A stretch of DNA of 64,000 bases. Source: Agrocybe praecox (lineage: Eukaryota > Basidiomycota > Agaricomycetes > Agaricales > Agrocybaceae). Under the pieces are notes generated by a model. The model saw only the letters and a program-made list of their open reading frames with translations, was not told the DNA's origin and did not search any database. Location: assembly GCA_964017145.1 (NCBI GenBank), contig OZ024847.1:2418001-2482000 (forward strand), given 5' to 3'. Positions 1 through 64,000 of this stretch are shown in pieces. The position numbers and the translations under genes were made by a program. How positions within the stretch are numbered: the first letter of the stretch is position 1; each line of letters opens with the position of its first letter.

Positions 1-520
1 CACAGTCAGCTCCACATGTAGATGTAATGTGATGAACGGGAAAGAGTCAGGGTTCGTTTCATAATGTAAAGACGGTCGCAGAACATACCTGTTTCGAAAT
101 ATTGATTCAATGCTGAAATGTGCGCAATTGAACCAATAATTAGCCTTCAGTAAGCTTGTGTTAGGGAAAGTTTGAAGATATTTAGCAGGGAACGAGCAAC
201 AGAAGGTAAATTCGATGTAGTTTGATTGAAGATGAATGAAGTCGTCAAACTTGAACTTGAAGAATCAGAATCTCCTTGTTGTGCGACACAGTCAGCACGA
301 CAATCCAACTCAGCGACACAGTCAGCTGAGTTGGCACAGAGCGACACAGTCAGCTCGGTGAGGAGAGAGGGGTACGATGAGAAGGACGACGATGGGTAAC
401 TGGTGGAGGAATGTCGGACCAGGCTAGCAATGAACTCGTTGTGCGACACAGTCAACACGACGATCCAACTCAGCGACACAGTCAGCTGAGTTGGCACCGA
501 GCGACACAGTCAGCTCGATG
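1..520 (-). repeat. Cluster of hairpins with constant cap CGACACAGTCAG
   Basis: Six full copies of the 12-mer start at 284, 314, 342, 444 (last base A), 474 and 502, and a clipped copy lies at 1-9. Each full copy is flanked directly by complementary arms of 7-9 bases that differ between copies. CCAACTCAG and CTGAGTTGG flank 314-325 and 474-485 (9 bp perfect). TTGTTGTG and CACGACAA flank 284-295. TCGTTGTG and CACGACGA flank 444-455. The 342 and 502 copies have 7-bp arms with one mismatch each. The block 284-360 is duplicated at 444-520. The 12-mer can fold further, GAC with GTC around a three-base loop and one bulge. An open reading frame crosses the cluster but has no recognisable domain and looks fortuitous. 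Function unknown. Confidence 0.85.
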
Positions 521-1447
521 AGGAGAGAAGGATGCGTTGATAACAATGGCGATGGGTGACGATGGGTAAGAATGTGGTGCAGGTGTTTGATAAGAAGTGA
601 AATTCGACTTGTAAGTTCATTTCAACTTCGGGCCGATGTTCTTATCTATTCTTATCACATTTTCTAATTTTATCCAGGTTATTTGTTTGCGGTAAATATC
701 CGTGACGCGTGACGTTTGTTGAACGCCAGCTCACACGCTCCTCATTGTTCCCTTCCTACTTCCAACCCTTCCATTTCTTTCTCTTTTTCAATACTTTACA
801 CTGCCCCACTGATTCCTGGTGGAGTCCAGTGGAGTCCACATAGTCCCATAGAGTCCAGTGGATTAGCACACTTTTTTTGCTGGATTCCACTGGAGTCTGG
901 TGGACTCTACTGGACTCCATCCAGAATCCTGTCAAACTTAGTGGAAACTTGCTGTTTGCATATTTTATGCAATGCCACTTATGTTAAAAAAACATAATAT
1001 TCACCAAACACATAAGGATCACACAAAAAACATATGAAAAAGCGAAATTTATTTAAGAAATGCTTAATATACATGATGTTTATATACTTATATTACTTAG
1101 ATAATTATTTTTAATTGAAGATAATGGGGGGATGAGATTATAGAAAGGGGAGCACAGGGAAGAGGAGATGGGAGGGGATATGACAGAAAGAAGGGAAGTG
1201 GGTGGGGAGGAGGAAAGGGATGGGAGGAGGGACAGGGGGCCCAGCTTGTTGACAGAGGCGGTGAGCGAGAACACGGATTGGACGGGGTACTTACCTTGTC
1301 GTCCTAAATGCCCCGCCTTGCCACGTCACGCCCTCGCCGGCCTGGCCCCCAATCCCGCCCCCTCGCGTTCGTCAGCTTGTTCGCTGGGATCCGTCGTCTG
1401 TTTCGCCATGCGCGTCCGTCGTTATCGTCGTCGGCGTTGTCGCCATT

Positions 1448-1682
1448 CAGCCATGTCAGTCACATTCTTATATGAAATGTTGGTAGTTGCCACACTTAGT
1501 GCATATATCCAGAATGGTACCTACCAGGTCTGGCAGTTGCCAGCCCCATCTGTTTCACTGTCCAATATTCCTGACTGGTCATGTGCTGTGACTGGTTGTT
1601 ACTGATTGCATCAAAATCAAAAGCATGACTTTTTGCTTGCCTCTATTTACACATTCAGGGTCCATTGCCACAATTTTATGGC
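1448..1682 (-). mobile_element. Nested partial copy of the hAT-like element found at 57195-58085
   Basis: From 1448 the sequence starts CAGCCATGTCAGTCACATT and then follows the inverted right end of the 57195-58085 element: a TTGGTAG stretch, ATCCAGAATGG, and a GGCAGTTGCCAG motif. It continues inward through the segment corresponding to 57862-57990 (reversed), up to the N run. The far end is not visible because of the gap. It is more diverged than the two arms of the 57195 copy are from each other, so it is an older copy of the same family. Confidence 0.7.
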
Positions 1683-1882
1683 NNNNNNNNNNNNNNNNNN
1701 NNNNNNNNNNNNNNNNNNNNNNNNNNNNNNNNNNNNNNNNNNNNNNNNNNNNNNNNNNNNNNNNNNNNNNNNNNNNNNNNNNNNNNNNNNNNNNNNNNNN
1801 NNNNNNNNNNNNNNNNNNNNNNNNNNNNNNNNNNNNNNNNNNNNNNNNNNNNNNNNNNNNNNNNNNNNNNNNNNNNNNNNNN
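1683..1882. other. Assembly gap of exactly 200 N
   Basis: The run of N is exactly 200 bases long, a typical placeholder, so the true distance is unknown. It lies between a repeat copy and a GTC-rich low-complexity stretch, the kind of sequence that breaks assemblies. Open frames that cross it have no meaning. Confidence 0.98.
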
Positions 1883-2340
1883 GGTGCGCCATTGTGGTTC
1901 GCAGGTTCGTTGTCGGCTGTCGTTGGCGTGTTGTCGTATCGTCGTCGCCGTGGCCATTGGCGTGTCGTCGTTGTCATCGGGTCGCCGTTGTCGTATCGTC
2001 GCCGCCCCGTCCTCGTGTCGTCGTTTATGTCGTCCCGGACGTTGGTGTCGTCGTGTCGTCTTCGTCGTCGTCGTCGCTGCCGTGCGTGTCGTTGCCGTGT
2101 CATCGCCGTGTCGTCGTCGCTGACGTGTGTGTCGTCGCCGTTTCATTGCCATGTCGTCGTTGGCGTCGTCTTCTTCGTCGACTCGTGGTTGTGTCGTTGT
2201 TGTCGGCATCGTTGCTGCCGTCGTCGTCGTTGCCATCGTTGCTGACGTCGTTGCTGACGTTGGCTGGCGTCGTCGCGGGCGTCGTCGTTGGCTTTGCGGC
2301 ATGGTGGGGACGGGATGTGGTGGTGGCGGATGGTGGGTAG
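1883..2340. repeat. Low-complexity GTC/GTT-rich tract
   Basis: Dense, irregular GTCGTC, GTTGTC and GTCGCC triplets run from the gap to about 2330. All three plus-strand frames stay open (Val/Ser/Arg-rich), and so does the minus strand (Asp/Thr/Arg-rich). This is what triplet-repeat sequence does and is not evidence of coding. The stretch 2341-2620 is AT-rich and shows nothing recognisable. Confidence 0.75.
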
Positions 2341-2966
2341 GTGGTGGTAGTGGTTAGGAAGCAGGGAGGCGTTGATGACGCGGCCAGGGCAGTGGGTTGT
2401 GGCTGTGCCGGCAATTTCCGAAGCGGCCCGGAAATCTATTTTGGGAATTTTTACAAAAACTGTCGTTTGTATGTCACACGGACCTCCTAAAATTATGAAA
2501 AAATTACGATAATTCACAATATATTCGAAATATATTTATCAAACATTAAATATGACGTAATATGTTACGATTTTGGCTGAAATGACAAAATAGCCATGAA
2601 AAAATAAAATAAAACATATCCTAGTCCAGATTGAGTCCAGATTGAATCCAGATTGAATCCAGTCCACCATATTCCGGTGCCGAGTCCAGTATGAGCCTCA
2701 GTCCACCCCCAATCCAGGTGGAGTCCGGTACTCGAGCTTGGCTGGGGCTACCAGCCATTTGGAAAAGTGCAAAAAGCACCAGACTCCACTGGACTCCGTC
2801 AGGAATCAGTGGGGCAGTGTAAAGCCCTCCTCTTTTTCCTTGTCTTTCTCGTTTCCCTGTCCTTCTTCTCTTTGCCTTCTCTTTCTCTTGTCTCACCCTC
2901 TACAATTCCGCCCGCCGGTACGCCTTTCCTTCAACCCTAACTTCCAACCACCATCCGGCGCAAAGT

Positions 2967-3056
2967 GGAGGAGCTGACTGTGTCGCTCCTCCCTTCTCCA
3001 GCTGACTGTGTCGCTGGAGAAGAACTTTGCAGGTCTGACTGTGTCGACCTGTAAAG
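2967..3056 (+). repeat. Second hairpin cluster, opposite orientation, constant cap CTGACTGTGTCG
   Basis: Three caps lie at 2974-2985, 3002-3013 and 3035-3046. Their flanking arms are GGAGGAG/CTCCTCC (7 bp), CTTCTCCAG/CTGGAGAAG (9 bp perfect), and CTTTGCAGGT/ACCTGTAAAG (10 positions, one G-T). The caps are identical to each other and are the reverse complement of those at 1-520. The arms have no similarity to one another. The cluster ends about 70 bp before the start codon of the 762-aa gene, so it lies in that gene's promoter or 5' leader. Confidence 0.88.
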
Positions 3057-3127
3057 GCTTTGCAATACTCCAACGCCGTTACACCGCCCAGTCCCTGACG
3101 TTCAGTGGCATTTCTCCAATCAGGATC

Positions 3128-5645
3128 ATGTCGGTTTCTTCAACTGCGACCAATGGTGCGTGTATCCTTTCATTTTGCCCGTTCAATTCACGGATCCATC
3201 GTTTTAGATACCTATGTCGACTGTTATGGAATCACTCGATACAAGAACACCAATCTTCCGAAGTTTACGCTAACTAGCCTCCAAAAATGTACGTTTCATT
3301 GCCCTCTTCATTACTATAACTTGGCTGAATTCTGTCTAGTCACCCTGCGCAGAACGGATGCTCTGGCAATCTGTGAAAGCAGGGGTCTTTCGTTCGGTAT
3401 CCCTGGTCTTCGAAGCTCCCCGTCAGGCCACGATGACAACGGCAACCCGATGCCCACATGCAGGATTATCACTTCGCCGAACGTAGACTGGATCCCAGCC
3501 CTTTCCCAAGTTGAAGATCAAATTTGCATGCACTCTGACGGCCGTTTTCATCTGGCCGACTTCACTCTGTTTCCACAATTCCACCATCCACGACTTCCTC
3601 ACTTGCCGTTCGTGCTGAAGAAACCCGACACAGACGTTTTGAAGGGCCATCCCCATTCCATCATTTGGTACGACCTCAAGTTCCAGGACTTCAAGCCTGA
3701 ACTCGGTTCACCTTCCTCGAAAGTGGGTCGTATTCACCGCGATCTCTGCGCAGACTTCCTCGCCATTCGCAAAAAATTACAGCAGCGAATCAGGGACGAA
3801 ATCGATCTCACCAAGCTTCCGAAGGACGTCCTCGACGCGTTTACGTGCAGCGAGCGCAACATGTTATTCCAATCTGTTGCTCTCGATTGCGCCCCTCAAA
3901 CTTGGATTGACACCTTGCTCACTGTTACCACATTTCAACGCCATTTTCTCGCTACACTCGCTTGGACCGACTACCTCGCTCGTTGGAGGGACCTCCCCAT
4001 TCTCGATAACGACAATCCTCGTCCCGTTAACACGGACCTTGTGGGGTGCATCACTCCAGACGTTGAAGTGGCCATTCACCACCATCTCTTGGGCTGCCCG
4101 GTCTGGCTGATGAGGGCACCAAATGCTATTGCATCTGACATCATCATTGTTTCTTCGACTTATGGGATAATCCCTGAAGGCATCATTTCTGAGCTTGTGC
4201 CAGAGGTGCCTCCCGTCTATGCCGGTCCATTTTGCGAGGAACGTCTCATGGCTTGCCAACATTTGCGACGCAGCGTCAACGTCAATCTCGGACACACCAT
4301 TATTTACCAGGGTACGTGATAAGATTTATTCACTCTTATGGATTTATTTTTACTAATCATACTTGCACAGTTCTTCCTAGCACTATGTCCACTCTTTCTC
4401 GGCCCGCCAGCTCGATTTCCACTATAGTAGGCTCTGCCTCGCAACCGACATCCTCTCTCGCCGCCGTTGTCCCACCTTCTCGAGATAGTGCTTTCTCCAG
4501 CGTACCTGTTCGCCTCGGTGCCCGGCAGTGTAACGACCAGAAGTTCGTCGATCCGGATTCGAAATGGTGTCCTGCCTTAATCGAAACTTGGAAAGATGCC
4601 CTTCGCCACGTCAACAGAAAGGTGACCCTCGTCAATCATCCAAATTTCGATCTTTTTCGCGGTTATGCTGTCTTCGATCCTTATGTTCTGGCCACCAGCA
4701 CGCTTTCCAACAAGCGTACTCTCGTTTACGTGGTTGTCTGGCTTTTTATCCGTGCTCTTTGGCTGCAGCGAACGATGAATCGTCGACCTGGTGACAACAT
4801 ACTTCCCAGTCCTCAAGATTGGAAGATATACTTAGCTGATCGTCTGGGTAACTCGATGGGTTTCTATGACAGACTTGATCTCCGAAATCGTACGTCTGTA
4901 TTTCATTTAATCTATTATTTACCATAATTACTTATGTTTTAATTTTCTATTATTAGGTCACTTCCCTGTAGCACCCACTCCGTCCAAAGCTTCTTCGGTC
5001 GCCACTTCCAGTGCTGCCAACCAGACGGCACCCCAACCTTCACAAACAAATCGCAAGGCGAAAGCAATGGATGCGCTTGATTCGAAATTCGGCCTTACGA
5101 TCGGCAACAACTCTCTTCCCGATGCTGTGTATTGGCGGGGCAAGGTTGTCGTGACGGGCGCAGGTCTGCGTTCAGGTGATGTTGGGATCACTGCCAATCT
5201 TGCTCGTGAAATTGTGTGGGATCTTTTCGAACACAATTTTCGACTTGAACTATTAGCTCTGGACCGTTGTCAGGTGCCTCGAGATGGTCTGACTGCCAAG
5301 TTGTGTGACGATCGAGATGCTCTCGTCACCGATTGTTTCCCAAGGCAAACTTTCGTCTCTGTCGAGTGGCCTACTTCGTCCGGAGGTCTTGGTGCGCGCG
5401 ATTACGCTGACCGAATGGAGTATGTTGAAGCCTTGCGAATTGTCCTTTCGAGTTGGAACGGGCCCAGGGCCCGGCGCCTGAAAGACATGAGGACTTTCAT
5501 ACGCACGGGAATAAACGGAACACGCATCTCATCAACCAAGGAGATGGTGGAGGCTGTCGAACGTGTGGCATACCCCTTCTACTGTCAGTCTTTCTATGAA
5601 TATTTTGGTCGTGCGCCCACTGTCCCACATGTCATGCCCGTGTGA
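3128..5645 (+). CDS. Five-exon gene of unknown function, 762 aa, Agaricomycete-type hypothetical protein
   Basis: Exons are 3128-3155, 3208-3288, 3340-4311, 4371-4889 and 4957-5645. All introns are GT-AG and 51-67 bp long, and the exon lengths sum to exactly 763 codons including the stop. Frame and phase agree at all four junctions, so the model is strong. I recognise no catalytic motif, signal peptide or clear membrane anchor, although a hydrophobic patch (VYVVVWLFIRALWL) lies in exon 4. The middle part has conserved-looking text such as TWIDTLLTVTTFQRHFLATL and GCPVWLMRAP. Exon 4 starts with a Ser/Ala/Pro-rich linker. It resembles, from memory, multi-copy hypothetical proteins of mushroom genomes, but I cannot name a family. 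A longer frame reaches back to 3008 into the hairpins; the start at 3128 is preferred because the extra residues are translated hairpin. Coding is undamaged, unlike many neighbours. Confidence 0.8.
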
Positions 5646-5975
5646 TATGCTTCTCTTCTTTGGTTCTTTGGGTCTTTGGTATGTTTTTGATATATCTTTG
5701 CTTTTATAATCACTTAACTTACTGCTCTCAACCAGCTGCTTTCTTGGTGTCATGCTATTTTAATATATTCCTTATCCCTGTAGTTTGTTTGTGTTTTTTC
5801 GTCTGCCATCGTTATACACAGGGATAATTCGTTTATATTAAACTTTTTTTGTACATGTCATGTTCTTTTTCTCACGCTGTCAATGTCATGTTTTGAACTA
5901 ATTATAGGATGTTCAACATATATAAGTGTGGTTCCAGGAAATTCTTATTCCCTGTTCCTCTTCCCACTCTTCGCT
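5646..5975. other. AT-rich spacer upstream of the KDZ gene
   Basis: No gene is seen. The stretch contains TCATGTTTTGAACTAATTAT near 5886, and a very similar stretch with the same GAACTAATTATAG recurs in direct orientation at about 9398-9410, downstream of the KDZ gene. These may be subterminal motifs of the transposon. No clear terminal inverted repeat was found. Confidence 0.4.
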
Positions 5976-8900
5976 ATGGTCTCATCATTCCGCCGTGTCC
6001 GCGGTAATGCTCAACAAGAATCTCAGTCTGCTGCACAGCCTCCAGCTCCAGTCTTTGTACCTGTTGCTGATGTACCAAAGCAGAGGAGACCTTACAACAC
6101 ACCAGATGCTATTCTTAGTGCACAAGGACTTATTCGTACCCCTTCGGGAATGTTTTCTCAGGTTGTAGCTCCTGGTACTGTGTCTAGTGCGGGAATCTCT
6201 GCAAAAGCTCTGGACCAACCTGTTGTACCTCCCACTTCCGAAACTACTCTTACTGTTGATTCAGAGAAATATCGAAAGAAACAACTCCAATGGCGTCGCT
6301 GGAGCGAGGATATTATTCCAGCATTGTTGGAACCTTATATGGAACTCTTGAATGAGTCATCTAGCCTGCGTAACTTGGAAAGTGTTAGGAGTAACAAAGG
6401 CTGTACCGGTTGCTCCCAAGGCAAAATATTAGAAGTAACTTGTGTTTTTTTTGAACATAAGTTATTTATATATACTATAAGAGTCTACTATTGAATATTT
6501 AATCCACATTGCAGAAATTGAAAAAATAAATCTTTGCACTTGTACTCAACCAGCTTTACAACTTTTATCTCGTGGTTTTTTCCCGTGTGCTCCATTGCTT
6601 CCAACTTTGGCTGTTGATCTTAATGTTTTGAACTTTGCACGCGATCTTTTTGTCAATGCTGCTCCAAATACAACAGCTTGGTGTGAGACACTGGAAGGAT
6701 TTCTTAATGCTCGTAAATTCAAGCTTAAAACCAGGGTATGAATATACTAATATTTGATTAACCTTAATCATTACTAAGTTTATTTTCTCATTTCTTATAA
6801 TATTCAGGATAGCTTGCGCACTAGATTTGGAAATGCCATGCATTGGTATGCAACATTGACAGATACCAAGAATTTGATGATGCGGGATTATCTTGACTCT
6901 ATACGAGGATCTATGTTGAATATCAATGATGATGATCTTCCAGAAAATGGTAATTCCTTCTTCTATCTCATAACATTTATTCTTATGCAATATTAGAGCA
7001 TTATATTCCTCGGTCTGTACATGATTTTACTACTGAAGAACCTCATGAAGGTTGTAAGTTATTTATTCAAATATTTTTCAATTTCCTTATACTTTCATAG
7101 CCAATCAAGTTCCTCCCTTGAATCGGCCAAGTGAATATCTACGAGAACGCTGTCCACTTTGCTTTGGTGGCCAGAATTGGAAAAAACCTGAGGAAGTGTA
7201 AGTTCAAATTTGAATTCAAGAACAAGTTATAAATTTAAATTATCCCAAAGTGTGGATTCAATTGTTTGTTTGGATGCATGTTTCACCCAAAAGCGTCGCA
7301 AATCTCAAACCGATGCTTGGACAGGTCCAAGAGCCCATCCTGAGACTGTTTTTATTGATCCTAAAGAAGCTAAAGCAATGGAGGACTATGTTGAAACAAT
7401 ACGACCGAGCAATAAATCACCAACAAAGAAGTCGAGCCCCAAAAAACCAGTTCAACCAGAGACTGTTGATCAATTTGAGACAGGAATGCGTGTCAGTGCA
7501 GCTATACTTGATGGATGCAATGAGTCATTTGTAGCTGCTGATTCTAAAAGAATCAAAGCTAGTACTTTATTTTTTGCAGATACTGGGCTCATGGCTTTAT
7601 TATGTCGACATGATCGTGTTCTTTGGTTGGTCAATATGACTTCAGCAGGCGAGAAACAGCATTATGCTTTATGTTTGCTGGATAAACTTTTTCAACATGT
7701 TCCTGATTCAATGAAGATTGGAGTTCTGTATGACATTGGATGTCAGTTGCATAGGAGTTGCAACAAATATGGATTTCTTGATGGTGTTTTGGACCGTATT
7801 GTATTTGGAATATCTGTATTTCATGCTTACGGTCATCAATGGCCTTGCCAGCTAATATATCATCCTCGAAAGTGTGAAGGTTTTGGATTAACCGATGGTG
7901 AAGGCTGTGAACGGTTTTGGAGCTCAATTAAGGCTTTAATTCCTTCATGTCGTGTTTCAGGCTATTTTAATCGAATTTATACAATTGATACCAAAGTAAA
8001 ACATCTTGATTCAAAATCACTTCTTGGGTTGGGCCAATGGATGAAGCGCAAATGGAATAATGCAGTCAGTAGAAAGTCTGCCGCTGAAATTATTCTAAAT
8101 GAGGTTTACAATGAAGGATATACAAAGGATATTTTAGCTGAAGAATGGGAAAATCAAATTGTTGAACAAACAAAACCTCTTCAAAAACAATCAAAAAATC
8201 TAGCCAATAAATCAATTGAAGAAATCCTCCTATTAGAGCAACACCTTGAGCAATATACTGCAGAACTGGATAAATTCAATACAATGATTGAAGAAAGTCA
8301 CTATAGTGATGGTCATGATCTTTATAGTGCACAAGAGGCTGTCACTGATATTGAACTTAAATGTCAAAAACTTCAGAAATCAATTTCAAATAAACGTACA
8401 AGATTATATGTTAGTGATAAGGCCAATCTGGCTAAATTGATTGGAAATCAATTTTTACGCATACGAGTCAATGCTTTGGCATTAAAACAAAGAATACGTG
8501 AACGTCTACGCCATAGGAAATTTGAGCTTGAAGTTATGGAACGTGCATATAGAGCAACTGTAAATCGAGCCAAGCTTGAAAAGCATGCTGAGCAGCAAAT
8601 AAGGCGAAAAGAGCCTGGAATTCAAAGTTTGGCAAGAAATTATAACAAACTATGTACTGAGTTAAATCAATTGATTGCAAAATGTAAATGCCCCAAAGGA
8701 GCACGTGCACCATTGCCAATAGAAGTTGAAGGACTTTTTAAACTTGATATTGATGATGATATCTGGCAAGATATTGGATTAACAGCTGAATATGATGATG
8801 AAGTCAATATTCCATTGTGGCTTGGGGATGACTTTGTTCGTAAAGGTATAAAAGCATTGTTGGATGTAAACCGATGTGATGAGGAACAAAGACGATTGGT

Positions 8901-9303
8901 ACAAGAGAAACTATCCATGCAGCAATGGTTGCAAGAGGAATGGTCTTTGATCAATGAAGCTATCAGTATATCCAAGGAGGATCCAAACATTGTTCAACAG
9001 CTTATAGAAAGAAAAAAATATTTGTTACGCATTTGTGCTGTTTGGGAAACTGGAACACGTATAATTCCAAGTAAACAAGCTGATCTTTGGGGTCCAACCA
9101 ATGCTGAAATTGCTGAAGCACGCATATATGAAACAACTGAAAATGTCTTAATTATGGGAATGGATAATGAATATGAAAGTGATAGTGATGCATATGAAAT
9201 GAATTCTGATGATGAAGAAGAGATAAATAATGCTGCATTATTGGATGAGATGGAAATGGATATGTCTCATCTTGGAATAGGTACAGAAAGCGAGTATGAT
9301 TAA
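5976..9303 (+). CDS. KDZ (Kyakuja-Dileera-Zisupton) superfamily transposase with CxC zinc motif
   Basis: Proposed exons are 5976-6434, 6484-6735, 6808-6949, 6997-7053, 7101-7197 and 7251-9303, which sum to 1020 codons. The first junction is the least certain. The start at 5976 opens a basic N-terminal segment (VSSFRRVRGNAQ) that fits this family. The zinc cluster is visible as ERCPLCFGG in exon 5. The catalytic core begins with IVCLDACFTQKR across the exon 5-6 junction, then KIGVLYDIGCQLH, FHAYGHQWPC, and TDGEGCERFWSSIKALIPS, all hallmark KDZ blocks. Later parts are helical and charged, and the last ~50 residues are acidic (EYESDSDAYEMNSDDEEE). It would act in the nucleus to cut and paste its own DNA. 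The 697-residue last exon is unbroken, so the gene may be functional. It is the only recognisable autonomous DNA transposase in the window and does not share ends with the non-autonomous elements. Confidence 0.9.
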
Positions 9304-9606
9304 ATCTGTAGTGTTTGAAATCTGTATTAAGTATGATATATATGAGAAATTCATACTAGGACCCCAAGAACTCCTTTAATAAAGTAATGTTTTGTGTGAA
9401 CTAATTATAGCTAACAGAATGTTTTCAATGACAGAAAAATATTATGAAGTGATATAATATTATTGAAAAAATGTTTTAAAAAGAAATGTTTTGTAGAAAA
9501 TGTTTTGGACCAAAAATGTTTCTAAAAAACATTATCATAGGGTCTCTTGGGTCTATATCCTATCAGGAATTAAATAGTCTAAGAGGTCTTGTCACTGGTT
9601 CACTGA
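9304..9606. repeat. KDZ 3' flank with repeated AATGTTTT motif
   Basis: The octamer AATGTTTT or a one-base variant occurs at 9386, 9418, 9470, 9485, 9499 and 9515, all in the same orientation, within 140 bases. Clustered short repeats near an end are typical of DNA transposons with subterminal transposase sites. The right end of the KDZ element probably lies between 9521 and about 9600. Confidence 0.45.
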
Positions 9607-11273
9607 AGTGAATTCGACTCTGAAAGTGGCGAGTCCGACGACTCTGAAAGTGGGGAATCCAATGATGACAATGTCCGAATACCAAAAGACATTCCCTTCG
9701 GCCCCAGGGGCAGTGTTGGCGTCGGCAACAAAGTCCCTGCCATGAAAAGGACTTCTTGTGCTCAGAAGTTGGACTCTGAGAGCAACAGCGGCACTGCGGA
9801 TGGAAAGGAGGACCCAGGGGAAGAGAGCGAGCAGCAAGCTTACTTTTCGGATGGTGCAGACGACACTGGTGGAGCTGCTGTTGCGAAAATAATGTCCGAT
9901 TACGAGGATGATAGAGCTGTTACCACGAATGGTGCCGTTTCCTACAGCGAATCCGACTTGGACGATCCGGAAGATGTCGTCGAAGTCCCTTTCATAAAAA
10001 GGACTTCCTCCCACAAATTCGACGACAAAGCTGCCACAATGAAACACCACTCCTCCGATAGAACCGATATGGACGTTTCAGACGATGTCGGAAACAATAC
10101 TGGTTGTCAGCTGGGATCTGAGTCCGAGGGAGGTGAAGAAAATAGTCGTAAGCCAGTGGTTGCCAAAGAGCGGAATTTTGGACTCGGGATATCAGATTCC
10201 GGTGCGAGCATGTGTGGTTAAGAGTGTCATTTTTCTTCTGATTATTTTAAGAAAACAGACGAAAGCATGGTCTTGATTGACGAACTGTGTCCTCATCAAA
10301 AAAGTGGGAGGAAAGGTAATAATAAATTTCCTCCTCAACTATATTATTGTTGAGCGTATATCTGGCACTGAACAAAATTCCCTAGTGCGAAGACGAAAAA
10401 GAAAAAGGACCCACCGTGAAGATCAGAGAAAGAGTGAGCTTCTCTTTTATTATGTGGGGATACCCTAAATCGTCTAATTGAAAAATAGGGAGAAGGAAGA
10501 ATTACGTCGATGAGGACGTTGATAGCTACTCTTCGGAATCCGACGAAGAGGAGCCGCTGTATCGTTCGTTGTCCTCAAGTGAGAAAAAATGGTGGAACAG
10601 TGAGCACCTTCTACCAAGCGTTATTGTTATTGGTGATTTAGTAACTGGTCATAAAGAAAAAGGTGCCGCAGCAATAAAGGACTTTCAAGAAACAGGCCAA
10701 CCATTTCCTGATATTATCGTGTCAATGATTCATCGTGATCAAACTTACCTGCCCCAGATAGCGACGACTTCCAGAGCGGTTGCCCTAATGGCTTTGCGCA
10801 GCAGGCTCGGGAACTTTACCTGCTTGTATCACTACCTCAAGGATAAGCGTTGCAACAAATCGGAACGAATGGAACGGAAATACAAGATTACGGGGAAGCC
10901 AGGCGAACAAAAATATGCGCGCTCAAAACAAGAAATAGTGACTTTGGCGCCCGGCATCATGAATTGCGGATGCACCGTCGAGAGCGCACTATGGGACCTA
11001 TTCATATGGAAAACATGGTTTGTAAAAGAGCGGGTGAATGGTTCGGAAGTCGTGGAATCTCTCGAAGATGCACTTCTGGAGCCCCGTATTCGAACATTCA
11101 TAATCCACGCATGGAAGCGAGAGGGCTTCAAACTTGATGATATCTACACCAATGGGTTAACTGAAGTCGGCAACAAAAGGCGCGTCACAAAAAGGCGCTT
11201 GGATAATTTATTGGAAACTTACAACTCTCTTTCGAATGACCACCAAGCCACTTTAGTGCTTGATGATTATTGA
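9607..11273 (+). CDS. Unknown protein, acidic N-terminus, basic patch and CGC-motif C-terminal domain (family member A)
   Basis: I do not recognise this gene. Readable segments are an acidic, Ser/Asp/Glu-rich part (9607-10218, with repeated SESGESD-like text), a short exon around 10250-10315, a basic exon with RRRKRKRTHREDQR that could be a nuclear localisation signal (about 10382-10432), and a last exon from about 10490 to the stop at 11271-11273. An intron of GTGAGC...AATAG (10433-10489) fits. The junction near 10219 could not be resolved in frame, so either an intron is misplaced or there is a lesion. The C-terminal domain contains MNCGCTVESALWDLFIWK, a pattern shared with the genes ending at 21629 and 29073. 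There is no start codon upstream of 9607 in frame, and the KDZ flank abuts it, so the 5' end may have been lost to transposon insertion. Confidence 0.5.
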
Positions 11274-12455
11274 ACGGGCATCGGTTTTTTAGTGTGCCAA
11301 GGGTGCTCGAGCGTGGCATGCTCCTGGCACACTTGACAATTTACTATTCCTATGTATTTATGTAACTTGAATGTTAATGAAGTATACTGGCCTGTAAGCT
11401 ATACCACGAGTCTCATTCAACGTTGTACTGTCACTGGTATGTGGAATACAGATTTTTACTTTTGTATGGACCGTGGGAATTTCGACTTGTTATTATATTA
11501 TTATAATTTCACTCTGTAGAGCGAAGTATAGGGTGGAAAAGTCTTGTAGAGACGTAATATATATCTCCCCACCTCACGTAGTTCGTACTATTATTTTGAG
11601 GGCCATTCACTGCGACCTTGACCTACTAAGACATCTTCACGGCACTTTATGACCTTTGGGAACTGTTTTGAAGAATCGAGTTGTTTCAAATTTGCAGTTT
11701 TCTAGACCCGTGACAGGCCGTTATATGGGGTGTTGAGCAAATTTTGTATTTTACTGACCTGAGTGTGCAGTAAAATGCAATATATCACGATCACGAATGG
11801 TTGTAAAATACACTGCCATGTTGCACTGCCTTGATGCACGCTCGTGCACTTGGGCACACGCTGCCAAATTTTTGGCAGGCTCGTCAGAATCGCACGCTTA
11901 TGGACAGATCTATAGAGACACCTAGTGGTACCGGTTCTTTGCTTGGCGTAGCCCTTCTGCTGCAGGTCCGAAATTCTGAAATTTGATACTGGTACAGCTC
12001 AAGTAAATTACGTCAAGCACATTGTGGCACATCAGTTATTGATCCTAGATACATGATACCGACGCTCTGCTGAGTTGCTAATGTGTACAGGTAATATTTT
12101 TCGCACTATAATACAGGTGCCCTAAGTTAACTGCCGGGTTCTAGTATGTACAGGCCTAATTTCCACTAATCATATCATCATGTTCGTACAATTTAACATG
12201 GTGACAGAAAGATCATAATCATGCAAGTGTTATATACTTCTCTTACTTCTCTTACTCTAAGCCTCTAAGCTTGCAGCAAGCGTGCAAAATTACTTTGATG
12301 TGCTCTTTGCACGCTAAAAGTCGGAAACGTGCATAAGCGCGGCACGCTCCGGCACACCGATTTCTGTTGGCCCTTATTAAACGGGTATCTGGATGGGTGT
12401 ACATATCTCAAATGAATGAATTACGATTGCATTGAATTTTGTCATGGTATGAAAT
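11274..12455. other. Intergenic, possible degenerate TIR element with GTGTGCC motifs
   Basis: There is no coding signal over 1.2 kb. A stretch with GTGTGCC and GAGCGTGGC at 11300-11335 is loosely mirrored by GGCACGCTCCGGCACAC at 12341-12357. Further GTGCAC or GGCAC motifs lie between them (11830-11885). This could be an old non-autonomous element of about 1.06 kb, but no target duplication is visible and the arms are short and imperfect. Confidence 0.25.
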
Positions 12456-12816
12456 TGTTACGACACAAGCCGTTTCGTATGTGTACAACTCCCAGAGTTT
12501 ACACTGAAGAAGGCTATAGTCGTAGGTTCTTAGTTCTTCGTTCGAGTTTCGAGTAATGAAACTGTAGTATTCTCAAGAACTAGTTAAAGAACAAGAGAAC
12601 AATCGTACTACGTATTTATAAGTAAAGGACACGAGGAATGGGCACAGTAAAGGTGCGGTAAACATTCGTAAGAAATGAGGAAAGAGCACCATAACGGTGC
12701 GGTGATCGTTCGATAAGAAACACACTATGAAGGTGTGGTAGTCGTTCGGTGAAGGCGAGGTGATGAAACAGTTAAAGAAAATGAAAAAGAGTCGGCTAGC
12801 GCGTGTGTTCGTAACA
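12456..12816 (-). repeat. 3' LTR (361 bp)
   Basis: The copy is identical to the right-hand LTR except T/C at 12505, A/G at 12664, A/G at 12691 and C/T at 12743. All four are CpG in one LTR and TpG or CpA in the other. The ends are TG...CA. The left flank GAAAT is the target duplication. Confidence 0.97.
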
Positions 12817-12829
12817 TTACCCCCGTTCT
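12817..12829 (-). promoter_or_regulatory. Polypurine tract of the Ty3 element
   Basis: Read on the minus strand, the sequence just before the 3' LTR is GAACGGGGGTAAT. A short purine-rich run next to the LTR is where plus-strand DNA synthesis starts in this class of element. It is short and interrupted, so the exact primer is inferred. Confidence 0.55.
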
Positions 12830-12974
12830 AGATCGAAGATTCCAGATTCGATTAGAATTGGTGGGATTGGTAAGGACAATCTCGCCTGAGATGTCCGGTT
12901 CGTCGGCAGTTGTAACATGTCGGGGTTGCGTTTCTTCGGGGTCGAGGTCGAAGGGTGTATGGATGAGGTAGTCC

Positions 12975-14158
12975 TCAAAATTGTCGAGGACCATTTGGTG
13001 GTACTATGGTTTGTCGTGGTTCGGAAGGTCGTCGATCCTGTTGTCGTTGTGGTAGGTAAGGCGGCGGGAGTTCGTTGTCGATTATGGGTGTAGGTTCTGT
13101 TCGAGTTTCATTGCTATGTGTTCCAGATGCGTCGGTGCCAACGTGGCTGGGGAATAGAGTGCGAAGGAACTGTCGATGATTTAGTGGACGAGTTGGTGTT
13201 TCAGAAAGTCTTGCTAGTCGTCTGAAGGTCCCGATGTCGAGAATAGAGGGAATCGATTCTGGTTGTCGTTCAGGTTCGGGTCGTGGTTCATCGGGTTCTT
13301 CGTTGTGTTGGTCGACGATGATAAATGGAACAGAGGGGGTTCGACTAGGGTTCGGATCAGGAGTTTCTTCGTTGATGACGTTCTTCGGGGGGGTTCGTAC
13401 GTAGATGTCGGTGTCGTCGTCTGGGGAGGGTTCCCTTGTGTCAGGGAAGGTGATGGGGTTCGTCGGATGTCCGGATGGGTAAGGAGAGGGTACGTTCCCT
13501 CGGATCGGTCGGTGTTCGTTGGCATAATAGGCCCTTCGTTGTTCCCAGAAATTCTGGGTATGGTTGCCTAAACCTTCCCAACAAAGAGCGTCGAGACGAA
13601 GGGCAGCGAGTCTTCGGAGTTCGTTTAAATGTTTTGTTTGTTGGTGGATTTCGTTTTCGATGTCAAGGAGAGTGGCCAGGGAGTCGTTGTATCGATTTAG
13701 AGGAGCGACTAGGTCAAAAAGAGCTTGCCGGTCAAGGAAACTTTGAGAGGAATGATGGAATTCGGTGTAACCGATGACGAAGTTGTTCTGTGCGTTGTAT
13801 TGGGCCATGGTAAGATCGAGAGGATGATTTAGTAGTAAAGCGAGTATCGTTGGTAGTGGATTCGGTTCTGGGTTGTAAAGACAGGAATCATCCTGCTTAT
13901 ATGTTCTTCTTTGATCGATTCGAGTTTGGGTATGAACTTCTTGAATGGGATTCTTCGGTTCTTGCGTTTGCATGGAGGTGGGAGTGGAAACTCCTTGTCG
14001 AATATCAGGCTGACTTGCCTTGCTTTAGACGTGTGGTGGAGTGTCCGCGTTTCAGTGATCCAATCGGAGAGAAGGGTCGAAGTTCTAAATGAAAAAGGGT
14101 CGTCTTCCAGTTGTTCGTGAAACAGTGATAAGTTTTTGAGGTTCAGTTCGTCGTGCAT
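12975..14158 (-). CDS. Post-Pol open reading frames of the Ty3 element, unknown function
   Basis: Two overlapping frames follow pol: 13829-14158 (109 aa, basic) and 12975-13973 (332 aa). The larger probably starts at an internal Met (MAQYNAQNNFVIGYTEF, codon near 13808), just after the first frame stops. Its first half is helical, with text such as HHSSQSFLDRQALFDLVAPL and SLATLLDIENEIHQQ. Its second half is Pro-rich and acidic and carries ELPPPYLP, a PPxY motif of the kind bound by WW domains of NEDD4-type ligases. There is no transmembrane segment or signal peptide, so it is not a typical envelope protein. The two frames may be joined by splicing. Some fungal chromoviruses carry such extra frames, but I cannot name a family. 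Confidence 0.6.
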
Positions 14159-14198
14159 GGTAAACGTGTGTCGTGGTTCGAGGTGTGAGGTGTTCGTT

Positions 14199-17100
14199 TT
14201 AGCGAGTGATAGGAAGTCCGTTCCGTTTTTGGTATTCGTTCAAAATCTTTCGTCCGGTTGATCCGAACATCTCTTGGGGTTCCCATGAATTGTTGCTGAC
14301 GGAGTAACCGGCCCATTTGACGAGGTATTTATATTTTTGGGGTTTTCCTTTCTGGGGTCGTCCTTGTTTTCGGTGTGATTTGATCGCTTCGATTTCGTAA
14401 TGTTCTTCTTCGTTAATGATTTCCGGAGGTGGTTCCGGGAAATTGGGTCCATAGGTTTCGTTTTCGGTATAGGGCATGAGGAGGGAGGCGTGAAATACGT
14501 TGTGAATCCTCCAGTTCTTTGGTAGTTCAAGTTTGAAGGACAGGGGTCCTTTAATTTCCGTGATTTTAAAGGGTCCTTCTCTCTTCGGCGAGAGTTTCTT
14601 GTTGCTTCGTGTTTTCAAGTTTCTAGAATCGAGCCAGACTTTCTGTCCGAGTTTGAAGGTGATTGGTTTTCCTTTTCTTCTGGCAAGTATTCGTGCTCGT
14701 GCTAGTTCGTGTGCCACGTGGGCTTCTTCTCGATCTCGTGCGAGATTCTTCAATCTTTCTTCCACGGAGGGAAACTTCGTGTTTTCGAAGGTCGTTGGTA
14801 TGGCTAGGGGTTCAATTCCTAGCATCAAAGCAAATGGTGACTTCTGTCTATCTGAGTGTTGTCTGTCGTTATGCGTGAATTCAAGCGTGGGGAGAGCGTC
14901 CTTCCACGTTTCGGGGTTCGCAGAACAAAATATCGCGATATACGCTTCGATTTCTTGGTTGAATCTTTCAGTGGTTCCATCGGCCTGTGGATGATAGGCG
15001 GTCGTCAGTTTTGATTCGATTCCTAGTTGTTTTAGGAGTTCTCTGAATGCTTTCGCGGCGAATTGCGGTCCTCTGTCGGAGATCATTGAGTCCGGCAGTC
15101 CAAATCGTTTGTAAAGGTGTTCGATCAGGAGCTTTCCTGCTTCTTCTTCTGTCAAGGTTTTCGAGCAGGGGATGAAAATTGCCCCCTTCGTAAGTCCGTG
15201 GTCCACCACGGATAAGATCGAGTCGTACCCATCGATTTCGGGTAAATCGGTGATCATATCCATAGAGCAGTTTGCAAACGGTCTGTTCGATTTCGCGCCT
15301 TTGATGGGTTGGAAGGCGGGTTTCGTTGGATTTCTGTTGATTTTGAATTGTTGACAAGATCCGCATCCTTTCACGTAGTTCTTTACGAACATACGCATTC
15401 CGGGCCACCAATAATGTTTTCTGATGGCATTAAAGGTTTCTATTTCTCCGGGGTGTCCGGCGGTCATCGTATCGTGGTAACTCTTCACGATAGTTCTTCT
15501 GAGTTCTGCGTCGTTGGGAATATAGTTTTTCCCTTGGTAGAAGAGTATGTTCTTTCCCTGGAAGTCTTCTACCGTCCAGTCGGCGAGTTTGTTATGGAGT
15601 TCGGTCGGTCCGGTTTCTAGCAAGAGTTTTATCGCATTTGCTGCGTCTAGATCGAGTTTATCAGAGTTCGCGATTCTTTCTTGAAGTTCGGTGTCAATTA
15701 AATTGACAAACAAGTTCTCTGGGAGTAGGATCTTGTTTTCGTTGTCGTGGTCCTCTTCGGGACATAAGTCTGGTCTTCTGGATAATGCGTCTGATTGCAC
15801 CATCTTCGTTCCTGGGGTGTGTACGAGTTTGATATTGAACTCTGAGAGGTATAAGGACCAGCGTGCTTGTCTTCTGTTCAATTTCTGGGCGCTTCTGAAA
15901 TATGTTAGGTTCTTGTGATCAGATAGAATGGTTGTTTCGAAGGAGGATCCTTGGATGTAATGTCTCCATTCTTGTAGAGCTCGGATGATCGCTAGGAGTT
16001 CTCTGTCGTAGATTTCGTAGTTTCGTTCGGGTTCATTAAAGGTTTTCGATATGAAGGCGCAAGGATGGCGGTTTCCATTGTTATCTAACTGGGTGAGTAC
16101 TGCCCCTGATGCGTATTTTGATGCGTCGGATTCAATTTGGAAAGGTTTCGTAGCGTCGGGCATCATTAGTACGGGTTCTTCAGTGAATTTCCGTTTGAGG
16201 GAATCGAACGCTTTTTGGGCATGATCGTTCCAAACGAATGATTTTCCTTTTTGAAGGAGTTCATTTAGAGGTTTGGCAAGGTCAGAGTATCTTCGAATAA
16301 ACTTTCTGTAAAAGTTTCCAAATCCTAGAAAGGACCGTACTTGTTTTACGGTTTTCGGGATTGGCCATTCGCTGATTCCTTTCAATTTTGTCGGGTCCAT
16401 AGAGATTTTTCCTTCTTCGATGATCATTCCGAGGTAGTCAATTTTGGTTTTTGCAAACTCGCATTTCTCGGGTTTGAGAAAGAGATCGTTTTCTTGAAGG
16501 CGTTGGAGTACCTTTCGGGTGATTTCGTCGAGTTTCTTTTTGTCTTTCGAGAAGATAAGAATGTCGTCCATGTAGACTACGATCAGTCCTTCGGAAATCA
16601 TGTCTTTGAAAATGTGGTCCATCATTGCTTGGAAGGTAGCCGGGGAGTTGCACATTCCAAAGAACATAACAGTGGGTTTGAATAATCCTCGGTTAGTTTT
16701 GAAGGCGGCTTTCCATTCGTCTCCTTTTTTGATTCGAATATTGTTGTATCCCCATCGGACGTCCATTTTAGTGAAAAATTTAGCTCCTTTGAGCTTGTCC
16801 AATAGTTCGGAAATGAGAGGCAGAGGATACGCATTCTTGACAGTCCATTCATTCAGGTAACGATAGTCTTGGCAGGGCCTTAGTTTTCCGTCTTTTTTTG
16901 ATACGAAGAAAAATGGTGAGGCCATTGGTGATTTCGACGGTCGAATATATCCTTTGGCCAGTTGTTCGTCTAGGAAGGTATCTAACTCCTTCGTTTCTTG
17001 TGGGGTGAGGTTATACGATTTGAAGGATTTAGGTTCGAACCCTTCCTTCGTTTCGATTTTATGGTCCCAAGGTTTCGATGTGGGGAAGCGGTTCGAAGCT

Positions 17101-17795
17101 TCTTCATCGAACACTTTGAGGAATTCGTGGAATTGTTTCGGGACGATTTCCTTCGTTGGTTTCTTTATTTTGACTTCTTCGTGTTTCTGTGCAAGGGTTT
17201 GGGAGGCGGTGGTTTTCGCTCTGATCCATTCGGGTTCGGGAACTTCTCCGTCAATGAATCGGAGGAGGAGGTCGAGATCATTCTCTTCTTCTATCTTGAA
17301 CTCTTTTCTTGGTTTAGTCTTCTTCACGAAGATTCTTCGGGTTTCTTGGGTTTTGACTCTCCAAGAGACGTGACCGGTCTCCCAGTCGATGATCGGGTTG
17401 TTTTCTCGGAACCAAGGTAATCCGAGGATGATTTTTTGTCGTCCTAGTCCAGTGCAGTAGAAGGATTCCCATTTGGTTCTCCCGCCGACGGTCATGAGGA
17501 TTTTGACATAATGAGTGATTGTTCCTTTTTTGTTAAGGGTTCCGTCCACGTTATAAACATCGAGTGCCTTTTTCAGGGCTATTTTCGGAATTTTTAATTT
17601 CCGACGATATTCTTCATCAATGAATTTGCCGGATGCTCCGGTATCGGCGAGTGCTTCGGTTTGTTCGGCGATTTTTGACGTACTTGTGGTAAAAGAAATC
17701 GGAATGTATAGAGATTTTTTATCTATGCGAGCGACAAGTACGTGTGAAATATTAAAAGAGGGAGAGACTGACGCCGGGGCAGATCTCCCTTTCAA
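14199..17795 (-). CDS. pol: Pol polyprotein: protease, reverse transcriptase, RNase H, integrase, chromodomain
   Basis: The frame is 1198 residues. The aspartic protease site DTGAS is at residues 51-55. Reverse transcriptase runs from about 240 to 470, with FTKMDVRWGYNN (motif A, Asp 345) and YMDD at 408-411. RNase H follows, with FQIESDASKYASGAVL. The integrase has a zinc motif (H...H...CGSCQQ) and DDE residues seen in the VVDHGLTKG, ISDRGPQF and TTERFNQE blocks. A C-terminal chromodomain (YLVKWAGYSVSNNSWEP) fits targeting to methylated histone H3. The frame opens exactly where a -1 shift from the end of gag would enter it (TTG at 17795), so it is most likely made as Gag-Pol by frameshifting, not from its own start. 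All catalytic residues are present. Confidence 0.95.
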   Translation of the reverse strand: MKGRSAPASVSPSFNISHVLVARIDKKSLYIPISFTTSTSKIAEQTEALADTGASGKFIDEEYRRKLKIPKIALKKALDVYNVDGTLNKKGTITHYVKILMTVGGRTKWESFYCTGLGRQKIILGLPWFRENNPIIDWETGHVSWRVKTQETRRIFVKKTKPRKEFKIEEENDLDLLLRFIDGEVPEPEWIRAKTTASQTLAQKHEEVKIKKPTKEIVPKQFHEFLKVFDEEASNRFPTSKPWDHKIETKEGFEPKSFKSYNLTPQETKELDTFLDEQLAKGYIRPSKSPMASPFFFVSKKDGKLRPCQDYRYLNEWTVKNAYPLPLISELLDKLKGAKFFTKMDVRWGYNNIRIKKGDEWKAAFKTNRGLFKPTVMFFGMCNSPATFQAMMDHIFKDMISEGLIVVYMDDILIFSKDKKKLDEITRKVLQRLQENDLFLKPEKCEFAKTKIDYLGMIIEEGKISMDPTKLKGISEWPIPKTVKQVRSFLGFGNFYRKFIRRYSDLAKPLNELLQKGKSFVWNDHAQKAFDSLKRKFTEEPVLMMPDATKPFQIESDASKYASGAVLTQLDNNGNRHPCAFISKTFNEPERNYEIYDRELLAIIRALQEWRHYIQGSSFETTILSDHKNLTYFRSAQKLNRRQARWSLYLSEFNIKLVHTPGTKMVQSDALSRRPDLCPEEDHDNENKILLPENLFVNLIDTELQERIANSDKLDLDAANAIKLLLETGPTELHNKLADWTVEDFQGKNILFYQGKNYIPNDAELRRTIVKSYHDTMTAGHPGEIETFNAIRKHYWWPGMRMFVKNYVKGCGSCQQFKINRNPTKPAFQPIKGAKSNRPFANCSMDMITDLPEIDGYDSILSVVDHGLTKGAIFIPCSKTLTEEEAGKLLIEHLYKRFGLPDSMISDRGPQFAAKAFRELLKQLGIESKLTTAYHPQADGTTERFNQEIEAYIAIFCSANPETWKDALPTLEFTHNDRQHSDRQKSPFALMLGIEPLAIPTTFENTKFPSVEERLKNLARDREEAHVAHELARARILARRKGKPITFKLGQKVWLDSRNLKTRSNKKLSPKREGPFKITEIKGPLSFKLELPKNWRIHNVFHASLLMPYTENETYGPNFPEPPPEIINEEEHYEIEAIKSHRKQGRPQKGKPQKYKYLVKWAGYSVSNNSWEPQEMFGSTGRKILNEYQKRNGLPITR

Positions 17796-17801
17796 AAACC
17801 C
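17792..17801 (-). promoter_or_regulatory. Predicted -1 ribosomal frameshift site GGGTTTT before gag stop
   Basis: On the minus strand, gag ends GCG GGT TTT TGA. The heptamer G GGT TTT (17801-17795) fits the X XXY YYZ rule for -1 slippage. After the shift the next codon is TTG at 17795-17793, which is the first codon of the open pol frame. The heptamer directly abuts the stop codon. Whether a stimulatory structure follows was not tested. Confidence 0.7.
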
Positions 17802-18910
17802 GCTTCTTCTTCTCCTTCTTCTTCTGCTACCGTGCCCTCCATGTCTTCTGCTTCGAAAGCGGAAAGGAGGACTTGCTTCCTTTCTTCGGCGGTCATGGCT
17901 CGAATTTGTGAGGTGATGTCTTTTGCGGAAGACTTCTTGTGGTTGTTGTTGTTGCCGTTGCGAGGGTTGTTGCCTCGGTAGTTCGGGTTTGGGGCTTCTC
18001 GACGATTGTTGTTGGAGTTGTTGCCGTAGTTGTTGTAGGTGGGGCGAGTGCTTCGTGGTTTCGGGCAGTCTCTTGCGAGATGTCCGATTCCTTTACAATT
18101 GAAGCAGGCGCCTTTCCTCATAAGAGCGGTTCGTTCGTCGGTATCCATGGCGTCTACGTCCATAGCGTCTGGATCTCTTTCAGTTCGTCTTTGATAGTTG
18201 TTGTTTGGGAAGTAGTACTGTTTGTCTCGAGAGGTGTAGTTGTTGTTGTTGTTGTTGTTTCGATGGTTGTTCGTCGTGGCTCCTTTTTGGTTGAAGGCAG
18301 TTTCGCCTTTGGTTCGGTTAGGTGGTCCTCTGTTAAAGGCCGCACGAAGTCGACGATATTTGTTGTCGGCTTTGATGGCCGCTGCGTACCATTCGTCGAG
18401 GTTTTTTGGATCCTCGGCGAGGTCGATTCTTTCCCTGATATGTTCGGGAAGGGAGTTTTCGAAATAGGTGACGATGTTCTTTTCCTCGGTTATGTCGGCG
18501 TCGACAACGAGGTTCTTGAATTTGGCGACGTGTTCTTCTCCAGTTTCGTTTTTCATCTTGATACGTTGTAGTTCGTGTATGGCGTCTTTTTCGAGGTTGA
18601 TGCTAGAGAAGACTTTCTTTAATTCGTCGGTGAAGACGCTCCAGCTTCCATAATCGATATCCGCGGTTCCGGCTTTTCGTGCTGCTTCTTTCTTGGATGT
18701 GATGAAGGCTCTTCGCCAGGCGTTCGCGTCTGCCTTGGTGAGGTAGGTGAGGGTGAAGACGATTTTAGATTTGTCGGTTTTAAAGGATTCGGGATTTCCA
18801 GACATGTATAGGTCTAGAAGTTGGGTGAAGTCGATGAACCTCTTCTTGTCTCCGTCGTAATCGAAAGGGAGTCTGAGCCGATAGGCTTTGTCATCGACAG
18901 AGGTAGTCAT
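17792..18910 (-). CDS. gag: Gag capsid/nucleocapsid protein
   Basis: The protein is 372 residues and starts at ATG 18910. The capsid-like part (about residues 1-190) has the usual text for this family, such as WRRAFITSKKEAARK and DEWYAAAIKADNKYRRLR. One CCHC zinc knuckle, CFNCKGIGHLARDCP, lies at about residue 270. Around it are Asn/Arg-rich linkers that would bind RNA. The C-terminal tail is acidic. Gag packages the element RNA in cytoplasmic particles. The last codons GGT TTT TGA form the frameshift site leading into pol. Confidence 0.93.
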   Translation of the reverse strand: MTTSVDDKAYRLRLPFDYDGDKKRFIDFTQLLDLYMSGNPESFKTDKSKIVFTLTYLTKADANAWRRAFITSKKEAARKAGTADIDYGSWSVFTDELKKVFSSINLEKDAIHELQRIKMKNETGEEHVAKFKNLVVDADITEEKNIVTYFENSLPEHIRERIDLAEDPKNLDEWYAAAIKADNKYRRLRAAFNRGPPNRTKGETAFNQKGATTNNHRNNNNNNNYTSRDKQYYFPNNNYQRRTERDPDAMDVDAMDTDERTALMRKGACFNCKGIGHLARDCPKPRSTRPTYNNYGNNSNNNRREAPNPNYRGNNPRNGNNNNHKKSSAKDITSQIRAMTAEERKQVLLSAFEAEDMEGTVAEEEGEEEAGF

Positions 18911-19089
18911 GATGATTTTGGGAGTAACGGGAGTAGTTTTTGTGAGTGGAGAGAGTATTGGCGATGCTTCTCCGGAGGGAGGAGGGGTTTCTTCTTCTTT
19001 CTGAGTCCTTGGCGTTAGCCAAAGTTCTTCGTGTTTGGTTGGAATGGTGGGTGGTCTCTACGTTCAAGCTTGGTAGAGAGAGTTTGGTG

Positions 19090-19100
19090 AACTAGTTCTT
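19090..19100 (-). promoter_or_regulatory. Self-priming site (PBS) next to the 5' LTR
   Basis: There is no TGG-type tRNA primer site after the LTR. Instead, one base in from the LTR edge, the minus strand reads AAGAACTAGTT. This is the exact 11-base complement of AACTAGTTCTT inside the same LTR (19231 down to 19221). Tf1 and related fungal elements prime with the first 11 bases of their own RNA in this way. Confidence 0.8.
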
Positions 19101-19101
19101 T

Positions 19102-19462
19102 TGTTACGACACAAGCCGTTTCGTATGTGTACAACTCCCAGAGTTTACACCGAAGAAGGCTATAGTCGTAGGTTCTTAGTTCTTCGTTCGAGTTTCGAGT
19201 AATGAAACTGTAGTATTCTCAAGAACTAGTTAAAGAACAAGAGAACAATCGTACTACGTATTTATAAGTAAAGGACACGAGGAATGGGCACAGTAAAGGT
19301 GCGGTAAACGTTCGTAAGAAATGAGGAAAGAGCACCGTAACGGTGCGGTGATCGTTCGATAAGAAACACACTATGAAGGTGTGGTAGTTGTTCGGTGAAG
19401 GCGAGGTGATGAAACAGTTAAAGAAAATGAAAAAGAGTCGGCTAGCGCGTGTGTTCGTAACA
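19102..19462 (-). repeat. 5' LTR (361 bp)
   Basis: This is the upstream LTR for the minus-strand element. The right flank GAAAT is the target duplication. It holds the predicted promoter and RNA start. See the 3' LTR for the four differences. Confidence 0.97.
19221..19266 (-). promoter_or_regulatory. Predicted TATA box and RNA start in the 5' LTR
   Basis: If the element self-primes, its RNA must begin with AACTAGTTCTT, placing the start at 19231. A TATA box, TATAAATA on the minus strand (19266-19259), lies 28-35 bases upstream, the standard spacing. Two independent signals therefore point to the same start. Confidence 0.72.
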
Positions 19463-19467
19463 GAAAT

Positions 19468-20179
19468 AGATTCGGGAGCTTCAAATGGCACTTCGGAAGC
19501 TTGAAGCAAGTTTAAACTGAACCGCTCCGAACCAAAGCAGCAAGTGGGTTGTCCCATATCGTACGCATCATTTACTTTTGGTTCACATACCAGACGCAGG
19601 ACCTTTGAATATCTTTGCGGAATACTGGTATTTAGGGACAAACCTGGAATCTGGTGCAATTATTCCCAAGTTAGAGAGACGTGAGTCTCTAAATCGCGCT
19701 GTCAGGAATGACAAGGCTTCCACAATTCCCATTCATCTAGAGATGTTCGGTCTTAATTAAGCATCAGCTTGAGAAGTAGAACTTGAAGGAATATTCAATG
19801 AGAGGCTTACGATTATATTGAAATAGTCGTTCAAAATCTATGCCTAGCCAATTGACCAACACTTAGCGCTCACCAGTCACCTGGCACTAATAATTCGTCC
19901 AGGTTTGCAATATCTTCCCAATGCCTGAAGCGCCTGACACTATGGAATGGGCGCGCGGTTCTTCCAATGATGAGGTAGGATCATTCGTCTGTGCCCATTA
20001 TTATTATTAATTGACTCTGGTCAAGGCCCAAGTTCAACCAATTTGGGAACAACAATCATCAGGCAAATACCAGGATCGTATATCCTATTCGACGCCCGCC
20101 TGCTTGCCAGACCTAAGATCGAACAACGAGCAAATCTATGCGGTAGGTTATGAGGCATTTCTTTACAGGCACCTCAGCT
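19468..20179. other. Intergenic, nothing recognised
   Basis: There is mixed-composition sequence between the Ty3 insertion and a local triplication. No convincing reading frame, repeat or RNA gene is seen. Confidence 0.5.
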
Positions 20180-20540
20180 AATAACCGTGATACAATAGCC
20201 TGTGGCTACCATGTCAACCTACAGTACGCTGGATGGTGCCTTGACACCGTTAGAAGTTAGTTCATCCTCTTACATCACACCAGTAGGGATATATGCCAAT
20301 CACTAATCACCGTGATACAACAGCCCGTGGCTACGAATTCAACCTACAGTACGCTGGATGGTGCCTTGACACCTTTAGCAGTCAGTTCGTCCTCTTACAT
20401 CGCCCCAGTAGGGATATATGCTAATCGCTAATCACCGTGATACAACAGCCCGTGGCTACGAATTCAACCTACAGTACGCTGGATGGTGCCGTGACACCTT
20501 TAGCAGTCAGTTCATCCTCTTACATCGCCCCGGTAAGGAT
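20180..20540 (+). repeat. Three tandem copies of a 125-bp unit
   Basis: Units start at 20180, 20305 and 20430. Each begins AATCACCGTGATACAACAGC or a close variant and contains CTACAGTACGCTGGATGG. The second and third copies are nearly identical, while the first is more diverged. The third copy runs into the coding region of the following gene, so it may be a repeated 5' exon with its intron. Confidence 0.85.
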
Positions 20541-21629
20541 ATTATCGAACATCAAGGCAGATATGATTCTCACAACTTTTCTCGAATCAAGCAGCAGTAC
20601 AAAGATTCGCCCAACTATGCCACTACCCACCCCTCCAGCCCAGATCCTCCAAGAATCATTACTATAGAATGCTTTGACATGTCCGAATCAGACGAAGAAC
20701 GCCAGGATAGGCTAAGCACCCACGCATTCCAAGAAGTACTCGATAGAGTATTTCCCCCATCAGCAGCCGATATTCCTATTGATCGGGCTACAGAGGAGCG
20801 GATGGCAGAGTCTGAAGTGAAGAAGCTCGCCCAAATCTACGAACTTGGCATAGATTCTCGCGATAAACCCCAGGATCAACAATGCAGGGAGAAACCTGAC
20901 GGACCAGCGATAGGTTTAACCAAGGCGCAACATTGTCAATTAGAAGGTATACATATTACTGCTCAGAAATCCCCCTAGTAACTAACTCAAAACTCAGAAG
21001 AAGGAAGGAAACAGCTGGACGACTGTTTTCGAATGGGTTCAATAACAGCACTATCCACCCCTATGAAGCGACTGATCTGAAAGAATGCCAACTTCTTGCG
21101 ACCGGCAAGCTACCACTCGACTCGTGTAACACTATTAATACTTTGCTCCGGTCTTGATATTCGCTGCAGGTATCATACGCTGCATGGAGAAGTGCTATTT
21201 CCAAAGCCTTTCGAAGCCAGGAAAACAAATAAACACGTTCCTCTCACAACCATCCCTCCTGAAGAAGTGACTGCTTCGCTTCTAGAAGACAGGTTGTCAG
21301 GAGGCCACCTGCCATGTGGGTGTGCAATCAACTCCGCGTGTTATGAATTTTTGACTTTCAAGACCAATATTATGACCTCACGCACATACCCCAACGTCTC
21401 GGAGACTCTACGCCATGATGTACTGTCAGCGGGGTATCGACATATGATCTCCTCATTAATCCATGTTTTCGTAGACCAGTCAGACCGCAGTCATTCAGAA
21501 CTCCTTTCACGTTTGTTCCAGGGACGACGAGCTTGGGAATCTGATCGCAGTTTTTTGCGGATATGGGATGCGGCACTTCTAGAGGCTATCTCTCCAGCTC
21601 TTCAGTGCGGTATTCCAACTTACAGTTGA
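20418..21629 (+). CDS. Unknown protein with CGC-motif domain (family member B)
   Basis: I do not recognise this gene. The first exon is 20418 to about 20946 (donor GTATAC, acceptor near 20997) and holds an acidic region, MSESDEERQDRLSTHAFQEV. The last exon, about 21170-21629, contains HLPCGCAINSACYEFLTFK. This matches the CGC-[TA]-[VI] ... F...K pattern of the genes ending at 11273 and 29073. The middle (20997-21170) has at least one further intron whose boundaries I could not fix. The 5' end overlaps the 125-bp repeats, so the first residues may come from repeat expansion. Similar architecture in A, B and C (acidic start, CGC domain near the end, stop about 100-180 residues later) suggests a lineage-specific family. 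Confidence 0.45.
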
Positions 21630-22446
21630 GGACAGCTGAAATGAAAGGGTTTGCACGAGCGAGGTTTTCGTTGCTGAAGATTAGAGAAATCCTGGGTCGA
21701 AATAATTTTCTAAAATATCGAAAATATTGTTCTTCGCATGACTGAATATGTATTTTTTTTAAATTGAGATGTCTTTCTTTCTTTCACAAAAAGTCATCTC
21801 GATGCCCTCAAAGAAATCGCTGTGCAAAGAATAAAAGAAATGTTAATATTTCTGGCTTAGGAACCAAAAGCCTGTGGCAGAAGACAGCTCTCTAGATACC
21901 AACATCGCATCCAGCACGATTCTGACACCACTAAATCGGCCTCAAAGAACGCGCTCGCCTCCTTGAGGCTGCTGATTGATCTAAGCGAGCGCGCCGACAT
22001 AGCCGAGCTAAATTAGGCACGCCGATACCTGTATCTCCGAGAAACAGGTTATACAGGCTAGGGCTTCCCATATATAGTTTGGCCGAGCCCTGTGTCTTGG
22101 AAATACAGGTCAATATATACACGGGACCGGGACCGGTATATTAGGCTGTATTTCCGATATACCGCTATCGGCGTCCGCTGTGTGAACTGTATTGTCTTCT
22201 TTGTCTATTTCTCAACATTTCTCACCGTCATCCATCCATAGTACCCGCCGTTGTCGATCATCCATGATTCGAATTAGTTATAATTTTTGTTTGGTGATTC
22301 GTTCTCGTCCCGCAATGATTTTCTCTTCACTGTCCGTTATATATACGCTGTTTGCACCAGATATCCTACGATGTTTTTTGACACCTCCAACAGACTGGCC
22401 ACGGCTCATATTATTTTCTTGGGCGGTATGATATTAGCCCGCTCTT
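21630..22446. other. Intergenic, nothing firm
   Basis: The stretch contains short palindrome-like pieces rich in ATACAGG and CCGATA around 22020-22180. No coding signal is seen. The target duplication of the following element begins at 22447. Confidence 0.45.
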
Positions 22447-22453
22447 ATGGAGA

Positions 22454-23538
22454 TATGGCGGCCATTTAGGGTAAAAATTCCCGCGCACACTCATTGAGAT
22501 TTTTACCTTTTCCACGCAACTTTAGGCCATTTTAAGCCTTAAATTATCTAAGTCAAAATGTTTTCTGTTATGTGTGCGGGGGAAAAGTTGCGCGGGTTTT
22601 TTGGTTGGCGCGCAATTATTTTTTTCCGCGCACCTTTATTTTTGGCACAAGTGATTCAAACTCAGCGCGCGCAATATTCTTTCACCTGAGCGCGCAATTT
22701 TGACCCCGCATGCTAGCACGCACCTCTCTGGGAGTTAATGTGTGCAATGAACGATACCCGAACTTGGTCAAAAACCATACGGAGTTTGTTACTGTTTGTA
22801 TACGCATTGTACAACAACCAAACATTGGCGAAGACCCAACCAGTAGACCAAAGGTACTTACCGGCCCCATATAGCGAAACAAAACAATGGTATTCATTAA
22901 AAAATGTGTTATTACATAATTGAGAAGCCCTAACTTTTACAGTAGTTAGACCAGTACATAGTTATATGGATGGCTAACATGATTAATGGTCACTGACGGA
23001 ACCAACTAATAGTATTGACTAGACTCACGCAAGACTCATGATTACAAATAATGTAAGTGACCGAAAGCACGACGAAAGTAACGATCACAGAAGAATGACC
23101 AAAAAGGGGACAAAGTGGAGGCATATATCAACCTATTGCAAGTGGAAAGCCGTAAGTATTATCGTCCATATCGAGTTGTTGTGTATCTGTTGTGTACCGC
23201 TGAGTCAAGTTCGGGTGAGACAAGCCGGATAACGTGCAAGGGCTAAACAAGGGGGAGGTGCCATTGCGCGCGCCATGGAAGACGAGAATATTGCGCGCTC
23301 GGGTGAAAGAATATTGCGTGCGCGCTGAGTTTGAATCACTTGTGCCAAAAATAAAGGTGCGCGGAAAAAAATAATTGCGCGCCAACCAAAAAAAACCCGC
23401 GCAACTTTTTTCCCGCGCACATAACAGAAAACATTTTGACTTGAATAATTTAAGGCTTAAAATGGCTTAAAGTTGCACGGAAAAGGTAAAAATCTCAATG
23501 AGCATGCGCGGAAATTTTTACCCTAAATGACCGCCATA
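22454..23538. mobile_element. Non-autonomous foldback-like element with ~250-bp inverted arms
   Basis: The arms begin TATGGCGGCCATTTAGGG (22454) and end with the near-exact complement at 23538. They stay similar for about 250 bp, with GCGCGC-rich blocks such as GGTTGGCGCGCAATTAT. ATGGAGA flanks both sides (22447-22453 and 23539-23545), a 7-bp direct repeat that looks like a target duplication. The 550-bp middle encodes nothing recognisable. Long arms without a transposase suggest a Mutator-like or foldback type mobilised in trans; the assignment is inference. Confidence 0.85.
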
Positions 23539-23545
23539 ATGGAGA

Positions 23546-25868
23546 AACTTCCGACTTTCTCCACACGCGTTTAAGTTACCATGATGCTATTTTTGGCAGC
23601 CCAGCCTAGTGGTGGAGCGGGCCAATCTGCCAACAGCAGTGGAAGTCCGGTCAGAAGGTGTGTCTATTCTTGGTGAGCAGCGTGCACAGCCGACAGTCAC
23701 CGGTGTCCGTATCTAGTCTAATCTATCCTATCACCTAATAATGCCTTGGATTGTATATCCTTGACATGGAAGCTTATTGGTGGCTATCGGCTGTCCTAGT
23801 ACTTAACCTTAAGTCTTCATATTGTATCTACATTGTGTACGTACAGGATGCAACGTGCCTCTTGGCTGTCAAATGAGTATAATGAGTCCTCGTGTACCTT
23901 TACTTTCGTTGCCGTTGCCTCCCTGAGTAAGTATACTGCCAGGAAGACTCATTTTTGTGCCCATTTTCTCGGTTCACCTGGCTCCATACATACTACGGAC
24001 CCCAGAACCTTACCTTAGCGTGATGTGTGTGTGATATCCAGCTTTGATTTTAGTCTGGAGGTAAGATGAACTTGATTCAATATCTGGCGTTCATTCACTG
24101 AAGTCTAAAAATAGGAAAGCCAGGATCCTCCGGGCCAACCATAGTGGCTTGCTTTTTCCGTTTCTTTTTTTCAGCCTCTCTTTTCGATTAATTTATTCTG
24201 CTGATCATTCAAGTCAATTTCAGGTGGACACAATGGACAACTGTATACCTACTACACCACACCGCAGCGAGCTTACTGTTGGATTTGAGTACTTGAGCAT
24301 CATTACCCGCTAAGAATAGCTACAGTAAGTTGCGCAACCCGTTACCCAAGTGAGCCAGAGAAAATATGTTCAGAGGTGGAGTACTTCCTGATTATGCCAT
24401 AAGTGTCATTCTTTTAGAAAACACGGCCAAACCGTTCAAAAACACAGTCCAGACCCATACCCTAAAAATTTGCCATCCCCAACGGCAGGCAACAGATACG
24501 TGACTAGCGGTGTCTTTCGAAGTTCAATTTTTTAGCCCCTCGATGTTTAGCTCCTCTAGGCTTTTGAGCGGAGACGGATATCGATTATCTGAGGGAATGT
24601 GTGACTAATACGAGCCCTGAGGCCCGAGTGCGTACCCTTCCCAGCGCTGTCTTCTCCTTACTGACTCAGTTCCGTTCACAGCTTCGTGCAGTCCTTGATC
24701 CTTGATCAATGCTCGCATCACTATTCCCACAGACCGTATTCTGCAAGTATTCTGGACTCACTACCAGTCACTATAACAGAGAAGGTCGCCGTCCTCGCGT
24801 CTCATGTACTCGTCATCTATCCTCCTCAGCCCGCGACATCGACACCAGCGACCGGAGAGGTGAGCAAACCCACTAAGGTCACCTTATACACTGGCCGCAC
24901 ATTGTGCCAACCTCCCCCACTCCACCTAAACCTTTGGATCCACCCCACCAAGTAGGCCAGCACGTAGCCAACCTCAAGGTCTGGTTATTGAGCCCGCCGT
25001 TGCGCCTGCCTTCCCCCGGAACCTGCCCCTAACTTTCCACCTACCTCTATACAAAAAATGTCCCCACCCTACACCATTCTACCTCGCCACCACCAGCTTC
25101 CATCATCAACATCAACGCCCCAGAGTCAGTGACGGAAAGCCATCTAGATGTATGCGATATACTTGGCGAGGGCTTACACCCAATTAGCTTTCATACGAGA
25201 TGTTTTCAGTGTGGTAGATCTTGTCATTCTGCTTATTAGAAACTGCTTTTTATCTTCGACATCATGTATATAGTAATTCAAACCTTTAACTCTTAATAAG
25301 ACACCGAACATAGTATTAAGTATATATGTTTAAATCTGTACAGCCTGATTAATTGTGTTTTAACGAGCGTTTGTACAATATACCCATGATGCACATTGCA
25401 AGGTACACTGTCCGGGAGCGACACTGGCATGGACATGGTTAAATTCACGTTTTGATTTTTGATTGTAATTATTCGCTTGTTGGCTATCACATGATGTTAG
25501 CTTTTCAGCTACACAAATCTACTCTCTGGTATCGTGAACTGATCTGCTATAGTGTAAAAACATATAATAGACACCCCACAGCCTTATATACCATTTCTCA
25601 ATCAGTTGCGCTCACTTTCACGGACATTTTGTGTTTTTGGAATATTTTCGGCAATGTACGATAAACGCATCAGCACGCGCATCAATCCACGCTCACTGAG
25701 CTCGCTGACGGCATTATTTTTGTTGGCCGAAAGAGACAGCACCCAGAGCCTAGTTTTTACGATAAGTCCAACACACTCTGGATTATCACGGCATTTTATC
25801 AGGTAGTAAATATCATTGCATTGATGTCACATAACGCTACAGAGCAACCGAACTTTGACCATGTACAT
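23546..25868. other. 2.3 kb intergenic, nothing recognised
   Basis: Only short frames without domain or intron support are present. There is no repeat structure that I could see. It may contain a decayed gene or regulatory DNA. Confidence 0.45.
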
Positions 25869-26452
25869 TTAAATGGCATATCCGTTAGGAAAGTCTTCTT
25901 CGCTGAGTGTCGTAATTTGGGGAGGTTGGCCAATTACTCGCCGTACTATGCCGGACTCCAAAGCGTTTTTGAACGCCACGCACCCTGCCTCAATGGTCTG
26001 TGCTTTGAAGTAGCTGCCGTTGGGCACTGAAAGCACGGCGGCCTGTGCCCTAGAGCTATAGAAAAAATCAGATCAGATATGGGTTGAAGGTTGAAGCAAG
26101 GAATAAGCTAGAACGTACGCGCCAATCACGATACCGGGTTCCTTGCCCACAGTTACAACATATATTCTTTCGTCGGCGGGCGTATCATTATGATCGGAGG
26201 GTTGATGCTCAACCGGAGCCTGTGGATTCGACGTAAGTTGAATGCCGCCCCCGCCTGTTTCTTTGGAGAAGGAACGAAGATAAGCTGCGATATTAAGAAC
26301 TTGTATGCGGTGAGTCTACCTGTTGTACTAGTTGTTGTAGAGCTGCCGCCGCCCGTTCCAGTAGTTGTTGTTGTTGTTGTCGTGATTGTTTGAACTATAG
26401 CACCGCCGGTGCTAGGAACGGGCGGGGGGGTTGAAGAATGGTCTACTGACAT
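25869..26452 (-). CDS. Small protein with RNase H1 N-terminal-like (viroplasmin-like) hybrid-binding domain
   Basis: The start is ATG 26452. Exon 1 carries a Thr-rich tract (TITTTTTTTTGTGGG) encoded by GTTGTT-type repeats on the plus strand. A short intron ends at 26285; the donor is either at 26319 (35 bp) or 26328 (44 bp). Exon 2 holds the core ERIYVVTVGKEPGIVIGA. After a second intron (about 26048-26114), exon 3 reads SRAQAAVLSVPNGSYFKAQT and ends at the stop 25869. The pattern Y.V..G..PGI.......A...V.......F+....EA..AF is that of the small domain at the N-terminus of eukaryotic RNase H1, which binds RNA-DNA hybrids. No RNase H catalytic domain follows. Such stand-alone domains are common in mushroom genomes. 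The role is unknown. Confidence 0.65.
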
Positions 26453-26499
26453 TAAGGACCGAAAAGAATTACAAAATGGGAAGAAAGGTCAAACGGATA

Positions 26500-26725
26500 C
26501 AAAGCGTCCTTTCTGTCGGGCATACACACACATATATATAAGGCCTGCGCAGGCCCTCTTCGCTCCGGCACCAAGAATCCAAATAAATTTTGGAGAGCTT
26601 ATAGCAAGGAGGAATTAGAGCATAGCCGTAAAGTGTAAGAATCAAAATAATACTAAAATCAAAAGAAAGGGAAGATGACACTGAAAAGGCATGATAATGT
26701 CTGTAAGTTGCTTGATAGTATAGTA
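26500..26725 (+). repeat. Dispersed repeat family, copy 1 (internally deleted)
   Basis: The copy shares CTTCGCTCCGGCACCAA, an AATAAATTTTGGA block, GAGGAATTAGAGCATAG and the terminal TAGTATAGTAAT with copies at 33413 and 41505. About 150 bp present in the other two is missing between GATAATGTCTGTAA and the end motif. It encodes no protein. Confidence 0.75.
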
Positions 26726-26749
26726 ATCATCGATAAAAGGGTTAAACCC

Positions 26750-27500
26750 ACGAAAGAGACGGAAATTCTATCAAGATCTCAAAGAAGGTTCAAACAGCTG
26801 TGGGAGCCGCTATTAGGCACACATAGTAGTTGCCACATACAGAAACAACAAATGTGTTAACTTACGAATTGCTTACGGACTCATGAGGCCAACATGAGAC
26901 ATAATTTATTTCAAGATCTCGATGAAATGTTAGCCGCATGTCAGAGCTGGGAAATTCATACGAGGGTGATGTCGCTTCTTTTATCTTAGGCGCACATATA
27001 TAGAAGTGACAAAGGTGTCAAATTTACGTAAGACACGGAAATTGTAGCCAAAATCTCGATGAAGATTTAGACACATATAGGAGCTGGGAAATTCTCATGA
27101 GGGTAATGCCGCGTCGTTTCTATTAGGCACACATATGCATAATGAATAGAACCGTGACGAAGGTGTCAAACTTACGTAGGAGACGGAAATTGTCTCTAAG
27201 AATTTGATGGTTTAAAAGGCATGTAGGAACCGGAAATTCACGAGGCCCAAGGGTAACTTTGTGTCTTTTCTATTTCGCACACACATATAGAAAGAACCGA
27301 TTTACGAAATTGTCGCCAAAATCTCGATGAAGGTTTAAAACACATGTAGCAACTGGGAAATTCATACCGAGGCGGTGCGTCTTTCTATTGGGCACGCATA
27401 TATAGAATAGAACCGACGGTGTCAAACTTACATAAAAGATGGAAATTGTTGACAAGATTTTGATACGGTCGTACAAACAACTGCAGGAGATGGGAAATTT
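26750..27500 (+). repeat. Diverged tandem array, ~110-130-bp units
   Basis: About six units follow one another. Recurrent blocks are GACGGAAATTGT, CTCGATGAAGGTTTA, ACACATGTAGGAGCTGGGAA, TTCTATTAGGCACACATATA and GGTGTCAAACTTACGTA. Unit length varies by small indels. It starts directly after dispersed repeat copy 1. It is not coding. Confidence 0.75.
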
Positions 27501-27953
27501 GAGCGTTAAGTATATGTTCAAAAGAGCCGATGAAAGCATGAAATATATTTTAGAAGACTTAAAAATCAGGTGGAAGCTGCTAATTTGTATTGAGCGGCAT
27601 ACTTCCTCATAGGCGAGGTTTTTACTTTTCAAGCGTGGAGTATTCAGGCCAAAATCAGGTATAGTGCAAGTGTAGTGGTTACTCGTTGGTAGCCGCTTCG
27701 TCGTTACAAAAAAAAAGAAGTCTAAGAAGCGGCCCACAACAGCGCAAGGTCTCATGAAATTATTATTGTTTCACAATAAAGGGTGAACTGATATGTGAGA
27801 GACGAGCGGCGAGGTCCATAGAAGAAACATACCTCGGAAGAGCACCATGATCAACAATTATCCAGAATTTGGATCAGGAGATGCACTATAAAACCTTGCC
27901 GTCATACATATTTCCACCCATAATCCTCACATTTTCACTAGGATCGTTTCACA

Positions 27954-29073
27954 ATGCTATGGTTCGAGAATTTGTTTTCAACCTCCTCGCAGTCCATCTC
28001 TGATTTACACTACAGGACTATAATATCTCGTTCTACGAGACCACTGATTCTCAAGATGATGTCGACATCCCTAACAGACTCTGGGTACCGGACCAGAGAC
28101 ACCACGGTCCTCAAATGCAATTGGTTCCAGCCTCGGCGGGCTATGATGTTCATCTCTGTACGACCGAGGGCTCATCCCTCTATAGTATGATGTTAAGTTT
28201 TCCCACCCCAGAGGTCGCTGTCGGTGCCAGGGATGAATCGATACTCGCACTTAGACAGGACTTTGAACGGGCGCGGCATACGTACACAAGTCACTTTTCG
28301 TCAATCAAGCAGAACCTAACAGAATGGTAAAAAAACTTTCTACATTAGGGATAACAGGTCTGACGGCGCAAGCGGAGGTCCAAAGAAGAGGGGAAAGCGT
28401 CATAAACAAGACGAAGGTACTGTATTTATCAATCTTCCAGCCTCCATGTTATCCACGGCTAACACGAAAACCTATAGCGTCTGCCGCGGAAAGCATTCGC
28501 AAGATTATCTCGGAGGAGGGAACCATTCTGCCCCCGAAGATTCGGAAATGTCTTATCGGATCTTCAAAATACCTTCGACAGTGTGCCTTCATTCATCCCA
28601 ATGTCATTCTGGAAATCATACGCTCCCCCAATTTCTCCTACGTTCGCTGTATATTCCACACTAAAAACAAGATAAATCAGTCTTGGGACATGAATGGTAA
28701 AGGTCCCTTCGATATCGTCGGCTCATCTGCGGAGGGAATAGCGGTCCGGAACCAGGATGCTGCGGCGACGGTGGCCATCCGGCTCAGACACTTTGGACTC
28801 GGATCGTGTGGTTGCACGATACGTGATATAATATTGGAGTTTTGGCTCCTAAAGCTGATCGACGCGCCAGGGTTTGATTTCCTAGAAGAATTACCCAAAG
28901 CTGACTGTAGACAACGTCAATTTATAATTGACTTTTTTCTACAGTACTTTCCGATCAATTTCGAGTCGCTGTTCCTCGGAGAACGTGCCCTGGATATGAC
29001 TATGCCGCAAATCGTGCAGTACCTTCGCACTGTCCTGGCAAGAAATTTAAGGAACCGATTAAACGTCTCCTAG
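27954..29073 (+). CDS. Unknown protein with CGC-motif domain (family member C)
   Basis: I do not recognise this gene. The largest frame, 28324-29073 (249 aa), ends the gene and contains GLGSCGCTIRDIILEFWLLK, matching the pattern in the genes ending at 11273 and 21629. Upstream exons are suggested by an acceptor before GACTATAATATC (28016), an acidic reading DSQDDVDIPNRLWVPD, and the frame 28115-28330 (EVAVGARDESILALRQDFER). Exact junctions are not fixed. A region HPNVILEIIRSPNFSYV precedes the CGC motif. The C-terminal tail is helical and basic. A frameshifted gene follows in the same direction. Confidence 0.5.
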
Positions 29074-29492
29074 ATATGAAGCGCAATATGTTGCAAAGAG
29101 TATTACTAATTTTCATGTACTGTTTTCGTTTGCGGATTATGGTTTTTTTCCGGACTCAGAATGTAAATTTCCTTTTTCGGCATTGGTCCGTGATGCGAAT
29201 ACATATCCATTCACACAGTTAATATTTTCACATCGATAGACCATATTTAGACAGATATCTCCAAAGCCTGACTCATAAGATCTTAGGATGTCTAACTACA
29301 AATTACAAGCGAATCGCAGAAACCGCGTGAGGCGGATGATAAATCCTTCCAAGCTTCAACACATATTGGCGCTCACCCGTACTCCGGCATTTTCTCACCA
29401 CAACTGTCAATCAAATTGGGCAATGTAGCTAGATAAATAGACTCAAATAATTTACGAGTATTTATGTCCGTCATTGGCTTCCTTTTTGCGAA

Positions 29493-30967
29493 ATGTCATA
29501 CTCGACATTTCAATCCCCACTGGCATACTCTCCGACCTCCCTCCTACTGGACCAGACTACAGTTCAAGAATTTAAAATCCTTCAAGAGCCACACCCGCCT
29601 CCCGATGACACACAGGCTCTGCATAAGCACTGGCCATCACTTGTGGGCTTATTGACGAAGGCACTGAAGCAACAACAGATTGCTCGAGAGATTTCGCTTG
29701 AAGTTGGTAGGCTATCCAGCCCCTGGAAGCCTCATAGTGTACCAAGCGATACTCATTTTCGGCAAGGTCAAATCGTGAGAGGCCCGGATATTGGTGTTGG
29801 GAAGAATGACTTCCGGTATATTGGGGTTTACTATTATCTGGTATATCATAACATTCTTTGATATCTTTACTGTCTATTGATTTAAAGTTAAAAAGTGTGA
29901 CCAGGAAACATCAACTTTCTGTCCACACAAATATCATCCGTGGACAAGGCCCCTCTCAGAAGAGCAAATACTTGACAACGATATTCTTACGCCACTTCTT
30001 CTTATGAGAGAAGAACTTAAGCCCAAACATCGCCTTGCACATCGGCAATGGGAGGAACTCAAACGTATAACCATTCGCCACTCTAGACTCTACATAGCAG
30101 CCGCTCAGAAATACTACGACAAGGATTTCAAAGATTCATCGTGGTTCCGAGCGGCTGTGCAACGGTATAACACTCAACAAGCTTCCACTATCCGGGCGCC
30201 GACTGGTGCGGGATTCATTGAGGCAAGAAAGCGCAAACCTGACGCGTATTCTGGTGGATTCGGCCTTTCGCCTCCTAAACGAAAGTGCATCGCATCGTCG
30301 ACTACGGCTACAAAATCTTCGGTGTCACGCATACCACGACACTTCTTCGATGTAGCCACGGGATCTCTTTCGCTGTCTGACCCACCTTCTCCCAAGAAAA
30401 TTATGTCTGAAGATAAAATGCCATTTACGACAACTGCTACACATACTGGGATCAATCATCTTATTCCTGCTATTGGCGGAACCTCTGTGCGACTTCCAAA
30501 GGAAAAGGAAGTCATAGAGCTTACAGACACGGAATCTGACGGAGAGACGGACGGAATTGACTGGGAAGACCAAGTTCCATTCACAATTGTCATCTGGACC
30601 TCCGTGAGCTCCTCATTTTTGCGTACAATACTAGAGTCGGTATACTGAATGGATACTTCAGAGCACAAGGCTTTATGAAGATATACTTCTCCACAGCCAT
30701 GCAGGAAATAAAGTGAAGCTTGTTTCGTATCAAATTCGCCTTGGTAACAAGGGAATTGACGTGGAACACACCGGTCTGGAAGCCTACGACCCGTTGTCAG
30801 CAACGTGGGTGTCTATTGACCCCCACGAGTTGATAGGCCCTTTTACTGTGTCAAATAACAAGCTCAGAGTTTTTTTACTTAGATATAAAGGTGTCAATCT
30901 ACTTCAGGGGTTTGACATGCTTCGTAAGGTAGCGTCACGGATTCCAATTCCCTCGGGCGGTCAGTAG
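29493..30967 (+). pseudogene. Unknown gene with SUMO-interaction-like motif, probably frameshifted
   Basis: The first exon (29493 to about 29815) begins MSYSTFQSPLAYSPTSLLLD. Then comes an intron and a segment from about 29896 through the frame 30004-30648, with MREELKPKHRLAHRQWEELK and a basic, Ser/Pro-rich middle (PPKRKCIAS). It carries KEVIELTDTESDGETDGIDW, a hydrophobic patch followed by acidic residues, typical of SUMO-interacting motifs. Near 30582 the frame appears to jump: the continuation NCHLDLRELLIFAYNTRVG lies in another frame, and the last part (KVKLVSYQIRLGNKGIDVEH...) lies in a third. There are no good introns at these points, so two small lesions are the simplest reading. Assembly error is possible. 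Function unknown. Confidence 0.45.
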
Positions 30968-31613
30968 TAGTCCCTCGACCTCCCCTAGTACAAAACACTC
31001 ACTGTGTATCACACGCATCACGTCCGACTCGCAACGCGCGCCATACTTGGTTATAGTTTTTTTTGTCATATTTATATTCCGTCAAACCAGAATAGATAGC
31101 GTGACTGAGTTAGTATACCATTGGTAAAATGTGCTGTGAATTTGTGTGGACGCTGCTCATTAGAGAGTAAACAAAAGTCGCACTATAGAAGAACCATTGG
31201 GTACTGAGTATAAAATCACGACGCCGAAATGAGATTCCATAATATCATCTGGCAAGGTATCCACACATATCCTCTGACTTGCAATAACTCCGTACTTTTG
31301 AGTCAGAGAGTAGCTTCTACTTTTCAATGCTATGCAGCCATCAGTACAGATTTTTTGTATATTTTAACTCGCCAACTGATCATGTTTCCCATTTGAAATA
31401 GAAGACAGGAGAATTTTCCCAGATTTTTGTGATATAATGATAGGAGAGGATGTCTGAACTGATTTTGAAAAGCGGCAGTGCTTGTGAATTCATGGTTAAG
31501 TGCTCATGTTTCCGAGGATTTATTGAGTGTATAGGCGAATAAATACATTATAACGATCACTAATTCTGTGACTAACCTTTAAAAGGCTGGCTGTGATAAA
31601 GGTTATGGAGTAT
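30968..31613. other. Intergenic, nothing recognised
   Basis: AT-rich sequence without coding or repeat signal. Confidence 0.5.
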
Positions 31614-31916
31614 TTATACCGTAGATCGACCCTCCACGGGCAACGGGGGTATTTCGATACCATAGGCTACTCGAAAGACATATACGCCCAAATTTTCAAT
31701 GGTCCCACACTGTAATCTGAGAGCCTGACATGCATTGAATATTATTGAGGCATGCGCAGTACGCGCCCGCATAGCAAATGTCCCCATATCACAGCCGGAA
31801 AGCGGGTCAGGGGGCCAGGCCATTGCCAGAATAGTAGCGAGCTGCTGTATAAAATGCAGACATATTCGCTTTTCATCCTCAGTCGAAGTGATCTTACCGT
31901 TCAACATACCAAACAT
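31614..31916 (-). CDS. Possible small gene or gene fragment, 100 aa
   Basis: The frame starts MFGMLNGKITSTEDEKRICL and ends PPLPVEGRSTV. Composition looks protein-like (LHFIQQLATILAMAWPPDP), but there is no known domain and no support beyond the open frame. It may be one exon of a lost gene. Confidence 0.3.
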   Translation of the reverse strand: MFGMLNGKITSTEDEKRICLHFIQQLATILAMAWPPDPLSGCDMGTFAMRARTAHASIIFNACQALRLQCGTIENLGVYVFRVAYGIEIPPLPVEGRSTV

Positions 31917-33038
31917 CCATGCCTTTGCTTTCGCTCTCCCCCCTACTTGCTGCTACTACTGTCATTCCACACGATCATGCTGACTGCAACACAGGTAGCA
32001 CTCAGTGCTGCAATTCTGTTCAGAAGGTACGTTGTTCCGGGTACCCATTTATTTGAATGTGATATTGACGATGCTGCTTGAATGAATATGCATGTATTCT
32101 ACTGTCCAGTCAGTCGCAGCTTCGTAAGAGTCTCAGTCAGTCTATTCTTTCAGCGTTTTCTCATGCTGGGTGGACTTCTCTCTCTCGGATGCAACCCCAT
32201 CAACCTCAACCTCTGAGCAATATCAACTCGGAAGAATTTGCACCTTGTTTCGATCGTAGAGTACAAAGCTACGATCTCCAAGCTTATTGCTGGATGTATT
32301 TCTCATTTTACAGAACAATTTCAACGTTGGTAGCAGCTGCAAACTAATTCCCGGTACTGAGCCGCGGGAGCGTGGTATATTAGGCACTCCGAATGCTAAG
32401 CGCTCATTGGCAAGTTGTTTGGCGTCTCGGATTTGATCGATTAACGGCCGGCAACCAGCCGGCTAATGTGTTTGATAACTTGTTTCCCACACTTGGCTTT
32501 GACCTTGAGCTTGAATAACAAGTTGTTCTCCTTCTCGGTGAGGTACAATTATGCGAGCAACTCTGTGGTATGAGGGGTCCTGCCGGACACTTGCCCCGAA
32601 CAAACAAAGCCAAAGTGTGGGCATGAAACTTATCCAGGCTGTGACACTTTTCCTTTGCTTTTCCTTTAGCTTACTCTCCCTAATTTTTGCTCCTGATAGG
32701 TTTTTCTCTTTATAAGATCATTTCAATACTCCTTTAAAATGCGTACATAAAAAAAATTACGTGTTTTCGCGTTTTCTGTTTTTTTTTTTTTTTTTTTTTT
32801 TTCGGCTGGCTTTGCACAAGCTTTGCACCGTGTCTGATGCGCTTTAATTACCGTGCGTCCCTCTCAGGCTTATGACGCGTCACTTTCCCGGCGAATAAGA
32901 TAATGATTTGTTCTGTTTGACCGTTGACCCTTTTCTGTCTCTCCGTGAAAATTCGCTTACCACACCACTGAACGAAATTGCAATCAATCAAGAGACTCGG
33001 AAACTGTTTGACGACTGTTTGCCTTTACACTACACGAA
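31917..33038. other. Intergenic with a 24-T run
   Basis: There is no gene. An uninterrupted run of 24 T lies at 32779-32802, which on the minus strand would be a poly(A) tail-like tract. No matching retroposed body was identified. CCGGCAACCAGCCGG near 32446 is a short palindrome. Confidence 0.5.
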
Positions 33039-33194
33039 ATGATGTACACTCATCTGAACGTCGCCGGATTACAGCCCCTGAACAAATCATGTGCTCGCAT
33101 CCTTGCTCGACACGATGGAAAGTGGGAATATAGCAAACACCTTCCAGAAGCAATTTGCTTCGAAAACACAGATGCCCGGACTTTGTTGAGTTTG
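33039..33194 (+). CDS. First exon of an unidentified gene, rest not found
   Basis: ATG at 33039 opens 52 codons (MMYTHLNVAGLQPLNKSCAR ...), ending in phase 0 at a consensus donor GTAAGT (33195). The following 200 bases have no continuing exon and then meet dispersed repeat copy 2, so the gene may have been cut by repeat insertion or the remaining exons lost. Confidence 0.35.
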
Positions 33195-33412
33195 GTAAGT
33201 TATTAAACGCACGTACACCGTGAAAAACATAAGCAGCATAGTCACCAGCTAGGATGACGAAGCGAGCCTTCCTCCGCCCTGCGGCGGACCTTTCCTTTTT
33301 TATGGTTTAGCGAACCTTCAGGTGGAGAGTGTGCACAACTTGGTGGATGGGGGAAAGAAGCGATGATCATTAGGTAAGCGAGCGCAAACTGTAATTGAGC
33401 CCATTATTAAAA

Positions 33413-33765
33413 ACAAGGCACGCGCCTCGCTTTGCTCGGGTACCAAGAATATGAATAAATTTTGGAAAGCATATGGCAAGAAGGAATTAGAGCACAGCCG
33501 TAGGCATCAAAGTAATACCAAAATCAAAGGAAAGAGAACTTGAAGATGTCACTGAAAAGGTATGATAATATCCGTAAAATAGTTCTTTGGTGAGGTAAAA
33601 TGGAGAGATGGAGGACAAAAGATGGAATATGGCAAGAGCAATAGAAAATACGTCATCAGAATGAGAAAATGAGTAAAAAGAACAATAAGATTTACCAAAG
33701 AGGTGCAAAAACAAACATGTACACACGAACTTGCGCGTTTGCTTAATAGTATAGTAATAAGTCTG
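33413..33765 (+). repeat. Dispersed repeat family, copy 2
   Basis: This near-complete copy is collinear with 41505-41875: CTCGCTTTGCTCGGGTACCA, GGAATTAGAGCACAGCCGTA, GGTGAGGTAAAATGGAGAGA, and the terminal GCTTAATAGTATAGTAAT. It lies in the same orientation as the other two copies. Confidence 0.8.
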
Positions 33766-34719
33766 GGCGCTTTATTTTAAAGAAGTACCCCAGGAAATTT
33801 TTAACTTGCAGCCTATGAGCAGCTGGCTGGAAGCTGAAGGTAATCACTATACGCTGTGAAAACCTGTAGTTACCTTTGGGTTACCTGAAGGCAGAATATT
33901 CAATAATCACAGGTTCGGCACATAGTGGCCGAGGCGGACAGAAATAACTTCAACGGTCCGCCACGCGCATCCTTAACCCGGCAGGAAAGCTGCTGACCAG
34001 TGGGAAATGACCAATATACGACACCCCTATGTGCGATACTTGACTTTCTGAACTCTTGGACTGTGTTCAAACTTCAAAGCTTCACGATCGAACTGCGTCA
34101 ATGTGATCCATTTACCTATTCACACAAGGCAGGAGGCAGGGTGGTTTGGGGAGGGCAATGTCGGCATCTGCTTCTATTACTTCCGCTCCTGTATTCCCGC
34201 TAGCGAACGGTACGCCCACGAGCACTTCGCCCCTCAGGCCTCATTAATCATTCGTGTTGGACCAGGACCGGGGCCGTCTCCGGAACGAGTGAATTCACAT
34301 TCCCCTCCACGTACCTTCCAAAACCAGAGTGAGAGCTCGAGCCATCCTTCGCATTCGCATGAGATTACGCCTAGTATGATGGTTCCGAGATTCTCAGCAA
34401 GCACATCCGAAGATACGCATGCGTGAGTTTCGACTGATTAAGGTCACACGGCGCCTCATTTCTCGGAGCTCCAGTCTGCGGCACAACCCACATCTCGCGA
34501 TGAGGAACATACGATGCGAAAGGGCAAGACGATTAGGGCTAGGGCTAGGGACAGGGCTAGGGACAGGATACGGGCTATAGGGATGCGAGTGTTTTATGGG
34601 ACCCGCAATATGCTCGTGTTCGTGATTCAAAGTCCAACGTCATGGTGAGCACATACGGTTCCATAACCATTTGGACACGGGGTGCCATCGTATCAAAATT
34701 TATTTATTTTATCCTCCAC
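33766..34719. other. Intergenic with degenerate telomere-like repeats
   Basis: No gene is supported. At 34533-34566 there are TTAGGGCTAGGGCTAGGG and two more GGGCTAG/GGGAC units, like imperfect fungal telomere repeats (TTAGGG). They lie about 150 bp before the truncated start of the URA2-like pseudogene. Confidence 0.45.
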
Positions 34720-37170
34720 AGATGCAAATGCCAACGCAGTCAGAGGCAGGGCATTTACACAAGGCTTACTTTTTACCCGTCACCGCAGAACTCGTCCGCA
34801 AGATCATCAAGTACGAGAAGCCAGATGGTATCTACGTTACCTTTGGTAGACAGACTGCGCTTAGTGTCGGTATTGCTCTGAAAGACGAATTCGAGGAGCT
34901 CGGCGTCAAAATTCTCGGTACCCCCATCCAGATCATCATCACAACCAAAGATTGTCAATTCTTCGCTTCTGCTTTGGAGGAGATTGGCGAGAAGTGTGCT
35001 GAGAGTCGTACCATCACTACCGACGAGGCTGTTGCCGCTGCAGAGTCCATTGGATTCCCTGTCATTATCCGCATTTCATATGCTCTTGGTGGTTTAGGCC
35101 CCGGTTTTGTGCAGAACGAAACTCAGCTTCGTGCATTGTGCCGCAAAGTCTTTGCTACCAGTCCTCAGGTTCTCGTCGAGAAGAGTATGAAGGGTTGGAA
35201 GGAGATTGAATACGAAGTCGTTCGTGATTGTAGAGACAACTGCATCACATTGTATAACATGGGGGTTAGCCACATTTTTATTATTTCTCCTCCGTTTGTC
35301 TTTTACTGATCTTTTACTTAAGAAATTCGAGATCCACACTGTTGACTCCGTCGTTGTCTTGCCTTCACAAACTCTCTCCGACTCCCGACTACAACGTGTT
35401 GCGCACCACCGCTATCAATGTCATTCGCCATCTAGGCGTTGTTCGAGATTGTGACATCCAATACGTGCTCCATCCTACGTCGCAAGAATACCGCATCATT
35501 GAGGTGAGACCCTGACTTTTTTACTGTGTGTGCATTTGATGGCTTATTTCATTCCACCTTTTAAGTCAATGCTCGCTCTTCTGCTCTTGCTTCCAAGGCC
35601 ATCAATTATCCATTCAGCGTTTTTTTGAGCCCAGCTTGGACCATGTCGTCGTGAAGATCCCTCGTTGGAATCTCAAGAAGTTCAACCGTGTCAGCAGACT
35701 TCTTAGCAGCAGCATGAAGAGAAGTCATGAGTATTGGAAGAACGTTCAAGGAGACCATCCAGAAGGCTATCAGAGCCATTGACGATCAGTTCTCAGGATT
35801 CGCTAAGGCATGTTTTTTTTGCCCATATAAATATCAGGAGAGCGTTTAATGCCTTTTGGTATTGTAGAACGATTACGTCGAGGACAATGACGAGGAACTT
35901 GTGAATCCTACGGATAAGCGCATCTTCGCCATTTCGATACAGCATCGACAAGGTCTGGCAGATGACCAACATTGACAAGTGGTTCTTGAACAAGCTTCAC
36001 AATATCTTTAGGATGGAAAGGCACCTCTCGTACGTGTTTGGCAATTAATGTTTGGAGGGAAACGCTGAACTTGATCTCTTTAGGGCTTACACCATTGCCA
36101 CCGTGCCTACTGGTTCTCTTCGCCACGCCAAGCAGTACGTATCTTGTATAGACGAATCGCTTCTTGGATTGGATCCACCGAGCTCGCTGTTCGCCGACTT
36201 TGCCATGAGTCTGGCATCTCTCAATTCGTCAAGCAGATCGATACTGTCGCGGCCAAATTCCCAGCAATTTACTAACTATCTCTATACGACATATAATGTT
36301 GTCGAACATAACATTAGCTTCACCGACCGCGGTGTTATAATTCTGGGTTCTGGTGTGTACTGTATCGGTTCGTCAATCGAATTCGATTGGTGTGCTGTCC
36401 GCGCTATCAGAACACTGCGCGATTAATCAATTAAGACTCGCCCACTGTCATGGTCAACTACAACCCCGAGACAGTCAATACATATTATGACGAAGCTGAC
36501 AGGCTCTGCTTCGAGAATATCAGCTTGGAGACGATCCTGGATATCTACGAGACAGAGTGCTCATGGTGTGATCCTGTCCATGGGTGATCAGACCCCCAAC
36601 AACATTGCCTTGCCTCTGTACTGCAAGAACGTCAAGATCTACGGAAAGTTGGCTACCCTGTCCTTGTTAGGCCAGAGTATGTGCTTTCGGGTGCCGCAAT
36701 GAAGGTCGTCTCCACCAATGATGATCTCGTCAACTACCTCACCCAAGCTGCTGAGGTCTCGAGGGTTATGCATTATATTTCAGAGCACCCCTCAAACCGT
36801 CAAGCAGATCGAAGAAGCTACGGCCAAGATTGGAAGTGCTCTGAATGTTACCGGACCTTTCAACATCTAATTCATCGCTAAGAACAGCGAGATCAAGGCT
36901 ATTGCGTGTAACCTTCGTGCTGCTCGTTCGTTCCCCTTCGTTTCTAAAGTCACTGGAGTGGATGCCATCGAGATGGCTACAAAGGTCGTGCTTGGTCTTC
37001 CTGCTGAGGCGTATCCTGATCTCGGCCTTCCAGCAGACTATGTCGGTGTCAAGGTTCGTCAGTTCTCTTTCAGCAGGTTGTCTGGCGCAGAACCTGTTCT
37101 CAGTGTAGAGATGGCTTCGACTGATGAAGTTGCTTGCTTCGGAAATGACAAATACGAAGCGTCTTTGAAG
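34720..37170 (+). pseudogene. URA2: Pseudogene: carbamoyl-phosphate synthase large domain of URA2/CAD (pyrimidine synthesis)
   Basis: In fungi this multifunctional enzyme makes carbamoyl phosphate and carbamoyl aspartate in the cytosol. The fragment opens with [20 protein letters not shown] and reads well to [20 protein letters not shown], part of the first ATP-grasp half. It then shifts frame near 35385, resumes as [20 protein letters not shown], loses about 25-30 codons near 35620, and continues through [14 protein letters not shown] and NDEELVNPTDKRIFAIS with more shifts. Later parts include [20 protein letters not shown], then stops; a gap of about 45 codons after NVKIYG (36640); a join [13 protein letters not shown] that skips about 27 codons; a stop inside GPFNI-FIAKN; and [13 protein letters not shown] to [13 protein letters not shown]. 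The glutaminase domain, N-terminal synthase part and everything downstream are missing. Intron-like spacers remain, so it arose by DNA duplication. Conserved Gly and Arg are replaced ([11 protein letters not shown]-type changes). Confidence 0.93.
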
Positions 37171-37212
37171 GCTTCGGAAACAAGAGAAACGCGGCCAGCC
37201 CCCATAAGTTGA

Positions 37213-39409
37213 CTAGAAAAACTTTGATGGGCGTCAAAAAAAACCTGCGGCTACGAAAGAGAAACTGCAAATTCAAGTTGGCCACTAAATCTAATTTTAC
37301 ACGGATTTTCTCAACGTTAATTTTTTTTTTTAGCAAATGTCTAGCGCCTAAGTTACATGGCTGGACAACACCTGTAGAATTGATACTACAACTTAATAAA
37401 TCAATTATATGTAACACTCAAAGATATCCTTGAGGAATTACTCATAACACATGTCACTCTAGGGCGGGTTCTATCATAAGACGGTCGGAACTGTTCACGG
37501 TCCGGCAGGCGAACAACTGCTGCCTCTTGCTCCTAACCACCACTGAACATGAACCTGTGAACAGTAAAGAACGACTATAGGCATGCCACACAACCCCTTT
37601 CCACCCCTGCACATCTCCAACATGCATTACCATTGAAACTATGCCGTAAACATGTCCACAATGTCTCGCGACGAGCCACAGCTAATAGACACGCAGCCAA
37701 CGTCCAGACGACCTTTTGGCGTGTTCTGTGCGTCGGACGCCCATGGATCGCATTTTCAACATCTCGAGATCCTCCACACATCAACCGACAAGCAATCGCC
37801 TCAAGAAGCACAGGCAACATCCCATGCGACCCTTTTCTCCTCGTTCATCGACCCCGGCACGGATTAGGATGGAAACCCGACACCCACCGACTACCTACGG
37901 CGGAGAGAGACGCAGAAATCACCCCATCTCGATCCCCAATGTCCTCCGCACGCACTGTCGTCATTGAGACGTCCAGAGAGCATTGCGGAGTTGGCATTGG
38001 ATAAGTTCTCAGACTCTCCTATTCTTGAATTTCGCAGAGAAGTCGATCCCAACAACAACGGCATGAAGGCGCTCGTGCCAGGATGTGGTCTTGAAAGGCT
38101 TGCTTGGGAAATATCTCAGCTCGGTATGCCATAGCACTGGTCATTTTTCTGCGCATGATTCTTATTTATTCTGGTATCAAGTTTCGACGCGACTCAATAC
38201 ATCTCCACATCATCCACACATCCAATACAACACCAACAAGCAATGGTCGAGAAAGAAGTAGCAACGTCCCACACAACTCCCCAACATCCTCAGCCCACAG
38301 TCACCACTTCACCACACATCCATAACCTCCATCGACAAACCTTCGTATTATCCGCCAATTTGAAGTGCTCACCTCTCAAATCTTCTCATCGAAGGCCTAG
38401 TTGTTGCACAGGGTCTTTCAACCTGGTGCGGCAGTGAACGGTTTCGGGAACGTCCAAGATCTCCACTTGTCGTAGCCTCCGACCAGTTCGAACTTGCAGA
38501 ACATCGACACCAACAAGCAGTGGTCGAGAGAGAAAGAAGGGTGTGAGAGGGTGGAAGAAGCTAGACGACCGCAACTAGGAAGGCGACGACGCCTAGTGTC
38601 AACGGGAAGAGAGAGGCGTCGTTTGGCTCTCTGCTCACCGACCACGACTTACAATTTCCACCGAATTCACGACGCAGAGGCAACAACACTCAACGATGAG
38701 ACGAAAAATCGTTCTTGGGAGCAAGCTGGATGGCTTCTCGAAACATGGACGACGGGAATTGGATTTTGTGAGTACATTTCTGCTCTCATTCGTATAAAAT
38801 GATGCTTACCTTGTTGGGCAGATTATCGAGGAGGATGTCAGCGACGGCTAATGCCGATGCGAGCCACGCCGACCGTGTAATGTGCAGTGAAGCGGACTGG
38901 GCTTGGTTCTTGGAAACGATTTGGATTGGTAACTACGACGAGAAATGGATCAGGTAGATTCATCTTGACTTTCACACTGAAGTTGTGCTCACATTGTCCA
39001 TCCCTGTCAGCACCATCCTTTCCTCTGTCGATTCTACTACCTGGCATGCCACAAACACAACGAATGTCGAATAAGGAATCCGGTTCGGAAGGGGTTGGGA
39101 CTATTCGCTTCCTCGGAAATGGGAAGCATATTGATATGGCCTTAAATTTCAAATTTTCAATGTATTCAGCTCTTTGACTCGTTCGGGAGCTCATTAAAGT
39201 CTACTACTAGAATACTGGCTGTTAAATTATGACCTTAAATTTCAAATTTTCAATGACTCTTTGACTCGTTCGGGAGCTCGTTAAAGTCTACTAGAATATT
39301 GGCTGTTAAATTTTATTTGATAGTTAGCCATGCTTTAAAACAGATGATAGCTGGGTTCGAGGGAATAGTATCCGCCTCTTTTGTCCCCCCCATTGTATGG
39401 GTGTCTCTA
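37213..39409. other. 2.2 kb without an assignable gene; local duplications
   Basis: Several short frames exist but none is convincing. A piece with CACCAACAAGCAATGGTCGAG (38229) recurs with changes at 38508. A 93-bp tandem duplication lies at 39141-39315 (CTTAAATTTCAAATTTTCAA, then TTTGACTCGTTCGGGAGCTC). Low-level coding potential around 38494-38800 could not be tied to a domain. Confidence 0.4.
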
Positions 39410-40569
39410 ATGTCTCCCACCTTTGACATCAAATCTTTATCGAAAGCAGAGGCACAAATCGTCGCGAAAGTCTTGGAATGTGAATCTCGGTTCGAGCGTT
39501 CACTATCCTTGCTTCTTACTGCGTGCGAATGTCCCGAGAGAAATCGTAACGCAGACAACCACCAGACAGCTTGCCAACAAATCCTGGAGGCTATGTACCC
39601 CGTTCTGGTGAGCATGTTTTGATGGTTTTCTTTATTGTCCTCTTCATTAAGTGCGTATACAATTTAAGGAATCTCTTTCGTGGATAATCTACACATTAAC
39701 CAACATTTTTCTGTCTGAATTACGTTCACGGTGGAAAACCATTGCCAAATTTGCGCTCTATTTTCTCCCAGCTACTGACCCCCTGGTGAGACGCTTTGAA
39801 GATTTTGCCCTAGCTCAAAATATATCTGTCGGAGATTTTGTGAGTTGTGTTTGCTGCCAGGGAAAGAGCTAAAGTTCTGAACACCTCTTTTTCCCCATCT
39901 TTTTAGAAAAAATTACTGCCAGACCTCCCAAAACCGATTGAACCACTGAAGTTTCTCGAAGCTCACCGCCGAGCTACTGCTAACAACAAATCGATTTCAG
40001 TCCCGTAGAAGGGCAAGTGTTGCTTTTCTTCTGTTCGGGATAGTGTGGAATTATGGACGAACACTATCTCAACCGAGAAAGCCGAGGAAAGTACAGAAAT
40101 TGAAATATCTGAAGTCATGATACTCTCCCCTAAGAAGCTGTCAAGAAATCTGCGACGAAAGGATAATACAACCGTGGACGATAGTCAAGAAACTCACGAT
40201 TTTAAATCCCGTGTATCTCTTCCTCCTATAGAAGTGCTGAGAGGCCTGGAGTTTCCTTCCAACTCGTCTCTCGGCGTTCAAGATACTTTTACCATCGAGA
40301 GTTTCTTAATCGAGCCTGCCCCTAGTCACTCTGATGGATATAAAAAACCCGATGCCAGTACTCTTGAGGGGAATGAAGTCGTCACCATGGTCAAACCGTC
40401 AAGTTCTAAACGAAGGCAAAAAATGTTTGTCGACATTCCTGTGGCTGCAGCATCGCAGAAGAATGTGCCTCGGCGAGTGGGACAGGCTAGGAACAGTGGC
40501 TCGTCTATCAAGGCAGGATTTTCCTTGCTCTCGATATATTTTATCCTAATTTTTTCCACCATAGCGTGA
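39410..40569 (+). CDS. Multi-exon gene of unknown function (first part)
   Basis: The start is MSPTFDIKSLSKAEAQIVAK at 39410. Exons 39410-39607, 39669-39839, 39907-40004 and 40044 onward join in frame across GT-AG introns of 39-67 bp. Readable text includes LTACECPERNRNADNHQTAC, ESLSWIIYTLTNIFLSELRS, KKLLPDLPKPIEPLKFLEAH and a charged, Ser-rich region with PSSSKRRQKMFVDIPVAAAS. No domain is recognised. The last exon runs into a hydrophobic tail and a stop at 40567-40569, possibly reading through an intron. It may continue to the exons at 40795-41430. Confidence 0.5.
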
Positions 40570-40794
40570 TGTGAAAGGGATAGGCGAGCATCGCAGAGCT
40601 ATCATGGCACAAAGGAGTGCCCCTCTCGCCAATCCAGTCACTTGGGGAGAGGTCGAGCATTTTTTTACCTCATAGCAACACGGTATGTATTGTTCCTTCA
40701 AACAGACAAAATAATTTGATGCTCAGCCTGTTGGTTTTCATGATTATAGCAAGTACTCTCATTTTCTTCCTGCGTCGCGTACCGGACTTCTTGT

Positions 40795-41430
40795 GTGTTC
40801 AACGGCTTTAATAGCCCTTGCTCCACATGCCTCAGTCGTCGCCTACCCACTTACGACTTCATTGTCTCTCCTGCGGATCGTATTGGAGCTCGGAAAAGCG
40901 TTTTTGACCGCGCTACATTGTCTGCGAACCGTAAGTACCCCTCTGCGTCCAGTGTTTTAGATATATTAACTATCTTATTATTCTTAGATCTCAAAGATCT
41001 GGTTGAACGTGGTCACGCGTCTCGTATTCAAGAACTTAAACTTTTTGAAATGTTCAAAGCTCAACAGGCGGTCTCTCTTGACATCGAGCTCCAGCTTCAG
41101 AAGTTGCTCAAAGAAATGTCTCAACTTCTTCCTGATGGCCCTGGTCCCCTTATTGACATGGTATTCGATAACAATTCTACATTTGAAACTTTTGTTCGGT
41201 ATCTTACATCCCTCAACCTTCACGCGACCAATGCCCCCATTACATATACTCTCGAAGAGCTTCTCGGAAATATGCCGGATTCTGTCAGGGAGCACATGCC
41301 GCAAAATATACAAGATCTTCTGTCGAAAGCGGGACTTGGTCGTCTTCCAGCTGACGCTTGCTCTTCCAGCTCTGCTGCTAGTGTAACAGAAACGACAGAA
41401 GTAATCGACGAGATAGCTGAGGATATATGA
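40795..41430 (+). CDS. Unknown gene, C-terminal exons (may belong to the preceding gene)
   Basis: An exon to 40929 (YDFIVSPADRIGARKSVFDR) joins across the intron 40930-40987 to HLKDLVERGHASRIQELKLF. The stretch that follows is strongly helical (FKAQQAVSLDIELQLQKLLK), then come PLIDMVFDNNSTFETFVRYL, EELLGNMPDSVREHMPQNIQ, and an acidic end. The direction and short spacing suggest one gene with 39410-40569, but the joining exon around 40570-40680 is unclear. No known domain. Confidence 0.5.
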   Translation: MFNGFNSPCSTCLSRRLPTYDFIVSPADRIGARKSVFDRATLSANRKYPSASSVLDILTILLFLDLKDLVERGHASRIQELKLFEMFKAQQAVSLDIELQLQKLLKEMSQLLPDGPGPLIDMVFDNNSTFETFVRYLTSLNLHATNAPITYTLEELLGNMPDSVREHMPQNIQDLLSKAGLGRLPADACSSSSAASVTETTEVIDEIAEDI

Positions 41431-41504
41431 TAGATTCTGTGCACGCATTGACCAATTGATATTCTTCTAGATTTCCCGATCTAACTATAGATCTTTAGTT
41501 TTTG

Positions 41505-41875
41505 TTTGCCTTCCGCGCATATGTATATATATATACAAGGCATGCGCCTCGCTTCGCTCCGGCACCAAAAATACAAATAAAATTTGAAGAGCATATGGCA
41601 AGGAGGAACTAGAGCATGGCCGTAAGGTGTAGGTATCAAAATGATACCAAAATCAAAGGAAAGAGAAGACACTGAAAAAGCATGATAATATCTGTAAAAT
41701 AGTTCCAAATTTGGCGAGGTAAAATGGAGAGATGGAGGACAAAGGATGGCAATAAAAAATATGTCATCAAAATGAGAAAAGGAGTGCAAAGAACAATAAG
41801 ATTTACCTAAAGAGGTGCAAAAACAAACAGGTACACACAAACTTGCACGTTTGCTTAATAGTATAGTAATATCTT
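41505..41875 (+). repeat. Dispersed repeat family, copy 3
   Basis: This is the fullest copy: CGCATATGTATATATATATA, GGCATGCGCCTCGCTTCGCT, the body shared with 33413-33765, and the end GCTTAATAGTATAGTAATA. It begins 75 bp after a gene stop codon. All three copies end in the same motif, and none shows terminal inverted repeats. Confidence 0.8.
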
Positions 41876-42677
41876 GAACTTGAAGGCTATCTTTAAATGG
41901 TACTACCGCTCGGACAGACAGTTCAATAAATACTTTGAAAGTACTACTGTGTCTATTCTTCCCCCACAGGTGCAGTCAATGAAATTTAAAGCCTGGTTAG
42001 AGAATTAATATATATCTGATGGGAATCGAGTCAAACAAAATTACACTTGAATTTGTGGATAAGTATGTTGCACGCGATGTCGCATGTATGGACGTCAGAA
42101 TAGAATGTGCCGGGCAAACCGATATTTCCGGTGCGGTGCATGTCGGCATCTGTTGGTTTCCCTTGCTCTAAACCACATCATCAGGGGACACATCCATCCC
42201 AAAACAACAGAAAAGGTACGCTAAAGTCAGTATGGCCATGGTATGAAGACTAACCTACAACCTAGTAGCACAGGAATCACTCAGATGTTCGTGGTTCGTT
42301 CGTCTATCCTGCTTCATGTCCTAAACTCCCTTCCACCAGAACGACACTGGACTCTACATCAATGTAATCTATATTTCAGTTACCTACCACAATCGTTAAG
42401 GTGCTTGCTGCGGGGTTGAGTGTGTATGTACGATTTGTACTTTGTATATACTCTGAAACAAAACCCAATCAATGTGATTAGTTCTTTCGTGGGAGGGATA
42501 CGCGATACGCGTCGTTAATTATGTTTTCTCTCTAAAGATACGCTCTCTAATGCAACAGAACGTTTCCTAGGATCGAAGATCACAAGTGTTTGAGTAGCTT
42601 ACACACAAAGCGAAGTTCCTCGGAAAGTGTAAACGTAGATTTAATGTGTTTCCACAAGATGTAGTGTGTAGGTAGTT

Positions 42678-42910
42678 CGCCACTTAGGCTGGATACTTAA
42701 TCCAAAGTCTTTTAATCACTCAGAAAGGGGACTCAATCCTAAACGGGCCACTTAGGCGTCACTTAGACTATTTGCCACTTAGGCAGGGAACTTATCCCTC
42801 GGAACGGGCCACTTAGGCGTCACTTAGACAATTTGCCACTTAGGCAGGGAACTTATCCCTAGGAACGGGCCACTTAGGCGTCACTTAGACAATTCTTGCC
42901 ACTTAGGCGG
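42678..42910 (+). repeat. 61-bp tandem repeat with GCCACTTAGGC motif
   Basis: Units begin at 42744, 42805 and 42866 (CGGGCCACTTAGGCGTCACT), nearly identical, with a diverged half unit at 42678. Each unit has two CCACTTAGGC words and GGGAACTTATCCCT, a palindrome. Confidence 0.85.
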
Positions 42911-44252
42911 GTATTAAGCTTTATGTCACTTAAGACAGAGGAAACTTTATCCCAATACGTTTATTTAGGTTCCTCGAGAACTCTGCAAGTTAACTCAAGT
43001 CGCTCAACTAACGCCAAGATGCTCAAATGACACGGTAGGTAGTCTGTTCAATAAAACCAACTCTCGCAGAGATTTATTAGGTACCAAAGGTCGATCCTAG
43101 GAGTTTGCAACTCAATGCGCGTTCCTCGAATGTGGACAACTGGGTTCTAGTTTATCTGGGGTGCTACGGTAATTTACAGGCTGCTTATATACTGCTAGGT
43201 TTCGGAAAATACAGGAATACTTGGAGCGGATCGGAAATGCTCGGAAAATACAGGAAATAATATTATTGGTTAACGCTAGGTAGCTCCACTCGATGCGTAA
43301 GCAACCAGTAGGTACCATGCATGTTTTTGTATACCCTCGGAAGGGTTCGTATGGTTGGGCAAGTCGCTGACTCGAGCATGACGCTCCGAGGGCGCTTATT
43401 CGCATTAGCCAACGATCATTGATCGACGTCGTAGGGTCCGAAGCATCGGAGTACCGTGGTATCGTATGGATCTACAATCCTCGGCTCCACAACTGCCGTT
43501 TAAGGTAACTGCACATATCCGAGGGTCTTAAGACCATGTGTAAGCGTTCCTAGGAACTTCTCCTTTTAGGTTTATCGGCAATCTGACTCGAGCGGACGTC
43601 GGCAAGTCCTGATTGACATTACTAGTGCTTGTCTCGTCGTTTGCATAGTGCCCACTATGTTCCTAGGGACCAGTAATGTACTTTGTTAATGCTAGGATCA
43701 GTCCTACCGCCTTGAGTTAGCGTTCCTAGGAACGTTGGCAGTAGTTTACATGTACTTTCATATGGTGGGAACTTTCCGTTTCCATATTAGGTAGATGTGG
43801 ACGCATCGCGCACTGCGTAATAATAAGTGGCTATAGCGCCGTTTAAGCTTATTATCAGCAGGCTCTAGCTTACATTCCTGATGGTTGAATATTATCCTAG
43901 GAGCCTTCGATCCTGCTGCATCGCTGTTAAAGCGCTCCACGCATTTCCGAGGAACTACTATAACTAACTCTAGCATTCGTAAGGTTCGTCCTAGGGTTCG
44001 TAGAATGGTTTCCCCTAGCCAAACATGTAGCTATCCTCGCTCTGTACTTATGTAGACTTAATAATAAACGTGTTTATTATGCCGAAAATTAAGTAGGATA
44101 GATACTTGGTTAAAGTTCAGTCACAGCCGAACACCGGTCGTATCATCGTCTCCGAGTTTCTCAGCACCCTACATATGTCTTTGCTTCCATCCACACGTGT
44201 TTACGCGCAATGATCCGGGATCCCTGTCTCGACTTCAAGCACATTTCATCTT
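42911..44252. other. 1.3 kb non-coding block rich in CCTAGGAA palindromes
   Basis: TCCTAGGA-type palindromes occur at about 42569, 42859, 43096, 43547, 43661, 43724, 43892 and 43990, several within CGTTCCTAGGAAC. No reading frame is credible. Together with the 61-bp repeats this looks like one repeat-derived region, origin unknown. Confidence 0.4.
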
Positions 44253-44782
44253 TTGGCTCAAGCAATCGCTCACCTCCATTTTTTATTAGACACTTCCATT
44301 TTCAATCACTCCTTGCTCAATAATCCACGTCTCAACTCTCGCTCGACGTCAAAAATATTTCGTCCGAAAGCGCTACTTCCATACCTTGCCCATATCCGAC
44401 TTCTCCTTAGCAGCTCAGCGCTCAGAGCCTGCTCGAGCTGCCACTCTCGAAGCTCGTTCAGCCAGTACTGACAGTATGAATCAGAGTGCTCAAGCTACGC
44501 AAGCGAGTGGGCATAACGCAAGACGCCAGTCATCAAGCAGGGGGTCAGGAGCAGGGAGGTCTACAGTCCCAGCTCGTGTTTCATAATTTTACTGTTATTA
44601 TCTTTCCGGCACCTGTTCATCCCAAGTTTTGCCTCTTGCTTTTCCAGCCCTCTCAACCATTCTTTTTTTATTTAGGTAACTGGTAGAATCGTCATTCAGC
44701 CGTTATGACACCGTGACCACGCTTTAGTGTAACCATACCTCAATGGGCCGCGCTTATACAGCGATGCGGTGTCACTGGTTTA

Positions 44783-45640
44783 TTGGCAAGGTTTGAGGCA
44801 CCTGCTAATGTTCCTTCGGACGACTTGTTCGATTTGTTATCCCGCTCTATTTGTTCGCATATCGAGTCCAACGATATCATGATGATTATTCCACCCGCCC
44901 CACCCAATCATACCAACTTTACCGAACCACTCTATGACGCTCCTTTTGAGATTCTCAAGCGCGGCCAACGAACCGGTATCTTTACTTTCAGTCCTCATTC
45001 CGAGCTCACTACCACCACATTCTCGCTGTCGAGTCTTCTGCGCCTCGGCAAGAAGCCTGGAAATCCTATCAGAGACACTCCGGAGACCTATATTGCCGTT
45101 GGTGAGTTGGATTTTCATTTCAGTTCTTGCTTATCATCCCACTAATCAGCCCCTCGTTATGGGCACATATCTAGACCCCTGCCATATTCGGTGATTGTAC
45201 CATTCGGCGACGTGTATACCGCGTAGCTGGGTCGAATGCTCTTTGGCATCATGATGGACAACGTGGTTTGTATTCGTGGTCCCTCCTCCTTGTTGTACTT
45301 ATGACTGGTTCCGCCTAGGTCTCATCGAGTACAAGATGGTCGTCCACGGTTTTATCGACGGACACTCGCGGTTTATTGTAGGCCTTCACGTAAATAACAA
45401 TAACCGCGCCGCAACGGTTCTTGACCTTTTCAAAAATGCAACAGAGAAGCACGGTGTCTCTAGTCGGTGTCGAGGTGATCATTGCGTCGAGAATATCAAG
45501 ATTGCCGAATGGATGGAGCAGCACAGAGCAGATATCAAGAAGTCCAGGGAAAGATTGTCCAGGCCCTGCATCATAACTGTAGCCGCCGGCTGGATCGTGG
45601 GGTCTTGGACACTTTACCGCTGGTCTCTATGGCCAGCATA
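44783..45640 (+). pseudogene. Broken gene with DDE integrase-like core domain
   Basis: The upstream exon (44783-45100) reads VPSDDLFDLLSRSICSHIES and KPGNPIRDTPETYIAVG and lies in front of a core domain. Part of the core is split by an intron: LWHHDGQR at about 45239-45265 joins GLIEYKMVVHGFIDGHSRF after 45318. Then come VNNNNRAATVLDLFKNATEK and SRCRGDHCVENIKIAEWMEQ. This matches the integrase core of eukaryotic genes related to transposon integrases: HGFIDGHSR carries the first Asp and RGDH the second. The segment that should hold the catalytic Glu (family text like RIERLW) is absent; unrelated sequence follows EQHR. A Ser/Ala-rich stretch at 44386-44586 may be the N-terminus. Probably dead. 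Confidence 0.6.
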
Positions 45641-45930
45641 ATCTGGTACACTCTGGACTGGTGTTCATCAACTGTGCTCGTCGAGGATGTTGGGCGATCT
45701 GGAAGCCTAGACCTTATCATCGAGCTTGGACCATCTGGCTGATAAGATAAGATGACATTGAATTGAATTGTGCAGGATATGTAGAAATTACAGAATTGTC
45801 TAGTACTTTAGAAAAGATAATACAACGACCAGTCAGTCAGCGCGATAGCAAGCAGAGTAATATGTAATAAACAAAGGAAATATAACGAAGTTCAGCACTT
45901 CATCGCAGAAAAAATAACAGAAAGATCAAT

Positions 45931-48900
45931 CTAGCGGCGTCCGCAAGTGTTCAAATGCTCCTCCACGCATTCCGTCAAGGTTCGTAACAGAACCTGATTT
46001 TTCAGCACAATCGCAGAAATCTCCTCTGCAAAATGGGCGTCAGCAGAAACCCATGGACGGGCGAGAATGAGAGTGACATACCACATCGATTAGGAGGAGA
46101 GAGAGTCAATGCCTTATCGCCGTTGAAAAGCGAAACAAAGTAGCGGAGTTGATTATATAGCTGAGTATCAGAATACTAAAGATAACCGTTAGAACATGTT
46201 CTGACGACATGACAAGAAAGAAAACGTGCCTCAAATGAAACGCGGCCTTTGCAATTAGACTTTAAGCATCGTTTTCCATACACCCCCATCATGCGCGTCC
46301 TGTTGGTACAGGTCTGGTCATCGCACACCGTCCAACCTTCATAGTACCAGGCTATTGCCTCCCGGATTTGGACTTCCAATTGCGTTTGCAAGCTTCCGGA
46401 GCTAATATTCTTGGAACATGACGGGCACACTGGACCCGACGATGCTAGGATATTAGCGTAATACAAACCAGAAAAAGTCAGGTTCATGTCAACAAATTGC
46501 ACGAGGCTGAAAGAAACGGAAGAAAAGAAAAGGGACATACGTCTGGGTCATTTAGAGGAACGAATGGTACTTGAGCTTGGCAGTGTCGGCAGCGAACCAC
46601 GAAAGGAGCGACATCGCGGAATCTGAGATCTGGGAATCGAGTCCGGAGAATACTCTGTCGTCCCCAGTTACAGAGCGTCGGTACCGCATAGGGTCAAGAC
46701 CTATAGGCAGACGAAGGTGAGCTTTATGTCTGACTAATTGAAGGAGAGAAAAGACAGAAACATACCTAAACATTCTGCGAGACGTGCCCTGTCGGTGCCT
46801 TCAATAGGTTCGCACAACCGTTCGATGGGGGGTAAGATCTGGTGCGAGAGGTAGTACTGATAATCTATACAAAGGTGTCGTTAGACGACAAGTGTATATA
46901 ACGAGGACGGTAATGCTCATTACCTATGGTCAGCCCGTCTGCATGCTTGGCTCGATCTGCCTGACCTGATGACTTGGACGACTCTTCTCCTTCTGTCAAG
47001 CAGAAGATATAAGGAATAACATCGCCCATCTTTGCGGATCCTCCTTTCTGCTTCAGTCGCAAGGCAACTTGGATATGAGGCTGACTCTTCGCGTCAGGGT
47101 AGTCTTCAGGGTTTTTGCCAAGGCGCTGATGCGAGAAATATACCTGAGCAAATAATTGGGGGTTGAAAAATTGAAGTTTTAACAAACCTTCTTAATGATG
47201 AATTCGTCTAGTTTGATGGATCCGCTTTTGATGCTGTTGCTTATGGAGGTGAAATATTCGTGGATGTTGTCAACAACATTCTCTGTAGCTTCTCCCGAAA
47301 GAATTTGTCCGAGAACATATCTATTGAACGATGGTGAGGAGTCTCGTAGCAAATTGAAGCATAAAGGAACACCTTACTCTGAGACGGATTTGGACAGAGC
47401 ACAGTATTCTCGACGCTTCATGTCCAGTCCTTTGATTTCGGTACTTGTCTTCTTACCATCAGTGACCTTAATGGCAGCGTATTTCTTCTTCTGAAGTAAT
47501 AGCAAGCGTTGGAAGATACCATCCAGATCGATTTTAAAGCAATTTGTATCGGTCATTGACAGCTTTCTTGAACTGAGCAGAGATCTTAAGAGCATCTGCG
47601 AGATCCGTGACGTTCGAGTTCACAAAGATGGAATCAGTATCTCTGTACACGACCTTCAAATAAGAAATGTTAGTCAGTTAGTTATATATAGACCGAAGGG
47701 TAGGTGTAGGTATAGCGCATACATCAAGGTTGAGAGCCTCTGCCAACTCCCTAGTGTGTTAGAATTTCTCTGCCCTTGTAGGTCGTAAGGGCAGCGAGTG
47801 GCCGGGCATAGAATCTCGAGTACTCAAATCCAAGACAACCGTACATACTGTTTGCTGTAAGTTTGAGAGCTTGTTGTTTGATGTCGTACTAGTTATGTGC
47901 ATATATCAGATATATGATGTTGTATAAAAATTCGTAGATAACTTACCTGGAGCAATTGCTCAGACGTTGCTGACAGATCTTTCATTAGAGACTTGACTTG
48001 TTTACGTCGGCTGACCAGGGTTGCAATAAGACGAGGAAGGATACCAGCAGGCACGTCCTGGGAAGGGGGCTCGGGTATGCGTTTGTCCCCACTCTAATTT
48101 CATGAAGAGACATTAGCATTAGGGGAAATTTTGATGAGCCAATAGATAAATTCACCACGTCATCTTCGACCGGTTTGACAGTCGTAAAATCAACGTTATA
48201 CTCCTGTATAATACTCGGGTACAGCGAGTTGAAGTTCATGACAAGAATATACTTGTCCCAAAGACCACCCTTGGGCTCGAAAGCGAGACCTCCCTTATAC
48301 TTGTCTCGCTTTCCTTTGCCACCCTTCTTGCCTCCTTGTTCGTTGTCATCTTGTGGTTCTTCTTTGACGGCTTTCTTACCAAACGTCTTGCCTGGGCAGA
48401 TATACTTCAACTGATGGAATTCATGCAGTAAAATATATTCATTTCGCTCGGCACAACCGCCGTTAAGTGTTTTGTTCCTGCAAAAGGAATATTTCTTAGA
48501 GCCTGATTGGAAAAAGACATGGCAATGCAACTTACCAGGAATTACCCGCGAGGTTAGTGAGCTGTTTAGTCAACGGAAGAATTTGGACTTTCGAAGCGAT
48601 GGCCGTTTGTAGATGGGCATCGAGTTCGCAGTGTCGGACAAACTTGAGCATTGGTTCAGGAGTTGTCAAGCTTCCATCTAGCTTGCTTGCCGTGTCGTCG
48701 GGTCGTAATCCTCGCGATCAATGTTCAAGTGGGTCTTACACATCTCCGTTAGGGTCCAGGTCGTCGAGGAAATCATGCTCTGCGCATGCATCAATATTCA
48801 TGAGAGGCATACATCACATAGCAGCTTACCTTGGCACCGTCGCTAGCAAGATCGCAAAGCAGACGGCCGTTGAGGAACTTTAGGTTTGAGCCTTGCCTTC

Positions 48901-51093
48901 CAGTATTGGGCCACTTCGACCGCCTGAAGCGTCCCAGTCGCGACCAATGATCAGCTTTGACGTCGCGCATTCTGTTGAGCAAAACATCTAGCGATACTCC
49001 GAGGAAATCGTGCTCAACAATGACGTCCGGGTCTGTCTTGTAGATGGTCACTAAAAAATTCGGAAATCAGCGAATGTATGCGGGTTTGAAGAGATAAACA
49101 CGTACTCAGTAAACTACTCAAAAGCATTTGTTCGTTCTTCATTGGTTGGATAGATCCCTTCGTGTTAATTTTTGCTTGCTTCTCGAAATTCGATGGGAAG
49201 TGATCTAGGGGTCGAACAAATGTGTGCATAGTGCACTTGAGCTTCTCCGGAGGAGTTGGATCGACAATTGAAACTATTTTCCATAATAATTGATATATGG
49301 CTGTCGGAGCATTAGAATCGAGCACCAACTGTTATGCCAAACTCTAGCAGTTACACAAACTACTTCTCGTTCGTTCTCTTGGTGATTGACGATTGTTCGA
49401 ATACTCAAGCTCATAACGTTCATTGGCGGTTGATCTTTGGGTGCAGTTGGGTCACTTTCTGAGAATGGGTTGAAGTCCTTGGGATTGGATACAGTCGCTT
49501 CGAGTTTGCACCATGATACCTAGATAAATGATTAGAAGAGGAAAGAAAAAGGCGACTCATAACTGATTACGAACCCCTTTGTTGTCGATTTGCGGGTTTT
49601 TAATGGTAATCCAGCATGGTCCCATAATCTTACGTTTGAGAACGAGCAGTTCAAATGCACTGATATTGGTACCCAAAATTTGAGTGATGTTCTGACTCTC
49701 AGCGTTCATGGGTACGATAGACTCTGTGGAAAAATATAAGAATATTGTATCGCGCAAACAAGGGTCACTAACCATTGTATCCGTACACGACCTTCATCCA
49801 CTGGGTTTCGCCTCTTGGGATATCTTCCTCTCCAAAAGCGTATTTGCGTTTGACAAACTTCGATCGATATGACTTGGTTTTCAATTGTCGCCGTATTAAA
49901 TCGAAGCCATCATTTATATCCTCCTGCGAAGGAACAATGTCCGTTTCGTGCAAAGCACAGTCCTCGTCCTGTTCTACGTGTTTCTCCCGAGGTAAAACGA
50001 AAAGGTTGCATTCCATGTTCTCCGCGGTAACGCAGCATGGCATCCAAGTATCCGTTGTCTTCTTGAACTTTCCAATAAAATATAATTTTCCTTCAAGTTC
50101 AAGGTAATCGAGCCAATAGAAACGCAAGGACCCGTCAGGTTCTAAGGCAGTCACATTGCTGGGATTGGACGCGCTATTGTTGCTCATTGATAGAGGCCCT
50201 AGGGTGTCTTCCGTCTCGACTGCCAAAGAATCATATACTGAAAGCCAGACCGGCTTTGCATCCGATTCTTCCTTCTTTACGGCGCGAGACGTAGGAACGG
50301 GTTTCTTGGGTATGGTCGCTTCGGCTTGTTCTTTCTTTGCTGAAGGCTTGATATCTTCTTCGGAATCGACATCCATGAAGTCATCCATATTTATGTCATT
50401 GAAGGAAGTGTCGTAGTCAGAGCTACTATGAACATCGAGCTCGGCCAGCCGATCTGCTGTGGGGGTCATTACATGGTCATCTTTCCTGAGGCGTTTATTT
50501 GGGCTAGCAAATGCATCGTCACTGCTTGATATCGAATACACGTCTTCTATGGGTGGGTCTGATGAGAAATCGTCATAAGAGGGTTTCTGGCGGTATGGGT
50601 GTTTGCCATTGCGTTTGGGCGATGGCTCGGAATCGGACTCGTCGACGGGAGAAGGTTTTCTTTTACGGGAAAGTTTCTTCGGAAGAGGATCGACAGGCAT
50701 ACTATCAATATTCCCAAGAAGAGACGACATGAAGTCATTCTCTTGCTCTGCAGAAACCACTGGATGGTAAGCATTGATTGAAGGAGCAGCTGGAGGCGGT
50801 AGTTTAGGTTTTGACTTAGATTTCGTGCTTTCGGCTTTGGACTTCTTCTTACCTGGAGGACCGTTAAAGTGACTAATGACGGGTGAGTCAAAGCACGTAC
50901 TTTTCTTTCGGTCTTCCTCTTCCTCTTCCTCAGAATAGTCTTCTCCATCGCCTCCTCCCCAATCGCCCATCCCATTATCGACATCTCCTTCCGCGCCATC
51001 ATCTTCAACAAAGTCGTCGCGTTGGAGACGACCCTTCACAATACTTTTGTATTGATCCTCTGTAACTTCATCGTAGATGACTACATCTTCTTC
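45931..51093 (-). pseudogene. POL1: Pseudogene: DNA polymerase alpha catalytic subunit (POL1), 5'-truncated
   Basis: Pol alpha extends RNA-DNA primers at replication forks in the nucleus. The copy begins inside the N-terminal domain (EDVVIYDEVTEDQYKSIV, 51093) without a start exon and ends at the true C-terminus (stop 45931-45933). Recognisable parts in order: acidic linker; KRKIMGPCWITIKNPQIDNK; exonuclease-like domain with DVKADHWSRLGRFRRSKWPN; polymerase motif A as [35 protein letters not shown]; motif C as [44 protein letters not shown]; and the Cys-rich C-terminal domain (GPVCPSCSKNI). Motif A has Asn for the catalytic Asp, and motif C has Arg for Gly. Frameshifts occur near 49335, 48700, 47757 (two bases lost in [10 protein letters not shown]) and 46620. 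Introns are retained, so it is a DNA-level duplicate. A working copy must exist elsewhere. Confidence 0.93.
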
Positions 51094-51704
51094 CTGGACG
51101 TGTTTGTCAGTTGGGTAGAGGTTTTGCGAGTGTAGAACGCTTGCTTACTTTCAATACACGCGGCAACATTAAAATACTTCTATATAAGCCAGGATGTACA
51201 CTACGGTTTTCGTCATGGCATGTAAACTATTGTATGAAAATATGCACGTATATATGTAGAGGAGAATAACCCAATGCCCACCTGCTTCTGGTGCTGGTGC
51301 CGCTCTGCCACTGATAATCCAGTTCGGTGACGGCTCTGGGTATCTTTCCATCATCCCATTAAAGTTCTGGCATCCACGAATTCATCTGATTCTGCAGATT
51401 CTTTGTGTGAATTAAAAAATAAATAAAAAATTCAACTATGCGCCGCGCCACGGTGGAAAGACACTATAAAACTTCAAAAGTCACCCGACGCAAAGTCTGC
51501 ACAAGTCATAGAATAAACGTGTTGAAGAAAATACGCCAAGTTATCCAACAATGTTCTTGCAACGAGAGATAGTAGTGGTCCTCGATTCTCACTTTATTTC
51601 ACCAGTAAGTGGGAACTGCCAGCGGAGGCGGGGGCTGTCTGCCGTTATCTGTCGAACTCCGCTTTGTGCCGTGGGCAGCCGCGAGCAACTTAGGTAATGT
51701 TAGG
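51094..51704. other. Intergenic, nothing recognised
   Basis: The 5' part of POL1 is not here: the sequence diverges from the family just past the exon at 51093. A splice-donor-like GTAAGC lies at about 51149 on the minus strand, but the residues before it do not fit. Confidence 0.5.
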
Positions 51705-52508
51705 TAGACTCGCGACCAGTGCGTTACGGTGGTGATTACGCAAGCTTGGTCATTTGTCATGATTTAGAGTTTTTCTAAGCTCCGACGGCCATCAAGCGGA
51801 ATTCAATCGGACTACGAAAGGGGGCATCACCACCTAACGACTGGGAGTTACGGGGACGATTTAGAGGAAGGCCCCCTGCGTGACAGGGACTTAGCGAAAT
51901 TTCGCGTTTTTTGACGCGAACACATTTCGTCTCGCTCACTTGGCGCCTGCCTCTCATCAAACTGACACGGAATCATGTTGTAAATAATTATATTGATGTC
52001 TAAATGTAAATGTAGTATATAAAATACATTATTTAGGTGGTATATCATCCGGTGTACTGTACTGTTGGGATAGGGAAGGGTGATGAGGCCTGAGGTGTCA
52101 AAGGGTTTGTGCTTCTGGAAGGTGTTGACTGATAAGAATAGGAATGCATGGGATACTGAGGATAGGGAGAGTACATATAATGTGGATAAGATGCAGGATG
52201 ATAAGGATAATGATGGTATGTCAGATTTGAATGGGTAGAACTTGAAGGAGTCTGTTGAATGGGAGGTAATGACTGTACTGGAGTGTAAGGACGGCTACTC
52301 TCGGCATAAAGCGGAGTTCGACAGGTAACGGCTGGTCACGAGCCTAAGGTAATGTCACCGTAGTGATGCTACTTTCACAGTCCGATTGAGTTCCGCTTGA
52401 TGTTAAGGAAGCACAAACAAACAAACAAACAAACAACAAAGGCCAAACAATGGGGCATCAGGGATGACACATGAGTAATCACCACCTAACGTACTGGTCG
52501 CGAGTCTA
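51705..52508. mobile_element. Short non-autonomous TIR element
   Basis: The left end TAGACTCGCGACCAGTGCGT (51705) is mirrored at 52508. Further in, GGTGGTGATTAC (51729 onward) is mirrored near 52480, and CATCAAGCGGAATTCAATCG (51790) is mirrored near 52383-52403. The interior is non-coding, with a (CAAA)n run at 52413-52436. No clear target duplication was found, so the exact ends may lie a few bases away. Confidence 0.65.
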
Positions 52509-52525
52509 GGTGAGGAGTCAGGCCT

Positions 52526-52551
52526 TCAGGACTCAGGACTCAGGACTCAGG
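52526..52551 (+). repeat. Short TCAGGAC tandem repeat
   Basis: Nearly four head-to-tail copies of a 7-bp unit lie immediately outside the TIR element. Confidence 0.8.
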
Positions 52552-52949
52552 AGGGTCAGTAAAGGTTTGGCATCGACATCAAGAGCAAATACAAGCAAAG
52601 GCAAAAAATTAGTATTACTATTACTATTAGTAAGCAAAGTTTCCTTTATTTTAGAGGGTGGGGAACCTTACTGTTACACAGCAAGCCAATGATGTCTCTG
52701 GATTAGGCTGATGACCCCACCCTAAAGTTACAGAGGTCAGGTGGGCCCGAACTCCGGATCTGCTTTCCCTCTTCCTACCACTATGTTATATTTTCTTTAA
52801 ATTGGTTTGTCTTAATTATTGGACTTCGTAGTCGTACAATAGACACTACTGATCTTTATAATAGTGTAAACCTCATAAGTAGGTATACCAAGTCATTTTT
52901 GACAAGAGCATGACTGATTGAAAAATATTTCAGTGACACTACAGCACCA

Positions 52950-53428
52950 ATGGCCTACCCGCGAATGAAATCTTCAATTGCGCAGAAGATCCCATTTCTC
53001 ACCAACGTGGTTCATGAGGATGGCGGTCTAGAACGGATATGTCACTGGAACGGCGAAAACCCTAATCTCGGTGGTCTGGAGGTACAGTACAAGTATCATG
53101 CCTACAATATATGCTCACAAGTAAACTGTTATAGGACATGATAGAGCAGCTGGGGAATATACGAATCTAAACTTTTTGTATTTCCCGTGCGCTGTGCAAC
53201 ATGCAGGGAATTTTGGGACTAGCCCCAGTACGGCCCAGCCAGCAACACACATCCGAATTGACATTACCCACGAAGTGGTCAGCCCAAGAAGCGACTTAGG
53301 CCGCACATTAATTTGCGCGTACAAAGTGGTGGATATTTATGCATTCGTCAACGAAATTGCGCCAATGCACACTGGACCCATTCGCCGTGGAATTATGGGG
53401 CCACCCAATACCACTCTTTCGCCAGTAA
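52950..53428 (+). CDS. Unrecognised gene fragment
   Basis: The first exon reads MAYPRMKSSIAQKIPFLTNV then HEDGGLERICHWNGENPNLG, with a donor near 53082. A second frame, about 53176-53428, has ITHEVVSPRSDLGRTLICAY and ends at a GTAAGT donor (53427). The two could not be joined with confidence and no domain is recognised. It lies just upstream of the PIG-X-like gene in the same direction, but the residues do not belong to that family. Confidence 0.35.
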
Positions 53429-53595
53429 GTCATTTCTTTTAACATTTGCATTCACATTAAAATATCATCGTCTTTAGCATACATTTTGGACCCTTTAGCG
53501 GAGTGGCCATCTCGTTGAACTGCACAAGGAAGCGTGGGAATAGGGGTACGTACCCAATTCCTCTGATTTTCATTTTCTTACCATAGCTTTGGCCT

Positions 53596-54362
53596 ATGGC
53601 ATACCTGTTATCAAAACTAGCGCCCAAGAAAGGTTCTCATCCGGTGTCCAGCACTACAATACATCTTCCGAACCCATACACCTCCTATGAAGCGTGTTCG
53701 CTGCACATCTACTACGCTTTACCTCCTCTTCTGTTCGTGGACACCCACGAGCTTGCACAGAGAAGTGCGTCATACAGCTTCAAGCATTGGGGAACAAAAG
53801 ACATCGAGAAGCCAGTGCATGCTCTTCCTGATGAGATCTCTGAGCTCTTGATCAATGTTCCAGCTGTTGCTGTTACCAAAGGTGTACCAGTGAAGAACGC
53901 AGAAGATGGGAAGGATACCAACATAGAGGTGCCTATGCACCTGTGGTATGGTTTACCAAAGCCAGCTTCGTGGATATCAGAGAACGATGATGAAGACGCG
54001 CGTTCTTACGAGCAGTTACGCGTCGACTGGCCGAAAGCTTTCATGATGTGTCTTTATTCATGTACGTTCATTGCTCTGTGCAAGAACTTTGCATACCCTG
54101 AGCTCATATCCTGAATTTACATATAGCCACAATAAGTTGGAGTAAATCATCATTGACGTTACCCACTCACGTTTTGTCTGTCCTACCTGGATCACAAGAC
54201 GGAAATATCATCGTTCCAATCCCACCTCATCCTGACTTCACGTTCGACGCAAACGACACGCTCATTTTACCTGTTGGAGACGAGAATGATATAGCATTCG
54301 TCGAGTCACTCACGGCACTGACAATCCTTGCTTGCTTCGTCTGGCTACTACAAGCATCATGA
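53596..54362 (+). CDS. PIG-X/PBN1-like subunit of GPI mannosyltransferase I
   Basis: Two exons, 53596-54061 and 54127-54362, join in frame across a GT-AG intron and give 233 residues. PIG-X (Pbn1 in yeast) stabilises the first mannosyltransferase (PIG-M) in the ER membrane for GPI-anchor synthesis. Family signs are YEACSLHIYYALPPLLFVDT followed by HELAQ (residues about 33-57; family C.LH...LPP.lFvD..EL), DIEKPVHALP, and VPMHLWYGLP. A Val-Pro-Val-like step (LILPVGDEND) precedes one C-terminal membrane helix (ALTILACFVWLLQAS) ending the protein. The length and ends fit fungal members. It has no frameshift, unlike its tail-to-tail neighbour UBP6, whose stop lies 250 bp away. It could still be a recent duplicate. 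Confidence 0.72.
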
Positions 54363-54612
54363 AGAACCGCGAAGCGGCTCAACGCTGACTCTCAATGACC
54401 GAAAACTGACTGACGTATCCCCAAAATTCTTTATATGGTGCACCAGTAACTGAACAAATCACATGTATGAAAGTCCACTAGACCGAAGTCAGCAAGACAC
54501 AATTGAATCTGGTCCCTTTCAGCTCAGTATGTATGTACAAACAAATTACAAGCAAGAAGCATGCATCCCATGACTCCAGGATGCTCTGATCGAAGTCTCC
54601 CAGTCAACAACC

Positions 54613-56305
54613 TCAATCCACGCTCTTGGTCCTGTAGAGCAAGACATACGCGCTCGCATCCTCCTCCGTCAATAGTGGACAAGTTTTCTTTATGGAAGTC
54701 AGTGACTTTCTCATCGTCGAATTTATACCAATCTTCGTCGCCTTCAATCGCATCGATCACGGCGACGGTTTTGCCTCCCGTGCTAGGACCAGCCTTGCCC
54801 ACAGCAGGCTTCTTGTCTAGGTTCCTATAGGCTTCGAATACACTCTTCTTGACGAAACCAATGTAGTGACCAGTGTCGGCAGCAGCACCCTTGTGTGTAA
54901 CGATGGCTGGAAAAAAATATAAGTTTAAGTAATTGATGGAAAGAATTGGGGGGGATTATAATAATTCGACGCACCGACAAGCTCGTACAGTCCTGTCGTG
55001 CTGCATCCGATATCTTTCTTCAAATCTTCATTGACCAGTTGAGCCAGTTCGGCAGCCTCCTTTGCGCGCACGCTCAATTCATCTTCGGGTTCGTTCGCCT
55101 GCATTGCCTCACCAGCAGCGGTTGCTTCTGGTGAGATGGCAGGAGCAGCATCGGTCATCTCGACATCACCAGTGGCGGCGGGCGTAGTCGTCGAAGAAGG
55201 TCCCACTGGAGCAACAACGACAGCCTGCTTTGTCCTCTTCCTGACTTTCCTTCTCTGACCCCGTTCTTTCTTGATTTTCAACTGGCCGGCAAGAGCTTCT
55301 CTTTCAAGTCATCAGTGACCAGATCGATCGCGTCAAATTCTTCAGGGAATTTAACACGACGCTACTCAATAAATAGCATCAGCCTACTGTGCACCTATTT
55401 TGTCAAGTAAATGTTGGAAACTGCGCACCATAATTTTAGCCTTCTTTTGGATATCAGCTCTCCACTGGAAGCGGACCATGTGTACAGTTAGGTAGGTAGG
55501 CAGTCTTGATAGGCGTGATTTCTGATTGCAGATAGCATCTCGGCCAAGTGTGGGCAAACATTTTTCGACTGTAGTGTCGAAAGCCTTGAAGAAATATTTA
55601 GCTAGTTAAACAGGTAAAATATGTTTAAGACTCACCCTCCGAATGCCAGAAAGCATAAAGTTGATCGATCCGCTAGTGTTGCATTCGACTTTGAGGACTT
55701 GTTCAACTTGTACGGTCTTTGGTTCGTCCTTGGCCTCCTCGTCGCCACAGCTTAATCTAAATAATATGACTTAGTTAGTTGCAGCATCTTTCCAGAACCT
55801 TTCACAAGGACTAACTCTCTGCGCATTTCGCCCATCATATATTGCTGAATGAATCGAGGACGGCCTGCAACAGCTTCTGCACCTGTGCCAACAGATTTTC
55901 CATTCTCGTCTAAACCGGGAACGTTCCGCAGGCTGTTAACGATCGCTTGAAAGCACTCCTCCGCATCTAGTCGTCGCAAGAGTCAATATCAAAACTCTGG
56001 TCAGACGAAACTAGGCGCTATACCTTGTTGAACATATGCTTCTCTCCCCATCATGAGATCATTGGCTCGCTTTTCGCTGCGATCCACCTCCGCAAATTGG
56101 GGGTTGACCTGTCGTAGTACTTGCAGGAATTGCATAGGCGTGATACTGTCAGTGGTTCGTGACATGTTATGGTACGGATCACGCAGGGCTCCGGGAAGTG
56201 GTGTCGTCGATTGAAGGGAAGGACTATCTTGTGCATGAGAAAAGTATATAAACAAATTGGGGATTGACCTACGCGTTGAGGGCGACTTGAAGTTCGGGAA
56301 TTGAA
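54613..56305 (-). pseudogene. UBP6: Pseudogene: ubiquitin carboxyl-terminal hydrolase 6 (UBP6/USP14), N-terminus missing
   Basis: UBP6 trims ubiquitin chains at the proteasome. Exons on the minus strand read IPELQVALNA, then SLQSTTPLPGALRDPYHNMS and TPMQFLQVLRQVNPQFAEVD, DAEECFQAIVNSLRNVPGLD, RPRFIQQYMMGEMRREL, QVLKVECNTSGSINFMLSGI, AFDTTVEKCLPTLGRDAICN, RLPTYLTVHMVRFQWRADIQ, and ADTGHYIGFVKKSVFEAYRN, which carries the catalytic His. The end is EDWYKFDDEKVTDF. The ubiquitin-like domain and the Cys box are absent: homology stops at 56305 next to a GA-rich minisatellite. Frameshifts lie near 55285 (after DDLKEKLLPA) and near 54660, where DGG is followed by DASAYVLLYRTKSVD in another frame. Introns are kept. 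It was once a normal gene or a segmental duplicate. Confidence 0.9.
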
Positions 56306-56339
56306 TATGAGGTTTAAGCGCACCTTGTAGGGGCGCAAG

Positions 56340-56940
56340 TCAAATGGAACGACGGCAGGAGGAGGGGTGGTAGCAGACGAGGAGGAGCAGATACCAGCAT
56401 ATAGCAAACGACCAGGAGGAGGAGGAGGAGCGGGTATGGCTGCAAAGGTAAACGAGGAAGAGCAGCAGCGGCAGACGGCAGGAGGACGGGTAGTGGCAGA
56501 CGAGGAGGAGCAGGAGGAGCAGATAGCAGAAGACCAGGAGGAGCGGGTATGGCTGCAGAGGTGAACGAGGAAGAGCAGCAGCAGCAGACGACGAGAAGTG
56601 AAGGACGAGGAGCAGCAGTAGCAGACGAACAACGAGGACGATGCCAACAGCGAATGCCGTCTTTGATGTTCCCTACCTCGTCCTCGTCCTCGTCCTCGTC
56701 AGTCAATCCTCATCTGCGTCTCCCGGTCGTGCCTCCTCGCTCCTCCCCGCCGGTGCCTTCGTTGGTGTCCGCAGTCGTCGTCTTTGTCGCCCTTGTTCTC
56801 CCTCGTCCTCGCCCTGTCGTTCTCATCCTCATCCCCCGTGCTCGTCAATCCTCATCTGGTCTCCGGTTCGTCCCTCTTCGTTCCTCTGCATCGGTGCCTT
56901 CGTTGGTGTCGGCGGTCGTTGCCTTCGCCTTTTCTCAAGG
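56340..56940. repeat. GA/CT-rich minisatellite at the broken end of UBP6
   Basis: A 113-bp unit with GGAGCGGGTATGGCTGCA (56428 and 56541) and AACGAGGAAGAGCAGCAGC is tandemly repeated on a GGAGGAGCAG background. From 56670 the other strand is purine-rich, with a second duplicated unit of about 140 bp (TCAATCCTCATCTG at 56701 and 56841; GGTGCCTTCGTTGGTGTC). It is probably non-coding despite open frames. Confidence 0.7.
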
Positions 56941-57194
56941 GTCGTCGGTCTTCATAGTCGCTGTTGGTGGTTGTAGTAAGTTCAAAGATCATGCTGTGAG
57001 TGGTAGTGTATGTGCATTAAGATGTATTGAATTAAATTTGAAAAGTACCCCGAACGTTTGGTATTGAGGATAATAGCCAAACGTTGAGCCCTTTATAAGG
57101 CAAATTACTGCAAAATGTAACTCTCACCTTACACCCACAACCACAACCACATTCATACAGCATCACACACTCACACCCTCGTAATCTTACTATG

Positions 57195-58085
57195 CACCTA
57201 TAGCAGTCCTTTTTATATATGATGCATTGGTATCTGCCCAACACTATGATACATCCAGAATGGTACTTGCCTGGCCTGGCAGTTGCCAGTCCAACTTCAT
57301 GTATATGTCTATTATCATGTGATAGTCATGTGATAGAGTGCACAGCCACCTATAGTCAGGTGAAAGTCATGTGATCTGGTGCACAGCCACCAAAAAATAA
57401 AGTTGTAGAGAAAAATTCAAAAGCTATGCTAAATATTTTTTATTACATAATCATCCACGGTTCAGCCACAAAACGCAAAATATCCGCAGAAAGCCGGATA
57501 CAAATCAAAATAAATAATCAAAATATTTGTACAGGGCCAAATATTTGTTCTAAAATCATCAAAAAATGCGTACTATACCATTTTAGGCTTGATCTATCCA
57601 AATATGTAAAATGTTCTAAAAATAGATCGGTCTAAAAATATATCTGTTCTAAAAATAGATTTGATCTTATTTGGTCTTGTCTTAGTTGCCATCATTATGT
57701 GTTGATGGGCCTTTATGCTAAAACCTCAAAGTCCAAAGTTCACTTGCCTTATTAAAGTACTTGGGTGTGACATCACTTAAGTTCCAAGTTGTTTGGTGTT
57801 TGGGTGTGTTGGTGGCTGATCATAGCATATTTATTATTTGTTTGTATTTGAGGCCATAAAATTGTGGCAGTGGACCCTGAATATGTAAATAGAGGCAAGC
57901 AAAAAGTCATGCTTTTGTATTTTGATGCAATCAGTAACAACTAGTCACAGCACATGACCAGTCAACCATATATGCAGTGAAGCAGAGGAGTCTGGCAACT
58001 ACCAGGCCAGGCAAGTACCATTCTGGATGTATCATAGTGTTGGGCAGCTACCAATATTCATATAGAAATGTGACTGCTATGGCTG
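57195..58085. mobile_element. hAT-like non-autonomous element, 891 bp, with target duplication
   Basis: The ends are CACCTATAGCAGTC (57195) and the complement of CAGCCATAGCAGTC (58085). The arms continue with TTGGTA and a 50-base near-identical stretch (CCCAACACTATGATACATCC ...). TACTATG flanks both sides (57188-57194 and 58086-58092). With one flexible base this fits the 8-bp duplication of hAT elements, whose ends often begin CA(G). The AT-rich middle has no transposase. A more diverged copy lies at 1448-1682. Confidence 0.85.
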
Positions 58086-58092
58086 TACTATG

Positions 58093-58450
58093 ACTACCAT
58101 CCGGATGCGCTACAACACCCAAGCCGTCTCGTTCATCAGGACGATTGCGATTCAAACGGTGGCCCCCGCCTTGCGAAGGTACCACGCTCGAATGGCAGCG
58201 ATGGGTGGGGCATTCAATTTGGCTGCATATACCTTTCACATAATGTGAGTTATTTGATTTAAAACTAATTGGATTACAAGTGCACTTACTCAAATATAGC
58301 GATGCCTTCGCCTTGGGAGTCGACGAATTGCAGGTCGTGGTCGTCGCGTACGACCGATTCGGAAACGCGCGAATGCTCTTCGCCATATTTGAGGGACTAG
58401 GAGGAGCGACTACATGGATGATGTTCATATAAGAACTTTGAGCTGCTCGT
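58093..58450 (-). other. Remnant of an unidentified gene interrupted by the hAT-like insertion
   Basis: On the minus strand an exon-like frame (HSRVSESVVRDDHDLQFVDS, then QGEGIAIFE) ends at a GTAAGT-type donor near 58297. A second piece near 58230 reads KLNAPPIAAIRAWYLRKAGA. The coding signal stops near the insertion. Too short to assign. Confidence 0.3.
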
Positions 58451-58959
58451 GAGTGTTTGACGTGGTGTCCAGGCAATTATGTTGATTTTTTTCTTCTTAA
58501 GGATCCATTAGTTAGTTAGATAAGAAATTTCTACAATGCTATGTACTCAGAATTGGTCAATTCTATGTGAGATCTTATATTCGAATACACGGTAATTAAG
58601 CACGTATGTCAAATGGGTATAGTGCGATTCAAGTACGAACGCGTCGCGACATTAGAAAACATACGCGTGACATATAAAAACATAAGCATGACGAACTATA
58701 TATGGAACAAGGAGAGGCTTGGCGATTATGAATACAAACAAAAGTGATGAACTACATACAAACAAACAAACAAAAAAGGCATGACGATTCGTCGCAGATC
58801 GTTGAGCTGGCAGCCGATCGGGGCCGATCATTACAAATCGTTACATATCGTGCTGTAAATTCATTTCATTTCGATACAAAAACGTATTTACTGTACTTTT
58901 GTCCAGAACGTTGTGTTATAGTAAATATAGCACTGTTTTTGATGGTCAATGGTAGCACA
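58451..58959. other. Intergenic, nothing recognised
   Basis: AT-rich, with a short AAAC repeat near 58757. It leads into the satellite array. Confidence 0.5.
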
Positions 58960-59870
58960 GTTGAAAGTTCATTCACTACACCATCAACATTGGTAAGAAT
59001 CCCATCGTTCCCTCATTCTATTATTACACCACAGGTAACAGTAAAAATATCATAGCTTACTTACTGTTGTTATTGCACCGTCTACAGCGGTAAAAATTAC
59101 ACCGTTCACTCACTGCTACTATCACACTATAGACAACGGTAAAAATCCCATTGTTCCCTCATTTTATTATTACACCACAGGTAACAGTAAAAATATCATA
59201 GCTTACTTACTGTTATTATTGCACCGTCTACAACAGTAAAAATTACACTGTTCACTCACTGCTACTATCACACCATAGACAAGGGTAAAAATCCCATCGT
59301 TCCCTCATTTTATTATTACACCACAGGTAACGGTAAAAATATCATAGCTTACTTACTGTTATTATCGCACCGTCTACAACGGTAAAAATTACACCATTCA
59401 CTCACTGCTACTATCACACCGCAGACAACGGTAAAAATCCCATCGTTCCCTCATTTTATTATTACACCACAGGTAACGGTAAAAATATCATAGCTTACTT
59501 ACTGTTATTATTGCACCGTCTACAACAGTAAAAATTACACTGCTCACTCACTGTTACGATCACACCCATAGACAACGGTAAAAATCCCAAACTTCACTCT
59601 ATCTCATCTTAACATCGTTGAAATCAGTAATAATAAAAATCGTTCATTGTCTATCATTATTAAACTGTCAGCAACAGTAAAAAAACCACAGTTCACTCAC
59701 TCTCAATATAACATCATTGGCAACGGCAAAAAAAACTATTGCTTATTAACCCGCATTTAACGTCATTGTCAAAAGTAAAATATACCCGGGAATTAATGTG
59801 TTCTTTATGCCATCGATATCAAAGGTAAAAAATCGCATCATTCATTCGCTCTTATCATCATGAAGTTATC
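58960..59870 (+). repeat. Satellite array with 146-bp higher-order units of three ~49-bp monomers
   Basis: The word GGTAAAAATCCCA or a close variant recurs at 58992, 59138, 59284, 59430 and 59577 (steps 146, 146, 146, 147). Inside each unit, three monomers start GGTAAAAAT: one followed by CCCATCGTTCCCTCATTTTA, one by ATCATAGCTTACTTACTG, one by TACACCGTTCACTCACTG. Copies of the same monomer type in different units are almost identical, while the three types differ clearly. After 59590, single diverged monomers continue to about 59870. Confidence 0.92.
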
Positions 59871-62800
59871 GATATTGTTGATTCCTTGAACACCGCGGGT
59901 AGAAAAGACTGGATTATAAGCTGTCATCACGTATCACATTGTGTTGTCTCTCGTACTGGAAAATGTAATGTATTTTGAAATCCTTCCAAAATCCGTCAAA
60001 AAAAAACAGTTCAATTTCCAGATTTAGAAGCAAGATTAAAGACTGCCGTGAGCAGTAAAATATCTTGTGTGTAGCCCCGTTCATGCGAGCGTTTTCTAGA
60101 CACGTTCTTTGGGACTTGATTATATTGTGCTCAAGAAACCGTTCATTCTACTATCTCTGATACAGTGTATGAGGCTGGGCAAACGGCAGCACAATGGCTC
60201 TGCTCTAGGAAGGTCCGTTTTCTTTGCTTGAAATCGCATCATATCTTGTAAGGTACATTACAAGGCGCGTTGTGCGAGGCTTGCATTTGGTTCCTAATCG
60301 CGATGAATGATTGAATCGCGAGCCGAAGTATGCGGAAAGTGGTCATGTGATTTTTACACCAACGTTGGTGAACATTGGTGACACAAAAAATGTATACAAA
60401 CAAATCAAATCAGCAGAGCGTCCATATCCGACGGATGGCTTCGACGCCGAGCGGTCACGCGACTGTAATCGGTTTCTTACCGTTACGCGTCGCCAGGGCC
60501 GAGTCTTCTCTGACGCAATTTACTTCTTCCTTTCCACCACTTCAGCTCCTCCTATCTCATTCTTGTCCTGCTCCAGGCTCTTGGAAAGTCATTGTATGTC
60601 TCTGGCTCGAAATAACCCGAGAGCCGATTGCAAACCCTGTACTGACCTGCCAGACCCGCTATCGTTTTCTCGGCTTTTGTCCAGGTTGTGCTCTCTTCAA
60701 CCAGACTCATCAAGCTCTGTACATGCTTTCTTCACAAAAATTCGCATTCAGCGATTTATTCCTCTGTGACACATTCTTACCTTATCACTCGCTCACTCAT
60801 GAATGAATCTATATCGATGAAAGATCCGGTTCGTAATGTACATGCACCTCTCCAATCATTCTAGCTTTCCGGCAACTTTAGAAACACAGTGTAAGCTTTA
60901 GGTATAACAATGGATGAGTCTATCGTCACCAGTAAGTATACCTTGAGTGCCGACCCGTGCTACGTCTGACTGATCAATCACTTATAGATGCTATACGGCT
61001 AGATACCCCTCTTATTGCCAACTCTCCTGTTTCCTTTGAACATTATTGGGTTATTCTCCTGTATCGCCTGTATAATCCGGACCACGCCTAGTATAACAGC
61101 TAACTCCTGATCTCGAGCACGACTGTCTAAATGGATGTGTATAAGCCAAGTCATCAGCATGGCTATCGAGTACGTGATATTTGCATTGATCTTGTCCTCA
61201 TATCAGCCCATTCACCTCCTCCGTTTTCTCAGAGTGATTGGTGGGAAGTCCTTGATTGAAGCCCTTGATTGTCGCTCAAAATAATGAAATGCTACGGTAT
61301 GTATCATTCATTCTGAGCCCGTATATGCGCTACTTTTTGTCATTTCGACGAATTATGATTGATCAAAGTTGCGATGTTTTTGTTGTACATTTTAGTATGT
61401 GCGTTCATCCGTTTCAAATGGTCGAGCGTGCCCCTCATCCGCACCTCTTACTATCACCTCAGGCCACGCGATACTGGTCAACGATTGTCGTTAACAAAGC
61501 TACAGACAAGTACGTTCTTTTCATAGCTTCTTGTTAAGATGGTCCTTTCAAGCTCTATCCGTTACTGACATACCGTCATTCTAGTAGGAGAACGCAAGAT
61601 GGTGGTTCTGTATCATCGATCAATAAATGTATGTATTTGACGACCGAACTGGCAAATGTCACTAAAATGACATCCTTTCGCTTATTGCTGTCTGGACCGG
61701 CTTTTAACTGGACTGTAGCATGAGTGGCGGAGGCTGTTTGTTGGTCGGTTGTGTAGGCTTCGCCACCTATTCTTGTGGTTGATGCGAGCTCTAATGGACT
61801 GAGCATCAGGATTGCCTACTCTTCTCTGCCATGGATTTAAAGATTGACTTAATCAGTCTACATTGAAATTTACCGTTGCCATGAATATTGATTGAGTGGT
61901 TTAGCTAGGATTGTCGACCTGAGACCTGAGGCAGCCGCCCTCGATTCTGTCTGGAGACTGCCGGCAGAACGTGTAATCATACGGTGCTCATGGACTGTTT
62001 ACGAGCAATTCTTTGCTTGGAATGATAGATAATATACTTCCACCAGATACCCGATGTTGATTGGGCGTCATTAATTCACGTCTATCGTGCTGATATCAGT
62101 AATCGTCAACGTTTTCCAGACGGACGTTGCTCTGGTGTGGTCTTCCATTGATGTACTTATCGCAGCCTTTTAACAATGCATATTCTATTTTAACCTCATC
62201 CGCGCAAGACGACAACTTCTTTACAACATATGAATCACCGTTTTTGACACCCCTCTTGCTCAACGGTACCCCCCATCATTTATAGATACTTCAGCCAGAA
62301 GGAATTCCGGTGCTGGGCCATGAATATGCCTACAGATCACATTATTGTTGCTGCTCGCGAATCCGGATTCGATCTTCGAACGTCGGAACGAAAGTAAGGG
62401 AAAAAAGTTCGCGAATTTTTTTCTTGATTGATTGATTGGTTGGTTGGGCTATCGCACTTCGAAAACCCAACTTGCTTTGTTGTTTGGTTAATTTAGTTTC
62501 GCTTGGGTCTTGTGTTGATCATTGATGTTTTTGTCGATGACGATGGAGGTGGCGGTAATGTGGAAGAAGGCAGAGACGACACCGACGGAGGATGACGATG
62601 ACGATGATGGTGATATAAAGACGACGACGAAGGGTCTTATTTACTCATCACAGTATACTTTTTTGGGGGTTCGGAGGGCGAGCGTGATGTGGGGTAGGAG
62701 AGCGAGTGTGGAAGGATAGGGAGGGAAGGGGGGGGCGAAAAGACGAAAAAGAAAAGAAAAAGGCAGCAAAATAACCGAAAGAAAAGAAAAGAAAATCCAG

Positions 62801-62988
62801 TCGACCCGAATCTGTTCTGTTCATAGACGTCTCGTCCAAGTCCTACGTCTTCGAATAACCGGTCATCCTCGAATAAAACGACCAATCCCCGGATGGATCT
62901 TCCACGAGCAGAGCGAGCAAGCGACATCGATAAACAATGTATGCGTATGCGTACAAGGTATCCAGCGCTCGTGCTGCGCGTCATCATA
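59871..62988. other. 3.1 kb without an assignable gene
   Basis: Short frames occur around 60311-60806, 60910-61540 and 62520-62720, some with splice-like signals, but none has a domain or a joinable structure. One fragment near 60988 (AIRLDTPLIANSPVSFEHYW) looks protein-like. It may contain decayed genes. Confidence 0.4.
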
Positions 62989-63840
62989 TTAGGCGGAGAT
63001 GGGGGAGTAGAGAGACGACAATGCTTGGGAGGGATGAGCGGGGCAGGCGTCTGCGTACGGTGTGTCGGTGTCTGGAGCGCAGGGAGGGTGTATTGGAGCG
63101 CAGGGAGGATGTATGGGACAAACCAGGCCCAGGCGTATGCGAGCGCGGTATAGAGTGCGGAAGTGCTGATGCAGAGGACAGTCCTGGGCTGGGATTGTGG
63201 GATCTCGGGGACGACACGCCAGGTGTGTGAGGTCTTGGGATTGTAGGTGCGGGCATATGGGAGCGAGTGGGTGATACGGGTGTGGAATGAGTGGGTCATA
63301 GAGGGGGTCATTGAGCGGGAGAATATGGATGCAAACCGGGTGTGCATGCCACTGAATCTGGACAGCGGCGAGGTGGTGCTTGAGCTCGTTGACGAGGGGA
63401 ACTCTCTCTGGGGCGTGCTGAACGGTACTGGCGATAGTGTTGGCGATGTTGGGGGTTATAATCCGAGCGGCACTGATGCGTGCTGTGTGTGTACGCTGGC
63501 GGCGATGTGGGTAGGTGCGTACGAGTTCCGTGCTGAAGCTGAGGACGACGTTGAACTATAACGTAGGGTACATGAGTAAGAACTTAAACTTACCACACAG
63601 CCTTTAACAAGCCTGACTTCCCATCGACCCTGTCCTCTAAATGAAATATCGACTGCGCTCAAGGACAATGACCCTCCGCATACTGTGACGAACCAACAGA
63701 AAAAGATTAGAGGGTGGCTCTAAGAGTCGGAGGGTAAACTTACGAAATTATGCATCTCTTTGCGCTCTTTTCCTTGTTTGCGCAGCCCGAAATTTCCGTC
63801 GTGCCCCATACCGCGATAATGAGAATGATCGAACTACGAA
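62989..63840 (-). CDS. Tentative gene at the window edge, unknown function
   Basis: Three minus-strand exons are proposed. About 63745-63840 reads MGHDGNFGLRKQGKERKEMH. About 63595-63684, after an acceptor near 63685, reads SLSLSAVDISFRGQGRWEVR. From 63555 (after an AG acceptor) to the stop TAA at 62989-62991 it begins FNVVLSFSTELVRTYPHRRQ, followed by NTIASTVQHAPERVPLVNEL and a Pro/His/Cys-rich tail with repeated IHPPCAP. Competing open frames cover the same last exon because the sequence is CT-rich, so the frame is uncertain. The start may lie beyond 63840. No known family. Confidence 0.35.
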
Positions 63841-64000
63841 AGAAAATGAATCTGAAGGAATCTTGATTAGCGTATATGTGCATTCAAACCAGCAGTGGTG
63901 ATACCTAGATGGTATAACTTCATGGCAACCACACCGGTCATCGATACCCATTCGTCAAGATAAGGAGGGGAAAGCGGAGTCTGGAAGGGCGGATGGATAT

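Follow-up and report, generated by a model that had tools for sequence, protein, structure and literature searches.

Fixed-tip Hairpins in Described Systems

In bacteria, the hairpins of the Csr/Rsm system and its sponge RNAs present a fixed apical GGA motif on unrelated stems, occur several to an RNA, and are read by a small RNA-binding protein. The iron-responsive element, the Smaug site, the MS2 operator, and the Roquin CDE are each read by a protein that recognizes a bulge or loop, the stem sequence being largely free, and the CDE has a small triloop closed by a C-G pair. In autoregulated introns such as that of yeast RPL30, the product of the gene controls splicing through a structured pre-mRNA site. 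Hairpins of a different kind are found at the ends of IS200/IS605 elements and of Helitrons and other rolling-circle elements, where they serve HUH enzymes on single-stranded DNA.

The hairpins described here come from a 64,000-nucleotide stretch of Agrocybe praecox DNA (the window) and share features with each of these systems. As in Csr/Rsm RNAs, a fixed apical motif is carried on unrelated stems, several per RNA, but the hairpins belong to a eukaryotic transposon, lie in predicted introns, carry a triloop and bulge instead of GGA, and have a putative reader. The likeness to the iron-responsive element, Smaug, MS2, and CDE sites lies in a bulge or loop on a largely free stem and, for the CDE, in the small triloop; unlike those sites, the hairpins form intron-housed triples and have other loop letters. 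The RPL30 structure is single and abuts a splice site, whereas here three hairpins lie ~48 nt away, in two transposon genes, and regulation is putative. With the IS200/IS605 and Helitron hairpins they share the tie to a mobile element, and with those of IS200/IS605 an extrahelical base, but the transposase is of the KDZ type and the hairpins are mid-element. No known RNA family of Rfam 15 matches at gathering score in the window; a tRNA search of the window found none. No description of such hairpins appears in the titles and abstract openings of the literature searched, the word "hairpin" does not occur in the main text of PMC12730594, and neither "hairpin" nor "stem-loop" occurs in that of PMC12810828.

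Hairpin Triples in the Window

Each hairpin has a variable stem of ~9 bp and a single bulged base on its 5′ side and is topped by GAC/GTC and a triloop; a 12-mer forms the tip. The earlier note had counted ten copies of this 12-mer, one of them clipped, and the count is confirmed: eight exact copies, one with a single mismatch (444–455), and one clipped at base 1 of the window (C8:2417998), all within positions 1–3056. The window also holds three two-mismatch matches, far from the ten. RNA folding returns the fold proposed from the letters, GAC pairing with GTC around TGT with one T bulged. The hairpins are grouped as triples, three consecutive hairpins per unit, as follows.

Positions 1–18, minus strand: triple T3, first hairpin clipped (cap remnant 1–9 and one arm); the remainder extends beyond the window to C8:2417930.
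Positions 273–364, minus strand: triple T2a, caps at 284–295, 314–325, and 342–353; 88.8 bits under a covariance model built from these same triples.
Positions 433–524, minus strand: triple T2b, caps at 444–455 (one mismatch), 474–485, and 502–513; tandem duplicate of T2a.
Positions 2963–3057, plus strand: triple T1, caps at 2974–2985, 3002–3013, and 3035–3046; RNA fold −56.6 kcal/mol, z −8.67.

Counting the clipped one, nine copies are exact, and in eight of these at least six of nine arm positions are Watson-Crick paired; the clipped copy has four Watson-Crick pairs and two G·T pairs. An unbroken arm of at least 7 outside the 12-mer (G·T allowed) is present in six of the nine complete copies. 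Spacerless arms of 7–10 bases, as first described, are therefore found at most copies but not at 284, 342, and 444, which have an internal mismatch in the arm. The copies had also been treated as single hairpins; the hairpins are real, but they are organized as triples, and because T2a and T2b are tandem duplicates, the ten copies stand for about seven distinct stems.

A Kyakuja-like KDZ Transposon

All ten copies lie inside one element of about 15 kb, whose KDZ domain, terminal repeats, and target duplication mark it as a Kyakuja-like KDZ DNA transposon.

Positions 1–9610, plus strand: part of the KDZ transposon within the window (whole element C8:2412565–2427610, with terminal repeats and target duplication).
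Positions 3128–4319, plus strand: gene p1, downstream of T1; likely start codon at 3128, open frame 3207–4319, 370 aa, no Pfam family.
Positions 7210–9303, plus strand: KDZ transposase open frame (PF18758, E 3.4e-62).
Positions 9544–9610, minus strand: right terminal inverted repeat, followed by the 7-bp target duplication AATTCGA.

The inverted terminal repeats (C8:2412556–2412631 and 2427544–2427616) are 84% identical. A second end-to-end copy is found at C2:3709752–3746876, and the repeat alignments in the two copies span 76 and 117 bp. The element ends are CA…TG, and the 7-bp target duplication is AATTCGA at C8 and AGAAGCG at C2; the sequence is equally compatible with a duplication of 8 bp if the right end is taken one base shorter. 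According to Kojima 2025 (PMC12730594), two Laccaria Kyakuja families have CA…TG ends and a 7-bp target duplication and are without terminal inverted repeats. The present element has the KDZ transposase domain, the ends, and the duplication length in common with the Kyakuja lineage and differs from those two families, as described there, in its terminal inverted repeats, for which reason it is termed only "Kyakuja-like".

In a Pfam scan of eight element open frames, only KDZ scored above the cut-off; the other frames have no family, and neither a TET/JBP domain nor a recognized RNA-binding domain was found among the frames scanned. For p1, neither the protein collection (1205 candidates, E ≤ 0.001) nor the PDB (E ≤ 1) yielded a relative, and a single-sequence AlphaFold model (pLDDT 32.5) has no usable fold.

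In both end-to-end copies, the hairpins are >4.7 kb from either terminus and the terminal repeats are without hairpins. The earlier note had suggested a recognition hairpin for a nicking enzyme, as at rolling-circle origins; this mid-element position and the KDZ transposase type speak against a rolling-circle, nicking, or IS200-like site.

Genome-wide Triples and Stem Covariation

All results are from one genome, in which the exact 12-mer occurs 34 times, against four for a reversed-pattern control. The genome-wide check of flanking arms that had been proposed bears the hairpins out: at least six of nine arm positions pair in 26 of the 34, compared with 1.2% of random positions, and the eight others comprise three isolated matches, in line with chance, and five inside triples with poor or interrupted arms. 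Copies without arms, which the earlier note had named as refuting, are limited to the isolated three and a few decayed ones. Patterns that specify only the tip, leaving stems free, recover 24 distinct triples, where each pattern would be expected to yield about 0.12, and 21 of these lie in loci that also encode the transposon p1 protein.

The proposed covariation test was run on 19 of the 20 tabulated triples; C2_T3, in which an insertion cuts the third hairpin, was omitted but is retained in the table of 59 hairpins. Double changes are seen in 24 of 36 pairs (157 cells), and the score is 0.628, a value reached in 0 of 500 shuffles, which give 0.172 (sd 0.015), although p-values are optimistic because the element copies are related. 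Sliding the pairing partners by 1–3 columns lowers the score to 0.09–0.18. Ten previously unused middle hairpins are Watson-Crick paired at 70 of 80 stem positions, against 35.0 (sd 5.8) when shuffled. The hairpin structure is well supported, and the excess of compensatory changes over both controls makes a well-supported case for a conserved structured element. The original observation of a fixed tip on unrelated, self-complementary stems is upheld and extends across the genome.

The tip is conserved better than any other part of the unit. Most element copies have a single tip or nearly so, and tips differ from lineage to lineage; an exception is at C2:2530–2533 kb, where the gene-proximal triples have ATT tips and the middle triples AAC, ACG, or AGC. 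Tips, triple count, and spacing are kept in copies whose p1 proteins are only 31–49% identical to that of the window, and with the compensatory stem changes this persistence disposes of the suggested filler laid down during snap-back repair; covariation likewise rules out simple duplication. Searches by tip, de novo, and by covariance model, which covered only 7.5–9 kb upstream, found no triples at the three KDZ loci where p1 was not found (L064 on C3, L067 on C5, and L068 at C9:742 kb). A further locus without triples, L065 (C148), is uncounted because it ends before the p1 and hairpins of that element.

That the pattern reflects chance, an assembly artifact, or repeat duplication might be suspected from the tandem T2a and T2b copies and a 200-base gap nearby. 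We consider this wholly improbable, given the number of triples relative to expectation, the differences in tips and stems among elements, the target duplications flanking both end-to-end copies, and the covariation.

Predicted Introns Around the Gene-proximal Triples

Each of two divergent genes has a nearest triple, and in four element copies this triple sits in sense orientation within an intron predicted from consensus and conservation. These hairpin-bearing introns are ~190–240 nt long, with a usual spacing of ~48 nt from the 5′ splice site and ~65 nt to the 3′ splice site. In the window, the feature is as follows.

Positions 2918–3123, plus strand: predicted 206-nt 5′-UTR intron around T1; 5′ splice site GTACGC, 48 nt upstream of the first stem; branch-like CTGAC; 3′ splice site CCAATCAG, ATG at 3128.

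The T1 intron of the C2 copy has the same geometry, and the 5′ splice site GTACGC is weak in both C8 and C2. The motif GT[AG][ACT]G[ACT] lies 45–50 nt before the first stem in seven of eight T1/T4 triples (background 2.2%), and a 3′ splice site with a branch-like site lies at 54–76 nt in seven of eight. Both features occur in six of eight (background 0.125%) compared with none of ten other triples tested, over distance ranges that were chosen after inspecting these introns and in a scan of 18 of the 20 tabulated triples (C2_T3 and C2b_T4 left out). C276_T1a has no CTRAY branch site, and the spacing in C9_T1 is 72 nt. At T4, the reading frame is open, in phase 2 across the predicted splice, in all four copies. 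Among previously unseen copies, GTAAG or GTATG is at the predicted distance in three of eight T1/T4 candidates, with about 0.2 expected, and is absent from that spot in five; the two pattern searches used gave two unrelated matches each (controls, 0 and 2). One GTAAG match, C2:3716993, is on the strand opposite a T2 triple.

The near-constant distance of the intronic triples from predicted splice sites suggests an RNA signal. Hairpin introns of 191–236 nt are long next to the 54 and 55 nt of two ordinary introns predicted in the same gene, and the hairpins could merely shorten or tidy them, letting the host spliceosome bring the splice sites together. Bridging of this kind requires stems and no fixed tip, however, and it leaves triples outside introns unexplained; we regard it as very unlikely.

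Strand Preference and the Site of Action

Sense RNA folds better than its complement in nine of nine intronic triples, compared with five of ten others. Distinct G·U and A·C sites number 16:4 in intronic triples and 8:14 in the others (one-sided Fisher p 0.005, again optimistic for related copies); G·U bias within the tip was set aside because changes of GTCG to GTTG or GTCA also fit CpG decay. All three capped hairpins are present in only 13 of 19 minimum-energy folds. Eleven of the 20 tabulated triples (T2, T3, and T1b) are outside any recognizable intron. As a class they have no sense preference, and T2 leans toward the opposite strand (distinct G·U to A·C sites, 3:8).

These latter triples speak for action as DNA, in which the transposase or a partner protein would bind mid-element hairpins, extruded or single-stranded, that serve as a promoter operator, an internal enhancer, or a site of replication or resolution. 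Antisense strands of the triples also fold significantly, both strands fold well, the layout is roughly symmetric about the divergent promoter, and T2 is in tandem duplicate, as is often seen for regulatory DNA sites. A DNA site would not be expected to show near-constant intron geometry, however, and the hairpin-free terminal repeats, the inward position of the hairpins, and the preference of intronic triples for the sense strand and G·U pairs also count against it. We judge this reading unlikely and action as RNA likely.

An RNA could also act in trans. The product might then be the excised hairpin introns and leader triples themselves, which as small structured RNAs would titrate or scaffold a protein in the manner of Csr/Rsm sponges. 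The arrangement, three like tips per intron of both genes and further triples in the leader region, is that of a titrating RNA, but a free sponge has no need of a near-constant splice-site distance, though a stable lariat might, and we hold this to be improbable.

Proposed Role in Splicing

The reading that we prefer, with roughly even confidence, is that the hairpins are a cis-acting pre-mRNA element of the KDZ transposon through which a tip-specific, probably transposon-encoded reader controls splicing. The hairpin units would fold in the pre-mRNA, and a putative protein, most likely one that the element itself encodes, would be specific for the bulge and triloop and bind three tips simultaneously. 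Binding would repress or license splicing of both divergent transcripts, and splicing control could in turn provide feedback control of transposition. The non-intronic units T2, T3, and T1b may be extra binding sites in leaders or in the divergent promoter. Of the three explanations in the earlier note, an RNA element with a loop-binding protein is best supported, by the predicted introns, the sense orientation, and the G·U preference of the gene-proximal triples, with the reader itself still putative.

To our knowledge, self-limitation of DNA transposons after transcription is poorly understood. It is conceivable, if doubtful, that a cut-and-paste eukaryotic transposon here carries its own RNA-level feedback switch, in which the encoded reader of intronic triples adjusts splicing of both genes and, through coevolution of tip and reader, each transposon lineage would recognize solely its own transcripts. 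Given the strong covariation, the structure will probably stand even should the proposed function fall. If the proposal is true, the hairpin code, a fixed tip on a free stem, three per predicted intron, with a lineage-specific tip, would be a model for the coevolution of an RNA signal and its reader, whose specificity could be tested with natural tip variants within one genome. Fixed-apex hairpins are known from bacterial and viral regulation, and this would be a further, eukaryotic case, housed in introns.

Hairpin Structure and Covariation

The earlier note described ten copies of a 12-mer at window 1-3056, each capping inverted arms of unrelated sequence. The window corresponds to C8:2418001-2482000, and the KDZ and gypsy elements and short predicted introns in it would fit a basidiomycete. 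All ten are present: CTGACTGTGTCG is exact in eight, carries one mismatch in one and is clipped at base 1 in one, and the copies are grouped as triples, that is, three consecutive hairpins. A search of the 59.17-Mb, 347-contig genome bears out the arms beyond the window, with 34 exact copies of the 12-mer versus 4 of its reversed control, and inverted arms with at least six of nine Watson-Crick pairs at 26 of the 34 versus 1.2% of random positions. Among 59 hairpins from 20 triples, Watson-Crick pairs number 55, 58, 58, 53, 53, 50, 44, 41 and 39 at stem positions 1-9 and drop to 18 at position 10, giving a stem of ~9 bp. Above this stem, a single base bulges on the 5' side, and a 3-bp top (GAC/GTC) carries the triloop. 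Stem positions 1-8 are Watson-Crick in 412 of 472 cases, compared with 204.9 (sd 10.5) when right arms are shuffled among hairpins. RNA folding of seven triples yields z scores of -4.2 to -8.7 for the sense strand and also -3.2 to -9.3 for the antisense strand, and the minimum-energy sense fold contains all three capped hairpins in 13 of 19 triples.

The stems covary. In an alignment of 19 triples, 24 of 36 pairs have changes on both sides, double-change cells number 157 (44.4 shuffled), and 94.0% of cells pair (70.6% shuffled). The covariation score is 0.628, compared with 0.172 (sd 0.015) for shuffled alignments, and was reached in none of 500 shuffles; sliding the partner by 1-3 columns gives 0.09-0.18. 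Because this alignment itself defined the structure, the middle hairpins of ten previously unused triples provide a cleaner test, and there 70 of 80 stem positions are Watson-Crick versus 35.0 (sd 5.8) shuffled.

Host Transposon

The transposon that carries the window hairpins spans C8:2412565-2427610 (window 1-9610 and beyond). It encodes a KDZ transposase, has CA...TG ends with inverted terminal repeats and is flanked by the 7-bp target duplication AATTCGA. A second copy, C2:3709752-3746876, has the target duplication AGAAGCG and a nested insert of ~23 kb. Two gene blocks diverge: p1, a transposon-encoded protein without a Pfam family, and the KDZ transposase lie on one side, and a gene encoding MPPKRK...RPRGRPPK, which we take to be an AT-hook-like motif, on the opposite side. 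The triple nearest p1 is termed T1, the one nearest the AT-hook-like gene T4, and the remainder T2, T3 and T1b. The CA...TG ends and 7-bp duplications match those given by Kojima 2025 (PMC12730594) for two Laccaria families of Kyakuja, in which inverted repeats are reported as absent; the present element differs in having them and is therefore labeled only "Kyakuja-like". Further features of the window and the two copies are as follows.

Window 795-2823: ~2-kb insert with inverted ends TTTACACTGCCCC..., a TCG-rich interior and a 200-base N run (1683-1882); separates T2 from T1 in the leader region; absent from the C2 copy
Window 9544-9610 and C8:2412565-2412631: terminal repeats with their own palindrome, CTCTTAG ... 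CTAAGAG around TTCCTGATAGGAA, unrelated to the hairpin tips
Window 12455-19462, minus strand: gypsy-type retroelement with flanking 362-bp direct repeats (98.9% identity) and, by eye, a chromodomain-like C-terminus
C2:3717732-3740868: the nested ~23-kb element, with 548-bp inverted ends, CA...TG ends and 7-bp duplication GTGCTGA; inserted into the third hairpin of T3 in the C2 copy

Tip Families and Distribution

The 12-base tip differs among element copies. The copy at C9:1174-1184 kb has its own tip, CAGACTGTGTCG, on new stems, and the C276 tip reads TGAC-ATC/ATT-GTC.

Tip features by element copy
C8: triloop TGT in 15 of 15 hairpins
C2: triloop TGT in 15 of 17 hairpins
C9: bulged A in 12 of 12 hairpins, triloop TGT in 8
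C276: triloop ATT or ATC in 11 of 12 hairpins

Searching for three GACNNNGTC tips at suitable spacing, with stems unspecified, returned 25 matches when the base preceding the first tip was T (control 1) and 2 when it was A (control 0), with ~0.12 expected by chance per pattern; dropping three matched on both strands leaves 24 distinct triples. A two-tip pattern gave 69 matches versus 5 in the control; 57 of the 69 coincide with these loci, and 12 (chance ~6) do not. Twenty-one of the 24 triples are in p1 loci; the other three, at C276:4.6-5.6 kb, are 10 kb from the nearest p1. Among ten loci with p1 relatives (11 rows, two being one locus), the pattern search found tips within ~2 kb at seven and none at C276:15866, C8:1702549 and C10:2307623. 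All three loci without a pattern match have in-frame stops, as does one tip-bearing locus (C9:1176192). The genome holds at least 176 KDZ domain matches, and no triples were found at three KDZ loci where the 7.5-9 kb upstream holds no p1.

A diverged relic at C2:2895.7-2896.4 kb, minus strand, has two tandem hairpin clusters that score 30.8 and 25.5 bits with the covariance model. The exact 12-mer sits on a 10-bp stem in one of them, and no KDZ match lies nearby among the matches listed. Where tips end in GTCG (C8, C2, C2b and C9 copies), several changes are GTCG to GTTG or GTCA, the kind of change that CpG decay in a methylated transposon would produce.

Predicted Introns

T4 is inside a predicted phase-2 intron of the AT-hook-like gene in the C8, C2, C9 and C276 copies, and in each copy joining the exons leaves an uninterrupted reading frame. 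T1 is inside a predicted 5'-UTR intron that ends shortly upstream of the ATG. Seven measured hairpin introns (C9_T4 left out) span 191-236 nt; two ordinary predicted introns are 54 and 55 nt. All eight T1/T4 triples are in sense. In seven of them GT[AG][ACT]G[ACT] lies 45-50 nt upstream of the first stem, and in the eighth at 72 nt (background 2.2%). Seven also have a 3' splice site accompanied by a branch-like CTRAY 54-76 nt after the last stem, C276_T1a lacking the branch site. With distance ranges picked post hoc from the intron measurements, both sites are found together at 6 of 8 T1/T4 triples, 0 of 10 other triples tested and 0.125% of random positions.

In further elements, the triple nearest either cluster end was taken as a T1/T4 candidate (n=8). 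GTAAG or GTATG, the only 5' sites searched, stands at the predicted distance in three (C276:5558, C276:3422 and C2:2532843; ~0.2 expected) and is absent there from five. These searches also recovered five known T1/T4 triples, one site on the strand opposite to a T2 triple and four unrelated places (controls 0 and 2).

RNA or DNA

Distinct G.U and A.C stem sites number 16:4 in intronic triples and 8:14 in the others (one-sided Fisher p 0.005), and folding is better in sense than in antisense for all nine intronic triples, the C2b_T4 fragment among them, and for 5 of the 10 others (Mann-Whitney, one-sided, p 0.0005), both p-values being optimistic because the copies are related. A DNA role for the hairpins is possible; the G.U excess and better sense folding of the intronic triples favor action of T1 and T4 as sense RNA. 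T2 leans the opposite way, with G.U to A.C at 3:8 in the tip's sense, and on the minus strand at C2:3716993-3717090, opposite to the tip, GTAAG precedes a T2 triple at a distance like that in the predicted introns; T2 may thus be read in the other direction.

A Proposed Reader

Hairpins that combine a fixed apex with a free stem are already known, as in Csr/Rsm, IRE and MS2. We found no account of triple hairpins in DNA-transposon introns in the literature searched, which takes in a minority of subscription papers and may not include the original KDZ description. In the element at C2:2530-2533 kb, the triples at C2:2530634-2532915 fall into two sets: ATT triloops occupy the two nearest the genes, and AAC, ACG or AGC the two in the middle. 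This difference speaks against a single reader there, and gene-proximal and middle triples may follow different rules. A Pfam scan of eight element open frames, in which KDZ alone passed the cut-off, and searches for relatives of p1 (none at E <= 0.001 among 1205 candidate proteins, none at E <= 1 in the PDB) did not identify a tip-reading protein. The hairpins could possibly be a titrating RNA. For a protein reader, a tip nearly constant within most elements, on free stems and changed between lineages, points to one that changes with the element: a transposon-encoded protein would bind the bulge and triloop in the pre-mRNA and control splicing of both gene blocks.
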